Assembly (NCBI GenBank): GCA_910589415.1 | Contig: OU342638.1 | Coordinates: 2,108,001-2,172,000 of the forward strand | Reading direction: 5' to 3' | Origin: Malachius bipustulatus | Lineage: Eukaryota > Arthropoda > Insecta > Coleoptera > Melyridae | DNA length: 64,000 nucleotides | In this document: piece by piece, positions 1 to 64,000 of the stretch | How positions within the stretch are numbered: the stretch's first letter is position 1 | Layout: each line of letters begins with the position of its first letter | Translations under genes and position numbers: made by a program | The notes under the pieces: model-generated | The model's input: the letters and a program-made list of their open reading frames with translations, nothing else | Database searches by the model: none | Told to the model about the DNA's origin: nothing

Positions 1-29
1 TCCCTATACCAAATACATTAGATAATAAA

Positions 30-548
30 TACAGGGTGATTCATGAGTGACCTTACATAGACCAATGGTGATAAGCGGACTTCAAGGCGGGTCGAAAACC
101 ACAAAAGAAAATTTTTTTTCGTGATTGGTTACGAAGTTACAGGGTGTTTTATGCCTCAGGTACAAAACTTTGATAGGCGATATTTCTGAAACGGCTAGAG
201 ATATTTTGTCGAAATTTACTAGGAATGGTGCATTCCGGAAACTCATCAAAACCGCATTCTGAGTTAATTAAAAATCCAGGACCGGACTTGAAATTTTTTG
301 CCCCCATGGTCTTTGTTGAAAAAGTTAATTTTCTGACGATGTTTCTGAAAAACTGTCATCGAATTTGAAAAGATAAGAAAAAACTCTATAGAAATCATTC
401 CTCAATTTGAACGGCACACCCAAACCGTCTCGAAAAAAAAATGTCAAAGTAAAACTTTTCTGTAAATTATCGTTTTCGAGCAGACATAATTTACTTAATG
501 TACGTCTGAATTCCTTCAAATTTATTTTTTGACTTGTTTCTTTGGGAA
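30..548. mobile_element. Truncated arm of a long-TIR mariner-type transposon
   Basis: The block begins TACAGGGTGATTCATGAG and runs collinear with both arms of the fuller element at 23136-25227 (same order of landmarks: the GGCGGGTCGAAAA stretch, GACCGGACTTGAAA, ACGGCACACCCAAACCGTC). It breaks off near 548, where an unrelated fold-back module starts. No transposase is present here. It is one arm only, so it is a relic. Confidence 0.85.
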
Positions 549-609
549 ATTTGGGCTCGAGATATGGCAAAACGGCTTACATGTCCCTATCTTAACTTTT
601 CAAGCGGTA

Positions 610-1901
610 GGGTCAAGTGGGGTAAAAATGAGACTACCAAAATTATGGGTAAAAATGAGACAGTTACATGACTATCACTACAGATCACTTTCATTTGATG
701 CAAATGAGGCGTAATGAAATCTACACTTAGTAAAACCTAAAATCATATCGATTCAAACATTAATATAAGCCTATACATGAACAATTAAATCTTACATTGA
801 AATATTAAAATTTACGTAGCGAAAACTTTTAAACTCGGCGAGATAACTTTTGTTGCTCTGCTGGAACAAGACATTGGACGCGCTCGACGAATGTCTCAGC
901 TATAAGAGGGCTGTGTAATGAACGCGTTGGGAACGAGCCGGACAGTCTATTGCCGAATGCATGAGAGTGAACACGTCTTACTTTGTTGGGGTAATTGTGA
1001 GACGGCCTCTTGGGTAAATATGAGACACACCACGAGGTGAAAATGATACATATTTGAAGACTTGAAATAAAAACTGGGCTAAGTGCCCAAAATTCGAAAA
1101 TTGTGTTAAAACTTAAAGACAGTGCTAAACACCATCGCCACCTATAAAGCGTGCTATGTGGCAGAATTATCAGAAATGATTTATTCATTGGCTTATTTTT
1201 TCATATCTTTGTAACAATAATGTAATGTCATAAGTAAAAAAATCTGCCCCAGCATTCCATGGAGGTACTGTTAGAGTTGCACAAAAATTTGTGTTTTCAA
1301 TTGCCTTTGATAAATTTAATGTAAACTAAAGAGAGTTATTGCATGGCTACCCATACTTTGATCAAGTTTATTTTATTTTATTTTGTGTTTATTACCAAAG
1401 AATTAGGTATTTATCTTTTTTATACATTTAGTTTGTTAGCGAACTGCAATCATCAGAGTTCGTGTCAACAGTTTTTGACTTGCGGTGTTCATATACAATT
1501 TAAGAAATGTTTTCTACTATTATTGTGGAGTTTTTTGGTTATTTTTTTAAATAAAAGTAATAAAACTGTATTTATTAACGTATCATTTTTCAACCAGACC
1601 GGTTCAGCATTGCCCCAGAGGTGATAAATAGCAAACGCTCTTCAATAAACACCTGAAAACACATTGTCTCATTTTTACCCAGTCCCTGTCTCATTTTTAC
1701 CCTAAATGGCGGTTAAAAATGAGACGAGGTTTTTTATTTTTATTTCAAGAACCCTAATCATTTCATCAAATATGTGGTGTTTATATTATTCCTAATCGTA
1801 TTCTTCGTGGTATGGTAATTTTTTGAAAATTTAAATCAAAAAGCAACCCGTCGAATAATGAAAAGTTTTATAAAATGTCTCATTTTTACACCACTTGACC
1901 C
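610..1901. mobile_element. TA-flanked non-autonomous DNA transposon with GTAAAAATGAGAC iterons
   Basis: Ends are GGGTCAAGTGG and CCACTTGACCC, with TA on both outer sides, as expected for Tc1/mariner or pogo-type transposition. At least seven copies of (G)TAAAAATGAGAC or its complement GTCTCATTTTTA lie near the ends and inside (about 623, 645, 1011, 1664, 1688, 1714, 1878), a plausible set of transposase-binding sites. I see no convincing transposase; the short ORFs inside have no recognisable domain. Superfamily assignment is an inference. Confidence 0.7.
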
Positions 1902-1991
1902 TATCCTATTGGATGGATGAAATTTTTATACAGAGTGGTAAAAAATTTGATTATTTTCATCACCCGGTATAAAAATTCCAGCTCGCACAAC

Positions 1992-3066
1992 ACAAAACAG
2001 CACAAAACATTCTGAGAATATTCTATTTAGGTACAAATATACCAATTTAAGAATATTCTACCAAAATATTCTTAGAATATTCATAGCATATTAACAAACG
2101 AATGAGAATATTCTATTTAAGTGACAAATATACCAACTTAAGAATATTCTTTAAAAATATTCTTAGAACATTCACAGAATGTGCTCCAGTGCTCAGGTTA
2201 GGTTAGGAATAGTTCCTTTGTTGAGGTTGGCAACATGTGACAATAAGGGACATGGGCAATGCAAACTGCTGCCAGACGAACAGCATTGTGACAATAATAC
2301 TATAATAATTTAGTTTTTTGTGTGTGTATGTATTGTGTTTTTGTAATCTGAATGTGTTCATTCTGATTTCTGATCCATCAAACAGAAACAATAAGAGAAT
2401 TATTGGTAAGTATCTATACATGCATCTAAAATTGTCTTTATTACCACAAAGTTATTGTGGTTAATAAATCATCAATAGTTGTTGTTGACATTGTACATCG
2501 CATTACCAGAATCCCGGTGAAGATTCTCATCAAAAACTTTATTCTTTACAGGCGCAGTAGCAAAAATACAAAAGAGCCAAACTATAGCAGATGTAGAAGT
2601 TGACTTATACCTACCTATCTAAAATTTAGCTGGTCAAGACCAAAGTTAGAGGGTGCAAAACGAACATGGTGGATTAATAATATGTTTATGTTATATGTTG
2701 ATGTTACTTTAAAATAAAATTAATACATTGTGAACTTGTTTTTCAAGCTAAATCTGTAATTAATTTAACCTAATATCGAAATGCATTTTTACAGATTTTA
2801 GAATATACCCAGAATATACAATTGAACATTCTTTTTATGTTCTCAAAATATTCTATGAACATTCTTTTTATGTGCTCAAAATATTCTATAAACATTCTTT
2901 GTTATGTTCTGAGAACGTTCTAAGAATATCTAAAACAGTCTACTTTGCATGTTCATAGAACGTTCCTAGAATATTCCAATCATCATTTGAGAACATTCTT
3001 AGAACATTCAAATATTCTTCGAGAATATTCTATGAATGTGAATAGAACATTCTTGTGCTGTATGGA
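1992..3066. mobile_element. Palindromic-word TIR element 1 (GAATATTC type)
   Basis: The left end reads ACAGCACAAAACATTCT and the right end AGAACATTCTTGTGCTGT, an inverted repeat resembling the ends of the elements at 10726 and 56657. Beneath both ends lie at least seven GAATATTC palindromes plus GAACATTC and GAACGTTC variants. The core (about 2190-2740) has a splice-like donor (TTG then GTAAGTATC, at 2406) and acceptor (TTCTTTACAG, ending 2551), with an AATAAA-like signal near 2713. About 1.07 kb, no transposase. Confidence 0.65.
2552..2623 (+). other. Possible terminal exon inside palindromic-word element 1
   Basis: It follows the polypyrimidine-rich acceptor TTCTTTACAG. One of the three frames is open for 22 codons to a TAA (AVAKIQKSQTIADVEVDLYL...). 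There is no recognisable domain. It is listed because two related elements (at 10.7 and 56.7 kb) also have an acceptor followed by a short terminal exon. Could be chance in AT-rich DNA. Confidence 0.25.
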
Positions 3067-3461
3067 CATGATAGGATACCAAATTAAAAATTAAGATAGG
3101 AACATGTAAGCCGTTTTGCCATATCTCGAGCCGTTTTCAATATAAGCTGCTTTGAAAATGGAAAATCGCGATTTTCATTTGTTTATAACTTATAAATTGC
3201 TCATTACAAACTTAAACTTTACAAACCATTCTTTTTTACTTTTCTCAAATAATCTAAAGATGTAATAATATAGAGGGTGTCCTATTTAAAGTAACAAAGT
3301 TGTATGGCGTACAGCGATATTGGGCCATATCCTGTGTATCTGAAAATAATTTTACAAACTGCACTCTACCCTCCCATTTACAGCACTTTTTGGTTCATTT
3401 CGATATCTTTAATGGTATAGGTGTAATCGAGCTTTCCCATATCAATGACTCACCCTGTATA

Positions 3462-3982
3462 ATTTAAATGTCACAGACATAATAATATTATCTAGAGTTC
3501 TGGGTTTCGGGTAATAATAATTATTCTTTCGTGAAGTATTTAGTAATGAACACGCATCAATAATTCATTATTTCTGCATCTGATTCAGAGATGTTTATAT
3601 ACTAATGACTGGATGACGAACTTCCTATTCTGCACCCATGCCAAAAGTGAGGCCTGTGGCGGCCATTTTCTATGAGGGCAAAAATGTATAGAGTCCCGTC
3701 GCGAATGAAAACGTTAAGAATAATAATTGTATGAAATTATTATCTATAATTAATTCTTTCAGTGTAAGTTTAAAGCCCATATTTTTATGTAACGATCAAT
3801 TTTTTAGTACAAGTTTATGTCAATTTTTAGGATACTAAATTTAGTACAAATTCATACAAGTTTTGTCTCCAATTTTTAGTCAATTTTTTAGCTTAGGAAA
3901 GTTGTCCTATAATTGTTGTCAATTTTAATTGATAATGCAAATTTTTAGTACCTACCTGTCCCATTAGGTATAAACTGAAGGT
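3462..3982. other. No gene; AT-rich, one arm of a distant inverted repeat
   Basis: No coding signal. Bases 3537-3592 (around CAATAATTCATTATTTCTGC) recur inverted at 7188-7243, so this is probably the left arm of an old fold-back element whose interior has been filled by later insertions. Confidence 0.5.
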
Positions 3983-4172
3983 AAACTAAAGGTGTTCGCA
4001 GACAAACGGGGGGGGGGGGGGGGGACTGCGGAAGCGGGCTCGGAGCAATTCTAGCCCGGGACGTAATTATTGTTAAGCAAATTTCCACTGCAAAAATAAG
4101 TCGACTGCCGAGCTCAGATCCCTTCACTCCCGCTTCCGCAGTTCCCCGTTTGTCTGGGAACACCTTTAGTTT
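3983..4172. repeat. Small fold-back MITE with a 17-base G run
   Basis: Left arm AACTAAAGGTGTTC...GACAAACGGGG and right arm CCCCGTTTGTCTGG...ACACCTTTAGTT form a hairpin. CTGCGGAAGCGGG and CCCGCTTCCGCAG pair in the inner stem. An uninterrupted G run sits at 4008-4024 on the left arm only; the matching C run on the right arm is just 4 long, so it has expanded by slippage. Confidence 0.75.
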
Positions 4173-5776
4173 AGGGAACCTGATTACCGCTTTACTAGGG
4201 TAGCGCATTCTCATTCTCACAAAAAGTTGGGAAAAAAGTTGGGAATGTCAAATTTTACATCATAAACGTCAGATTTTCCATGAACGTACGAACTGTCTAA
4301 AAATTCACATAATTATTTGTTATTAATTAAGTCTGCGTATTTTATAAAAATAGTAAACCTTTGATGCGTTAGAAAATGTTTTAATAATAAAACGTGGTTT
4401 TCCACTTGTTCGCGTTGCCTAAAGGTAACTTTCTTAATATTTTTTAAACTCATTATACGCTAAGTAAGTATCGGATGTTTGCGGAGCGCGCGCCTCCTCG
4501 TGGATTTCTTTCGCACTTTTGTGCGGCATATTAATCGTTGACAGCTCGTTTTAATAAAATGAAACCTTTCTTAAAATCATTATTTGGAAGTGTATTTCTA
4601 GATTTTTTAATTTATTATGACTACAATTATTATTAAAAGTCATTTCTAAGCACCCAATCTCGACTGCTTTCGTTTTAAATCATTGAGAAATGGGCGAAAT
4701 CTCATGATGAGTTTTCACATGAGCGATGTTAGAGAATACGTTTACATGGAACTTTTCTTCAAGGAAACGCTCTTTTAGAGAGACTCCTGGTGCACATAGC
4801 ACTCATAAAAATGAAAAACCTATTAATTATTGTCCCATTGTTCAGGTGATATATTAATTGTTCCATTAAAAAAATATCACCTTTCTTATCAACATAATAA
4901 GTTCACATTTTAGCTCATGTTTTAGGGTTTTTTATTCAGCTTATGTATAATAATTCGAAGAGTTTTGAACATATTTTGCAGCTGTAAAGCAGGAAAATGT
5001 TACCCTTCGTCTGAAATACAGCTCGAAAAAATTATAGCAGTAGTTATTGTTTGTTAGTATTACTTATATGTCTTAAACTATTAACTAAAATTTTTAACTT
5101 TAATTTACTATCTAAAAAAAGATTCAGGAGTAATAAATACGTATGTAATCGCAAGCATTTAAGGTACTCGTGTACAACAAACCCTTCCCGATTTTTTTAT
5201 ACCTGAACGACCTCATGTTTGCAATAACAAATACATTAAAATGAATAGCGGGCACGCAGGACTTGCCGCATGAAAGTGTCAAATTTGCCTACTTGGTGGC
5301 GCCACAATAGTTACTTCTTTAGCCTATAGTCCTGCTCTATCAATACTTACCTGTTACTAGGATCTTCTGAACAAAAAATGCATCCAGCCAGAGCAGACAG
5401 TTATGATTGCAGAAAATATACGACGGGGCTCGGAATTTCCGTATTCCTGAAAGTTGGTCAGAAGGTTTTATTACATCTTGATGAATCTTATTTTTAAGGA
5501 TCAGGTATGGGTACTAAGATCACGCTGCCGTTCGTGTGTCTACCAAAACGCTTTTTCTCATCCCAGTTACCCACTGAAAGAGGGATTTCTTGAATTCTAT
5601 TCGTGTTATTTTGTTTCATTTTTCAAACTTCGCTTTTTACCACTTGATACCTACGCCTGTGACCAAATGTGCCAAAAATATGACAACCAGCTGTTCAAAC
5701 ATAACCGTGTTTAGTAAACGTCAACTAGTGAATGCGCTACCCTAGTTAGCGTTAGTGTCGGTAATGCAGGTTCCCT
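4173..5776. mobile_element. Fold-back element with 45-bp inverted ends
   Basis: GGGAACCTGATTACCG...CTAGGGTAGCGCATTC at 4173-4216 is matched in reverse complement at 5730-5776 (GAATGCGCTACCCTAG...CGGTAATGCAGGTTCCC). The interior is AT-rich with no supported gene; short ORFs such as 5454-5714 have no recognisable domain. The small hairpin at 3983-4172 abuts it and may have inserted at its end. Confidence 0.6.
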
Positions 5777-6050
5777 ACTGAAAATTGACACCGGAACCTT
5801 CTATTGCCCAAGCGGCTGGAACTGTAAACTAGCATTGATTTAAAATGTCAATTTAATTGAGCTAAACGTCAAGCTGTTCTAACTTCTACAGAATAGATAC
5901 AATTCTGTTCTGTAGTTGGCTTGTCATGTCATCTACAAAATAAATTGCAGTTCAGTGTTCATGGCTGTATGCACAATGGTGCCCAACAAGCCATAGAAAT
6001 AGAAGAAGAAGTTCAGTGCTTCAGTGTTCAGTCAAATACCTTAAAATATT

Positions 6051-7063
6051 AATACCGGTCACTTCCTCTCAAAACCTCCGTCCATTTTTACAGCGCCCTC
6101 ATGCAGGAACTGGGGACACTAAAGCTGTTTTTAAATTCAAAGTTAGGTAACTTTTCACGGTTTTTGACAGCTGCAGTCAATCATAATTAATTATTATTAA
6201 TAATTTGTCATTAGTAATTATTGAACGTTTTAGTTTCAAGTATAATTTCAATTTAAAGTTACTCTCAAAGCATTATATCAGCGGATAATTTTGTTGGGTA
6301 CCAGTTAAATAGGCATTTATAATGTACCGCTGTATTAAAGTGAACATAGGTATTATGTCTGGAAAATATGTGCTGTGTGCTGTGAGCGGTTGCTCCGACT
6401 ATGGATTGTTAAGCATGTCCAGATCTTTCCACGGTGTTCCAAGCAGGAATAAAGAATTATGTATAAAGTTAACTTTAGAAGACGCGTAAATAAACTTATT
6501 AATATTTTATAACTATGCTGATGGAAATCGGAACAAGCAATAGGTTATAATAACATCGATGAGTGACGAAATTTTGAAAAAGTGTGGAGTGTCGAAGCCG
6601 ATTTCTCACCATATTATTTTGTACCTACTGATCATTTCAAAGAGGAAAATTTTGTTAATCCAGCAAATAATATACCTTTAAAACTGCAAGGAAGCACATT
6701 ATTGGAATTGCGGCAAATAAAAGGCTTACACTTAGGTATATAGCGATTCAATCTTTTTGAAATATACCTACCTAAAGATATTAATAATATTGTGTGTAAT
6801 AGAGTAATAGTAGTGATTATTGTTAATATAATAAACATATTGAAAACTTTGTTGTTTATTGTTGTATTATAATTCTTCGTCCCAATTTCCTCCGTCTATT
6901 CCGTCTAATTAATTTTAAGAGCTTTTCTATTCAGCGTTGATATTTAAAACTCCCGCTATGTTTCACCAAATTTAATTTTTAGTGTCCCCAGTTCATGCTT
7001 GGCGGCGCTGCTAAAATGGACGCAACCTGTTGCAATGCTATAGGTATAGGAGTGTCCGGTATT
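6051..7063. mobile_element. Non-autonomous TIR element carrying a THAP-domain remnant
   Basis: The left end AATACCGGTCAC...AACTGGGGACACTAAA is matched by the right end TTTAGTGTCCCCAGTTCATG...GTCCGGTATT. It is about 1.0 kb. Inside, on the plus strand, is a THAP zinc-finger-like sequence (next entry). A THAP domain is the N-terminal DNA-binding domain of P-type transposases, so this looks like an internally deleted derivative that kept only the DNA-binding end. Confidence 0.65.
6355..6745 (+). pseudogene. THAP zinc-finger fragment (transposase N-terminus remnant)
   Basis: An ATG at 6355 opens a 44-codon frame to TAA at 6489 reading CAVSGCSDYG then SFHGVPSRNKEL, the C-x4-C and SFH.(F/V)P pattern of a THAP C2CH finger. 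After a break, another frame near 6593-6747 reads YYFVPTDHFKEENF, resembling the C-terminal half (HF...F) with the expected cysteine lost. The invariant tryptophan is not seen. Known role: DNA binding by P-type transposases and THAP proteins. Here it is decayed and unlikely to fold. Confidence 0.55.
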
Positions 7064-7187
7064 ATTATTTTAGCGTATTTGGTTCAGTTTTCGTTTTCAG
7101 TTTTTCAGTTTTTTTAATCAAAATCAAATCTTACAAGTGTATTTGGATTTGGTTTAATCCTCTTGCTTCTTGCTTAAATTAAATAAT

Positions 7188-7243
7188 CAGATGCAGAAAT
7201 AATGAATTATTGATGTGTGTACATTACTAAATAGTTAAATACC
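7188..7243. repeat. Right arm of a long-distance inverted repeat
   Basis: GCAGAAATAATGAATTATTG and its flank match 3537-3592 in reverse complement. Probably the outer pair of an old element enclosing 3.6 kb of later insertions. It lies directly upstream of the first zinc-finger gene. Confidence 0.5.
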
Positions 7244-7424
7244 TACTTACTTTATCAAGAAAAGTATTTATTTAGGGTTGGCACCGACCCTGAAGTAGGT
7301 GTATACCTGGGAGTTGGGACTGAAATGGAATTTAGTGGGAAGGAAAGTAAACTGAAAGTTTATTAGGTAGTGTAGTACCTACCTAGTTAATTACTAGAAA
7401 AATTTCATTAATTGATAAATCATC

Positions 7425-8672
7425 ATGAGCTCAGAAGTCGATTATTGCGGGAATAAGATTATCAAAACAGAAGCAGTAGATGATGTTGATGATTTATTAC
7501 TCATCTCCTCAAAGTGGAAGTGTGAAACTGAACAAAATGATTCCAGTTGTGATCAATCCTCTGAATTTAACAGCGATTTTCCATGTTTTCCAATAAAACA
7601 GGAACCTGAAGACTGCTCTAGAGATGACGTTCATCTAGTGCAAACAGAAAATGTGGCCTTGAAAGAAGAAATAATGGACATTGAAGAGCATAAACCAGCA
7701 GCAGCATGGAAGCCGATTGGGAAAAGTAGTAGTGGTAGTAATGTTGGAATATCCAAGGATGAATTTGGTCTATGTGACTCTGTTGAGGAAAATGTGATGT
7801 GTCATACTTTTGAAACTCTAAAGGAAGAACAGAGAAAGTACAACTGCTTGCATTGTTCTTATAAAACAAACAAGATGTCGTATTACATGAGGCATTATAA
7901 TCGTAAACACAAGCAATTTACTGAAATTTATAAATGTAATGAATGTCTATACGAAAGTGGAATTAAATATGACCTTGTCCAACATTATAAATGCAAACAT
8001 ACAAGACAATTGTATAAATGTCAGCAATGTTCTTTTGAAACAAAAAATAAAAATTCTATCACTCAACATTTTAAGTGCAAACATTCAACAGATGCAACAA
8101 TGTATAAATGTACTGAATGTTCATATGAAACCAAAAATAAAAGTAGTTTTACTCGACATCATGTAGTTAAACATTCAAAAGATGCCAAAGTGTATAAATG
8201 TCAGGAATGTTCTTTTGAAACAAAAAATAAAAGTCATTTGAGTCGACATTATAAATGTAAGCATTCCAAAGATGCAACAGTGTATAAGTGTGAGCACTGT
8301 TCGTGGGAAACGAGATATAAGTGTGATTTGACCAGACATTATAAACATAAACATTTGAAAAAAGTAGTTGAAGTGTACAAATGTGAGGAATGTTCTTTTA
8401 AAACGAAATACAAAAGTGAATTGCCCCGCCATTATAAATACAAACATTCAAAACATGAGGAATTGCACAAGTGCGAGAAATGTTCCTTTGAAACAAAATA
8501 TAAAAGAAGCTTAATTGAGCATTGTAAATATAAACACTCAAAAGAAGTTGAAGAAGTCTTGGAAGAAGTATTCAAATGTGAGAAATGTTCTTTTGAAACA
8601 AAACATAAAGGTGCTTTGACCAGACATTATAAATGTAAACATTCAAAAGATGCAGAAGTTTATAAATGTTAA
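7425..8672 (+). CDS. C2H2 zinc-finger protein, nine fingers, truncated array
   Basis: A 415-residue protein, likely a nuclear DNA-binding regulator. The acidic N-terminus (1-135) has no recognised domain but holds psi-K-x-E motifs (IKTE, IKQE, LKEE), the SUMO consensus. From Cys141 come nine fingers of the form C-x2-C-x12-H-x4-H, with linkers such as SKDAEVYKC instead of the classical TGEKP. The protein ends YKC-stop, exactly where a tenth finger would begin, so the array looks cut short. The ATG at 7425 (context CATCATGAG) is chosen because the paralogue at 45148 starts MSLNEVN... and shares IIKTEA shortly after. No intron is visible in the ORF; upstream untranslated exons are possible. An expressed short form or a pseudogene are both possible. 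Confidence 0.85.
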   Translation: MSSEVDYCGNKIIKTEAVDDVDDLLLISSKWKCETEQNDSSCDQSSEFNSDFPCFPIKQEPEDCSRDDVHLVQTENVALKEEIMDIEEHKPAAAWKPIGKSSSGSNVGISKDEFGLCDSVEENVMCHTFETLKEEQRKYNCLHCSYKTNKMSYYMRHYNRKHKQFTEIYKCNECLYESGIKYDLVQHYKCKHTRQLYKCQQCSFETKNKNSITQHFKCKHSTDATMYKCTECSYETKNKSSFTRHHVVKHSKDAKVYKCQECSFETKNKSHLSRHYKCKHSKDATVYKCEHCSWETRYKCDLTRHYKHKHLKKVVEVYKCEECSFKTKYKSELPRHYKYKHSKHEELHKCEKCSFETKYKRSLIEHCKYKHSKEVEEVLEEVFKCEKCSFETKHKGALTRHYKCKHSKDAEVYKC

Positions 8673-9196
8673 GCACCGAACTTGGGTGTAAACTGTAAAC
8701 AGTAAATCTGAGGTGATGTAAATCAGCTGCTGATTTGGAACTCGAGGTGAGGACCGTCATACATCGGTTCTTGTTTGTTTAGATTGTGGCCCGCTGATAG
8801 AAATTCTACAGCTGATCGAGACAGTTGGAATAACGTGTCATATTCCAAAATCAATGGATGTTCTAACGCTTGCCTACTTTACTGTCTAGAACATGTCAAC
8901 TGGCGACATATGACATTTGGAAACATCTATCTAAGTCACCCATCGGGATATAAAAGAGATGTGTCGTGGCAGGAGAGGGAGTAGTAGTTTCAGAAGCTGT
9001 TGAAGGAAGATCAGCTGGAGAGTCCAGAGACAAGAGTGAACATTGTGGAGTGCAGTGTTGAATGTTATGGAAGTAAGAAAAGAACAGAATGAAAGTAAAG
9101 AAGAAGACTAGGATGAATTTGCCTGTTCTCGACCAGTGAAGAGGTATTTGTAATTCATTATTTCCTTTTAAATTACATAACAATTATGTATGTTAG
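8673..9196. other. No gene; TATA-like motif
   Basis: No domain is recognisable in the small ORFs here. GGGATATAAAAGAGATGTG at about 8945 looks like a TATA box followed by a purine-rich stretch, which could be part of a solo LTR, but no TG...CA ends or duplicated target could be fixed. Confidence 0.3.
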
Positions 9197-9858
9197 AACA
9201 ACAAAAAATGGTAAAGGTGCTGTATCTCGACGGTTTTACCCCTACGCTGGCCCCCCTCCACTGTCTCTGCTTGCTACGCTCTGACACGTTCTCAGCGTTG
9301 CCATATGCAAGTCCTTCTCCTACGTTCTCCATACAATCCTGCGCGTTCCCGCCCGCTTCCGCTACCTTACCAGCAGGGGTGTTAGAACGCTCGCATACAG
9401 GCTACTATAATACGAGACCGTAATAGTAGCTACCGGTTCCTGTTTCCAACACACCAATATTACTACCAAGCCCGGCCGGCATTCTCGTTACAAAATTATT
9501 ATTGAGACGATAACGCTCAGTAAGTCAGGTCTTTGGTCAGGGTAGGTTTTTTTTTTCATTTTACAGACAATTGAAGGAAAAAAAACCTACCCTGACCAAA
9601 GACCTGACTTACTGCAGCAAATAAGTGTATTAAAAATTATTTCAACAGGAACCGGTAGCTACTATTACGGTCTCGTGGGGTAGCAAGAGCATGGAGTGCA
9701 GAATGAACTGCCGCAGGTCGCTGCGAGCGTAGGAGAACGGGGACACGGATTTCATGTGGCAACGCTGAGACCGTGCAACCCCTCCACTCTCTCGGCTCGG
9801 AGCGAGCCGAGCGTAGGGGTAAAATCGTCGCGATACAGCACGTTTACCCAACAAATGT
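9197..9858. mobile_element. GC-rich fold-back element
   Basis: Arms 9198-9248 and 9810-9857 pair (GCTGTATCTCGACGG with a near-complement, then CCCCTACGCT with AGCGTAGGGG). Further inside, GTAGCTACCGGTTCCTG (from 9427) pairs with CAGGAACCGGTAGCTAC (from 9647), and the very centre is the near-perfect hairpin at 9518-9614. Notably GC-rich against its surroundings. No transposase. Confidence 0.75.
9518..9614. repeat. Near-perfect central hairpin
   Basis: CAGTAAGTCAGGTCTTTGGT and its continuation through CAGGGTAGGTTTTTTTT is exactly complementary to AAAAAAAACCTACCCTG...GACTTACTG, with a loop of about 22 bases. The lack of mismatches suggests recent origin or gene conversion between arms. Confidence 0.85.
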
Positions 9859-10669
9859 ACTGCTGTTGCATGACAGTGTATACACAATTGTTTACAAACT
9901 TTCAAAATAAATATATAGGATTTAATATTTACAAAATTGCATTTTTTTACTGGGTTTCGATCGACCATGTACTTCCTCAAATCGACCAGTGATATCCATA
10001 AACCTAGGAAATATAAATGGACTGATTGTTGTCAATGTTTTACTGTACTAAGTTTGTTGCCAGTGTAAGGTAGGCAAACTTGTAAGGGCAAAAACTACTA
10101 ATAGTACGAGAGCCCACGACCAAAACCATGTATCATCGTTTTACGGCCAAAACCGTATCAAGTCGTTAGATAAGATGATCCTGAACCATACTAGGTGGGT
10201 GCGTAACGGTCAAAAGTGTAGCAACTGTGTGGGAGGCCATTTCTGCTATGTCAAAAAAAATAGGCAGACGGTATTATCGTATTACGTCTGATATTGAAAA
10301 TGTACATAGATTTTGTCATTTTATAACGAAAATGTTTGTTTTCAGACATTTTGCGCGTAGCATATGGCCTGAGCGCATTTTTGAAAATGTCAAAAAATTT
10401 AGCCGAACTGTATTATAGCAACCCCTTTCAATTTTTTTTTTAACTTTTTTATGGCTTCCGGGATTGCTAAAATACTGTTTTCAGACATTTCCGATGTCGC
10501 CTATAATCCCAAAAACGAAAAGAACGTTCCGGAGTCGCCCGGCAAACGCCCTGGCGCTTGTTACAATCCTATGGCAAGAAAGGCTATTTACTTCTTACGC
10601 TCCTGTCCCTTGCATCATTACAGCGCATGCGGCAGCAGGCTATTCTAACAGTTGTAACGACGCTCACAC

Positions 10670-10725
10670 CGCTCATTCAGATTGCTATTGTACGATTAAG
10701 TTTAAAAAGTCATATGTGACGTCAT
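10670..10725. repeat. Block shared with the 3' region of the Gypsy element
   Basis: TGACTTTTTAAA with a TGACGTCACAT neighbour, read on the minus strand here, matches the plus strand at about 45930-45970 inside the Gypsy 3' non-coding region at roughly nine bases in ten over 40 bases. Origin unclear. Confidence 0.45.
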
Positions 10726-10969
10726 CCCAAACAGCACAAAGTAGTCCAATGGACATCCCTCTATGTACCAACGGACGTCCATAGGAAGTCCGTTTTTGTC
10801 CTATGGACGTCCATTCAGTGTCCTTTTGTCACAACTTTGGACATCCGTAGGGCGTCCTTTATCGGACGTCAATGGGGAGTCCGTTATCGGATGTCCATAG
10901 AGAGTCCGTTATCGGATGTACACAAAGCATTTGCTGATAAATATCTTAGTGAGGAACAAAAGAAAGAAA

Positions 10970-11725
10970 ATATTCGATAAAGTCTTTAAAAATTTAGAGT
11001 TTTGAAAAAATCCAATAAATGTGTAGTGAATAGGTAGGTAGGTAATTTTTTGTTTTGAAAGCAACGTTGATAACGGCTAAAAATACAGGAAAACGAGTAG
11101 GTACTTACGTGTTTCTATCATTAAGTTTTACGTAAAATCTGGTAATTTTCATGGAAAAATTGTTAAGTATATTAGTTTATGATGATAATTTAACTCATGT
11201 ATTAAAAATGACATAAGGAATAGTGTTTTTGTCACTTTGACATCGGATAAAGTTAGCCCTAACTTTGCATCTGGATAAAATGTAAGCTAGCTTTTTAGAT
11301 GCAAAATCAAGTAAGTAGTTACCAAGGTGATATTAATTGACAAATTAATAAACGTCATTTATTTCCAATAAATAAATAAATTTTGTTATTCGTTAAATTA
11401 TCTCCCTAAATTACACACGAGCTTATATTTTTTATCCAGATAAAGATGCACTTTTAAACTCAAATTTGTTTTTTCTTTGGCAATTCAACTCGTCAAATTG
11501 TCAGATAAAACGACTCGTCCTTCGGACTCGTCGTTTTATCAGACAATTTGACTCGTTAAATTGCCAATAAAAAAACAAATTTTCGTTAAAACTGCATCTT
11601 TATCCGGATAAAAAATAAGCTCTCGTGTAATTACCCCCGATAATATTGATAAACTTAATGAAAATATTCGTTTTTGGATTTTTCACAAACTCTAAAAATT
11701 AAAGATTCATCGAATTTTTTTATAA
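10970..11725. mobile_element. Nested fold-back with inner hairpin at 11409-11632
   Basis: Outer arms: TTTAGAGTTTTGAAAAAATCC (about 10993) pairs with GGATTTTTCACAAACTCTAAA (about 11678). The inner 224-bp palindrome 11409-11632 begins AATTACACACGAGCTTAT and ends ATAAGCTCTCGTGTAATT, with a tight centre TCGTCCTTCGGACTCG. The two may be separate insertions. Confidence 0.7.
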
Positions 11726-11830
11726 TTTATAATTTATAACGAAGAATCAAAAGGTATAGTTAACATGACTTTTACTGCAGCATTCATATAAAGAAATGAG
11801 TGATCTTGACTAATGATTTTTATTTTTTAG

Positions 11831-11913
11831 AAGATAACTTTGAAGATCCTGATCGTGATCTGGAAAGTGATTTTGATGATGACGATGATGATTATGCGTC
11901 CGACAGTGACTAA
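11831..11913 (+). CDS. Orphan 3' terminal exon encoding an acidic tail
   Basis: A pyrimidine-rich acceptor (TTTTTATTTTTTAG, ending 11830) precedes a short open stretch reading DNFEDPDRDLESDFDDDDDD then YASDSD and TAA (11911-11913); AATAAA follows near 11947. No upstream exon could be found in the window. It may be the last exon of a protein carried by element 2 (26 or so residues, strongly acidic), or a captured host exon. Function unknown. Confidence 0.4.
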
Positions 11914-12717
11914 AAACACATACACATCTCGCATCTTGTATCTCCAAATAAACAGTTTTTTTTTTTTTACTTTATCCCAATTTCCTTTTGTGCAATTTAT
12001 TGAAGTCCTTCAACTTCCGTTCGACGGTTTCGGGTAAGCTCTTTATTAATCATCATCAAATAATTTACGGGTCGCAACTTATTCATTGGCTCGTAATAAC
12101 ATAGACTTCAATCGCCTCAATACGATTTTTGAATAATTTCGGAGTATCGAAAAGTTGTCTGATTAGTAAGGTGCTACACTGAATTTGTCTGATATAATTT
12201 TTTTCTACATCTAGACAACTTATTTTATCACGTCTAACAATTTTCAGACAAATTGCTATGTTACCGATCGGTAAATTTTTTTAACGTTTTCAAAACGGTC
12301 TCAAAATTTAATGTGCTCACATTTTCTTCTGAAAAATGATTATTTCATATACACTGACCCAAATTCACTCGTGAAAATCATTTTCAGACGTTTTGCTATG
12401 ATACTTTTTTTTTGTCTCATTTTTAATTTTTTTAAATGGTCTCCCGGGTACACGCTACGCTAGTGGCGTCTGAAAAACTTATTTTCAATATCTTAGAGGT
12501 ATCATTTAACTATATTCTGAAAATCAGACCGATTGCTATGATACAGTTTGGTAAAATTTTTTGACATTTTTGAAAATTTGATTAGGTCGGACGATACACG
12601 CAAAATTTCTGATATTGCGATTTTCGGGTTCAGAATAATCGAATCTATTAATTTGATGCGGTTTTGGTCGTATTGCTATGAGACAAAAATTTTGGTCGTG
12701 GGCTCTTGTACTATAAG

Positions 12718-14388
12718 GGTATATGGAGAAATAATACGAAAATAAAATTTTTTGTTTTTATTACACATATTATTTTATAGGAAGAACATGGCTGTTTTTT
12801 AGATTAAGAAAATAAATAATGCATAAAAAAATAATAATAACACTTTATTATTTGTTTTTATTGGGAAATCCTCATACAACAAAGAATCATGACATCTATT
12901 ATTGTAACAGTTATTATCATTATTCTGCTAACAAAACATTTTTTTTTATCGGATTTCAAAAACAAAAAAAGTCGCATACCTAACATATTCATTATAACTG
13001 CCTACAAAAATGTACAATTATTATTGTTTACTGGTTTTTAATAAAATTTATTTTGTAAATTTGTGACGAATACGTAGATCTTCTTCATTTCTATTCTTAT
13101 TTAAATAATGAATTCGTATTGTAAATTATATTTTTATAATTATATGAATTAACTGCAGTAAATGATTGTTCAAGGGATCTTGGTCTAAAATATGCATATT
13201 TACACTCTGAGAAAGTTTAGTCGAATCAATCACCCTTTTGGTTAAAATTATTAATTTAATATTTTATTATTGATTTTGGAACAATCACTCTTAAAACTTT
13301 TTCTGCAATGCTGCAAATTAAACAGACGTCATTATGTGGTATAGACAATCTTCCTCGGTTTTTCCTAGTGATCAGATTGTAATTATTATTAATTTCAACA
13401 ACTGACAACAAACAGCTACGGCAAGATTGGCAATGGATAACACTAAGTAAGTATCTTCTTCATTACAAATCCTGAGATTCAACTTACAACATTACTAATA
13501 TAATAATTAAAATGTTTGTTATCAATTAAAATTAAATTATTTAAAAATTCTTCATTTAAATACATATATTATTGATTTGACAATAAATCATCTATTTTTG
13601 ATTTAGTTGTGCTAGGCACTGATAAAATTCTTAGGCTCTTGAGATGTGCAATTAGCCTACACTGAGAAAAAAGTTGTTAGCTGCAATTAAAAATTTGATA
13701 TTCCTTATTAAAAACTTCAATGGAATAGGCGCCAGTTAACCTGCTCAATAACAGCAAATAAAAGCGTTTATCTGAGACTGGCTATTTATCATTATTAATC
13801 AAATTATCTGAAGAGATAGTACTATTCATTTGATTTTGTAAAGTTTAGCATTTATGAATAATTATTTCCTACTTCTCCCAATTCTTCAGATTATTTCGGG
13901 TTAATACAGTTCTCATTGCTTAATACACCGGACAATTACCATTATTGATGAGGTTATTTAGAAGAATTGATCTGGCTAATAATAGTGAGTAATGAAAAAT
14001 ATTTTATTGCAGTAAAAGCATATTTGGAGCTAGGACTTTGTTTTGCAGTGGTAATTACTCAAGGTAATAGACATTAATATATTGGATGCATTTATAAAAA
14101 TGCCGTTTTTACTTATACTTACACTTTTCCAAGTAAATGCTAAACATGGAAATAAATACAAAGCTTAATTATTAAGAGCTTATTTTGCAAAAGCTATGTT
14201 CGCAATAAACTATATAGCTTTTGAAAGCTTTATTTACCTGTATGTAATCATGCAAGCATTCCTTTGAAAAACTGCAAATATAAGAAAAACTCATTTTTAA
14301 TATAACATCACCCATGGACAAATTTCATATTTTATATATTGTGCAAACTGAATGTGCAATACGTATGACAAATTCCTGCATATGTGCA
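12718..14388. other. No supported gene; very AT-rich
   Basis: Long A/T tracts and short ORFs only. The 13.7-14.3 kb part may be 3' sequence of the P-like element whose transposase lies at 14389 onward on the minus strand, but nothing coding is visible. Confidence 0.4.
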
Positions 14389-15933
14389 CTAGTATAGTTG
14401 ATAAAAACACATGTTCTTTTCCACACTGACAAAACGACCGACGCTGATGAAGAAACGTGTCCGCCATAGTGCGCACCTGAAAATGTAGTAAGAAGATGTT
14501 GCAATTTCGGCATGCAACAACAATCTTTTATATGCACCTTGAAATTGCACAGCTGTGGGGTTATTTGAGAAACCTCCTCTGGATCGAATAGTGGAAAAAA
14601 ACATTTCTAAGTGGTCTTGACTTAATTTGTAGGTCAATAAATATTAAAGATAATAATTATTATGTTTAACTGTATCATCATAAACATTTTGAAAACTGGA
14701 AATGGATACTAAAAGTCCAACAAACCCAGTGCTTCTTCATGAATATAAAACATTGTAACCTTTAGAATCGCTCAAGCCTTGCAGGTACTGAGTTGCACCC
14801 TCTAAATAGTTTTTAATGGTAAATTCATTATTAGGAGAAATAGGTTTGCACCATGGACTTTTGCTTAAAAAGTTTCGGCTGTTTAAAATATCGAAAATAT
14901 TATTTATTATCCTGTCAAAACTCGGTGGTGTGCTCACTATTTATAAAATCAGTCATTTACAAATCCAAATTTAAAAAGTCAAAAGCATCTGCTAGACTAT
15001 TGCTGAACAATTGTGCTGCTAACTTAACTTTCATAACTTCATTTAAATTTATGTCTGGAACTTCTGGAAGATAACTTATTTGCAGCATGAAGACCCATGT
15101 CTTCTTGACATTGCACCAATTTCTCAAAAAATGACCAACTTATTTGATTCCCCGCCTGATTCCCCATGCATGCAGCGCATTTCATACTAATTTTAACATA
15201 TGGCAAGCATCCAGAATCACATGAACACGTTCATTATTAAATGGATGGAACATATGGATGGAATATATTTGGAGGTCTTAATTTTGCTCCTAAAATCCAA
15301 CACTAAACTTTGTAGCTGTTCCATCAGATGTGATGCTAACGACTTTAACATCACAGCAGCTATCTATCATTTTCAAACAGCCTTTTACCAAATTAGCTTT
15401 CTCGTTTGCCACTAAACCATTGAAAAGAAAATGATAATACAGTAATTTTCCATCTGCAGTTTAGGGCAACTAAGATAAAAACCAGCGCTTCTTCTTTGAC
15501 TTCAGGCAAAGCATCACTGTCTATATTCGTACTAATGTCTACAAGTCCCACATATCGACTTTCATTCAAATGAACATGTTTTTTAATTGACATTTCATCC
15601 ATGATCAGCCCACATACCAGAGTTCTACCCTCTTTCTTCATTTCTGAAGCTTTCAATTTGGTTGCATTCAGTGCCTCGGCTGTATCTGTATATCCTGGAG
15701 AACCATCAACATGCCAACCATTTTCTTAAGGCGCTTGGATGCGGTAAACAATTCTTAAAAGTCTTTCTAACATAATTATATGCATAATTGGAGTAAAAAT
15801 TAGAAGTTAATGCAAAACTTCTCAAAGCAGGTGGAATTTTCTTTCCTGTTTTCATTTTTAATTGTCGCATTAACAATTGCTTCTCAGCAAGAGGTAGACT
15901 TTCCTGTAAAATAAAAAAATATCTGTCGAGCAC
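14389..15933 (-). pseudogene. P-element-like (THAP9-type) transposase, broken
   Basis: Reading on the minus strand, pieces occur in the family's order: LRSFALT and YNYVRKTFKNCLPHPS (15933-15706); LIMDEMSIKKHVH with EEALVFILVALN, holding the first catalytic Asp (15656-15393); ILDACHMLKLV, the second-Asp region (about 15226-15187); FDILNSRN (14937-14737); and the C-terminal SQDHLEMFFSTIRSRGG (14637-14389). Frames change between pieces and stops intervene, so it is inactive. Known role: cut-and-paste transposition through an RNase H-like fold. The N-terminal coiled coil lies displaced at 17540-17830, separated by two later insertions. Confidence 0.85.
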
Positions 15934-16038
15934 GATGACAAAGCCGGAGTGCTAGAATAGAGCGAATGTTTTTAAGACCCGTTATCCATACTTAACGATA
16001 GTTTTTATTATTGGTACATTTTGGAATTAATAAATATA

Positions 16039-16299
16039 ATTGAACCCTATGCTGCAACAACGTTGTAAGTGCCAAAAGTAAATTTTGCGGGAAGTCGGAA
16101 TAAACATTTTTTTGTGAACCAATATAATATATCAGCTTACAAACATTAATACATTAATGTTAATTAATGAATATAAGTAATTAATATATTAATGTTTGTA
16201 AGCTGATATATTATATTGGTTCACAAAAAAATGTTTATTCCGACTTCCCGCAAAATTTACTTTTGGTACTTACAACGTTGTTGCAGCATAGGGTTCAAT
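16039..16299. repeat. 261-bp near-perfect palindromic MITE
   Basis: ATTGAACCCTATGCTGCAAC at the left and GTTGCAGCATAGGGTTCAAT at the right begin two arms of about 118 bases that are almost exact reverse complements, with a short AT-rich centre (around 16160). It lies between two pieces of the P-like transposase, so it inserted into that element. Confidence 0.9.
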
Positions 16300-16845
16300 T
16301 GTTGAATATTTGAATTTAGATTTTTAAATATTTGTCAGTAGTTAGGTATTTTATTTGGCCCTTTTGGTTGGAATAATAATTAAGAAATAAGTTGACATAA
16401 GGCATTGTTGACCGACACGGTTCTTCGGTTGCGTTGATGTTGCCCAAACACGCCTGTGTTTGAAAGTTGCATTTAAACACGCTCGGGCTTTTTTTAACTA
16501 AGCATTTTAGGTTACCAATAATAAAATAGTTTTTTATGCAACAACAAGTGCTTAAAGTGGTACTTTTTCACAACTGGGAAATGCGACCACATGAGCCGCA
16601 GGCAAATGCGGCAATCCCAGAAGTGAAAAAAGGCATTTTATGCATATGTTGCATACAAAATTTTATCTAGAGTGACTTATATAGGTAGATTAGAACGAAA
16701 AGTTATTATTACAAACAAAAAAAGACTTTTAATTTATTCACAAAAGTGTTACAACACACAAAATAATAATTAATTGTACACAGATTTAACGATGTACGAA
16801 TAAATTATGACGTTTCTCAGTGCACTTGCACTCGCTGAAGCGTTT
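16300..16845. other. No gene; between two insertions in the P-like element
   Basis: Contains short palindromic stretches (for example ACCACATGAGCCGCAGG) but no domain. Probably P-element internal or foreign sequence. Confidence 0.35.
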
Positions 16846-17412
16846 TACAGGGTGATCAGTACCTCGCGCACTCCGAATACAGGGTGATATAGAGCCCATT
16901 AATATTAAGTATATTCTACAAAAAAAAATTGAATCCAACGGTTGGTTTTCAAGTTACAGAGTTCCCCTCATCCAAGTTTAAAGGTAATTTTTTCAATAAC
17001 CCTGATAAAAATTAATGAAAAATTCAGGTTACTGTAATGTCTGGAACGGATACCATATAATTCATCAATTTTTTTTCCACAAAACCTCTTTACAGAGGAA
17101 TTGAGAATGTTGGAAATTGATGCCATACCTAAATCTGAACGAAATTTGAAGTTTCGCAACTGCCTAAACTCAATACTTCTAGAATATAAAATATCCAAAT
17201 GCCTTCGTTGTTAAGGAAATAAAAATAATAACAATACCTTTTGACCCGAACTTATTCACATGTTCAGTGCAGTGATGCCACTTTTATTTTTATAGAAACG
17301 ATCATATCTATGGTAAAAAGAATTTACAACACTGCAGTTAGAAAATTTACCACTCTAAGAAGTGAAGTTTACCACAGCATGCTCTGGTGCACGAGTTACT
17401 GATCACACTGTA
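16846..17412. mobile_element. TA-flanked fold-back element
   Basis: TACAGGGTGATCAGTACCTCG at the left is matched by CGAGTTACTGATCACACTGTA at the right. A second TACAGGGTGATA start at about 16879 suggests a duplicated or nested end. No transposase. Confidence 0.65.
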
Positions 17413-17539
17413 TAATGAACTGTTTACCACACTTTATTTCACTCGTTTTTATTTTATGCACTCTTCATGATAATCGTACATTTTATGAACTGAGAAACGT
17501 GTAAACAAGTGCATTTTATGAATCACTCGTAGATAAAAT

Positions 17540-17830
17540 TTATAAAACATCACCTACTTTTAATACAAGACAGCAATCTTTAGAAATTTTGTTCGATTTT
17601 AGGAGGTACTCAATCATATCATTAAGTGTTTTGATTTTTTTTGCGAGTCTGGTATTTTGAATTCTTAGTACTTTAATTTTCCTTTTCAGATCACTAATTT
17701 TCTCTTGTGCTTTCATCCACATCTTGAGTCTTCTGTCAGGACAGTTTAAATCATTAGCGGTGCATGAATTCTCCAAATAAGGTTCTGGGAACATTCTTTT
17801 CTGCCTCTTATGCTGCAATTGCATTTTCAT
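17540..17830 (-). pseudogene. Coiled-coil piece of a THAP/P-type transposase
   Basis: A 96-codon minus-strand frame with a heptad-rich stretch (ISDLKRKIKVLRIQNTRLAK then KIKTLNDMIEYLLKSNKIS), which matches the leucine-rich region that follows the THAP finger in P-type transposases. It is in the same orientation and the correct upstream position for the pieces at 14389-15933. The THAP finger that should precede it (above 17830) is missing, replaced by a fold-back half at 17941. Confidence 0.6.
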
Positions 17831-17940
17831 TTGGTCTATCCGTTTTCGAGCAAATCAGGCAAAACTTAATGGTTTTTCATAGTTTTTCAACGTTGCTTTG
17901 CTTTTGACAGATAATGGTAAAAATTATTAATTGTTAAAAG

Positions 17941-18305
17941 GATAGGGACATGTAAACCGTTTTTAGATATCTTGAGCCGTTCTAGTTCTAGACTGCTTTG
18001 AAGTTGAAAATTTTCGATTTTCACTTGTTTATAACTCATAAACCGCTCAATTTAATTCCAATGGTGAAAACCACCTGTATTCGATTTCTTCAGACATTTA
18101 AAAAATATAAAGTTTTACAGGGTGTTCCCGTTAAAATAACGAAGTAGGTGTCAACTTCCGGTATTTCCGGAAGTACGGCCATCTTGAAAATATTTTCATT
18201 GAATTTCTCGTGATCACTTATGTCTGGAAATTTTTTATTTTGAGGTTATAGGCCCATTAGTTTCCGAGATGTAGTCGTTTACCTACCTTAATGAAACACC
18301 CTGTA
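17941..18305. mobile_element. Half of a fold-back element
   Basis: Begins with GATAGGGACATGTAAACCG, a variant of the shared fold-back module, and ends in GAAACACCCTGTA. Only one arm is present; the LINE fragment starts immediately after. Confidence 0.6.
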
Positions 18306-20210
18306 TAAAAAACTTTTTAAATGGGAGGAAGTTCACAGTAGTAGTAAACGGACACGTCTCGAACACTAGAACACTCCAGAATGGGATTCCGCAAGGCTCA
18401 ATAATATCTGTCACCCTATTCCTAATAGCCATTAACAGCATTATGAAAGCCCTAAACCCAATCGTTAGAGGCAATTTATACGCAGACGACTTTGTAATAT
18501 ATGCAAAAGGAGCAAACACTGAATCACTAAAGATCGCCTTACAGAAAACGTTAAACTCCCTTGAAAAGTGGTCAGATACAACAGGACTCAAAATATCAAC
18601 AGAAAAAAACAAATGCTTACTATTCACCAAACGAAGACACACATCAGATATATCATTAAAATTCTACAACTGTAAACTGAATTACGTTAACAACATCAAA
18701 TTCCTGGGAATGGCATTTGACCAAAAGCTACAATGGAAACTTCACATCCAATCAATTCAGAAAACCTGCGTCCAAGGAACTAACCTACTAAAAACAATCG
18801 CCCACCACGAATGGGGAGCAGATACCGCCACATTAATAGACATTTACAAGTCAATCATCACGTCAAAAATAGAATATATGGATGTATCATATTCGCCAGT
18901 GCCTCAAAAATAACTCTTAAACCTCTGGAAATAATTCTGAATTCGGCCCTAAGGACAGCACTAGGAGCCTATAGAACGTCCCCTGTTAATAGCATGAGAT
19001 GCCTAGCTGCTGAGCCACCCCTACATATAAGAAAGGAACAACTCACCATGAATTACATGGCAAGAGTAGAGTCCAATCGGAGTCACCCAAATTATAGACT
19101 CGCTAATTTAACCAACTACCATCAAATATTCTATAGAAAACCACATATCCCACAACCAGTATCAATCAGAATAGCAAAGATCAAGGTAACTCAGCACGAA
19201 AGATTACCGGCGTATCCAAAATACACAGGCAATTTCGCTCCCTGGCTGACAAGCAGTTCAGAGCTCAACACAGAACTCACACCAATCCATAAGAGCGACA
19301 CACATCCAGAAATTATTCTGAAGGAATTCCATCGCATAGCAGCTAATACAACAACGCCACATTCATATATACTGATGCATCGAAATCCGAATCAGGCACC
19401 GGATTAGCAATGCATTGCCCAACAAAAAACATTCAGTTCAATTCAGGCTATAAAACACATGTATTCTAAAATCCCACTGGTAAGAAAAATAAGAGATCTG
19501 ATGACGGAAATCGCCAGGCATGGCGACACACTATCATATTCACACCATCACACGTCAATATCAGCGGTAACGAAACTGCAGACCGCCTAGCAAAGCATGC
19601 AGCAAAGGAAGAAATCAGCATCCCTCAAAACATCCACACAAAAATAGACATCGAAAATGCGATCAAGAGAAGGGCCATCAAAAAATGGCAGGAAGAATGG
19701 AAGCAAGAAACATCAAAACTGAAACAAATAAAGAAAATTCTACAAACAAAACTTCCACTCCCCAAAGGCAGAAAGAACCAGTCAATTATATTCAGGCTCA
19801 GGCTGGGACATACCAGGGCCACCCATGAACACCTCTTAAAGAAGGAACCTATCCCACTCTGATAGGCTTGCGAAGTCCCCGTCAACGTACACCATATCCT
19901 CTGATCGACTGCCCGCTAAATGAAGAAGCCAGACTCTCTCAGACATTCCGAATAGCCTACAACAAGCTCTAGGCACAAGCAATGATAACATCAGCAAAGT
20001 TCTCAACTTTATAAGAATAACAGACCTAACAGAAAGAATATGAAAATTTTATAACAAGTTATACAACTAAAAATGTATTATTATTTAAGAGATAAATGAA
20101 TGTTTAAACTTACAAACACATCAATGTAAATTCACTTAGGATCCTGCTAATGACCTAAACGGTTGAAGCAGGTTAATTATAATAAAAAAATAATAATAAT
20201 AAAAAAAAAA
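18306..20210 (+). pseudogene. 5'-truncated LINE with RT and RNase H (R1/I-like)
   Basis: The remaining ORF2 begins just before reverse transcriptase motif GIPQGSIISVTLF (about 18380), then LYADDFVIYA (catalytic YADD, about 18476), LGMAFDQKLQW and the thumb. A frame change near 18850 continues as MRCLAAEPPLHIRKEQL. An RNase H domain follows (YTDASKSESGTG near 19368, GNETADRLAKHAAKE near 19566), then a C-terminal zinc-binding-like part broken by a stop near 19860. The tail is A-rich with ATA repeats (20180-20210). The RNase H domain argues for the R1/I/LOA group over Jockey. Several frameshifts make it dead. Confidence 0.85.
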
Positions 20211-20214
20211 TATG

Positions 20215-20407
20215 CAAAAATTAGAAATCTCGATTTTTCAGTTTTTTCAGGATATTTCAGGAACGGTCACAGATATTTTACATGTCTTGACTGATTTGAG
20301 GTGGCCACAACATTGCGCATCTTTTGTCGAGTTTAACCGACCCTGTATCTGTTAGCGTTAGGAGATAGCAATATAGAGAAGGATATATGGTGCATCCTGT
20401 CCCTGTA
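20215..20407. mobile_element. Half of a 'GGTGCACCATATATCC' fold-back (family F)
   Basis: Runs from GAAATCTCGATTTTTCAG to ATATGGTGCATCCTGTCCC and is collinear with the right arms of the fold-backs at 41973-42916 and 59397-60381. Left arm missing; the LINE tail abuts it. Confidence 0.7.
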
Positions 20408-20411
20408 TGTA

Positions 20412-21117
20412 TACGGGGTGTTCTACAAGCTCTATGACAAACTTTGACAGATGGTAGGTTGTTTGATTTTAAACATATTTTTTTTAATAAACATGGGTCC
20501 GATTCGTTTTTGTTTAGAAGTTACAAGCATTCTTAGAACACGACCTTTTAGAGTTTATTGATGACGTGCAACTCAATATTATTCAACATATGTGGTATCA
20601 GCATGACGGTGCACCACCACATAGAGGAAGACAAGTTGCTGCTTGGCTAAATGAACATTTCCCGAATAAATGGATAGGTCAAGGAGGTCCAATATCATGG
20701 CAACCTCGTTCTCCGGATCTGAATCCTCTGGATTTTTATTTATGGGGACACATGAAGGAGCTGGTCTACCATGTTGAAATCGCTACCCATCAGCAGTTAC
20801 TTGAAAGAATTCAAGATGCAGCTAACCAAATAAGAAATGATCCAAATCTCATTCTTCGAGTGACCGAATCTTTAGTTTGTCGATGTGAGGCTTGCATTCA
20901 AGCTGAGGGTGGACATTTCGAACAATTTTTATAGTCTTAAGTTTTGTGATTATCATTTAATTTAAATTTTTATTGTTGATTGTTAATAAAGGTTAAATGC
21001 TTGTAACTTCTAAACAAAAACGAATCGGACCCATATGTTTATTAAAAAAAATATGTTTAAAATCAAGCAACCTACCATCTGTCAAAGTTTGTCATAGAGC
21101 TTGTAGAACACCCTGTA
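20412..21117 (+). mobile_element. Internally deleted mariner-type transposon with 120-bp TIRs
   Basis: The left TIR (20412-20531, starting TACGGGGTGTTCTACAAGCT) and right TIR (20996-21117, ending AGAACACCCTGTA) are inverted copies of about 120 bases with TA at both ends. Between them lies only the C-terminal third of a transposase, joined straight to the left TIR, so the deletion removed everything upstream. A solo arm of the same element sits at 43680-43801. Confidence 0.85.
20531..20937 (+). pseudogene. Mariner-type transposase, C-terminal part only
   Basis: The open frame runs on from the TIR at about 20531 (first ATG 20566) to the TAG at 20932-20934. It has QHDGAPPH (second catalytic Asp region) and PRSPDLNPLDFYLWG (third Asp), then a helical C-terminus (QQLLERIQDAANQIRN). 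The N-terminal helix-turn-helix domain and the first Asp motif (FTDEAQF in relatives) are absent. Known role: DDE/D transposition at TA sites. It cannot be active, though the frame is still open. Confidence 0.85.
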
Positions 21118-21259
21118 TAGTCGACCAAGAGATATAACGAAAAAAACTAATTCTTAAACTGTCATATTTTATGACTTCAACCTTCAACAATATTTCAATA
21201 ATCCAAAAATTGATAAAATGATAGAAGTCATTTCGTTATATCTCTGCGGTCCAACTATA
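21116..21259. repeat. 144-bp fold-back abutting the mariner end
   Basis: TATAGTCGACCAAGAGATAT and ATATCTCTGCGGTCCAACTATA form the arms; GATATAACGAAA and TTTCGTTATATC pair further in. It starts on the TA that ends the neighbouring mariner derivative. Confidence 0.7.
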
Positions 21260-21396
21260 CCTACCTACCAATAATCAATAATTGAATTGGGGTGTCATAA
21301 ATATGATATACCTACCTATAGGTACATCAATCTTCACACTTATGTATATTAATAACTACGAAGCAAATTAATTATAATTTCATAGATCTATATATG

Positions 21397-21947
21397 TATA
21401 GGGTGCCCCAGCTCATTCGAAGCGGTCTCTGTGGGCCAAACGATGGATTTTTTCAAAAAAAAAATTTCGAATTCAAGTATGTACAGAATCACAATGACCA
21501 TTATTTAAAATTATTCTGGATTATACAGATGTCCCATATGAGAGTAGCATATCAAAGTTATGTTTTTTTTTTTAATGGAATGCTTCTATGTTATTGCATT
21601 TTTAGATTGTCTGAGAAGAAAAAATAAGATCGGTTTTTACAGTTTGTGTTTAAATAAAAGTTAAAATAGGGACATGTAAGCGGTTTTTCTCTATCTTGTC
21701 TTTTTCGTTGTACAGGGCCTTGAATTTCAAAAATGGCGATTTTCACTTGTTTATAACTCACAAACTTCTGAATTTAAACACCAAAACTGTAAAAGCCAAG
21801 CTTATTTTTTCTTCTCAGACAATCTAAAAATTCAATAACACAGGAGAGCATTCCATTTAAAAAAACATGACTTTGATATGCCACTCTCATATGGGACACT
21901 CTGTATAGTCCAAAATAATTTTAAGTTGTAGGCACTACGACCCTGTA
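21397..21947. mobile_element. Fold-back element C ('CCAGCTTATTCGAAGCGG' family), right arm shortened
   Basis: The left end TATAGGGTGCCCCAGCTCATT is followed by ATTCGAAGCGGTCTCTGTGG. The shared GACATGTAAGCGG module lies at the centre, and the right arm breaks near 21935, ending in ACGACCCTGTA. Same family as 26932-27739 and 29088-29977. Confidence 0.8.
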
Positions 21948-22044
21948 TAAGACCCAATTTATTTATTTTTTATTGTGCACTATTTAGGCTATACAGACTG
22001 AGGCGTTCAACGCCCCCCGTGTATGGTTTGGGTCTGACTGGTGT

Positions 22045-22090
22045 GATATGCTGATGCCATAATAAGGACGAAACGGTACCGTTCATTTAT
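22045..22090 (+). ncRNA. Decayed hammerhead-ribozyme-like motif
   Basis: Reads GATATGCTGATG, then CCATAATAAGG, then ACGAAACGGTACCGTTC. This resembles the intact ribozyme at 26774-26820 (shared TGATATGCT flank, loop ATAA, GAAACGGT...CCGT hairpin). The conserved A after CUGAUG is replaced by C, and two extra bases lie before GAAA, so catalysis is unlikely. Confidence 0.5.
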
Positions 22091-22223
22091 TTGTCTTCAG
22101 TCTTCTCGTCACATGCTGTACGAAAGTTTTCTAATTTATTCTGTATAGAATCTTCAGTGGCAAGTTTAAATTAGAACCTAAATCCCAATAAAACTCATCA
22201 AATATGTAACCATATGTCTATAA

Positions 22224-22813
22224 TACAGGGTGATCCCGAAGTGGCAGACACGGGCAGCACCACCGCATCCATTGTGGATTAATGATTCTAAGTTAATTTA
22301 CTTTTTTCTCCAGTATGATGGCTCACTTAAGAAGATATGACCACTTTTGTGGAAAATATAAAGTCGCGCAACACTGCACTGGATACCCTTCTTCAGGCAG
22401 GAAAATAATGTGCAGGTCTACAATACCCAGATAGATGTTACCATGGAAACATATGAAATGGCAAGTCCAATAAAGCTTAAAACAACAATAATCGTTGCCC
22501 GGATACATATTCGATAATATTATTCAAAAACTCGAATTCGAACAACAATGTCATATTGAAAATTTTTGTTGAACTCAGAGAATAGGTAAACTTTGAAAGC
22601 CTGTAATTCCGTTCCCGATAATAAACAAAATAAAAAGCAAACACTATCGTAATTGTTATGTCAAATCATGCATGTGCTTTGTCAGTGGAGGTTGTTTAAA
22701 TTTGACTGCCATTTTGATTTAAATTTTAGAAAAGTTATCTCGGTAACGAAGTTGAGGAGACCATTTTTGTTTTAAATTTACAGTATTTCTGACCATCCTC
22801 TACAACACCTGTA
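22224..22813. mobile_element. Possible TA-flanked non-autonomous element
   Basis: TACAGGGTGATCCC at the left and AACACCTGTA at the right are the only matching ends, so this rests on about ten bases of TIR. No coding content. Confidence 0.35.
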
Positions 22814-23135
22814 TATTTCATCAAGGCCATACTTACTCGATATTTTTTGCTCGACTTTTCCTTGATTTATTTTCCTTCTTTAAATGTACTGGAAAATCAA
22901 AAATTGATGGAACAGCATCTTCTTTCAAGCGTGAATTTCCTTTCAGTTTATACTTGAAGTATGTACTTCACTTTTTTATGGTATAAAATTTTGCCTTTTC
23001 GCGGCCAATATCCACTTTTTGTAACAATGGGATTGATTGGAAATCTATGTAATGTACACAAGAATATTACATAATAGAAAAACTATTTATTACAATTACA
23101 GAGATAAAATGTTTCACTTTACCTATGAAAAGATA
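22814..23135. other. No feature seen
   Basis: AT-rich spacer between two transposons; no ORF, repeat or RNA motif recognised. Confidence 0.4.
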
Positions 23136-25227
23136 TACAGGGTGATTCATGAGTGACCTTACATAGACCAATATGGTGATAAGCGGACTTCAAGGCGGGT
23201 CGAAAAGCACAAAAGAAATTTTTTTTGTGATTGGTTACGAAGTTACAGGGTGTTTTACGTCTCAAGTACAAAACTTTGATAGGCAATATCGATGAAACAG
23301 TTGGAGATATTTTGTCGAAATTCACTATAGGGATGTTGCATACCGGAAACTTATAAAAACCGCCTTTTGAGTTAAATAAAATTTCAGGACCGGACTTGAA
23401 AATTTGTGCCCCCATGGTCTTTCTTGAAAAAGTTAATTTTCTGACGATTTTTCTGAAAAACTGCAATCAAATTTGAAAAGTTAAGAAAAAACTCTATGGA
23501 AATCATTCCTCAATTTGAACGGCACACCCAAACCGTCTCGAAAAAAAAATGTCAAAGTAAAACTTCTCAGTAAATTATCGTTTTCGAACAGACATAATTT
23601 TACTTAATGTTCATCTGAATTCCTTCAAATTAATTTTTTGACTTGTTTCTGTGGGAAAAATGTCAGTGTAAATTAAATGTTATCAATATTAATGTTATAA
23701 AAGGTTCTCAAAATATCCTTCACCAACTTCAATACATTTCCTGCAGCGTTACCATAAATTTTCGGTTGCTTTTTGAATTATTTGCCTGTTGTTTCTAATT
23801 TCAGCAGCAACTTCCAGTATTCGCGTCCTGAGCTCCTCTCTGCTATTTACTTTTGTTTTGTAGACTTCCTGCTTCATATGGCCCCATAGCGCTCTCTGAC
23901 TTGTCGAGAAAAATGCGGTGGTGCCCCATCTTGCTGGAAGTAAAGACCACGTCTGTTCACGTTCATCTCTGCAAGCAAGCCGGGCAAAATGACTTGTAGG
24001 AAATGTAAATTAATTTCTCCTGTGAGCCGCCCAGCAAAAAATGTTCTATAATACCACATTAATTGAAAATCTATGTTGCAAGTTCTTCTGAACAACAGAG
24101 CGCGGATTTTCATGTGCCCATAGGTGGGAGTTTTTTTTATTCGGTACACCATCCCGCGTGAACTGAGCTTCATCAGTAAACAAAATTCTATCTAGTGTTC
24201 TTGGGTGCTCCAAAATCCACCGACAGAAAATGAGACGTGGAACTTCATCGAATGGTTGAAGCCTCTGAACACTTTGTAAGTGATAGGGATGTATTCGCTC
24301 TTCTTTTTCAAGGTTCGCCATACTCTTGACTGAGAAATGCACTGTGCTTGCCCAATTCTTCGTGTACTGGTACTTGGATTTACTGCCACCATCTCCACGA
24401 TGTTTTGATGGTTCAGATTTTCCAATTGAGGTTCAGCATTTCTTTGAACTCCGTGAAATCGCCTTGGTTTCGAGAAAATTGGAAAAGAGACGCGAACGTT
24501 ACATGGGCCGGTGTTCTTCGATTGGGGAATCTTTTATGGTATTCTCTTGCAGCTGCTCTTGAATTTCCATTGCAGAAACCATACACAAACATAATGTCTG
24601 CGTATTCGTTATTAGTGAAATGCTTTGTGATTATTATAGTGAAATCTGAAAATTTCGTAGATGACACCCGATTTCCCAGTAATAAAGCTTGGCCTTCTGT
24701 CAAACATTTTCCCCACAGAAACAAGTCAAAAAATTAATTTGAAGGAATTCAGACGAACATTAGGTAAAATATGTCTGCTCGAAAACGATAGTTTACTGAG
24801 AAGTTTTACTTTGACTTTTTTTTCGAGACGGTTTGGGGGTGCCGTTCAAATTGAGGAATGATTTCCATAGAGTTTTTTCTTAACTTTTCAAATTTGATTT
24901 CAGTTTTTCAGAAAAATCGTCAGAAAATTAACTTTTTCAACAAAGACCATGGGGGCACAAATTTTCAAGTCCGGTCCTGGTTTTTTAATTAACTCAGAAG
25001 GCGGTTTTGATAAGTTTCCGGAATGCAACATCCCTATAGTAAGTTTCGACAAAATATCTTCAACTGTTTCATAGATATTGCCTATCAAAGTTTTGTACTT
25101 GAGACGTAAAACACCCTGTAACTTCGTAACCAATCACAAAAAAAAAATTCTTTTGTGCTTTTCGACCCGCCTTGAAGTCCGCTTATCACCATTGGTCTAT
25201 GTAAGGTCACTCATGAATCACTCTGTA
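23136..25227 (-). mobile_element. Mariner-type transposon with about 510-bp TIRs
   Basis: TACAGGGTGATTCATGAGTG (left) and CACTCATGAATCACTCTGTA (right) begin inverted repeats that extend to about 23655 and back from about 24709, unusually long for this class. A broken transposase lies between on the minus strand. The truncated arm at 30-548 is a relative. Confidence 0.9.
23670..24665 (-). pseudogene. Mariner-type transposase with frameshifts and third-Asp deletion
   Basis: Minus-strand pieces in order: an N-terminal helix-turn-helix of the insect transposase type ([20 protein letters not shown], near 24590), a second HTH (STSTRRIGQAQCISQSRVWR, near 24360), FTDEAQFTRDGV with the first catalytic Asp (near 24170), then QQDGAPPHFSRQVRE with the second (near 23910). 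The text then jumps to WGHMKQEVYKTKVNSREELR in another frame. The stretch with the third Asp (RSPDLNPLDF in the 20.5 kb copy) is missing, a deletion of roughly 30 codons. Several other frame changes occur. Dead copy; role as for the family. Confidence 0.85.
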
Positions 25228-25384
25228 TTTGTTAATTTTGATACACGGTTTACACAATTATAATAAGAACTGCACAAGACTGGACTATCATTAATATTAA
25301 ATTTTAAATCAACAGAAGGTATTTAAAGTAAATATAAATACGCTGTTAACCAGTATGAATATTAGAATCAGATTTAATTTGTTA

Positions 25385-26073
25385 TACAGGATGGGCCATC
25401 GAAAAGGTAACAAGCCTAATAATTTGGAAAGTGAAGATCTATGCAAAAAACGCCGAAACAGGTCGATTTTGTTATCGAGGGGGACATATTTGCGTGATAA
25501 ATTTAACTACCCAAGTTCACCCCCTTGGCAGGGGTAGCTACCCCTTTGCTTATCATCATAAGGAACAGATATCGAGTGACACATCATTTGAAAGCTACTT
25601 GAATTCTTTTTCGTTTTTCGCGTACATCTTCAGTTTCCAAGTTATTAAGGCGAGTTACGTTTTCGTTGGGCCAAAATGTAAGCGAAACCCAAAATGTTGG
25701 ATATCGTTGTAAAGAGAATTCAAGTAGCTTTCAAATGATGTATCACTTGATGATGGGCCAGTTGCACAAACGTTAATAATTAAAGATTTGTCAGATAATT
25801 ACTGATTTTAAATTGCCAATTTTGAAAATAGGGTGAATATTTTGAATGATCTTTTATTTTTTATCAGTCATTAACTCTTCTAAAAGGGAGTAGAATTTAT
25901 TTCCAGCAATATCAGACCAACATTTTGATAATACAGGGCATTTTAAAATCTGTACCTAATTATTTGGCAGATCTGTAATTAACGTTTGTGCAACCGGACC
26001 GATATCTGTTCCCTATGATGTTAAGCAAAGGGGTAGCTACCCCTGCCAAGGGGGTGAACTTGGGTAGTTAAAT
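25385..26073. mobile_element. Fold-back element with nested MITE
   Basis: Arms: ATTTAACTACCCAAGTTCAC (25501) and GTGAACTTGGGTAGTTAAAT (to 26073), continuing through GGGGTAGCTACCCC on both sides. A TATACAGGATGGGCC end at 25383 lies outside the left arm. A second fold-back (25755-26001) interrupts it. Confidence 0.75.
25755..26001. repeat. Nested MITE ('CAGTTGCACAAACGTTAAT')
   Basis: CCAGTTGCACAAACGTTAAT at the left is matched by ATTAACGTTTGTGCAACCGG at the right, about 247 bp in all. It sits in the right arm of the surrounding fold-back, so it is younger. Confidence 0.8.
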
Positions 26074-26281
26074 TGGGTTAGTCCATTTATATTTCCCAGG
26101 TCTATGGTGATATCCCACTTGTCGGACAGCATCTTTTAGTTCTTTAATTTTTTTTAATAAAAAAATACACTATTGAGGATGACATCACTTTTCGAAAATC
26201 ACCCAAACACATCAAATGTCCACCGATCCTGACTCCCAGATCACGAAAATGTGGTTTTCCAAAATTCGCCTGCCCACGATA

Positions 26282-26510
26282 TACAGGGTAATTCACGGTA
26301 TACGCCACGCAAGTTTATGGCCGTGTCTCTGGATTTAAGGATCTTTTTATTTTTGGAGTGGTTAGAGACCCGGCAGAGATACGTTTTAAAATTATATTCA
26401 TAATGTACAGGCTGTCCCAAAAGCATGAAACATATCAAAGTTATGGTTTTTTAAATGGAATGCTCCTATGTTATTGCATTTTTAGATTGTCTGAGAAGAA
26501 AAAATAAGAA
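26282..26510. mobile_element. Half element related to 62775-63945
   Basis: Starts ATACAGGGTAATTCACGG and follows the left arm of the 62.8 kb element (GGCCGTGTCTCTGGATTTAA, GAGACCCGGCAGAG, TTATTGCATTTTTAGATTGT). Breaks off at about 26510. Confidence 0.7.
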
Positions 26511-26898
26511 TGGCTAAGGCGTTAAGGCTAAATCGTTAAGGACCGGATTTCGGTCCTTGAGGTGAAGAGATGTGAAGCCTAAAAGCTTATAAAACTGCAC
26601 CGGGCCGCCTTCTCTGATGGTCGCAAGCTGGCACACATTGCTGGTAGTTCTTGCCTCCATTGTTAGATGGCGAAAGGCGCTGTAAGTCACTGAGTTTCGT
26701 GGAACTTAGTGGGTACATAGGCCTAGCTTTTGATGGCGGACAGCATCGTAGCCTCTGGATTCCATCTTGATATGCTGTACTGATGAGGTCATAAAAAGAC
26801 CGAAACGGTCCGTCTACAGCTTCGAGAGGCTCTAGATGGTTGCGTGTGTTGTCTGCCATTGAAAGCTCTTTATTTAATGAGCTTAAAATGCCCGATAA

Positions 26899-26901
<3 letters not shown>
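26511..26901 (+). other. Unclassified ribozyme-bearing block (possible retroelement end)
   Basis: Moderate GC, non-repetitive within the window apart from the ribozyme. It contains a perfect 8-bp hairpin AAGGACCG...CGGTCCTT near 26538 and the hammerhead at 26774. Hammerheads are known in Penelope-like element LTRs and some SINEs and satellites, so a relic of such an element is the best inference. No ORF of note. Confidence 0.4.
26774..26820 (+). ncRNA. Hammerhead ribozyme, complete core
   Basis: Stem I GCTGTA (26774-26779) pairs with TACAGC (26815-26820). The core CTGATGA is at 26780-26786. Stem II is GGTC/GACC with a 7-base ATAAAAA loop (26787-26801). GAAA lies at 26802-26805. Stem III is A-C-G (26805-26807) paired with C-G-T (26811-26813) and a 3-base loop. 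The cleavage triplet GTC ends at 26814. All invariant core bases of the hammerhead are present. The very short stem III is the form usually seen in retroelement-associated hammerheads, which often work best as dimers. Activity is inferred, not shown. Confidence 0.85.

Positions 26902-26931
<30 letters not shown>
26902..26931. repeat. TA microsatellite
   Basis: About 14 TA units, ending on the TACAGGGTG of fold-back A. Insertion at a TA target inside a TA run is expected for mariner-type elements. Confidence 0.95.
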
Positions 26932-26936
<5 letters not shown>

Positions 26937-27739
26937 GGTGTCCCAGCTTATTCGAAGCGGTCTCTGTAGGTCAAACGATGGACTTTTTCAAAAAACTTTT
27001 TGAAAATTCAAGTACAGAATCACAATGGCCATAATTTAAAATTATTTTGGAGTATACAGAGTGTCCCATATGACAGTGACATATCAAAGTTATGTTTCTT
27101 TAAATGGAAAGCTCCTATGTTATTGCATTTTTAGATTGTCTGAGAAGAGAAAATAAGATTGGCTTTTACAGTTGGTGTTTAAATTCAGAAGTTTTTGAGT
27201 TATAAACATGTGAAAATCGTCATTTTTCAAGTTCAATGCCCTGTACAACGAAAACGGCTAAAGAGTAGATGAAATGTTTATACAGGGTGATAAAAAATTT
27301 GAAAAATTCTGAGATTTCTCCACGTGTCGCCAAATAAAAAAATCAAAGAAAGTACAAATTTGTACATAAAAAGTTAAAATAGGGACATGCAAGCCGTTTT
27401 TCTCTATCTTGAACCGTTTTCGTTGTACAGGGCCTTGAACTTCAAAAATGACGATTTTCACTTGTTTATAACTCAAAAACTTCTGAATTTAAACACCAAC
27501 TGTAAAAGCCAATCTTATTTTCTCTTCTCAGACAATCTAAAAATGCAATAACATAGGAGCTTTCCATTTAAAAAAACATAACGTTGATATGTCACTGTCA
27601 TATGGGACACTCTTTATACTCCAAAATAATTTTAAATTATGGCCATTGTGATTCTGTACTTGAATTTTCAAAAAGTTTTTTGAAAAAGTCCATCGTTTGG
27701 CCTACAGAGACCGCTTCGAATAAGCTGGGACATCCTGTA
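26932..27739. mobile_element. Fold-back element A ('CCAGCTTATTCGAAGCGG' family)
   Basis: TACAGGGTGTCCCAGCTTAT at the left, ATAAGCTGGGACATCCTGTA at the right. The arms pair along almost their whole 350-base length around a centre containing TACAGGGTGATAAAAAATTT and the GGGACATGCAAGCCG module. Secondary subterminal ends (ACAGAGTGTCCCATATGAC) lie about 125 bases in. No coding content. Confidence 0.9.
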
Positions 27740-27924
27740 TATATAGCAGGTGAATTTTGGAAAACTACTTTTTCGTGATCTGGGGGTCATGATCGGTGGA
27801 CATTTGATGAGTTTGGGTGATTTTTGGAAAGTGATGTCGTCCTCAATAGTGTATTTTTTTGTTAAAAAATACACTAAAACACGAACCTAGCAATTAATTA
27901 TTTAACAAATGAATAAATTATATT

Positions 27925-28029
27925 CAAAATTAGATGATAATAATTATACAATAATTGGAATCTCTTGTGACTTTCATAAATCTTTTGACAGTGTAAATTT
28001 GGAAATTCTTTTATTAAAACTAGAACATA
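27925..28029 (+). pseudogene. LINE reverse transcriptase fragment, upstream piece
   Basis: In one frame it reads IIGISCDFHKSFDSVNLEIL then LLKLEHN, matching the motif (L/F)D(L/F)SKAFD(T/S)V that holds the first catalytic Asp of LINE reverse transcriptases (Jockey/CR1 group). The frame resumes at 30442 after an intervening 2.4 kb element. No start or upstream domains are present. Confidence 0.65.
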
Positions 28030-28109
28030 ATTCGACAGGTATTAGGCTAAATGGCGTAATCAACAATTCGTAAATTTTTCAGGAGGCAAATAAAACTGAA
28101 TAGAATATA

Positions 28110-28795
28110 CATTTATTTATTTATTTATTTATTTATTTACTCGTCCCAACACTATATAAAACAGTAACTACAGGCAGGAGTGCTTACTGGGTGAGAAAAC
28201 ATAAATACAACCTACTAACTAACAACAAAAAACAAATTTAAAGCTATACAATAGGATAAAAGAAAAAAAAGCAGATATCACATTAACCTAAACTACTTAA
28301 TCTAAACACCACTACAATCTAATGAGTGCAATGCTTTCTTAATATCTTTAATACTGTCCTCAAATAAATCTATATCACACTTTTGAATCACTACATTACA
28401 CTCTTGTAGCATTCTATCAATAGGAGAACAGCTTGATTTTAAACAACGGAATTGCAAAGGATTCGTTATTCTTAAATTAACTTTAGGAACTAAGAACTTT
28501 ATTTTATTAATAAAGTAACATTTCTTGTACTTTCGGTTGTTGACAATACAATAAACAAACAACACACTGTTTAAGGAACGTCTTGCACTCAGCCTAGTAA
28601 CACCAAACTCAACCAACATACTACTATATGCGATCCTATAGGGATATGCATTGTGCTTTCTCAAGTACAGATATCTCAAAAATCTTTTTTGGACCTTTTC
28701 AATCATGTTAATGTGAGTTTCTGTACCTGGTGACCATATAACAGAGGCATATTCTAGATGAGGCCTAACCAAACTATTATATAAATTAATTATGG
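28110..28795 (-). pseudogene. 5'-truncated LINE, C-terminus of ORF2
   Basis: A minus-strand frame (28772-28302) opens MVRPHLEYASVIWSPGTETH, the typical thumb-to-C-terminus motif of Jockey/CR1-type LINEs, then FLRYLYLRKHNAYPYRIAYS. The 3' end is a run of AAAT units (TTTA on the plus strand, 28111-28140). There is no RNase H domain. 471 bases remain open to a stop near 28302, so the truncation is the only obvious damage. Confidence 0.8.
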
Positions 28796-29087
28796 ATTTT
28801 AAATTTCTAAATTTAAATTTTTTTATTTATATTTTAAATTTTTAATTTAAATTTATGGATTGATATTGTTGAAAATCTTGGTGATTATTGTTTTAGGAAT
28901 TTTTAGTAAGTAGGGTTTAATTTCATGTACTTTTGGTCGGTTTTAATTGAGAAATTCTAAGAATTTGAATAAAAATGTTGGTTACGACAATTGGCTTAGA
29001 AGTTATATTTCAAATTTAGAATTATTATGACTAGTAAAATGTTGGTGGTTAAGCCAGTTGACTTACTTCGAGTGTACATTACGCCTA

Positions 29088-29977
29088 TACAGGGTGTCCC
29101 AGCTTATTCGAAGCGGTCTCTGTAGGCCAAACGATGGACTTTTTCAAAAACTTTTTTGAAAATTCAAGTACAGAATCACAATGGTCATAGTTTAAAATTA
29201 TTTTGGAGTATACAGAGTGTCCCATATGACAGTGGCATATCAAAGTTATGGTTTTTTAAATGGAATGCTCCTATGTTATTGCATTTTTAGATTGTCTGAG
29301 AAGAGAAAATAAGATTGGCTTTTAAGTTGTTGTTTAAATTCAGAAGTTTGTGAGTTATTAACAAGTGAAAATCGCCATTTTTGAAGTTCAAGGCCCTGTA
29401 CAACGAAAACGGTTCAAGATAGAGAAAAATGGCTTACATGTCCCTATTTTAACTTTTTATGTACTATCCTATGGTATAGAAACATTTGTACTTTCTTTGA
29501 TTTTTTTATTTGGCGGCGTGTGGAGAAATCTCAGAATTTTTCAAATTTTTCATCACCCTGTATAAACATTTCATCTAATCATAGGATAGTACATGAAATA
29601 TTAAAATAGGGACATGTAAGCCGTTTTTCTCTATCTTTATATAGCCGTTTTTGTTGTACAGGGCCTTGAACTTCAAAAAAGGCGACTTTCACTTGTTTAT
29701 AACTCAAAAACTTCTGAATTTAAACACCAACTGTAAAAGCTAATCTTATTTTCTCTTCTCACACAATCTAAAAATGCAATAACATAGGAGCATTCCATTA
29801 AAAAAAAAACATAACTTTGATATGCCATTGTCATATGGGACACTCTGTATACCCCAAAATCATTTTACATTATGGCCATTGTGATCCTGTACCTACTTGA
29901 ATTTGCAAAAAGTTTTTGGAAATAATCCATCGTTTTGGCCTACAGAGACCGCTTCGAATAAGCTGGGACACCCTGTA
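29088..29977. mobile_element. Fold-back element B ('CCAGCTTATTCGAAGCGG' family)
   Basis: TACAGGGTGTCCCAGCTTAT and ATAAGCTGGGACACCCTGTA ends, 890 bp, intact arms. The centre (29400-29620) has the GGCTTACATGTCCCTATTTT module on both sides of a CATCACCCTGTATAAAC core. Closest to 26932-27739. Confidence 0.9.
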
Positions 29978-30441
29978 ACTATAAGAGAAATGAAGGAAAA
30001 ATGATAAAAATAATTTTTTATTTATTTAAAATTTTACCAATGTGACACTGAATTCAGTTGATGAACTTTTTAAAAGAAGAAACTGGTTGGAACATAGGAT
30101 TACTGGATAAAAACAACACGCGGTATCACGGATACACAGAAGGTTTGGAAGGTTTACGCCTAATGGCTCATCTGCGAACAGCAGGTTTTCATTCCGTTCG
30201 TTTCTTGAATTCGAGGGTTAAGCCCTTTAGCATGATGTGTACGCCATTTGTCTTGTTCCTGAATTTCCACATTGGTGTTACGATAAATGCATGTTACATC
30301 ACATTTGACCCATATAAAGCTTTGTGGATTACGCCAGTTGTTGAAATTATGTGGAATACGCCTTTTAGAAACCATCTACATCCTTAACTCAATTTCACAA
30401 AATTTGAGGGTTAAGCCAGTTGGCCTACGACCTGTCGAATG

Positions 30442-31640
30442 GGTATTAGAGATACAGCATTAAATTGGTTGGAATCATAAGGTGCCTCTCCACCAAAGCA
30501 ACACACAGGAACATTTTGTTTCCATTTGTTGCTTCTTGTTCTAAATTTTAGGAACTTCAAGAAACAAGTGCAAAATATTGCGTGCAAACAAATGGCAACA
30601 TACAACAAGCAACAACTTCTACCAGCAACATCACGGAACATTGAGCAACGTACTAGGAACATTCGTAAACATTTCGGAAATTTGGAACAGAAACATAAAT
30701 GTTCCCCTTTGTTGCTTTGGTGGATATGTGTCTATATGTTTGCTTAACAGAGAGAGAGCAAAGAATAATAAAAAATGATTTTGAAAATAATGAGACATTT
30801 TCTGATTGGAAAAAAATTAAATGTGGTGTTCCTCAAGGTTCCACTTTAGCACCATATTATTATTCTTATATTATATAAACGATTTACCTGCTTTTTTAAA
30901 TATTCCAACTTTATGTTGATGATACTTTTCTTATAATTTCAATTAGATCTAACGATAATATTGATATTAATTTTAAAATAAATGAAATCTTGGAAAAATT
31001 ATTTACTTGGTGTGAGTTGAATAGGATTATTGTTAATTTTCAAAAGACAAAATGTATTCATTTTTCAAATAAGAATAGAAATAAAAATATAATTCAATTA
31101 AATAATAAATTCAATATTGAAAACGTAGAATCTTTAAAATTATTAGGTTTCAATTTAGATAGAAATCTTAATTGGAAATTACATATTATTAATACAATAT
31201 CAAAAAAACTGTGCAAAGTTTGTATCCAACTTCGATTTTTAAAGAATAAAGGATTAAAATTAGGAATTTTAAAAACAGTGTATTATTCAAATTTTTATTC
31301 TATTTTAAAATACGGAATAATACATTGGGGAAATTCTTTTGATTGGTTAATTATTTTCAAAATTCAAAAAAATTGCATAAGAATACTAGGCAATGTTAAT
31401 CGCATGACATCTTGTAAAAAATTATTTAAAAATTTTATCATTTCCAAGTCTATTTATATACGAATGTCTTCGTTTTGTACATAAAAATAAAAATTTATTT
31501 ACTTTTTTAAATTCTAATACCAGAAATTCTAATACCATTATTTTAAATAAACATAATACCACTCATTATGAATTATCTTCTGAATATGTATATGTACTTT
31601 TAATTTGTGAATTAACAAAGTGTAAGACCGTAACAATATA
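30442..31640 (+). pseudogene. LINE reverse transcriptase, downstream piece
   Basis: Resumes the frame broken at 28029: GIRDTALNWLES (30443), then after a small fold-back (30490-30723) KCGVPQGSTLAP (30818) and QLYVDDTFLIIS (the YVDD catalytic motif, 30909), then a 164-codon open piece (30990-31484) reading LLGFNLDRNLNWKLHI and YYSNFYSILKYGIIHWG. Jockey/CR1-type. Stops and shifts near 30870 disable it. It ends in AT-rich sequence before gene 2. Confidence 0.75.
30490..30723. repeat. Small fold-back with GCAAC and GGAAC words
   Basis: CCACCAAAGCAACA at the left and TTGTTGCTTTGGTGG at the right. GCAAC/GTTGC and GGAAC/GTTCC words are repeated inside, an arrangement like the palindromic-word elements but only 234 bp. 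It interrupts the LINE frame. Confidence 0.65.
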
Positions 31641-31667
31641 TTCTACAGTGAAAAAAAAATTTGAAAA

Positions 31668-33188
31668 TTACTTTTTTACTTGGCAACACTGATGAGAAAT
31701 TAAATTGTGTTTATATTTCGTTTTGAATTGACAACGAGCACACCTATAAATATCAACGTTCTTGTTATGAATGTAGTTAATATGTTTGACGAGATATGCT
31801 TTACTTGCGGTACTAAAGGAACATTTCGCACATTCAAATTTATCGGTCCGTTCTCCATGGTTTAATTTGGCATGCCGATAAATACTAGTTTTACATTTCG
31901 CTTGAAATGAACAATGGGCACATTTATGCAACACGACTTTTTCAATATGAGTGAATCTGACGTGATTGTCTAGGCTGCGTTTATACTTTGTTTTAAACGG
32001 ACAATGAGAACACTTCAGAATATCGCTCCTATTGTTATGTACACGTCTAATGTGCCTGACTAGAATGTGCTTAATGTTGGTCTTATAAGAACAAATCGCG
32101 CATTCAAATTTCGTTTGTTCTATGTGCTTTGCTTTAATATGTCGGTGAATGCTGCTCCTATGTTTGGCTTCGAAAGAACAATAAGCGCATTTACGAAGTA
32201 CGATCTTTTCATTATGACTATGAGCGAACCTAATATGATCATCCAAGCTGCGTTTATACTTGGTTTCAAAGTCACAATGTGAGCATCTACGAAGAGCAAT
32301 ATTTTTGTTATGCATACATTTAACATGATACTGCATATATTCTTTAATTCTAGTCTTATAAAAACACTGATCACATTCGATTTCTTCACTTTGTGAATGC
32401 TGCATTTTAACATGTCGGTACATGGTGCTTCTATGCTTCGTCTCGAAAGAGCAATAAGAACATTTAAGCAGCTCACTATTTTTAACGTGGGTGCACCTGA
32501 TGTGATTAACTAAGCTGTTCTTGTATTTGGTTGTATACTGGCAATGAGCACATTTATAAATGTAAATATTTTTGTTATGGATGTGTTTAAAATGTTTGAG
32601 CAGATATACTCGACTTTTCGTGATAAAAGAACAACTTGCACACTCAAATTTATCATTCTGGTCACCGTGTCTCAATTTAAAGTGTCGATTAATACTGCTT
32701 TTATGTTTTGATACAAAAGGACAATGAGTGCACTTGAGAATCTTGAACTGTTTTTCCTGAATCGCAGTGAAAGAGTGTGTCAACGTTTTTTCTTCGGGCT
32801 CCAGTTTGATGTCGTTTGTACCCATCTCTTCATTTTTCACATCGAAGCTCTCCCCGACAACTTGATTTAAATAATATGACTGACTAGGATTATATCTTTC
32901 AAATAATTTATGGTCTTCAATATCTATTTCTTCCTTTATTCCATTCACTTGGACTGGATTTTTTTCTGTTTTAGTGTACTTTGTAGTATAACAGTAATCT
33001 ACCACATCTTGAGTCACTACTTGTTCATTTTCATCTATTTCGATCTTCACAGGAACTACTTGCTGCGAGTTATTACAAAGTGACTCATTCTTTCTAACAG
33101 CAGATATGTCATCCTTCTTGATCACCTCAGACGCTGTACTTGATGTCATCTGGAATGTATCTAACGCCATTTTCACCACTTTCTTTGT
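31668..33188 (-). CDS. C2H2 zinc-finger protein, exon 2 (main exon)
   Basis: Encodes 506 residues of a predicted 523-residue nuclear DNA-binding protein. The acceptor TTTTTTTTTGTTTCCAG ends at 33189; the first codons read TKKVVKMALD and join exon 1 in phase 0. The N-terminal 150 residues are acidic, with psi-K-x-E motifs (VKIE, IKEE, IKLE). Then come eleven full fingers (C-x2-C-x12-H-x3-5-H) and a twelfth lacking its last His (KYKHNLISHQCCQVKK-stop). The fingers form a three-finger unit repeated four times: type A (K.RSS..RH), type B (with a longer linker ending HN) and type C (KYKRSLD.H). Frame intact. Paralogue of the genes at 7425 and 45148. Confidence 0.88.
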   Translation of the reverse strand, partial: TKKVVKMALDTFQMTSSTASEVIKKDDISAVRKNESLCNNSQQVVPVKIEIDENEQVVTQDVVDYCYTTKYTKTEKNPVQVNGIKEEIDIEDHKLFERYNPSQSYYLNQVVGESFDVKNEEMGTNDIKLEPEEKTLTHSFTAIQEKQFKILKCTHCPFVSKHKSSINRHFKLRHGDQNDKFECASCSFITKSRVYLLKHFKHIHNKNIYIYKCAHCQYTTKYKNSLVNHIRCTHVKNSELLKCSYCSFETKHRSTMYRHVKMQHSQSEEIECDQCFYKTRIKEYMQYHVKCMHNKNIALRRCSHCDFETKYKRSLDDHIRFAHSHNEKIVLRKCAYCSFEAKHRSSIHRHIKAKHIEQTKFECAICSYKTNIKHILVRHIRRVHNNRSDILKCSHCPFKTKYKRSLDNHVRFTHIEKVVLHKCAHCSFQAKCKTSIYRHAKLNHGERTDKFECAKCSFSTASKAYLVKHINYIHNKNVDIYRCARCQFKTKYKHNLISHQCCQVKK

Positions 33189-33569
33189 CTGGAAACAAAA
33201 AAAAAGCACTGTTTCATGGCACTTGTAATTTTTTTTTAATTAATAGTAACAACAGAAATCATTAATAAGGCACAGACAACCAATAATTGAAAGATATAGG
33301 AAATCTAAGTAAAAACAGAGCGGCTCAGTCAACTGAACCATTACTACTGGCAGAGAATTGGTTGGTGGAAACCTTGAAGATCTAGTCATTACTACTGGAG
33401 GATATTCTAATGTTACTGAGAAAGGAAACTAGTCTATTAATAATTCAAAAAGTGGGCTGTCTGGTCCTGGTACGTACATATTGTGGGATTAAAAATACCA
33501 GGACCCCAAATCGATTCTAAAGGGCAAACTTTGGTATCTAATACTGCAGTCTACACATCGGTACGAAAA

Positions 33570-33698
33570 TTATGTACAGTAACTGACACATCCAAAAAAG
33601 TAATTTCAGAGAAGCGGCAAGCAGAAACTTTCGTTGCATGAAAAATTTTCCGCTTGCCGCTTCTCCGAAATTGATTTTTAGAACTGTCAGTTACTTTA
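33570..33698. repeat. Hairpin MITE in the intron
   Basis: GTACAGTAACTGACA...AGAGAAGCGGCAAGC pairs with GCTTGCCGCTTCTCCG...CTGTCAGTTAC; loop of about 20 bases. Confidence 0.8.
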
Positions 33699-33775
33699 CA
33701 CAATTTCCATACTAATGTATAGATAGATGACAGATTGAAAAATAAAGGGAAAGTGTGATTATTTTTAGCCAAATA

Positions 33776-35225
33776 TAGGGATGTGCCGAATGTTCGGCAA
33801 AAGTTCGGTATTCGGCAAGTTCGGCGCTTTTGCCGAATATTCGGCGAAGCCGAACTTTGATATGATTTTGCCGAACTTGCCGAACTTTTGCCGAACTTTT
33901 TTTTTGCCAGATATTGTTTTTGCGTAAAACACTACAAACTTTTCAAACAAAAACCCCAATACAAGTCTAGTTTGTAAAAAAAATCGACAGCAGTTAGAAA
34001 TACAGCTCCTCTAGTGAGGATTGTTGTAACTTCAATAAAAAACTAGGTATAGGTAGGTATTTCTGAATAGTTTCATATTTTTTATTTCATAATGTTACTT
34101 GGCTTTGTGAGTTCAGAAACAGCTGAGACCCTGTGGCATTGACCTAATTCTGAACCTAAACATCCGTAATATTGGTCTCCCTTGGTTGTAATTATTGTCT
34201 CAAAAGCCATAACCACTCAACATAATATTTATGAGTAGACAAGGTTATACAGAAATCTGAAGCTGGGATAGCATGAGTTGAAGTATAAAAGACTATAAAT
34301 ATGTAATGATTAATAAATAATGAAGGCCTGACTTAGGGTCTTTGAGATCTTTTCCCTGGAGTGTTGTTTATTGGCATGCCTTTTTTATTTTTGTTTTTTT
34401 ATACCTACATTCTACATTGAAAGTAAATGAACTCAATCTAATAAGTAGTAGTAAATTTATTACTACAATAAAAAATATGAACAAACAAATAATGAAATAT
34501 TAAATTAGGCAACACTTGATAAAGAATCAGAATTTTTTTTATTCCCAGTTTTAAGGAGTATACCTAATTGCATGATTTCCAGTCCAGTGGAATATTTAGA
34601 ATTCCAGGAGTGGAGTGTGGCAAGAGGGAAACCGGTTTTGCAACTGAGATCAGGGTCAAATTAGACAAAAAAGAAAACAATGTACAGGAATAGGAAGTAG
34701 GTACTTAGGTATTATAATACCTAACTCAATTTACTTAGGTCTGGATTTTACGAGTTCTTTAGTTCTTTCAGTGATAAATACCTAATAATTATTATTATTA
34801 TTATTGACGCAATTAATTTTCTTTAGATTTAAAACTTAAAAGTGTATATATTTATTTATAGGAATTGGGAAATGTTTAGAGGCTTGATTTTTTTGATATA
34901 GTTAGTACCTGGCCTAAGCCACCCATATTCCCTAACCTAATTTTTTTTTTACGTTTTATCCGAATTAATTACTTTTTTCAGGAATAACAAGCAGGATTGA
35001 TTGGATTGATGGGAGTTTTTGACATTTCACGTTTTGTAATGACGATTTATTGAAAACCTGTACAAATTTTCAGATCAATCGGCAGTTTTTCCGCGATTCA
35101 GACTTATTTTATCCTGCCGAACTTTAAGCCGAACTTTTTGCCGAACATTCGGCGATTCGGCATAATTTCGGCCGAAGCTTCGGTGGTTCGGCGGTTCGGC
35201 CAAATCGTGGTTCGGCACATCCCTA
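33776..35225. mobile_element. hAT-type non-autonomous element with GCCGAA arrays
   Basis: Ends TAGGGATGTGCCGAA and TTCGGCACATCCCTA, flanked on both sides by GCCAAATA (33768-33775 and 35226-35233), an 8-bp target duplication as known for hAT elements. The outer 120 bases on each side are dense in GCCGAA/TTCGGC words. The 1.2 kb interior is AT-rich with no transposase. The intact duplication shows a clean insertion into the intron. Confidence 0.9.
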
Positions 35226-35384
35226 GCCAAATAATCTGTGGCCAAGAGCTTGACCTCCTTTTTTTGTAACAACCTGTAGATCTGTCTGGATTCTATACTT
35301 TGATCTGAGAAATTTACCCAAACAAAATCAGAAGAATAACAAGAAGATATAACACCCTATGGCAAAAATAATGGGTCAACTCAT

Positions 35385-35790
35385 TATTCAGATCAGTGGC
35401 CACTCGGTAGGCATACCTTATACACTACGAGGTAGTAAGGGTCTCTAGGAGTAGCATGGTACTACGAAAAGCTCGACTGAAAGTCTGTGAAAATTGGTAT
35501 TAAGGGGGATATTTGGTTCGCTATTACTGTAATTGCGACTGAGATGCCCATTGAATATTTGACAACTTTTGGATATTTTCCTTGCCCTTCTCGAATGACG
35601 CATTAGTTTGAGACCTGTCTCAAAACAAAAAACTGGTGATACAAAGAAATCAGTCACCAGTTTTATACCCTCCCAGCACCCCCATTCGCTCCATGGTCCC
35701 CTTATAATTTTTTTCACAAAGAGAACTACAAGGAAAATGGAATACCTACAACAGTGTAAAAATTGCAGTGGCCACTGATCTGAAAAATTA
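35385..35790. repeat. Inverted repeat with inner hairpin
   Basis: CAGATCAGTGGCCACT at 35390 and AGTGGCCACTGATCTG at 35767 pair. Inside, AAAACTGGTGATAC and GTCACCAGTTTT (35628-35667) form a second hairpin. Likely an old fold-back. Confidence 0.6.
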
Positions 35791-36112
35791 CCAAATAACG
35801 TTTTCCTGAAACCTAGCAAAACCTCCACCCCATCCTCCAGGGCAGACATTACACAGTTGACATTATATTTCAAACATGATCAGCCAGAAAGTTAATTTTC
35901 AATCCTAGGTACTCCTACTCCTACCTATACCACCTCCTCCAAAGTGTTGCAGCAATGTATGTTCACCTTGTGGAGTGGAAGAGAGCTACATCAACAGCAA
36001 TGCATCATAATTATTCGTTGAGGGGAAAAGTTCTGGGTCTGGGATGCTCCACACTAAAAAATTTCTTCTGCTTAATTACCTTTAAAATTGATGGCAGAAA
36101 TTAAGTAGTTAC

Positions 36113-36163
36113 CTCTTGAAGTAAAGACATAAATTCTTCATGGTCTTCCTTATTATAATCCAT
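36113..36163 (-). CDS. C2H2 zinc-finger protein, exon 1
   Basis: ATG at 36163-36161 opens 17 codons (MDYNKEDHEEFMSLLQE) that end at a consensus donor (GAG then GTAACT). They join exon 2 (33188 downward) in phase 0, giving ...SLLQE-TKKVVKMALD. This start is preferred over the internal Met in exon 2 because the exon 2 frame upstream of the acceptor is only intron-derived. The first exon has been found by reading alone, so it wants a transcript to confirm. Confidence 0.7.
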
Positions 36164-36410
36164 CGTGCCTTACGGGTTAGAACATTAAACGAAACTTCCG
36201 TGTACTCAAAGGGTCCTCTTTGCACCCTTCATATTTTAATTATTATAACATAACACAAAGTACAAACACTTATTGTATTGCTGATTGCTGTTATTTAGTT
36301 ATTTTTTTTGTTATTTATTTATTTATTCTAGCGAATTAAAAAAAATAACCTGTCCCCTGTCCTGTCCCTGTCATGTCATGTCATCCGATTATTAGAATGA
36401 AAACTCAGCC

Positions 36411-36440
36411 GCGCATCTGCGCTGCGCATGACGTCACTGT
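36411..36440. promoter_or_regulatory. Likely promoter elements of the gene 2 zinc-finger gene
   Basis: GCGCATCTGCGCTGCGCATG resembles a double NRF-1-type palindrome, and it overlaps a perfect CRE, TGACGTCA (36429-36436). It lies about 260 bases upstream of the exon 1 ATG. GTGGTGAT follows the CRE; the same CRE-plus-GTGGTGAT arrangement occurs upstream of gene 3. No TATA box is obvious, consistent with a housekeeping-type promoter. Confidence 0.55.
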
Positions 36441-36469
36441 GGTGATTGTAATTCAAGGAGGGAAGTGAG

Positions 36470-36543
36470 ACTTTTCATGGCGCGCTCGTTTTTATCAGCC
36501 GAACGAAGTGCGGTTGATAATAGAGAGCAAGCCATGAAAAGTA
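36470..36543. repeat. Short hairpin
   Basis: ACTTTTCATGGCGCGCTC pairs with GAGCAAGCCATGAAAAGT; TATCAGCCG and GCGGTTGATA pair inside the loop. Confidence 0.65.
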
Positions 36544-37112
36544 ACTTTGCCTCCAAATCAAGTAAAATATGCTGTTTTTTCTTCAAACGTGGGCAAAAGA
36601 ATTTTTTCTTCAATTGAAGATAAGCGCGGGTTTGCAAGAAGGTTTGGACCGGTAAATAACGAGCTGCTTCTATCGTGTGAGCAAATGAAAACATAATTTA
36701 GGTAGGCCTTGGAAAAAAATTTCATGTCTTAGATTGGATCTGTAAAACTGTAAAATGAAAATTTTGGTTTGTAAAATCGTAAACTCATTCTGATATTGCC
36801 TTCTTCTTGTTTTCCAATTTTATTGTCAAATAATAATTATTTTGACATTTGCTGAAATAAGGTGCATCAGGTTGCGTTAAAATTAGTTTTGTGATTTCTT
36901 GAATAACGCGGACATAAATTATTCGGAGATTGTTCCAGTTACCGTGAAGTTTATTGGATTATTAACACTGCAAACCCCGTAAAAATGTCATGTTCAAGCC
37001 AAAGCAATAAAGGATTATTATCTAATAATAGTTTTCCTTAGTCTGCAGTTTGCCCTTTGTAAAATGGTAGGTATTTATGTTTAAGGCCCTATTACTTATC
37101 GAATTATCTAAC
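36544..37112. other. No supported gene
   Basis: Only short ORFs without a recognisable domain. It may include the 5' flank of gene 2 further upstream, but no promoter motif beyond those at 36411-36440 is seen. Confidence 0.35.
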
Positions 37113-38568
37113 TACAGTGAAAACCGGATATAACGACATTGAGGGGACCATCAATTTGCGGTCGTTATAGCCGATAGTCGTTATAGGCAATTAAATGCAT
37201 TTTTTACTAACTGACACCACATACCACATACCACATGATGTATGTAAATTCAAAGGATTAAGAGGTTTAAATAAATAATACTTACTTATATAAAGGCATC
37301 ACAATTTTCAAATACATATTTACCTACCAAAAATTTATTAACTTTTGAGGATACAGGTAGGTATGTATAATTTTCATTTTTTATCATGTTCTGAGATACC
37401 TAAATCACCTCCATTGTCCGATCACGCAATAAAAAACCAAATAAAAACAGGCCCTCGCCCGACGACGGGAAGCGTAAAATTCAGAATTTACAGGATAAAC
37501 ATCGGTCGGTCGTTATAACCGACACGATTCCGTGAAAAATCCAAGATCACTACGTCGCTATTACCGATACGTCGCAATAAGCGATGTCGTACTAAACGGT
37601 TTCTATGTAAGGTGATTTTTATGAGACTAAACTGGGACTTCAACATTTGGTCGTTATATCCAGAACGTCGTACTAAACCAAGGATTCTGTATATAACTAT
37701 AGGATTGCTCCATTCCTATGCTACCCATGTTGTCGCGTCCCCACCACTCCACGAGGCTGATGTGACGTCAGAGGAGTGCTGGGCCCGCGAACCTTGTATC
37801 TAAAGCACGTGCTGACAGTGCGGAAGTATTGCTAAAGAGCCTTGTTTTTGTGCAAAAACCTGTGTAAAACTACAGTGAAAGTGTCTTTGTGTTATTTTCA
37901 ACCCTATTTTAATTTAGTGTGGTAAGAATAATTATTATAAAACGTTATTATAAACAGTTACATGCACACTGTGTGTAACCGATTGATATGTTCTTTTATC
38001 ACCCTGTAAATTCTTCATTTTTATTGTGCGTTTTTACCTGATTTTTTTTATTACTGTTGCACGTGCTGGCTGGATCATTTGTATTTTAATAGCTCTAGAA
38101 TCTACAGAAGAGGTAAAAATATAAAATAAAAATAATTTTGCGAATATTATAGGAGGTAAATGAACATGTGACTGTTTGAATATAAGGAACAATTATTATT
38201 ATTATATTTTAAATTATTTATATTATAAATTGTTTAGAAAGTGTTTGTGCGCATTATGGAATTTTATTATGTATTTTTATAAATTTTGAAAACTTTGTAG
38301 GTTTTTTTAATCACCTACCTACCCACCAAACTTATAAATCACAGTAGTCCCTAACTACAAATAATATAGGTAAGTAACTGATGGTTATCACCAAATTATA
38401 TTTAATTAGGTATGATCTTGCAGTCAGTATTATGAGGAAGTCGGCAGGAACTTTTCAAATAACTTTCCTTAATTAAAAAACTCAAAAATAAACTAGATAC
38501 AGACTTTGCAGAAGCTAAAAAAATTAAAGTCCAGACCTATAGTATAAATTCAACTATACAGGGTGCAT

Positions 38569-41500
38569 CCCAGCAAACACCAGGACATGCTAAGCACGTA
38601 GCATACACATAGCAGTGGTAGCATGTTACATCCCCATTAAAGTGCTGACGATGTTCATGGTAGGTGCTCAAGTACGAGTAATGTCAGCAACCTGCTAGCA
38701 TTAGCGACACATGTCTGACACTCCACCCATAAACTTCTTGAGCACATTACTGATACACATGTCACACATGTCTCCTAGACACATTAATGTCAGCAACAAG
38801 CACACACTATAGACACATGTCTGACACAGCACAGATGAAATATGTTGAGCACATTACTGATACATATGTCTAGCACGAAATGTACACACCTCACATAGAC
38901 ATACTTATTCTTCAGGGTTTTTTCCGGGATATATCCTAGGTAGGTATAGAGTTTGTCCCCGCAGATAAATGAAACGACTCTTATAACAGATAAATAATTT
39001 CCATTTTGAATTTTAATTTTTTGCTTGATTAAAGACTTATTTCTAACATTATTATTTTTGCTTTGAAAAATAATCATGGATTGGAAATTTAAAAAAAACA
39101 TCTATTTTTCAGTGGAGTAAACTGTCTCTTTCATGTAAATGCAATAAAAAGTTAAGTATTTAAAAAAGTTGTTAAGAATCAACATTTAGGTCTTTATACC
39201 AAATTTCATATTTTTTGTTAAAAAAATTAAATTTATATAAGTACCTACCTATTTGTAAAATAAACATAAAATAAATGAAAAATCATATTTAGCCTTAAAT
39301 TTTGGTATAAAGACCTTAAATTGATTCTAAACAACTTTTTAAATAATTTTTTGTCGTATTTGCCAATAAATGACACTTTTTTAATTCACAGAAAACTAGA
39401 AAAGTTTTTCAAAATTTCCAAGACATACTTACTTGTTTTTTCACAATGAAAATAGTTAGTCTAACATACAATAATAAAAAATCTAATCTAAGACAATAAT
39501 TAAAAAAAAAAAATAAATAAAAAAAAATATAAAAAAAAGTCTTTGATCAAGCAGAGCTGAACGCCAAAAAATTAAAATTCAAATCGAGAACTTTTTATCT
39601 TTTATAAGACTCTTTTCACCTATCCGGGAACACACTGTATAATAAATGATTAATGCATACAAAACATAATAAAAATAATATAATTTATTGAAAAATGTAA
39701 AACACTTCTAACATAATAATATGAATATTATTAAACATAAAAACATTTACAAAAATTATAAGAATCTACTAAATATTTTAGAAAACTCCAACTCGTAAGA
39801 ATTCAAAATTAAAAGAGCATAAGAAAAATACTGGTATTACAAAAAAAAAAACTATCTAAAGTAAAAAAAATTAAGTACTAATTTATCACATATTTAAAAA
39901 AAAAACCAACCGGAAAAAATTGAAACTTAAAAGCGCATAAGAAAGCATGCACTTAAATATTACAAAAATATTGAAAAATTTAAATCTATAAGTATGTATA
40001 AACAAAAATAAAAAATAAAAGCTTATAAAATAATTTTAAAAATTCGAACTTCAGAGAATTCAAACTTAAAATAGCAGGTATAAAAACATAATTAAGACTT
40101 AAAATAGGAGGTATAAAAAAAACTCAAAATGTAGAAAAGTAGCACAAAAATAATTACTATATTTAGTTCATATTCTTCTTGCTTGAATGAGCTTGCTTTG
40201 AGTGATGCAGTCATTCACCACAATACGCAACTTCATAGGGACACTAATTACATCTGAAACAAAAGGTTACTAATTCAGGACAATCAACATTTTTTTTAGA
40301 TTGAATAGACATTATTGGTTGCAACTTGGTACAGAACTGAAAGATATGGTTCAACAAATGCATGAACCTTTACTTGGCATTAAAAAATTACATTAAGTTA
40401 AGTAAGTACTTTTCCGTACAAAGTTGGAATCAACTTGAAGAAAACATTTGATAATTTTTATTGAAAAAAATAATTAAAAAAAAATATATTAAAATTAAAA
40501 TAATTATAAAAGGTATTTTACGATCAATTTTATTGTAATGATTATACTTTTTTAAAGTATTATTTTTAAGTTTTTTACATTTTTATACATTTTATGAGTG
40601 AACAAGGGACCAATAATCGGCCCCGAAACATCTCAATTTTTTATAAAAATCTTTTGGAAAAATAATATATTTTGATCGAAGAACCTAACCCCAGATAAAT
40701 TTAGAAGAAAAAAAAATCAACTTAAAGAATACAAGCACCCAAAATACAAAAACACTGAATGAAACAATATTCTACGAAAAAAAAAAAACGAGAGTATACA
40801 GACAATTATTAATAATTATAATAAGTAAAGAATAATTTCTTCATGTTTGATATTAGGCAACCTGCACCGAGTGAATTTTCATAAAAAAAGTTTATTCCTG
40901 CAAATATATACATCAGGGTCGTAATACCTACAATTTAAAACCATTTTGGATTTACTATACACAATTAAAAATTTTCTATCAAAGCTGAAGTTTTTACTTA
41001 AGAACGCCCTATATTTGTTTTTGATAATTCTATTCTTACTCAAACCAACTTGTTTAATGTAGGAAACGTGAATAAAAAAAAAACAGTTTTTCAACCTGGA
41101 AATCACACAAAATTTTCAAATTTTATCTCTAGAACTTAACTATTTCAAAAAATCATTTGCAAATATGTAATTTCTTTGAAAATGTAAATTTTGAAAACTC
41201 AAAAAAGGATAGATTGTTCACATACCTTTCATATCTGTGCCAATCAATGTGGTACTATTACACAGTTAGTGTTATTTCTTTGTATCAGCCAAGAACACTG
41301 CACAGCAAATCATCTTCAAAAATTCAATAAAACCAAATCGTAGGTACCTACCTACACAGGTAGGTAGTATTTGGGGCGGTTAGTTGGCCATGTATATATT
41401 TACCCTGTAAATAAATTGTCTTAAGTAAAAGTCCCTAAATAAAATTACAGATATAACAACTTACCTTAACAGACGGGAAGAGGAAAATTAAGATATCTTC

Positions 41501-41972
41501 TGTCTTTACTTGCTATTGAAGAAAAAAATAATAACACAGCTAACACTGCTAACAGTCACTTAGTGAAAACATGCGCGAATTAATACACAAATTACTTTTA
41601 GATAGTGTTATTCTGATATTTGATCGGTGAAACTTGCATAAAATTTAGCTGATTAGAATACAGGAACTCTCAAACTTGGAACACTGACACAGAGACATAA
41701 ACGACATAAACTGGCTACTGGACTGGCACTGGCTGTGAGTTGTGAGTGGTCTGACGCCAGTTAACACATAAAACACAAAGGACAAAGGTATGCCTCGTTA
41801 TAGTGTGCGGGAGACATCGCCGAGATGTGTTGTACTGGTGCTACTGTTACAACGCCAAATATGTCTCAAGAGGATGTGTCAGACACATCAGATGCACGTA
41901 GACAAGAGACATCCTTTTCGCACTCAGAGGCGATATGCACAACATGTAACATGTCACAGAATGTTTGCTGGG
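38569..41972. mobile_element. Palindromic-word TIR element 3 (ACATGT type)
   Basis: Ends CCCAGCAAACA and TGTTTGCTGGG, with AT on each outer side. Comparison with the uninterrupted F copy shows that the AT is the only duplicated target sequence. Subterminal arrays: ACACATGTC/GACATGTGT-type words at 38700-38890 and 41810-41960. The interior (39642-41760) is extremely AT-rich with no supported gene, and a fold-back (38913-39641) is nested near the left. Confidence 0.75.
38913..39641. mobile_element. Nested fold-back in element 3
   Basis: CAGGGTTTTTTCCGGGAT at the left and ATCCGGGAACACACTGTA at the right. GAAACGACTCTTATAACAG pairs with TATAAGACTCTTTTC, and the centre pairs AACATTTAGGTCTTTATACC with GGTATAAAGACCTTAAATT. 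Confidence 0.75.
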
Positions 41973-43679
41973 ATCATATATCCTTCTTTGTATTGCTATC
42001 TCGTAAACGCTAACATACAGGATCAGTTAAATTAGAGTGGAAGATGCTAAATTTGATGATTAATAAGAATCTGAACTTTTTTTTTATTTTCCGTCGGTGC
42101 TGAAATATCCCGAAAAAACTGAAAAATCGAGATTTCTTTTTTTTGGAATATCTTTCTTGCTATTGGAAATTAATAAATAATTTTTTGTAGGCTTACATAA
42201 GTCACCATCTGACGTTTAAAGCCATTTTCAAAACCGACTAATAAATAAATAAATAAACAAGGGCAGAGTTTTCAGTTAACTTTCGTTTTTCTTATGGCCG
42301 CCATATTATTTTTTTATGTCGTTCGATATAAAAACATAATAGAAACCAAATATAAATATACATTAAAAAAAAATTTCAAAAATTTTATTCTTTTTTCGAA
42401 GAAAAACAAAAAAAAATTCGCTGAAATAAGTCAATATGAAGTCATACTGGCTTGCCTTATGGTTTTTTAATTTCTCTGTGATATTCGGTCAAAAAAGTTT
42501 TTGAAAAAAAAGAACAAAAATTTTTGAAATTTATTTTTTGAAGTTTTTGTTTTCCATTATTTTTTTCATACCGAACGACATAAAAAAACAATAATGGCGG
42601 CCATAAGAAAAACAAAAGTTGACAATGAAAACTCTTGGGATCTAGTCGGCTTTGAAAATTTTTGAAACGTCAGATCGGTAGCTCTTGGCGACTTATGTAA
42701 GCCTACAAAAAACTATTTATAAATTTACAATAATAAAAAAGATATGACGAAAATAAGAAATTTCGATATTTCAGGAATGGTAACAGATATCTTGTATGAC
42801 TTGACGGATTAGAGATGACCATAAAATTGCGCATCTTTTCTCTAATTTAACCGACCCTGCATCTCTTATCAGTGTTCAGGAGATAGAAATATAGAGGATA
42901 TATGGTGCACCCTGTATACATACTTTGCCAAACTGATTTTGGTAAACAATAAAAAAATCGAATACCTACCTAAAATCGGTTACCTAGGAAACAAAATCAA
43001 AATAACACATATTTTAAGTGGAAAGTTTTTAGAAATAAATTTCAATTAAGTATTAATATCGCTAGCTTTGAATTGTTATTACAGACTTTTACTGGCCTAG
43101 AAAGACTTCCCAAAGAATTTCCCAAAAATATGCAACAATTAGGTAGGTACTCTAAATACATATGTACCTACATCTCTCGGGAAATAAATAAACTGTTGAC
43201 TTCAGTTGCCTATAAAATTAAATTTCAGATAAAATGTAACGTGTTACCGTCTGCGATGCAAACAATAATAATCGAGGAATTAGTCTCAGACCTTAGCCTT
43301 TATTTTATATTGACTAAAAAGTAAAAAAAGTCCAACAGATTCACAAAATGACTAATAAAATACACCGCAGCAATGCTTGAAATATGTAACCAGCACGTCC
43401 GTGACGTCACTCACCCCCACTCCGTTGGAGAAACTTTCATCGGATCGAGCTATCCTACACTATACAGAATCCTTGGTACTAAACGATGTCGTTATAATCG
43501 GTTTTCACTGCTGTACTTATTAATTATAGTAAAGTCATTTATTAAGTATTTGCACCTGAGGGTTTAACATAAACACGCACCAGAAAGAATCCACCACAAG
43601 ATATAAAAATAAAATCAAACAAGAATAAAGTAAACATAACCAATGAAAATGGGAATAAATCCAGAGATGTTTACACCAT

Positions 43680-43801
43680 ATACAGGGTGTTCTACAAGCT
43701 CTATGACAAACTTTGACAGATGGTAGGTTGCTTGATTTTAAACATATTTTTTTTAATAAACATGGGTCCGATTCGTTTTTGTTTAGAAGTTACAAGCATT
43801 T
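43680..43801. mobile_element. Solo TIR arm of the 20.4 kb mariner type
   Basis: ACAGGGTGTTCTACAAGCTC onward is nearly identical over 120 bases to the left TIR at 20412-20531. It ends where that TIR ends (TTACAAGCATT), and a fold-back module follows at once. Confidence 0.85.
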
Positions 43802-44010
43802 AAAAAATCGTAATTTTTCAAGTTCAAGGCCCTGTAAAAGGAAAACGGTTCAAGATAGAGAAAAACGGCTTACATGTCCCTATTTTAACTTTTTATGTAC
43901 TATCCAATGATGTAGATGAAATGTTTATACAGGGTGATAAAAAATTTGAAAAAATAATCTGAGATTTCTCCACATTTAAAAAAATCAAAGAAAGTACAAA
44001 TGTTATCAAT
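43802..44010. mobile_element. Central fragment of a fold-back
   Basis: Carries CAAGGCCCTGTAAAAGG, the GGCTTACATGTCCCTATTTT module and TACAGGGTGATAAAAAATTT in the same order as the centre of 26932-27739. Confidence 0.75.
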
Positions 44011-44883
44011 ATTACAATCAATAATAATTATCAATTTTATTGATAAATACGGCGTACGGATCTAAATTAATAAAATTTGATTTGTTGATTCATAAATATA
44101 ATTAGGTATGTTTGGTTGTATTGTTGATGTTGCTATGACAACACTTTCCCTCCGGCGGTGGAAAAGTGACACTTCGCGACCGACTTCTCAGTCGAGTAAT
44201 GTCTGATTTACTGACATTTGGAGAAAAAATATTTTAGATGGAATTCAACATTTGTGGAGTGTAATGAAAAGTGCTGGTGCTACCCACTGTGCACGGAACC
44301 TAAATGAGACGTTGCAATTGTCACGGTTTTTGTTTCATCCGTAATAGGTATCCCAAGAGAATAGTCTCAGAATGGATAATATATCGTTTCTTTTGCAACC
44401 CATCTCCAAATAAGTCCTAACATAGAAGTTACTTTTGAAATAAAAATGAAACCTTTCTTTAGAAACGCTTCTGAATAATATCTGAAATTTTTCTTGAGAG
44501 ACGGTTCAAACGAAGCCGAGTACAGAAGTTACCTATGAAACAATGAAGCGTTTTTTTTTAAACGTTTATGAATAATACTGAAATGTTTCATGAGAGCTGA
44601 TTTTAAACGAAGAGACTGTGATACGATACAAATCATTTATACATAATTGCCTTTGCCTATGCTTGCAAACTAAAAAAAGATATCTCTTTGCCTTTCATTT
44701 TTCTTGCGTGATTCTCACACCCGCACTTACCGCACAATAAATAATTTGTGCTATCATACAGTCAGGGAGTCAGGTACTGAAGTCAAACTTAATTAAATTA
44801 CTGGAACATTTTCAAACGTCGAAATAAGCTACTAAATCGCGACTTTACGTCATTGTTACTGCCGAGTCACATATAGGTAGCCT
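44011..44883. other. No supported gene; short repeated words
   Basis: TTTCCCTCCGGCGGTGGAAAAGTG near 44148 is a small hairpin. From 44440 to 44610, GAAACCTTTCTT, GAAACGCTTCTG and related words repeat in both orientations. No domain or RNA recognised. Confidence 0.35.
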
Positions 44884-44935
44884 GTGACGTAAGTGTGGTG
44901 ATACTGACGTCAGAAGTTGCGCGAACTCGGTTTTT
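44884..44935 (+). promoter_or_regulatory. Likely promoter elements of the third zinc-finger gene
   Basis: TGACGTAAGTGTGGTGAT (44884) and a perfect CRE TGACGTCA (44905-44912) lie about 240 bases upstream of the ATG at 45148. The order CRE-like then GTGGTGAT matches the promoter of the minus-strand gene at 36.4 kb. An upstream ORF (45002-45116, 38 codons, starting MNSDSDSEYP) lies in the presumed leader. Confidence 0.5.
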
Positions 44936-45147
44936 TATTGAAGTTTGCCTTCTGATTGTTTATTCTGTGGTATGGTTTCTGGTCTCTGGTACTGCTGGAC
45001 TGATGAATAGTGACAGTGACAGTGAGTACCCAGAGCCCCAGACCCAACGGATCCACCCACCTGATAAGGATAAGATAAATAAAAGGATAACCGAAACGAA
45101 ACCGAGCGGTAAATAAACAAAGTGTGTTTGAAACAAGAATTAACATC

Positions 45148-45257
45148 ATGAGTTTAAATGAAGTCAATAATTATTATTATTGTCCTATTCAGAAACATCA
45201 GGAAAAGATTATCAAAACAGAAGCAGCAGAAGACGAAAAGTTCGACGAGTTCCGACC
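45148..45257 (+). CDS. C2H2 zinc-finger protein, 5' part, interrupted by Gypsy
   Basis: ATG at 45148 opens a frame (MSLNEVNNYYYC..., then IIKTEAAEDEKFDEFRP) that runs without a stop into the target duplication CGACC (45253-45257), where a Gypsy LTR begins. The frame resumes at 50327 on the other side. Together the parts make 474 codons plus a stop; the two parts sum to a multiple of three with no stop, so the gene was intact before the insertion. IIKTEA is shared with the gene at 7425. With the element present, the transcript would hit LTR sequence here. Confidence 0.8.
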
Positions 45258-45525
45258 TGTTTAGTTTAATTTAATTAGTAGCAGAATAGGAATTAATTAT
45301 TAAACGATTATATTTAATTTTCTTTATTAAGTATTCTTCAGCACGAGATACATGACAATGAATCTTGCAGGCATGATCCCGATTGTGTTAATGATATTCG
45401 TAATGCTTTACACTTTACAGTTAAAACTAAAATACAAATGACAGATGACAGTAATGACACATGCATTCGTGACATGACATTGTCAAACTTACATATCTAT
45501 GTTGTCACGTTAGCCGTATACAACA
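45258..45525. repeat. Gypsy LTR, left copy (3' LTR of the minus-strand element)
   Basis: 268 bp, begins TGTTTAGTTT, ends TATACAACA. I find one difference from the right copy (TGTTTAG against TGTTTGG). The TSD CGACC lies outside it. Confidence 0.95.
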
Positions 45526-46066
45526 TCTCCCCTTTCAATGAAACAGTATGAAGATCAACTATAGTCCAATAAAGTCTAAAAAGTCATACGTATCGATTAA
45601 GAATACACATCCTGTTGATAGTTCGATTTATTTTGTTTCATATACGTGGTTTTTATAGTAACCGTCCAGTTTGTCTAAGCACTCCATCCCGCATAAATAA
45701 GTATACGTCAACATTGGTTTTGAATGAGAATTAAATTAACAGCGCAAGGGATAGACTGTCATTTCGTGAATAAATTTTCTGTAGTTGTCAGTGGCTCTCA
45801 AACTGACGTAAGCGGTTTAATTCGTTGTTTGAATGATTCCTTCAATAATTTACGCTCGTTCACAACTTGACATTCAACTGTTTGACATTTTCTGGTGAAA
45901 TTAAAAATATTAATTCGGACGGTTAGTGTGACGTCACATCTGACTTTTTAAAGTTAATCCTACTATAGCTCTATTTCGATTAATAGTAACACACTGTAAA
46001 AAAATAAAATTGTTCCAATAATACAATTAACTAAAAATAGTGTCAGTAATAACAACACACACAAGC
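45526..46066 (-). other. Gypsy 3' non-coding region with polypurine tract
   Basis: No env-like ORF. The purine run adjacent to the LTR fits the plus-strand primer site. Bases 45930-45970 resemble 10670-10725. Confidence 0.7.
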
Positions 46067-49000
46067 TTATAAATTCAAACGTGTAGGAGGTTTTACAATT
46101 CTCCCTTTTGTAGTCACAAATGAACTATCTATTACAAGTTTACAAGATACAGGGGAATCCATATCACCTAAATTAACAGGATTATCTTCTAAAGTTTTTG
46201 GTAGATCTACAGCTTCATTATGTGATGGAATATTTGAAACATCTGTAGTACTTAATACATTAAGGTTGTTGTTTAATAAATTATCGATAGGACCTAAAGA
46301 TACAAAATTATCATTTATTCTACTATCATCATTATCTACATAATATTTACATTTTTTAGTGTCTGAATCATTCCACGATACTCCTTTCTTTGGACTTACA
46401 TAATTTTCATTCTGAGTATTATCAGTTTTTAAAATCGATTCCCGTATGTATTTTCTGTTTCTTACATATATGCCCTTGTTTTCTATTTGCAGCTTATATC
46501 TACGTTCGCCTAATCTACAGATTATCCTTCCTTTCAACCAATTAGCATCTGGTCTCAGTTTTACCCAAACATTTTGGTTGTGAACTAACGGTTTTAATTT
46601 TTTCGCACCTTTTTTATTGTTATAGTAACTTGCGCTCTCAATTTGTTTATTCTTTAAAAAATTAGAATAACGCTTTTTATTTATTAAGTGAGGTTCTAAT
46701 TTATTTACATCAAATGGTAATAATGGATTTCTAGTTCGTCTGGACATTAGAATCTCAGAAGGTGACACACTTTCGAAAATTGGTGTATTACGTAACTGCA
46801 GCAGTGCTAAGTAGACATCTTTATTGTCTAGGGTTACTTTTCTTAGGAGATTTTTTATTGTTTGAACGTTTCGCTCCGCCATGCCATTTGACTGACTGTG
46901 GTATGGTGAAGTTATGATATGTTTGAATTTCCAACTATCGGCAAACATTTGGAAATTTCCAGACGTGTATTGTGGACCTCCATCGGAAACCAGAATTTGA
47001 GGTACACCATGCCGTGAAAAAATACTTTTCATGCAGTTTATTATTTTATTACTGGAGGCATTGCCAGATATTTTCTCTACTTCTATAAATTTTGAGTAGT
47101 AATCGACGAGAATTAGATATTGTTCACCGTTTAATTCAAAAATATCTGAGCCAACTTTGTACCACGGGATAAGTGGTATGTCGTGTGACCTTAAAGGTTC
47201 ATTTCTTTGAGCTGATTGATATTTCTGACAAATCGGACATGTTTCAACTACTTGCCTTATTTCATTTCGCATGGTCGGCCAAAAAACTGATTCTTCAGCT
47301 AGTTTTACAGTTTTATTGAAACCCAGGTGACTATAATGAATTTTGTCCAATATTTCTTTTCGCATTGACTTTGGTATTACACAAGCTACACCTTTATAAA
47401 CTATCCCTTCATTTACATCTAAATCATTTTTATATTTACAATAAATTTTAACATTAGAATGAACACTTTTGTTCTTATTAGGCCATCCATTAATTATAGT
47501 TTGAGTGAGTAGCATTAATTCTTCATCTTTTTCGCTTTCGTCTCTAATTTTATTAATGTATTCTTCTGAAATATTTGGACCTACGTTAACTACACAGATT
47601 TGTTCATTTGGAAGTTCATTTGCTTCGTCAGACGATATCGGTAAGTATGATCGGGACAATGCATCAGCGATTATCAATTCTGAACCCTTTTTATATTTTA
47701 AAGTAAATTCGTACTTCATCAATTGTAGCATTAATCGCTGTAACCTTGATGGACATTTATCAATTGGTTTCTGCATAATAGCTAAGATTGGTTTATGATC
47801 ATTTTCAACTATAATTTTTTGACCAAAAACATATTCGTGAAATTTCTGCAGCCCGAACAAAATCGCGTACATTTCTTTTTCGATTTGGGAGTAACGTTTT
47901 TGAGTTTCTGTCAGTGCTTTTGAAGCATAACAAATAGGTTTATTATCTTGCAAAAGACAAGCCCCGACTCCGCACTGAGACGCATCAACTGACACAGTTA
48001 TTTCTTTATTTGGGTCGAAAAACTGAAGAACTGGCTTTCTTATTAAACTGTCTTTAATTCTTTGAAAAGCATTAATTTGAGGTTCCTCCCACTTGAAAAA
48101 AACATCTTTTTTCAACAGTTGTCTTAAAGGCTCTGTCTCTACTGAGTAATTTGGTATGTATTTATTAATATAATTTATGACACCCAAAAGACGTTGTATG
48201 TCTTTTTTACAGTTCGGTTCCGGTAATTCGACAATAGCTTTGACACGTTCAGGGTCAATGGTAATACCATTTTTATTTATTATGTGACCCATAAATTTAA
48301 TTTCGTTTATTGAAAATTGGCATTTTACGAGTCCAAACCTGACTCCATGTTTACGAGCAGCTTTTAATACTTTATAAAATATTTCATCATGTTCTTTTTG
48401 TGTCTTTCCCCAAATTATTATATCATCAATATAAATGCCTACATTTGGAAAATTAAAAATTTGCTTGAAACGCTCATTGAATATTTCTGGGGCACATGTT
48501 ATTCCATAAGGTACACGTTTATATTTATAGCGACCAAAAGGCGTACCAAAAGTACAAAGATTTGAACTTTCTTCGTCCAACGGTACCTGATGGAATGCGT
48601 GGCTTGCATCTAATTTGCTCCAAACCTTTGCCCCCGACATCCTACTGGTTATCTCCTCAAAAGTATCTAGCTTGCTGTGCTCACGTTTAATGGCTTTATT
48701 AAGATGGAATGGGTCCAAGCAAATTCTAATTGAATTATCATTTTTTCGAACTATTACCAAAGGATTAACCCACTCGCTTGGTCCATTCACTTTTTCGATT
48801 ATTTTATTGTACTCTAGTTCCTGTAACGCTTTCTGAAGTGGATCTAATAATGCGAAAGGAACTTTCCTAATCGGTGAGATAACAGGTTTTACGGTAGGGT
48901 CTATAGTAATGTGATATGGTGGATTTATAACCCCGGTTCCTGAAAATAAGTCACCATACTCATTTTTAATTCTTTCATCAATACAGGTTATGTCGTCACA

Positions 49001-50053
49001 AGCCTCATTATTTCCAAAATTATTCTCTTTTGCCTCGTTATCTGTATTTTCAACAATTCGTAGCCTAACACTGTCTCGTAAGCCTAAAAGAGCTTCAGAA
49101 TTATTATTTACAACATGGAATTCAATTTCATACACTCTATTATTTTTAATGCAACTCAAATTACAAGTACCTAAGACCGGAATATTATCCCCTGAATAGG
49201 ATTTAAGAGTTATATTAGACCTTTTCAGTAAATTAATCTGTAATTTCAAATCGTCTAAATAAAGATTCACAGGCATTATATTGACTGCCGCTCCTGAATC
49301 AATTTTAAATTTAATGTTCTTATTATTTATGGTTAATGTGGTATACCAGGAACAACAATCTGCATTTAGGGCATCTAAATTGTTAGAACATTTTTTAATT
49401 GTGCCTATATACAGTGAAGAATTTACGCTTGTACTCGGATTTACACAATCATCTCTACTTAATGAATTGATTTTACCTATTCTGCACATGTTTGAAAAAT
49501 GATTGGTCCTTTTGCACTTTCCGCACATTTTCCCGAAAGCAGGACATTTTCTTATAGGATGAGATGTTCCACACCTTGTGCAATTATTTATGAAATTATT
49601 AAAATTTCCTGACCTGTTCGCACCTCTTGATTTAGACCTGTTTTGCCATCTCGAACCACTCTGCGACCTGGATGGTATCCTTGAATTTTCTTGTCTGCTC
49701 TGACTTCTGCTTTGGTGCTGGTGGAACTTCACAGCATGAACACCCATGTCATTTCCTTTGTTGTTGTTGTAGTTGTCGATTTTCTTTGTCTGCGACTTGG
49801 CTTGCTCTAGTATGGTACAAAGCTTAACAGCTTCGTTTAAGTTTAAATCTTCTTTTTGTAGGAGCTTTTCCCTTGTCTCTGAATTATTGGTGCCAGAGAT
49901 CAGAACACAAAGAATTAAATCGTTTGCAAGGTCCCCAAACTTACAAAAAGATGCTTGTTTACGCAGTTCGGTTAGAAATTGTTCGAATGTCTGGTCGCCC
50001 TGCCTAGACATGAAGAACTTGTACCTCAAAAAGTTTAGGTTTTCCTGTGGCTT
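46067..50053 (-). CDS. Gypsy gag-pol polyprotein, N-terminally truncated
   Basis: A single open frame of more than 1,320 codons with no frameshift between gag and pol. In order (counting from the codon at 50029): gag remainder with two CCHC-like knuckles (Cys150-Cys182), an aspartic protease active site DSGA (244-247), reverse transcriptase with YIDDI (533-537), RNase H (DAS at 682), integrase zinc finger (H898, H901, C931, C934) and integrase DDE residues near D962, D1016, E1052, then a C-terminal tail. All catalytic motifs seem intact. The start is missing: the frame runs up into the LTR without an ATG until the Met of FFMSRQGDQ. The motif set suggests the Mag lineage. Confidence 0.92.
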   Translation of the reverse strand, partial: KPQENLNFLRYKFFMSRQGDQTFEQFLTELRKQASFCKFGDLANDLILCVLISGTNNSETREKLLQKEDLNLNEAVKLCTILEQAKSQTKKIDNYNNNKGNDMGVHAVKFHQHQSRSQSRQENSRIPSRSQSGSRWQNRSKSRGANRSGNFNNFINNCTRCGTSHPIRKCPAFGKMCGKCKRTNHFSNMCRIGKINSLSRDDCVNPSTSVNSSLYIGTIKKCSNNLDALNADCCSWYTTLTINNKNIKFKIDSGAAVNIMPVNLYLDDLKLQINLLKRSNITLKSYSGDNIPVLGTCNLSCIKNNRVYEIEFHVVNNNSEALLGLRDSVRLRIVENTDNEAKENNFGNNEACDDITCIDERIKNEYGDLFSGTGVINPPYHITIDPTVKPVISPIRKVPFALLDPLQKALQELEYNKIIEKVNGPSEWVNPLVIVRKNDNSIRICLDPFHLNKAIKREHSKLDTFEEITSRMSGAKVWSKLDASHAFHQVPLDEESSNLCTFGTPFGRYKYKRVPYGITCAPEIFNERFKQIFNFPNVGIYIDDIIIWGKTQKEHDEIFYKVLKAARKHGVRFGLVKCQFSINEIKFMGHIINKNGITIDPERVKAIVELPEPNCKKDIQRLLGVINYINKYIPNYSVETEPLRQLLKKDVFFKWEEPQINAFQRIKDSLIRKPVLQFFDPNKEITVSVDASQCGVGACLLQDNKPICYASKALTETQKRYSQIEKEMYAILFGLQKFHEYVFGQKIIVENDHKPILAIMQKPIDKCPSRLQRLMLQLMKYEFTLKYKKGSELIIADALSRSYLPISSDEANELPNEQICVVNVGPNISEEYINKIRDESEKDEELMLLTQTIINGWPNKNKSVHSNVKIYCKYKNDLDVNEGIVYKGVACVIPKSMRKEILDKIHYSHLGFNKTVKLAEESVFWPTMRNEIRQVVETCPICQKYQSAQRNEPLRSHDIPLIPWYKVGSDIFELNGEQYLILVDYYSKFIEVEKISGNASSNKIINCMKSIFSRHGVPQILVSDGGPQYTSGNFQMFADSWKFKHIITSPYHSQSNGMAERNVQTIKNLLRKVTLDNKDVYLALLQLRNTPIFESVSPSEILMSRRTRNPLLPFDVNKLEPHLINKKRYSNFLKNKQIESASYYNNKKGAKKLKPLVHNQNVWVKLRPDANWLKGRIICRLGERRYKLQIENKGIYVRNRKYIRESILKTDNTQNENYVSPKKGVSWNDSDTKKCKYYVDNDDSRINDNFVSLGPIDNLLNNNLNVLSTTDVSNIPSHNEAVDLPKTLEDNPVNLGDMDSPVSCKLVIDSSFVTTKGRIVKPPTRLNL

Positions 50054-50321
50054 TGTTTGGTTTAATTTAATTAGTAGCAGAATAGGAATTAATTATTAAA
50101 CGATTATATTTAATTTTCTTTATTAAGTATTCTTCAGCACGAGATACATGACAATGAATCTTGCAGGCATGATCCCGATTGTGTTAATGATATTCGTAAT
50201 GCTTTACACTTTACAGTTAAAACTAAAATACAAATGACAGATGACAGTAATGACACATGCATTCGTGACATGACATTGTCAAACTTACATATCTATGTTG
50301 TCACGTTAGCCGTATACAACA
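50054..50321. repeat. Gypsy LTR, right copy (5' LTR of the minus-strand element)
   Basis: 268 bp, TG...CA, nearly identical to the left copy. Adjacent internal sequence is gag-coding, not a primer-binding site. Confidence 0.95.
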
Positions 50322-50326
50322 CGACC

Positions 50327-51641
50327 CACCTCCTCTAAGTTGAAATGCGAAGATGAGGGAAATTATTCAAGCTGCGGTGGTCCGTCTGAATTAAGGAGTT
50401 TGGAGAATATCTCTCCGTCGTGCCCTCTAAAAAAAGAACCTGAAGACTCACCATCAGATGACCTTCATCAAGTGCAAGCAGAAAATTTGGCATTAAAAGA
50501 AGAGTTTGACATCGAAGAACACAAACCGGGCTGGGCGCCGCTTAACAGAAGTAGTAGTAATGTTGGAAGGTTTAAATGTGAATCTGATCAAGAAAACGAG
50601 TTACGGTCTTCTGAAAGTAAGAGGGAAAGTGAGGCGAAGTATAACTGTGCACATTGTCCGTATAAAACAAACAAGAGAGATTATTACGTTCAGCATTATA
50701 ATTTTAAACACAAACAGTGTGCAAAAGTGTATAAATGTAATGAATGCTCACTTGAAACAAGATATAAAAGTGCTATGACTCAACATTATAAAATTAAACA
50801 TGCAAAAGAACCAGCGGAAGTGTTCAAATGCCAGGAATGTTCATATGAAGGTAGGAGGAAGGATCATTTGACCAGACATTATAAATATACACATTCAGGA
50901 GACTCAGAAGTGTACAGATGTGCTGAATGTTCATATGAGACAAAATATAAAGGTCATTTGACTCGACATTATAAAATTAAACACACCAAAGATGCTGAAG
51001 TGTACAAATGTGAGGAATGTTTTTTTGAAACGAGACATAGAGGCAGTTTAGCTGAGCATTATAAATGTAAACATTCAAAAGGCGCTGTAGTATATAAATG
51101 TACTGAATGTTCCCACGAAACAAAAAATAAAACTAATTTGAATCGACATTATAAATGGAAACATTCAAAGAATGCAGAAGTGTACAAGTGTCAAGAATGT
51201 TCATATGAAACTAAACAGAAATGTGAATTGACCAAACATTATAAACGTAAACATGCACGAGATGCTGAAGTGTACAAATGTCAGGAATGCTCATTTGAAA
51301 CAAAATATAAAAATTATTTAACCAAACATTTTAAAATTGAGCATTCAAAAGAACCGGCAGAAGTGTACAAATGTCCGGAGTGTTCATATAAAACAAAACA
51401 TAAATGTGATTTGACAAAACATTTTAAACGTAAACACGCAAAAGATGCTGATGCCTACAAATACAAATGTCAGGAGTGTTCATTTGAAACGCGAAATAAA
51501 AGTAGTTTAAGTGAACATTATAAACGTAAACATGAAAGTGTTGTGTACATCTATAAATGTGTTGAATGTCGATATGAAACTAAAATAAAAAGGGACCTTG
51601 TCCGACATTTTAAAGGTGCTCACTCGGTCAGAACGAGCTAA
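50327..51641 (+). CDS. C2H2 zinc-finger protein, 3' part, eleven fingers
   Basis: Continuation of the gene begun at 45148. After the duplicated CGACC, the frame reads TSSKLKCEDEGNYSSCGG. The acidic N-terminus has LKKEPED, LALKEEFDIEEHKP and similar psi-K-x-E motifs, close to the gene at 7425 (VALKEEIMDIEEHKP). The first finger starts near residue 144 of the joined protein, then eleven C-x2-C-x12-H-x4-H fingers with linkers such as SKDAEVYKC; the tenth has a YKYKC duplication. It ends VRHFKGAHSVRTS-stop. With Gypsy in place, an internal Met at 50344 could still start a 433-residue protein with every finger, if a promoter were supplied. Confidence 0.88.
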
Positions 51642-51926
51642 TGACTACCAAGATCACAACTTACATGAATGTGCGAAGAGTGCTCCTGTAACAAGTTCAT
51701 TGCAAATTTTTCTAATAGTCTAAAAGAGCCCGGTCGATTTTTCTACCTCGAATCATTAGACGATTCTAATGTTTTCTAGTTGACTCATTGTGAAATTATC
51801 CTCCTTAAAAAACAACGGTGTCAGTGAAAATCATGCTGAAAGCATTTTAAATTAATTATTTACTGAAGGTATTTATCTTTAAAAAAATAGATGACATGAC
51901 AAAATTTCAAACAATTATACATTTTT

Positions 51927-52143
51927 TGTTATTAGGGAATAACACTTTGTATTAGTGGATATTTAGAACAAATCAGTTGAGAACGAATTAAGAAAGTACG
52001 TGTGGTCAGGAGTAACAATTTATTACGTCTTCATACAGTTGGTACATTAACTTGACTGAACTGAACTCTATCTGAACTAAAACAAGAACACCGATGTAGT
52101 ACATGACATCAACACAGATGTCTTTTGGTACATCATTTCAACA
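51927..52143. repeat. Copia LTR, left copy (3' LTR of the minus-strand element)
   Basis: 217 bp, TGTTATTAGGG...TTTCAACA. It lacks 28 bases present in the right copy (between GATGTC and TTTTGG). A purine-rich AAGTGGGAG (minus strand) abuts it as the polypurine tract. Confidence 0.9.
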
Positions 52144-52199
52144 CTCCCACTTAACAAAAGTTCACAAAGGTTCAATTTACAAAACCTAAAAAAAGTACA

Positions 52200-53731
52200 T
52201 CAAGCACAACTTAAACCCAAACATTTTACAAACTTGGAATTCTTAACATTCTGTAACGGTTTGGTCAAGATATCAGCTACCATTTCATCAGTTGACAAAT
52301 ATTTTAAATTAATCTTATTCTCAGATAATGCATCTCTTGGGAAATGGTATCTTATGTCAATGTGCTTTGACCTATCATGGAAAACTGGATTATTTGCTAG
52401 CTTATGAGCACTCTGGTTATCATTGTAAATATCAATACAATCCAATTTTCCTGTAATCTCAAATAAAAGGTTTCTTAAATATATAGCCTCCTTAGCTGCT
52501 TCGCTTGGGGCCATATATTCAGCTTCGGTTGTCGATAAGGCAACTGTCCGCTGTTTACAGCTCTCCATGAAACTGAACCCCCAGAAAATTTAAAAACAAA
52601 ACCAGTAAATGATTTTCTGTCGCGCTTGTCTGAGCCCCAGTCAGCATCTGCGAACCCTGTTAAATCACAATTTTCTCTGTGAAATCTCATGGAAAAGTGT
52701 TTCGTTCCTTTTAAGTATCTAAGTATACGCTTTGCACACTGCCAATGTAACTTGGTGTAAGAACTATTGTATTGGCTTAGCAGACCCACAGCATGAGAAA
52801 TGTCAGGACGTGTCATGACAGCTAAATACATTAAGCTTCCGATAAGTTCCTGATAAGGAATTTTTTGATCACAAGTCTCACCTCTGACCTCACTCAAGTT
52901 GACACTGCTATCTAGCGGAGTACAAACAATCTTACTATCTACCATACCAAAGCGTGTTAACAAATCATTTATATACAGTTCCTGATCAATTGTTATGCAA
53001 TCCTTATTATAATCTCGCTTGATCCTAACGCCTAAACATTGTTTAGCCTCTCCAAGATTTTTTATTTTAAACTTCGAGCTTAAATGACCCTCATGGAAAT
53101 TCATTTCTTTGGAGTCAGCTGAAAAACAGAAAAAATCATCTACATAAAGTGCGATTATCGTTAACAGATTTCCTTCGTTTCTCTTTATGTATAACCAAGG
53201 CTCAAAACTAGACTTTTTATACCCAATACTTGATAAAACTTTGTCTACTTTTTCGTTCCATGCACGACTAGACTGCTTTAATCCATATACAGCCTTTTTT
53301 AATTTATAAACTTTATTTTCATTACCTTTTGAGACAAAACCCTCAAGCTGTTGCATAAAAACATTTTCTTTTATCACCCCGTTTAAAAATGCTGTCTTAA
53401 CATGCAAAATTCTTAATTTTAGCTGAACTGCTAGACCTATTAATAATCTAAAGGTTGAATGTCTCACTACCGGAGCAAAGGTTTCAACATAATCAACACC
53501 CTCTCTTTGAGTGTAACCTTTTGCTACCAATCGAGCCCTATACCTGCTATCACTGTCACTTTTCACTCTGAAAACCCATTTACACTGCACAACTGTTCCA
53601 GCCTTCGGTGGATCAACGAGCTCCCACGTTTCATTCTCATCGAATGAATGGATTTTTTCCAGCATGGCTTGCTTCCATTTATACCTGTCTGGCCTCGACA
53701 AAGCTTCCGCTACTGTTCTTGGAAGACTCAA
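52200..53731 (-). pseudogene. Copia reverse transcriptase and RNase H
   Basis: Reverse transcriptase 53731-52560: WELVDPPKAGTVVQCKWVFR, then LHVKTAFLNG where the family has DVKTAFLNG, so the first catalytic Asp has become His. YVDDFFCF keeps the other two. RNase H begins FADADWGSD; a frame change near 52540 carries on as ALSTTEAEYMA, YNDNQSA and VADILTKPL (to 52200). A frameshift also separates it from integrase. Not functional. Confidence 0.88.
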
Positions 53732-53772
53732 AGTGTCTTGTACTTCGCCATCATTGCTAGCACTGAAATATG

Positions 53773-54762
53773 TTATGAACTCACAAAGTTTTTCTTCTTG
53801 GTCTCTCTTTGTGATCTTCTTGGAGCTTCTAGTACATCTGGATCACTGGGCGCATTTTCAGGAACATAATCACTATCACCATCAGAGTTTGCAGCGTCAT
53901 TGTACAGAGATTCATCCAATTCTTGAGAAAAACTGTCATTTTCTTCTCCCACTGAATCTGAATTATCTCTCGGGACTTCGTCTTGAACAGTGTTGACCTC
54001 GGTACGAGCTACGCTTACTTTTTCCATGATAGTCACATCACGACTGATTATCACTCTTCTTGTTACTGGATTGAAACATCTATATCCCTTTGTAGTCTCA
54101 TCATAACCCACAAGAACATGTTTGACTGACTTCTGATCCCACTTGTTCCTACTGACCTTTGGAACATGGACCTTGGCTATACTTCCATAGACTCGAAGGT
54201 GACTGACGTTTGGTTTTCTACCAGTCCACAATTCATACGGAGTTTTCAAAAGCTTTGAGGATGCTGAACGATTTTTCAGGTAGCACGCTGTATTACAAGC
54301 TTCAGCCCCTAAAGATTTGCTCAGGCCCTCATCAAACAAAAGACACTTCGCCTTCTCTACAAGAGTACGATTGAATCGCTCGGCCATTCCATTTTGCTGA
54401 GGTGTGTGACTATTCGATGTCTGATGTACGATGCCAGCATTCTTTAAATACCTGTCAAAATCTCTGTTGCAGAATTCACCTCCATTATCACTTCTCAGCA
54501 CTTTAATTTTGACTTCTTGCTGATTCTCTACTAAACTTTTGAATCCCTTGAATTTATCAAGTACCTCATCCTTCGTCTTTAGGAAATAAATGAAACACAT
54601 TCGACTGAAGTCATCTATGAATGTCAGGAAATATTTAGCTCCACCTAATGATGTTGTTTCCATAGGACCGCAGATGTCAATGTGTATCACCTCTAGTAGT
54701 TGCTGTGCACGACTACCTTCCTTGGGAAAAGGCAAACGGGCTTGCTTGCCTTTACAGCACAC
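53773..54762 (-). pseudogene. Copia integrase
   Basis: Open for 329 codons: EVIHIDICGPM (first Asp), VLRSDNGGEF (second Asp), PQQNGMAERFNR (Glu), then the copia C-terminal region (PYELWTGRKPNVSHLRVYGS) and an acidic linker ending in APRRSQRETKKKN. All three DDE residues are present, but it is out of frame with both neighbours. Confidence 0.88.
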
Positions 54763-55253
54763 CTCACAATTTCCAACTTGTACACAAGACCATTTACTAG
54801 CTTTGCTGTCTTATGTAGGTAGCTCTCATTAATGTGGCCTAAACGTTGATGCCAAACATTGCTATTCTCTGTCTGAAAGCATACTGGTTGATCTTTGCAG
54901 ACATTTAATTTGTATACATTGCTGGTAAGGTTAGCTGTCGCCACTAAAACACCATCTGGATTGAAGATTTTACACCCATTTTCATGAAAACACACCTTAT
55001 TTCCATTATTTTTCAATTGAAAAACCGATAATAAATTTGTTGTCAAACCTGGGACATGCTGAACTCCTTTCAGCAATATTTTGTGTTCTCTGTCTGTGAT
55101 CGTTTTTACTTCGACATCACCAGCACATTCTACAGTAATTTTAGATTTGTTTGCTACTACAATCTCAGATAAATCAGGATTCCTTTGATTTTTTAACCAT
55201 TGTTTATTAGTTGTCAGATGCATGCTTGCTCCGCTGTCAATAAAATAAACCAA
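54693..55253 (-). pseudogene. Copia protease and pre-integrase domain
   Basis: FIDSGASMHL is the protease active site; VWHQRLGHINE is the GAG-pre-integrase His-containing motif. The pre-integrase zinc finger is then broken by a frame change near 54770, and the integrase continues in another frame. Confidence 0.82.
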
Positions 55254-56166
55254 TCCGTAGTTTTAAAATCACCAGTGGTAAAAACAGCACTGAAAGTTTT
55301 TGGGACATCAAAGACATAAAATGGTCCACATTTTTGCATCTGTAGCAAATAATCTCCTTTTTATCGCCAGGACGACCTCTTGAACTTGAACTCATTTGAT
55401 CCTCAGAACTCTGACTTGACGACGTCCATTTTGATCCATGACCAGCTGATTATCCTTTAAAATTCTTCATACTAGCGCCATCTCTGGATTGCTTGCGACA
55501 TGAACCTGATTTGAAAGTTGGGTTAACAGCGAACGCACCACGGCTGCTGCTACTACTACCGCCATCCATCTGCATGTCAAGCAACTTCGTTTTTATGGAG
55601 TCTGTGGTAATATCGATCCCTGAGTGTTCCACGGCCATAATCATTGGAGCGTATTTGTCTGGGAGACCTGCTAACAGCAAAGACCCGACCCATTCTTCGT
55701 CAATTTGAAAACCGGTACGACGGAGCTTCTGGGATGTTTCGACGACTTGATTTATATAAGCCTCCGTACTGTCGTGATTTTCAAGTCTTGCTGATATGAG
55801 CGTACGCAATAGTCCGATCTTACGCATGAAACCACTATCATCATACAACCTTTTCAATTGAGTCCATACTTCTTTGGCTGTTTTCGCATCCTTTATATGC
55901 GGAAATAAAGATGGATCGATCGTTAAAACCAACTTGGCCTTTGCTTTTGCGATGATGGTTGTATCCGTTTCACTACCGTCGATGCATTTTGTTAAGCCCT
56001 CGAGCACAAATACATTCTCGACTGCGAAAGCCCATTCATCGTAATTCTCACGACCTAAAAGCCTTGGCACACTTGTCAAATAATTAACAGCCATGTTGCT
56101 TTTGTGAGAAGGAAAAGCACTACTCGCGACTTCGACACAATATGACGATTCTTCTTCACTTCTCAA
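55254..56166 (-). pseudogene. Copia gag
   Basis: A 238-codon frame (MRSEEESSYC..., then LLGRENYDEWAFAVENVF and LYDDSGFMRKIGLLRTL) of the copia gag type, ended by TAA at 55447-55449. In the same frame beyond the stop, ICYRCKNVDHF starts the CCHC knuckle but its last Cys is lost. One stop plus a shift to protease make it inactive. Confidence 0.8.
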
Positions 56167-56208
56167 AAAAACTGATTACCCTAAACCTCGCGTTCTGGGT
56201 ACATAACC

Positions 56209-56453
56209 TGTTATTAGGGAATAACACTTTGTATTAGTGGATATTTAGAACAAATCAGTTGAGAACGAATTAAGAAAGTACGTGTAGTCAGGAGTAACAA
56301 TTTATTACGTCTTCATACAGTTGGCACATTAACTTGACTGAACTGAACTCTATCTGAACTAAAACTAGAACACCGATGTAGTACATGACATCAACACAGA
56401 TGTCGCCACCTATCGCAAATAATATCATGAACTTTTGGTACATCATTTCAACA
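56209..56453. repeat. Copia LTR, right copy (5' LTR of the minus-strand element)
   Basis: 245 bp, same ends as the left copy, plus a 28-base stretch (GCCACCTATCGC...CATGAAC) missing there. Confidence 0.9.
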
Positions 56454-57419
56454 GTAGGTATCGACTATAAAACATTAGAATCGTCTAACGATTCAAGGTA
56501 GAAAAATCGACTGATGGGCTCTTATGGACTATAATTGTAGCTAATATTTATATTTTTTACTAATTTGTGTCATGTAGGTGCCTGTTGTGTATGATGATGT
56601 TTTGTATGGTAATATTGTAAAATTTGAATTTACCACTTCATTATGTTGAACAATATCCCATACAGCACACCCAATAACGATTACGGTGTGTTTGCATTGT
56701 GACAATGTATCTAGAAGCAGACACAAGGTGACACAATTTTACGATGTAAATGTGCTACGTTTACACACCTTAGGTACATAGGTATGCACAAAGGTTAAAC
56801 GTCCGCCTCACAATGTAGTCACAGTATTCCATTTATATATACACAAAGTAAGTGATCTACAATGTGTCATCGTATGCTACCAGTGATTGTGTATTATACT
56901 TGCTCTGCATACACATTGTATTTGTCCTATTAATTTTGAATGTAAATGTACTATACCGTGTATATGTAGCACTTTCGTCCCGTGTATATACACACTCTAC
57001 ATAAAACTATACTTTTCATGAACTAGGGTACTTCAGGGAGATAAAAGTTTTGCAGCCTGACTTTTCGTATTCGTATTTTACCAATGAATTTATTGATTGT
57101 TACCTATTATCTTTGTTATTTTGGGAACGAAAGGTCGGACTGCGAAACTTTTATTTTCCAGAAGTATCTAGCTAGCTCAAGAAAGGTAGTTTTAAAATTG
57201 TTCCATTTTTCCTTCCATATATCTTATGTCGTTAATGTCTTTATGGAAGTTCTGTATTTCACTCTATAGGTACCTATATAGTTACACTATTATAAAACAT
57301 TATTATTTATGCAAATAAAAACAGAAGTAGGAATAAAACACTGGAATATTACAAAATTTTTATAAAAATATCAAAATCTGTCAAAAACAACATAGTTAAA
57401 ATGCAAAAATATATAGGTA

Positions 57420-57499
57420 TTATACATCGGCAGTCTTTGCGGCAGCCCTCTTCTCAGCCATTCTCCTCTTTTTTTTTAATTTTCCCCGATCGTCACCGC
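57420..57499 (-). CDS. Orphan 3' terminal exon encoding a basic tail
   Basis: Minus strand: acceptor TTTTGTATTTACAG ending at 57500, then GDDRGKLKKKRRMAEKRAAA then KTADV and TAA. Strongly basic, 26 residues or so, no domain recognised. No upstream exon was found. Comparable terminal exons occur in the elements at 2.5 and 11.8 kb. Confidence 0.4.
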
Positions 57500-58177
57500 C
57501 TGTAAATACAAAATATTTCAGTGTTGAGGGACGAGAATTTTCATTAATTTTCTGCAATTTAAGCAATAATAAAAAGTCCGTTATGTTATAAATCATCAGA
57601 AACACTATCACTTGCAGATTGTTTATACATATTATGCACAGTGCTATTACTTTTACGTGGTGTATACACAAAATTTAATAGCTATATAGGCTCTTTATAT
57701 GCCTGAAATTTTGTTGGAAAAATGTATGGAAGTCGTTAAATTTAAAATTTCTAACAATCCAAAATCCAATACAATTAAGGTACATAAAACTTATAGGTAA
57801 TAATCCAACGCGTATCTATGGATGTATGAACGGTAAATCACAATATTCTAATAACGAATGTTTATACAACGTAAAGATCGTTTCATCAAAATGTTATTAA
57901 TTTTAGGTACAAAAAGCATACAATAATATTAAACATTAAACGTTTCAACATCAATAATAATAATCCTATATAGGAGTAATAACGTATTTAAAAACCTTTA
58001 CTTACCTCATAAAATCCTTTTCAAGCTGCACACTCACACAGAGAACACTTCCGAGCTTCGAAATGAAATTAAAATGGCTGCTGGCACTGCTTTGCTTTAC
58101 CACTCTTTTATAGAAATGCGTGAACACATGGTCGGTGTGCATACGATGACTCTTATGCGCGCGCATGTTTGAGCACC

Positions 58178-58410
58178 AATGTAGACACAACAATACACAA
58201 CTATGGAGTGTATATATTGTTTTTTGTATTATGTGTAAATGTCGCACGTTTACAGGGTGTGTGCAGTAGACACAAGATACACAGTCAGTATGCATACACC
58301 AATCTGCTCGAATGTAGACACAACGAAACACAACTAAGGAGTGTATATATGGTGCTTTGTATTATGTGTATACGACGCATTTTTACATGGTGCGTACAGT
58401 AGGCACAAAT
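58178..58410. repeat. 133-bp tandem duplication
   Basis: AATGTAGACACAAC at 58178 recurs at 58311, and GGAGTGTATATAT, TTTGTATTATGTGTA and CAGTAG.CACAA follow in order in both. The copies have diverged by roughly a fifth. Confidence 0.8.
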
Positions 58411-58706
58411 AATATTTAAAGCATCACAGATACATATGACTTATACGTTGTGGGTATCATGTACGGACGTCAAATTTCATCATTTAAATAGTTATTTTTT
58501 ACGTCATATAAAAATGTTTTGAATCTTAATTGCATACAGTATACAATGATTAGACACTGTATCACATAATTATATCGATATAAAAATTGGTGTATCTCAT
58601 TTGTGTATGTCATTACTAGATCAATAATTCGATCCACATTAACGTCTTTTGTTCCTCAAGTGTTTATCTTGTAGAGACGTAATTTTATTTGGACGTGCTG
58701 TATGGG

Positions 58707-59189
58707 ATATTTTTATATTGCTACCACTGGTAAAATATTTATCTAGAATAAATTACTTCTACTTTGTTTATCAATTGATTGGCATTTCATTATTTCAATA
58801 CTGCATGGCTATTATTAGGTAGCATACATACAATCCCTTTTGAGGAATTCTAAAAACTTTTTTATTTAATAATAATAATATCATAACAGAATTTATTTCC
58901 AACAGGTACAATGAGGAGAACCCAATAATTGGAAATATTCACAATATTCAGAATGAATAATAGTTTAAATCAATACATCAATTTTTTAAATATATTAACT
59001 CTCTGAGTTCCTCTGGTTCCATACCCTCAACAATTCATTTAGATGGTCAAATGGCTTCTACTGATGGAGATTGGTCAACTTGTTTGCAAAAAATTACATA
59101 GTGATTGATTGCTCCTATTCTTCTCAATAGATATCTCGGTTAATATTGGTCTTACGAAAAGGTTTAAATGGGCAGATATGTATATTTAT
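58707..59189. other. No feature seen
   Basis: AT-rich spacer after element 4; no ORF or repeat that could be supported. Confidence 0.4.
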
Positions 59190-59396
59190 TTTTATTTATG
59201 GGCATCTAGAATCCGGTACTAAGTAAAAAAAGCATCTGAAACTTGAAAATTTTACACAAACTGATGGTAATTTTTAAATGGGACATCCTGTATTTTTTGC
59301 AGATTTGGTTTTTTCATAGTTCTCTACAATGATCTGTCACAAGCGTAATATATTTTCCAAAGGTTCTTTATGTAATTGTTATGGTCGGTTGTGATA

Positions 59397-60381
59397 TACA
59401 GGGTGCACCATATATCCTTCTCTATATTGCTATATCTCCTGAACGCTAAGAGATACAGGGTCGGTTAAATTAGAGAAAATATGCGCAGTTTTGTGGTCAT
59501 TTCGAATCCGTCAAGTCATGCAAGATATCTGCGACGGCTCCTGAAATATCCTGAAAAAACTGAAAAATCGAGATTTCTTATTTTTGCCATATCTTCTTTC
59601 TTATTGGAAATCAATAAATAATTTTTTGTAGGCTTCGTCAAGAGCTACCCATCTGGCATTACAAAAATTTTCAAGGCCGACTAGATCCAAGAGTTTTCAC
59701 AGTCAAGTTTCGTTTTTCTTATGGCCGCTATATTTTTTTATGTCGTTCGATATGAATAAAATAATGGAAACCAAAAATTAATAAAATTAAAAAAAAAAAT
59801 TTTTTTTAATTTTTATTCTTTAAAAAAATCGTCGAAAAACGTCAACATTTGTAAAATACGCCAAAATAGTGCTTGCCTTATGGTTTTTTAATTTATCTAT
59901 GAAATTCGGTCAAAAAAGTTGTCTTTTTTGTAAAGAAAAAAGAAGAATACAAATTTTTTAAATTTATTTTTTGAAGTTTAGCAATTTTTTGTTTTTATGA
60001 TTTTTTTTTATATCGAACACAACATAAAAAAACAATATGGTGGCCATAAGAAAAACAAAAGTTGACTATGAAAATTCTGGGATCTAGTCGGCTTTGAAAA
60101 TTTTTGAAATGTCAAATGGGTAGCTCTTGCCGACTTATGTAAGCCCACAAAAAATTATTTATTAATCTCCAATAATAAAAAAGATATGGAAAAAATAATA
60201 TATCTCGATTTTACAGTTTTTTCAGGATTTTCAGGAACGGTCACAGATATCTTGTATGTCTTGACTGATTCGAGATGGCCACAAAATTGCGCTTCTTTGG
60301 ACTTGTTTAACCGACCCTGTATCTGTTAGCGTTAGGAGATAGCAATATAGAGAAGGATATAATATATGGTGCACCCCTGTA
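59397..60381. mobile_element. Family F fold-back, full length
   Basis: TACAGGGTGCACCATATATC at the left, GATATAATATATGGTGCACC near the right end. Arms of about 350 bases with GTTTTTCTTATGGCCGC and its partner GGTGGCCATAAGAAAAAC. 985 bp, TA at both ends. It serves as the reference for the copy split at 38.6-42.9 kb. Confidence 0.9.
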
Positions 60382-60424
60382 TACCCATAGTGTGTCCAGT
60401 GTAAGTGGCATTACATGGGGATCT

Positions 60425-60795
60425 TGGAAACGGCAAGAGGTACAGGGTCGTTTAATTAGAGAAAAGTTGCACAATTTAATGCTTAATGAGAATCTGAATT
60501 TTTTCTTTGAATATTTCCAGTCGTTGCTGAAATATCCTGAAAAAACTGAAAAATCAAAATTTCTTATTTTAGCCATATCATTTTTATTATTGGAAATTAA
60601 TTAATTATTTTTTTGTAGGCTTACAGAAGCCGTCAAAAGCTATCCATTTGACATTACAAAATCAAAGCCGACTAGATCTCGGGAGTTTTCATAGCCAACT
60701 TTTGTTTTTCTCATGGCCGCCATATTGGTTTTTTATGTCGTTCGGTATAAAATAAATCAAGGAAACCAAAAATTAATAACATTAAAAAAAAAGTA
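60425..60795. mobile_element. Family F fold-back, left arm only
   Basis: From GTACAGGGTCGTTTAATTAG through CATGGCCGCCATATTGG, collinear with the left arm at 59455-59770. Ends where the LINE piece starts. Confidence 0.75.
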
Positions 60796-61397
60796 TGCAG
60801 AAATCTAGCATTCTCCTTCCATCATCGTTTCTTACATTTTCCCCACATTCCCCTATCACAGTTATGTACCTGTCGTCTCTCTTCCCTACTCTACTGTTGA
60901 AGTCTCCCATTATATATATATCACTCCTTTTGCTTCCTCTAGGTAAGTACTGCTGTTGTTAGTTCCTCCCAGAATCTGTCTTTATTCCGTGCTTCGTCAT
61001 CTTCATTGGGTCCGTAAACTACTATAATTGTTCTTTCCTCCTTGTCTTCATCCCTAAATTAGACCGATAGTATTCTCTCTGTATATCCCTTCCATATTTA
61101 TACGCCCCATCTTTCACCTTTCTGTGTATCATACATCCTATTACTCCTGCTGCTGCTCTCTTTTCTTTGTTAACTCCACTGTACTGTATATCAACATATT
61201 ATGCTGGTTGCCGTTATTATAACACCCTTATTCTTGGTTTCTGTTATTGCCAGTATCTCTATATCTATTTTTTCAAATTCGTTTTCCAGTTCCTTCACTT
61301 TCCCTTGTATACTTTTTACATTCCATGTACCTATTTTCGCAATATTTTTCAATTCTTTTTTCAAGTCATGCAAGTTGACAAGTATTTGGTTATTCAA
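60796..61397 (-). pseudogene. LINE endonuclease domain (RTE-like), 3' missing
   Basis: Minus strand: IGTWNVKSIQGKVKELENEF then EILAITETKNKG opens an apurinic-type endonuclease, and MGDFNSRVGKRDDR (near 60900) is its GDFN catalytic motif, ending in DDGRRMLDFCI. Frames shift at least twice (near 61190 and 61060). Reverse transcriptase is absent, so this is the 5' part of an element, the opposite of usual 5' truncation. Confidence 0.8.
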
Positions 61398-61785
61398 GTA
61401 AATTTGACAGGGGTTTGGAATCGTTTATCAAAAAAGATATTACTTCGTGTATCGTGTGATACATCATTGTAAAGAGGAAATTATTTAAAAATTAAATTGC
61501 AAAAAATACCCGGTGTTCTATTTAAAAAATACCAGTTTGTGTAAAATTTTCAAGTTTTCGATGCTTTTTTGTTTTTGTTAGTCCCGGATTCTAAATTCCC
61601 ATAAATAATATTATTTATTACTTAAAGGTTTTCGAAAGACGTTTTCAGGTCCAACTGAAACATCTATTGAGTGTAGAATACAGAGTGTTTCGAAACATTG
61701 TCGTGAAATGATAGATGTGATCCCCTTGCTGCCTCGTTCTAAAAAAAAGTTCCCATTAACATGAGTTCGAAAACAGATTTTTTAG

Positions 61786-62262
61786 ATACAGGGTGTCAAA
61801 AAAAATATTATTTTTTCAGTTTTTGGATGAAATCTCAGGAACTGTTTGAGATACAGATCCGCTTTTGTACACATCTTGTCATTAATATCATCTCTTTTAA
61901 GAGGTAAAATAAAAAAAAATTGAGTAGTGAAACCAATGAAAAAAAAAATATCAAAAACAAGTGATTTTTTTGTCCACAACAAAACATGTTTTGTTTTATG
62001 TAGAAAACATTGACAGTTTAAAATGAGTTTTCACAATGCCAATTTTCCCAGTTTCGTAGAATTAAATTAGGGGCAAAAAAATTTCAAGCAAAACCCAAAA
62101 TCTCGGCCACTGCCATGAAATAAACTTAATAAGAGTTCAAAAAGTAAATAATATCAATGATAAGATGTGTACAAAAATTCAGTCTTATATCTGAAAGGGT
62201 TCCTGAGAAATCGACATAAAACTGAAACAAATTAATTTTCTTGACACTGCTGTATCTCAAAA
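61786..62262. mobile_element. Fold-back element
   Basis: GATACAGGGTGTCAAAAAAA at the left pairs with TTCTTGACACTGCTGTATC at the right. GATATCTGTTTCAC-type stems and ATCTTGTCATTAATATCATC / GATGATATTATTT-like partners follow. Its centre is AAAACATGTTTTGTTTTATG. Confidence 0.65.
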
Positions 62263-62308
62263 ATGGTGGGTTTGCTGACCCATGTTAACAGGAGCTTGTT
62301 GTCCGCCA

Positions 62309-62494
62309 TACCGGGTGTCCCAGACTTAATTGACCAGGCCATATCTCATATACAGGTTGAGATAATCGAGCCGAATAAAAGGCATATTATTATAATTTTT
62401 CAAGCTGTATAACATGACAGCATGAAAACAATCCCCACTTCAACATCCCCTAAGTTACAGCCCCCACCCTTAAAAAAATGAATAGCACCCTGTA
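62309..62494. mobile_element. Possible short TA-flanked element
   Basis: TACCGGGTGTCCCAG at the left and AGCACCCTGTA at the right; TIR of only about nine bases. Low support. Confidence 0.3.
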
Positions 62495-62774
62495 TATATT
62501 TTTGTATATTCAAAACCAGTATTCGATTATCTATTCAGATGATTTTTCAGATTCAAATTGGTTGAGAAATTACCAAGAAAAGGTTCATCAAGGTGGTCAT
62601 GACTTTTTATCTGGACTTTCTCTGAATGACATTAGCTGTCAAAATTTATCAATATTTTGGTCATAGTTTTTAATTAGCAGGTCACGGTCATCATTAACAC
62701 ATTGACTGTCCCTATTACCCTTTTGTTTTCAACCCTCCACGTCCCCTCACTTTTTTCCAATATTTGCCCTTTTA
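62495..62774. other. No feature seen
   Basis: Spacer without repeat or coding signal. Confidence 0.4.
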
Positions 62775-63945
62775 TACAGGTGGGCCACGGTATACGAAAC
62801 GGAAGATTATGGCCATGTCTCTGGATTTTAGGATCTTTTTATTTTTGGAGTGGATAGAGACCCGGCAGAGGTACGTTTTAAAATTATATTCATAATGTAC
62901 AGCGTGTCCCAAAAGCATAAAACATATCAAAGTTATGTTTTTTTAAATGGAATGCTCCTATGTTATTGCATTTTTAGATTGTCTGAAAAAAGAAAATAAG
63001 ATTGGCTTTTACAGTTGGTGTTTAAATTTAGAAGTTTTTGAGTTAGTGACTTGCGTGGCCTAGTGGTTCTCCGCTGGCTCACGAAGCCATAGATCGCGGG
63101 TTCGAAACTCACCTCGGCCCGCTTTACTTTTCAGATTCATTTTCGAATGTTTGTGAAAAGTAAAACAAGCGATCGAACGTTTAAAAGGAAAATATAAATT
63201 TAAAAGTGTGTGTGGCTAAAGAGTTCGTCTCAAAGCCAAATTACCAGAGTGGAGCAACTATGTCTTACCTACACAGTTAAGACCGATGCTCCCTCTTTTC
63301 CAAAAAAAAAAAAAAAGTTTTTGAGTTATAAACAAAGTGAAAATCGTCATTTTTCAAGTTCAAGGCCCTGTGCAACGAAAACGGCTGAAGATAGAGAAAA
63401 CCGGCTTACATGTCCCTATTTTAACTTTTTATGTACTATCCTATGGTATAGAAACATTTGTGCTTTCTTTGATTTTTTTATTTGGCGACGCGTGGAGAAA
63501 TCTCAGAATTTTTCAAATTTTTTATCACCCTGTATAAACATTTCATCTACATCATTGGATAGTACATGAAAAGTTAAAATGTATGCGGACATGTAAGCCG
63601 TTTTTCTCTATCTTCAGCCGTTTTCGCTGTACAGGGCCATGAACTTGAAAAATGACGATTTTCACTTGTTTATAACTTAAAAACTTCTAAATTTAAGCAC
63701 CAACTGTAAAAGCCAATCGTATTTTCTTTTTTCAGACAATCTAAAAATGCAATAACATAGGAGCATTCCATTTAAAAAAAACATAACTTTGATATGTTTT
63801 ATGCTTTTGGAACACACTGTACATTATGAATATAATTTTAAAACGTACCTCTGCCGAGTCTCTATCCACTTCAAAAATAAAAAGATCCTAAAATCCAGAG
63901 ACACGGCCATAATCTTCCGTTTCGTATACGGTGGCCCACCCTGTA
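62775..63945. mobile_element. Fold-back element D with a SINE in its left arm
   Basis: TACAGGTGGGCCACGGTATA at the left, TATACGGTGGCCCACCCTGTA at the right. Subterminal GAGACCCGGCAGAGG and TTATTGCATTTTTAGATTGT, and the GGCTTACATGTCCCTATTTT module at the centre. Without the SINE and its target duplication it is about 887 bp, the size of fold-back B. Confidence 0.9.
63046..63316 (+). mobile_element. tRNA-derived SINE with intact target duplication
   Basis: The 5' part contains pol III box A TGGCCTAGTGG (63056-63066, a full consensus match) and box B GGTTCGAAACT (63099-63109, one mismatch). A tRNA-unrelated body and a pure A tail (63302-63316) follow. The 14-base AAGTTTTTGAGTTA occurs on both sides (63032-63045 and 63315-63328). 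Transcription by RNA polymerase III from the internal promoter is inferred. Confidence 0.88.
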
Positions 63946-64000
63946 TAAATATCACATTTTATGATGTAAAAATGCATTGTTAGTATTTTAAATGAATCAT

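Follow-up and report, generated by a model that had tools for sequence, protein, structure and literature searches.

We found that the copies of a hammerhead-bearing retrozyme in the genome of the beetle Malachius bipustulatus, here termed family A, are quite probably best explained by insertion that was templated by RNA rings, primed by the target DNA and carried out on both of its strands. In this model, a type I hammerhead would cut multi-unit transcripts of the arrays once per unit, and a host ligase would close the 441-nt monomers into rings. The target would be a nicked AT-rich site, often (TA)n, whose free DNA 3′ end would anneal to the ring's AU-rich segment; a borrowed reverse transcriptase would then copy the ring, in some cases over many laps. 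The two nicked strands would often both prime, each on a ring and usually on the same one, and joining of the two cDNAs in the middle of the site would leave two arms whose 3′ ends face outward, flanked by target duplications where these are readable. As read from sequence, the loci display tandem units with a ribozyme core, arms that point outward, 3′ ends that cluster and 5′ ends that scatter, alleles shared between arms, a chimera of families A and B and, at four loci, duplications; from these we infer cleavage, ring formation, target-primed copying and the involvement of the enzymes. The window referred to below is the 64,000-nt stretch of contig OU342638.1 (positions 2,108,001–2,172,000, assembly GCA_910589415.1) that was analysed, numbered from its first letter.

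The hammerhead and its carrier

The hammerhead at 26774–26820 is confirmed, at the level of sequence, as that of a real self-cleaving RNA. It has the complete catalytic core, the three helices and the open-ended helix I of a type I hammerhead, and every element that the preliminary description had listed is in place (Table 1). A strict descriptor finds this one site on both strands of the 64-kb window and none in 2,000 dinucleotide shuffles; a looser descriptor gave 1 match among 150 shuffles. The preliminary description had also held that a lack of Rfam covariance-model scores above threshold would count against the ribozyme, and this lack is what was found. No family was accepted for the site at the gathering threshold, and a loose threshold on 701 bases again gave no accepted family, the hammerhead family listed being HH9, which scored 24.1 bits where its cut-off is 52. 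We regard this failure as a limitation of Rfam's models, because with a covariance model trained on 40 phage type I hammerheads the site reaches 43.9 bits (E 1.6e-9; the model's sole window match up to E 10). The core part of this score is partly circular, since the pattern used to gather the training motifs had its core modelled on 26774–26820. The collecting pattern left most stem pairing free, and the training set was made up of 41 of 89 distinct motifs, picked by length, with one more omitted. Type I hammerheads in which helices II and III are closed occur in at least 120 IMG/VR contigs (121 motifs, 89 distinct, by a loose pattern), and the IMG/VR contig L001 resembles, by eye, a type III hammerhead. 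Phage contigs gave one match to a narrow hammerhead pattern and none to a second pattern, and exact-pattern scans for the hammerhead in prokaryote genome contigs gave no match.

Table 1. Features of the window around the hammerhead, and loci of three further hammerhead families
Feature	Position or locus	Strand	Remark
Type I hammerhead ribozyme core and inner helix I	26774–26820	+	predicted cleavage between 26814 and 26815
Hammerhead helix I	GCTGTA 26774–26779 / TACAGC 26815–26820	+	
Core box CTGATGA	26780–26786	+	
Hammerhead helix II	GGTC 26787–26790 / GACC 26798–26801	+	loop ATAAAAA
Core box GAAA	26802–26805	+	
Hammerhead helix III	ACG 26805–26807 / CGT 26811–26813	+	A15.1-U16.1 counted; loop GTC
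Cleavable C	26814	+	predicted
Hammerhead-bearing arm	26730–26865	+	long extended helix I, ribozyme at tip
Retrozyme copy, family A	26564–26904	+	unit positions 191–441 then 1–89; 93.8% identical to array unit
Segment between upstream repeat and retrozyme	26516–26563	+	48 bp, absent from 441-bp unit
Dispersed palindromic repeat, left part	26294–26515	+	broken off at foreign block
(TA)n tract at 3′ edge of copy	26895–26933	.	usual setting of young family A insertions
MITE-like inverted-repeat element right of copy	26926–27745	.	arms 26926–27264 / 27407–27745, 97% complementary
Family C loci	L203, L205, L206, L207, L174		
Family D loci	L201, L202, L208, L210		
Family E loci	L204, L207, L209		

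The hammerhead-bearing arm, of 136 nt, folds at z −8.0 with 53 predicted pairs. When strands are compared, the arm reaches z −9.1 on the plus and −2.35 on the minus strand, and 26516–26894 reaches −7.8 and −3.75, a plus-strand bias that is not expected from a DNA inverted repeat alone. Among forty 380-nt segments around the block, the one at 26650 reached z −11.0 and one other, at 33650, −6.2, so a low z by itself is not unique in this region. Folding of the hammerhead region predicts that helix I contains an internal loop and that loop II is A-rich; unconstrained folding, in a model without tertiary contacts, prefers a competing hairpin over the hammerhead by ~4 kcal/mol. Five family units folded as circles gave the better fold on the plus strand in five of five cases. 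One helix I pair occurs as U-G (13 copies), U-A (8) and C-G (6) and is therefore paired in 27 of 27 copies, over which 96.2% of the cells of the 3-bp helix III are paired as well. Whole-structure covariation in the same alignment (27 of the 38 copies, those nearly identical to the array unit being omitted) amounts to 2 pairs with double changes, which is not above shuffles (427 of 500 reach 2).

The window copy comprises 0.77 of the 441-bp family A unit with one hammerhead, and ends at a (TA)n tract. It is a 5′-truncated, single-unit family A retrozyme, and probably a dead one, as one hammerhead and 0.77 of a unit could not release a ring alone. The block had at first been drawn at 26511–26901 and said to match nothing else nearby; it is indeed single-copy in the window except for its (TA)n end, but only 26564–26904 belongs to the element. 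A 64-bp query spanning the 48 bp upstream of the copy matched only its own place in the genome; on this ground a separate element in this unique 5′ part was rejected, and the 48 bp are probably filler at the 5′ junction. Eight other aligned window copies of the palindromic repeat on the left continue differently past the break.

The surroundings are rich in other repeats. Long palindromic MITE-like repeats with ends like CAGGGT lie at 26150–27869, 29086–29983 and 62786–63947 of the window; they have (TA)n at or near their edges and often flank retrozyme insertions. Pfam recognized reverse transcriptase, RNase H and integrase domains in one long open frame (46067–50092, minus strand), pieces with RVT_2 and integrase domains (52475–56175, minus) and an RVT_1 fragment (18275–18913, plus). 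Long C2H2 zinc-finger frames lie at 7419–8672 (plus), 31668–33239 (minus) and 50310–51641 (plus), the first and last of them each with 90-bp tandem repeats. ARAGORN, which has little power to detect a diverged SINE head, found no tRNA gene in the window.

Family A and its insertion footprints

With the block as query, the beetle's own 544-Mb genome gave at least 126 matches (39 of 368 candidates scored). We examined 37 family A loci (L152–L188), which cover all the listed matches outside the window and which, with the window copy, make 38. Family A is a 441-bp tandem unit; the first three units compared in L152 are identical, and this array runs for 20.2 laps of 441 bp, in which the phage-built hammerhead model gives 20 matches. 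Across 38 sources, 103 of 122 matches to the model score at least 37.2 bits, a few of the matches belonging to other families. The tandem or dispersed copies that the preliminary description had proposed to look for thus exist, in arrays of up to 20 units, and the copies elsewhere keep the core, a lack of core conservation being what it would have taken as refutation.

Animal non-LTR retrozymes with type I hammerheads have been described, with insects named among their hosts, in the available part of PMC7229834, and their circular RNAs have been published (PMC7229834, PMC7761336, as far as the accessible text goes). By its features, we class family A as a non-LTR retrozyme. Like the metazoan elements in the accessible portion of PMC7229834, it has a type I hammerhead with helix III, tandem units, a highly self-paired predicted ring and an insect host. 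It shares with them the lack of LTRs, none of which was seen on inspection of array edges and flanks at the 38 loci, and a GC content below 50%: that of the family A unit is 0.46, under the 50% given in the paper's text and slightly over the 45% in the legend to its Figure 1. The 441-bp unit exceeds the published range of about 170–400 nt, which we take as a difference in size only. The carrier, once suspected to be undescribed, is new in sequence but known in kind. The longest ATG frame in the unit encodes 116 aa in antisense; it was rejected as a coding gene, the antisense stretch of the window copy being without relatives at E up to 1.

The two arms of every inverted family A locus point outward. 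Across the 38 loci, 18 are outward (left arm minus, right arm plus), none is inward and 20 run in a single direction; by pattern, 17 are '−+', one '−++', ten '+', nine '−', one '++' and none '+−'. The outer 3′ ends fall inside unit positions 55–150, a stretch defined post hoc once the ends had been seen, in 53 of 56 cases, with 3 elsewhere. The 5′ ends are scattered, 17 of 58 lying in 55–150 against an expected fraction of 0.22 (p 0.20). This stretch makes up 22% of the unit and is 76% AT, compared with 48% in the remainder. The commonest 3′ ends are at unit positions 136 (13), 103 (9) and 140 (8), and another two 3′ ends, in L180 and L185, sit at internal junctions. Orientation and end counts use pieces of at least 45 bp from a list already without pieces below 100 bp, four loci excepted.

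The 3′ edges of young insertions commonly abut (TA)n. A 10-bp (TA)n-like flank is present at 34 of 47 young 3′ edges and at 4 of 20 5′ edges, against a background of 0.19% of window positions; a stricter 24-bp test, since replaced, was positive at 27 of 56 3′ edges and at 6 of 20 5′ edges, with a background of 6 in 15,994. No such flank occurs at the 9 edges of six old family A loci, so a preference for (TA)n may belong to recent activity alone, and two single-arm copies (L183 and L186) have (TA)n at neither edge. At the inner joints of the 18 inverted loci, the arms overlap by 2–7 bp in nine, abut in one and are separated by 1–35 bp in eight. Matching flanks were read by eye at L187 (8 bp) and L188 (12 bp), and young insertions within (TA)n have no readable target duplication. 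Beside the old family A pair of L188 lie two weaker hammerhead-model matches, of 19.8 bits at 1562–1610 (minus) and 26.8 bits at 1872–1920 (plus).

The two arms of a locus tend to share alleles. In 15 younger inverted loci, 22 of 34 non-reference sites agree between the arms and 12 differ, the 34 sites coming from 7 of these loci and the other 8 having none; with arms swapped, agreement averages 5% and reaches at most 21%. Inclusion of three old loci, which this main figure omits, gives 34 of 67 sites in agreement and 33 of 67 in disagreement. The comparison dropped 15 columns per piece end. At L156 and L158, allele sets run through the units and both arms, with several variants in every covered unit and a few in a single unit only. 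At L152, some variants recur at non-adjacent units, a recurrence that copying from one ring does not predict and that requires later exchange between units.

Other hammerhead families in the same genome

A pattern search of the genome returned 3,509 hammerhead-like sites (1,564 + 1,945), a total that double-counts some family C sites, and 0 with the pattern reversed. The family B unit is 432 bp in L172 and 438 bp in many other places, with the core CTGAAGA...GAAA. Copies lie in L172 (1647–2410, minus), L190 and L159 (2231–2624, plus), and a family B query gave at least 172 matches in the genome. In DNA, its likeness to family A is limited to a 42-bp stretch at the hammerhead (76%) together with some short words. 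Among the 150 of the 172 matches that were listed, 40 family B loci comprise 24 that are outward, none inward and 16 single-direction. Their outer 3′ ends fall at query positions 111–170 in 54 of 64 cases (16 at 127, 16 at 162); eight of the other 10, at query 432, are likely to reflect pieces outside the listed matches rather than true ends, and the 20 of 64 5′ ends at query 1 are probably an artefact of the match list and hence no gauge of 5′ scatter.

Families A and B also meet within single loci. L159 is a chimera with a left A arm on the minus strand and a right B arm on the plus strand, 24 bp apart, and in L190, which covers the wider region of L172, there is an A minus arm, then a (TA)n stretch, then an outward B pair. 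An 11-nt word is common to A and B at the shared 3′ end; one equally long appears in 41 of 2,000 shuffles, and we regard the word as suggestive only. It is absent from the units of the three more hammerhead families that we named, C (573 bp), D (462 bp) and E (about 425 bp), the last being distantly related to A (74% over 145 bp).

On contig C1, there are among the matches listed 13 opposite-strand neighbours, of which 11 are outward and 2 inward, both of the latter in family D; this survey took 86 places from the matches listed, with doubled rows dropped and family letters assigned by eye. Neither of the two is a single inward array. L208 is a pile-up of 80–87% identical pieces in the order −,+,−,+, and L210 has a lone plus copy ~1 kb from an outward pair, 81–84% identical. 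The outward D array of L201 runs for 14.5 laps on the minus and 1.4 laps on the plus strand, with AATATAGACA on both flanks (10 bp, by eye), and the outward D array of L202 has AACCTAAATATT on both flanks (12 bp, by eye). Families C and E occur together in L207 as a nested inverted pile, E−, C−, C+, E+.

Proposed copying from a ring and its alternatives

Outward 3′ ends on both sides are expected if the two strands of one nicked target each prime a copy of the plus-strand RNA. Arms of many laps cross the cleavage site without a seam, so that the template would have been a ring or an uncut multimer, and the ring is favoured because the ribozyme cores are kept in the units. The alleles shared between arms suggest that one ring usually serves both, and the A/B chimera of L159 suggests that two different RNAs can serve one event. 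The clustering of 3′ ends in the AU-rich segment, together with the (TA)n flanks, suggests that the target DNA end anneals there. Beyond family A, we lean towards the view that in several families two DNA ends at one nick copy ribozyme-made rings, for up to many laps and sometimes on two different rings in one event, and that the copies are joined mid-site.

A linear multi-unit transcript that escaped cleavage could take the place of the ring and leave the target-primed, twin-primed mechanism otherwise unchanged. The arrays themselves are multi-unit templates with alleles common to their units, but a hammerhead is present in every unit and, if active, should cut such transcripts, and 20 laps would require a transcript of ~8.9 kb; we regard this version as unlikely. 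We consider it quite unlikely that the arrays are satellite DNA which expanded and dispersed at the DNA level through unequal exchange, extrachromosomal circles or inversion of segments, with the hammerhead a relic. Units within arrays are near-identical, and the variants of L152 recur at non-adjacent units, as unequal exchange gives. However, all 42 inverted loci of families A and B are outward, the outer ends of family A cluster in one AT-rich segment and its inner ends scatter, two complete inverted D arrays are bounded by matching flanks, and the folding bias favours the plus strand.

It is highly improbable that the element is a fragment of a Penelope-like or Terminon element with a minimal hammerhead acting as a dimer. 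Type I topology is common to these elements and family A, and Penelope elements, too, are found in tandem copies (in the part of PMC7229834 at hand). Yet in the available text of PMC7761336 the Penelope and Terminon hammerheads are minimal, without helix III or loop–loop contacts, whereas that of family A has a closed 3-bp helix III on a 53-pair predicted arm and is closer to those of canonical animal retrozymes. No GIY-YIG domain was found by Pfam in 10 of the 13 window open reading frames of at least 150 aa. Of the retroelement type first proposed, the hammerhead within a repeat-borne retroelement holds, but the Penelope-like assignment is not supported.

Ring-templated insertion from both strands of a nicked target, if true, would make these loci a locus-by-locus record of rolling-circle target-primed reverse transcription; it would supply the integration step that has been missing for animal retrozymes and would amount to a separate mode of retrotransposition. 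The insertions suggest where copying starts (a short AU-rich segment), the target (often (TA)n), the direction and a ring-like template. For metazoan retrozymes, a 2020 review notes no conserved motif that points to a helper retrotransposon (PMC7761336, section 7, in the accessible text); this question would become testable by seeking an element that shares the target preference of the insertions. Outward arrays would likewise serve as a signature for ring-templated insertions in other genomes.

The accessible text of PMC7229834 makes no mention of outward arrays, a (TA)n setting, clustered 3′ ends or a two-family chimera, all of them features of family A. Among other known systems, the pDo500 satellite of Dolichopoda cave crickets is, like family A, a tandem insect repeat with a hammerhead-like structure, but is described as a satellite, without inverted-array analysis, in the available portion of PMC2808323. 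Plant LTR retrozymes have hammerhead-made circular RNA intermediates, as we propose for family A, but carry type III hammerheads in an LTR element with units of ~700 bp (PMC7761336, in its available part). A literature search found no description of the outward-array insertion signature, which is weak evidence of novelty as subscription papers were mostly outside its scope. In twin priming of LINEs, the left part of the insertion is inverted, the 3′ ends point outward, there is a target duplication, and many inner joints have microhomology. Family A has the same outward geometry, but its arms can run for several laps and the template appears ring-like.
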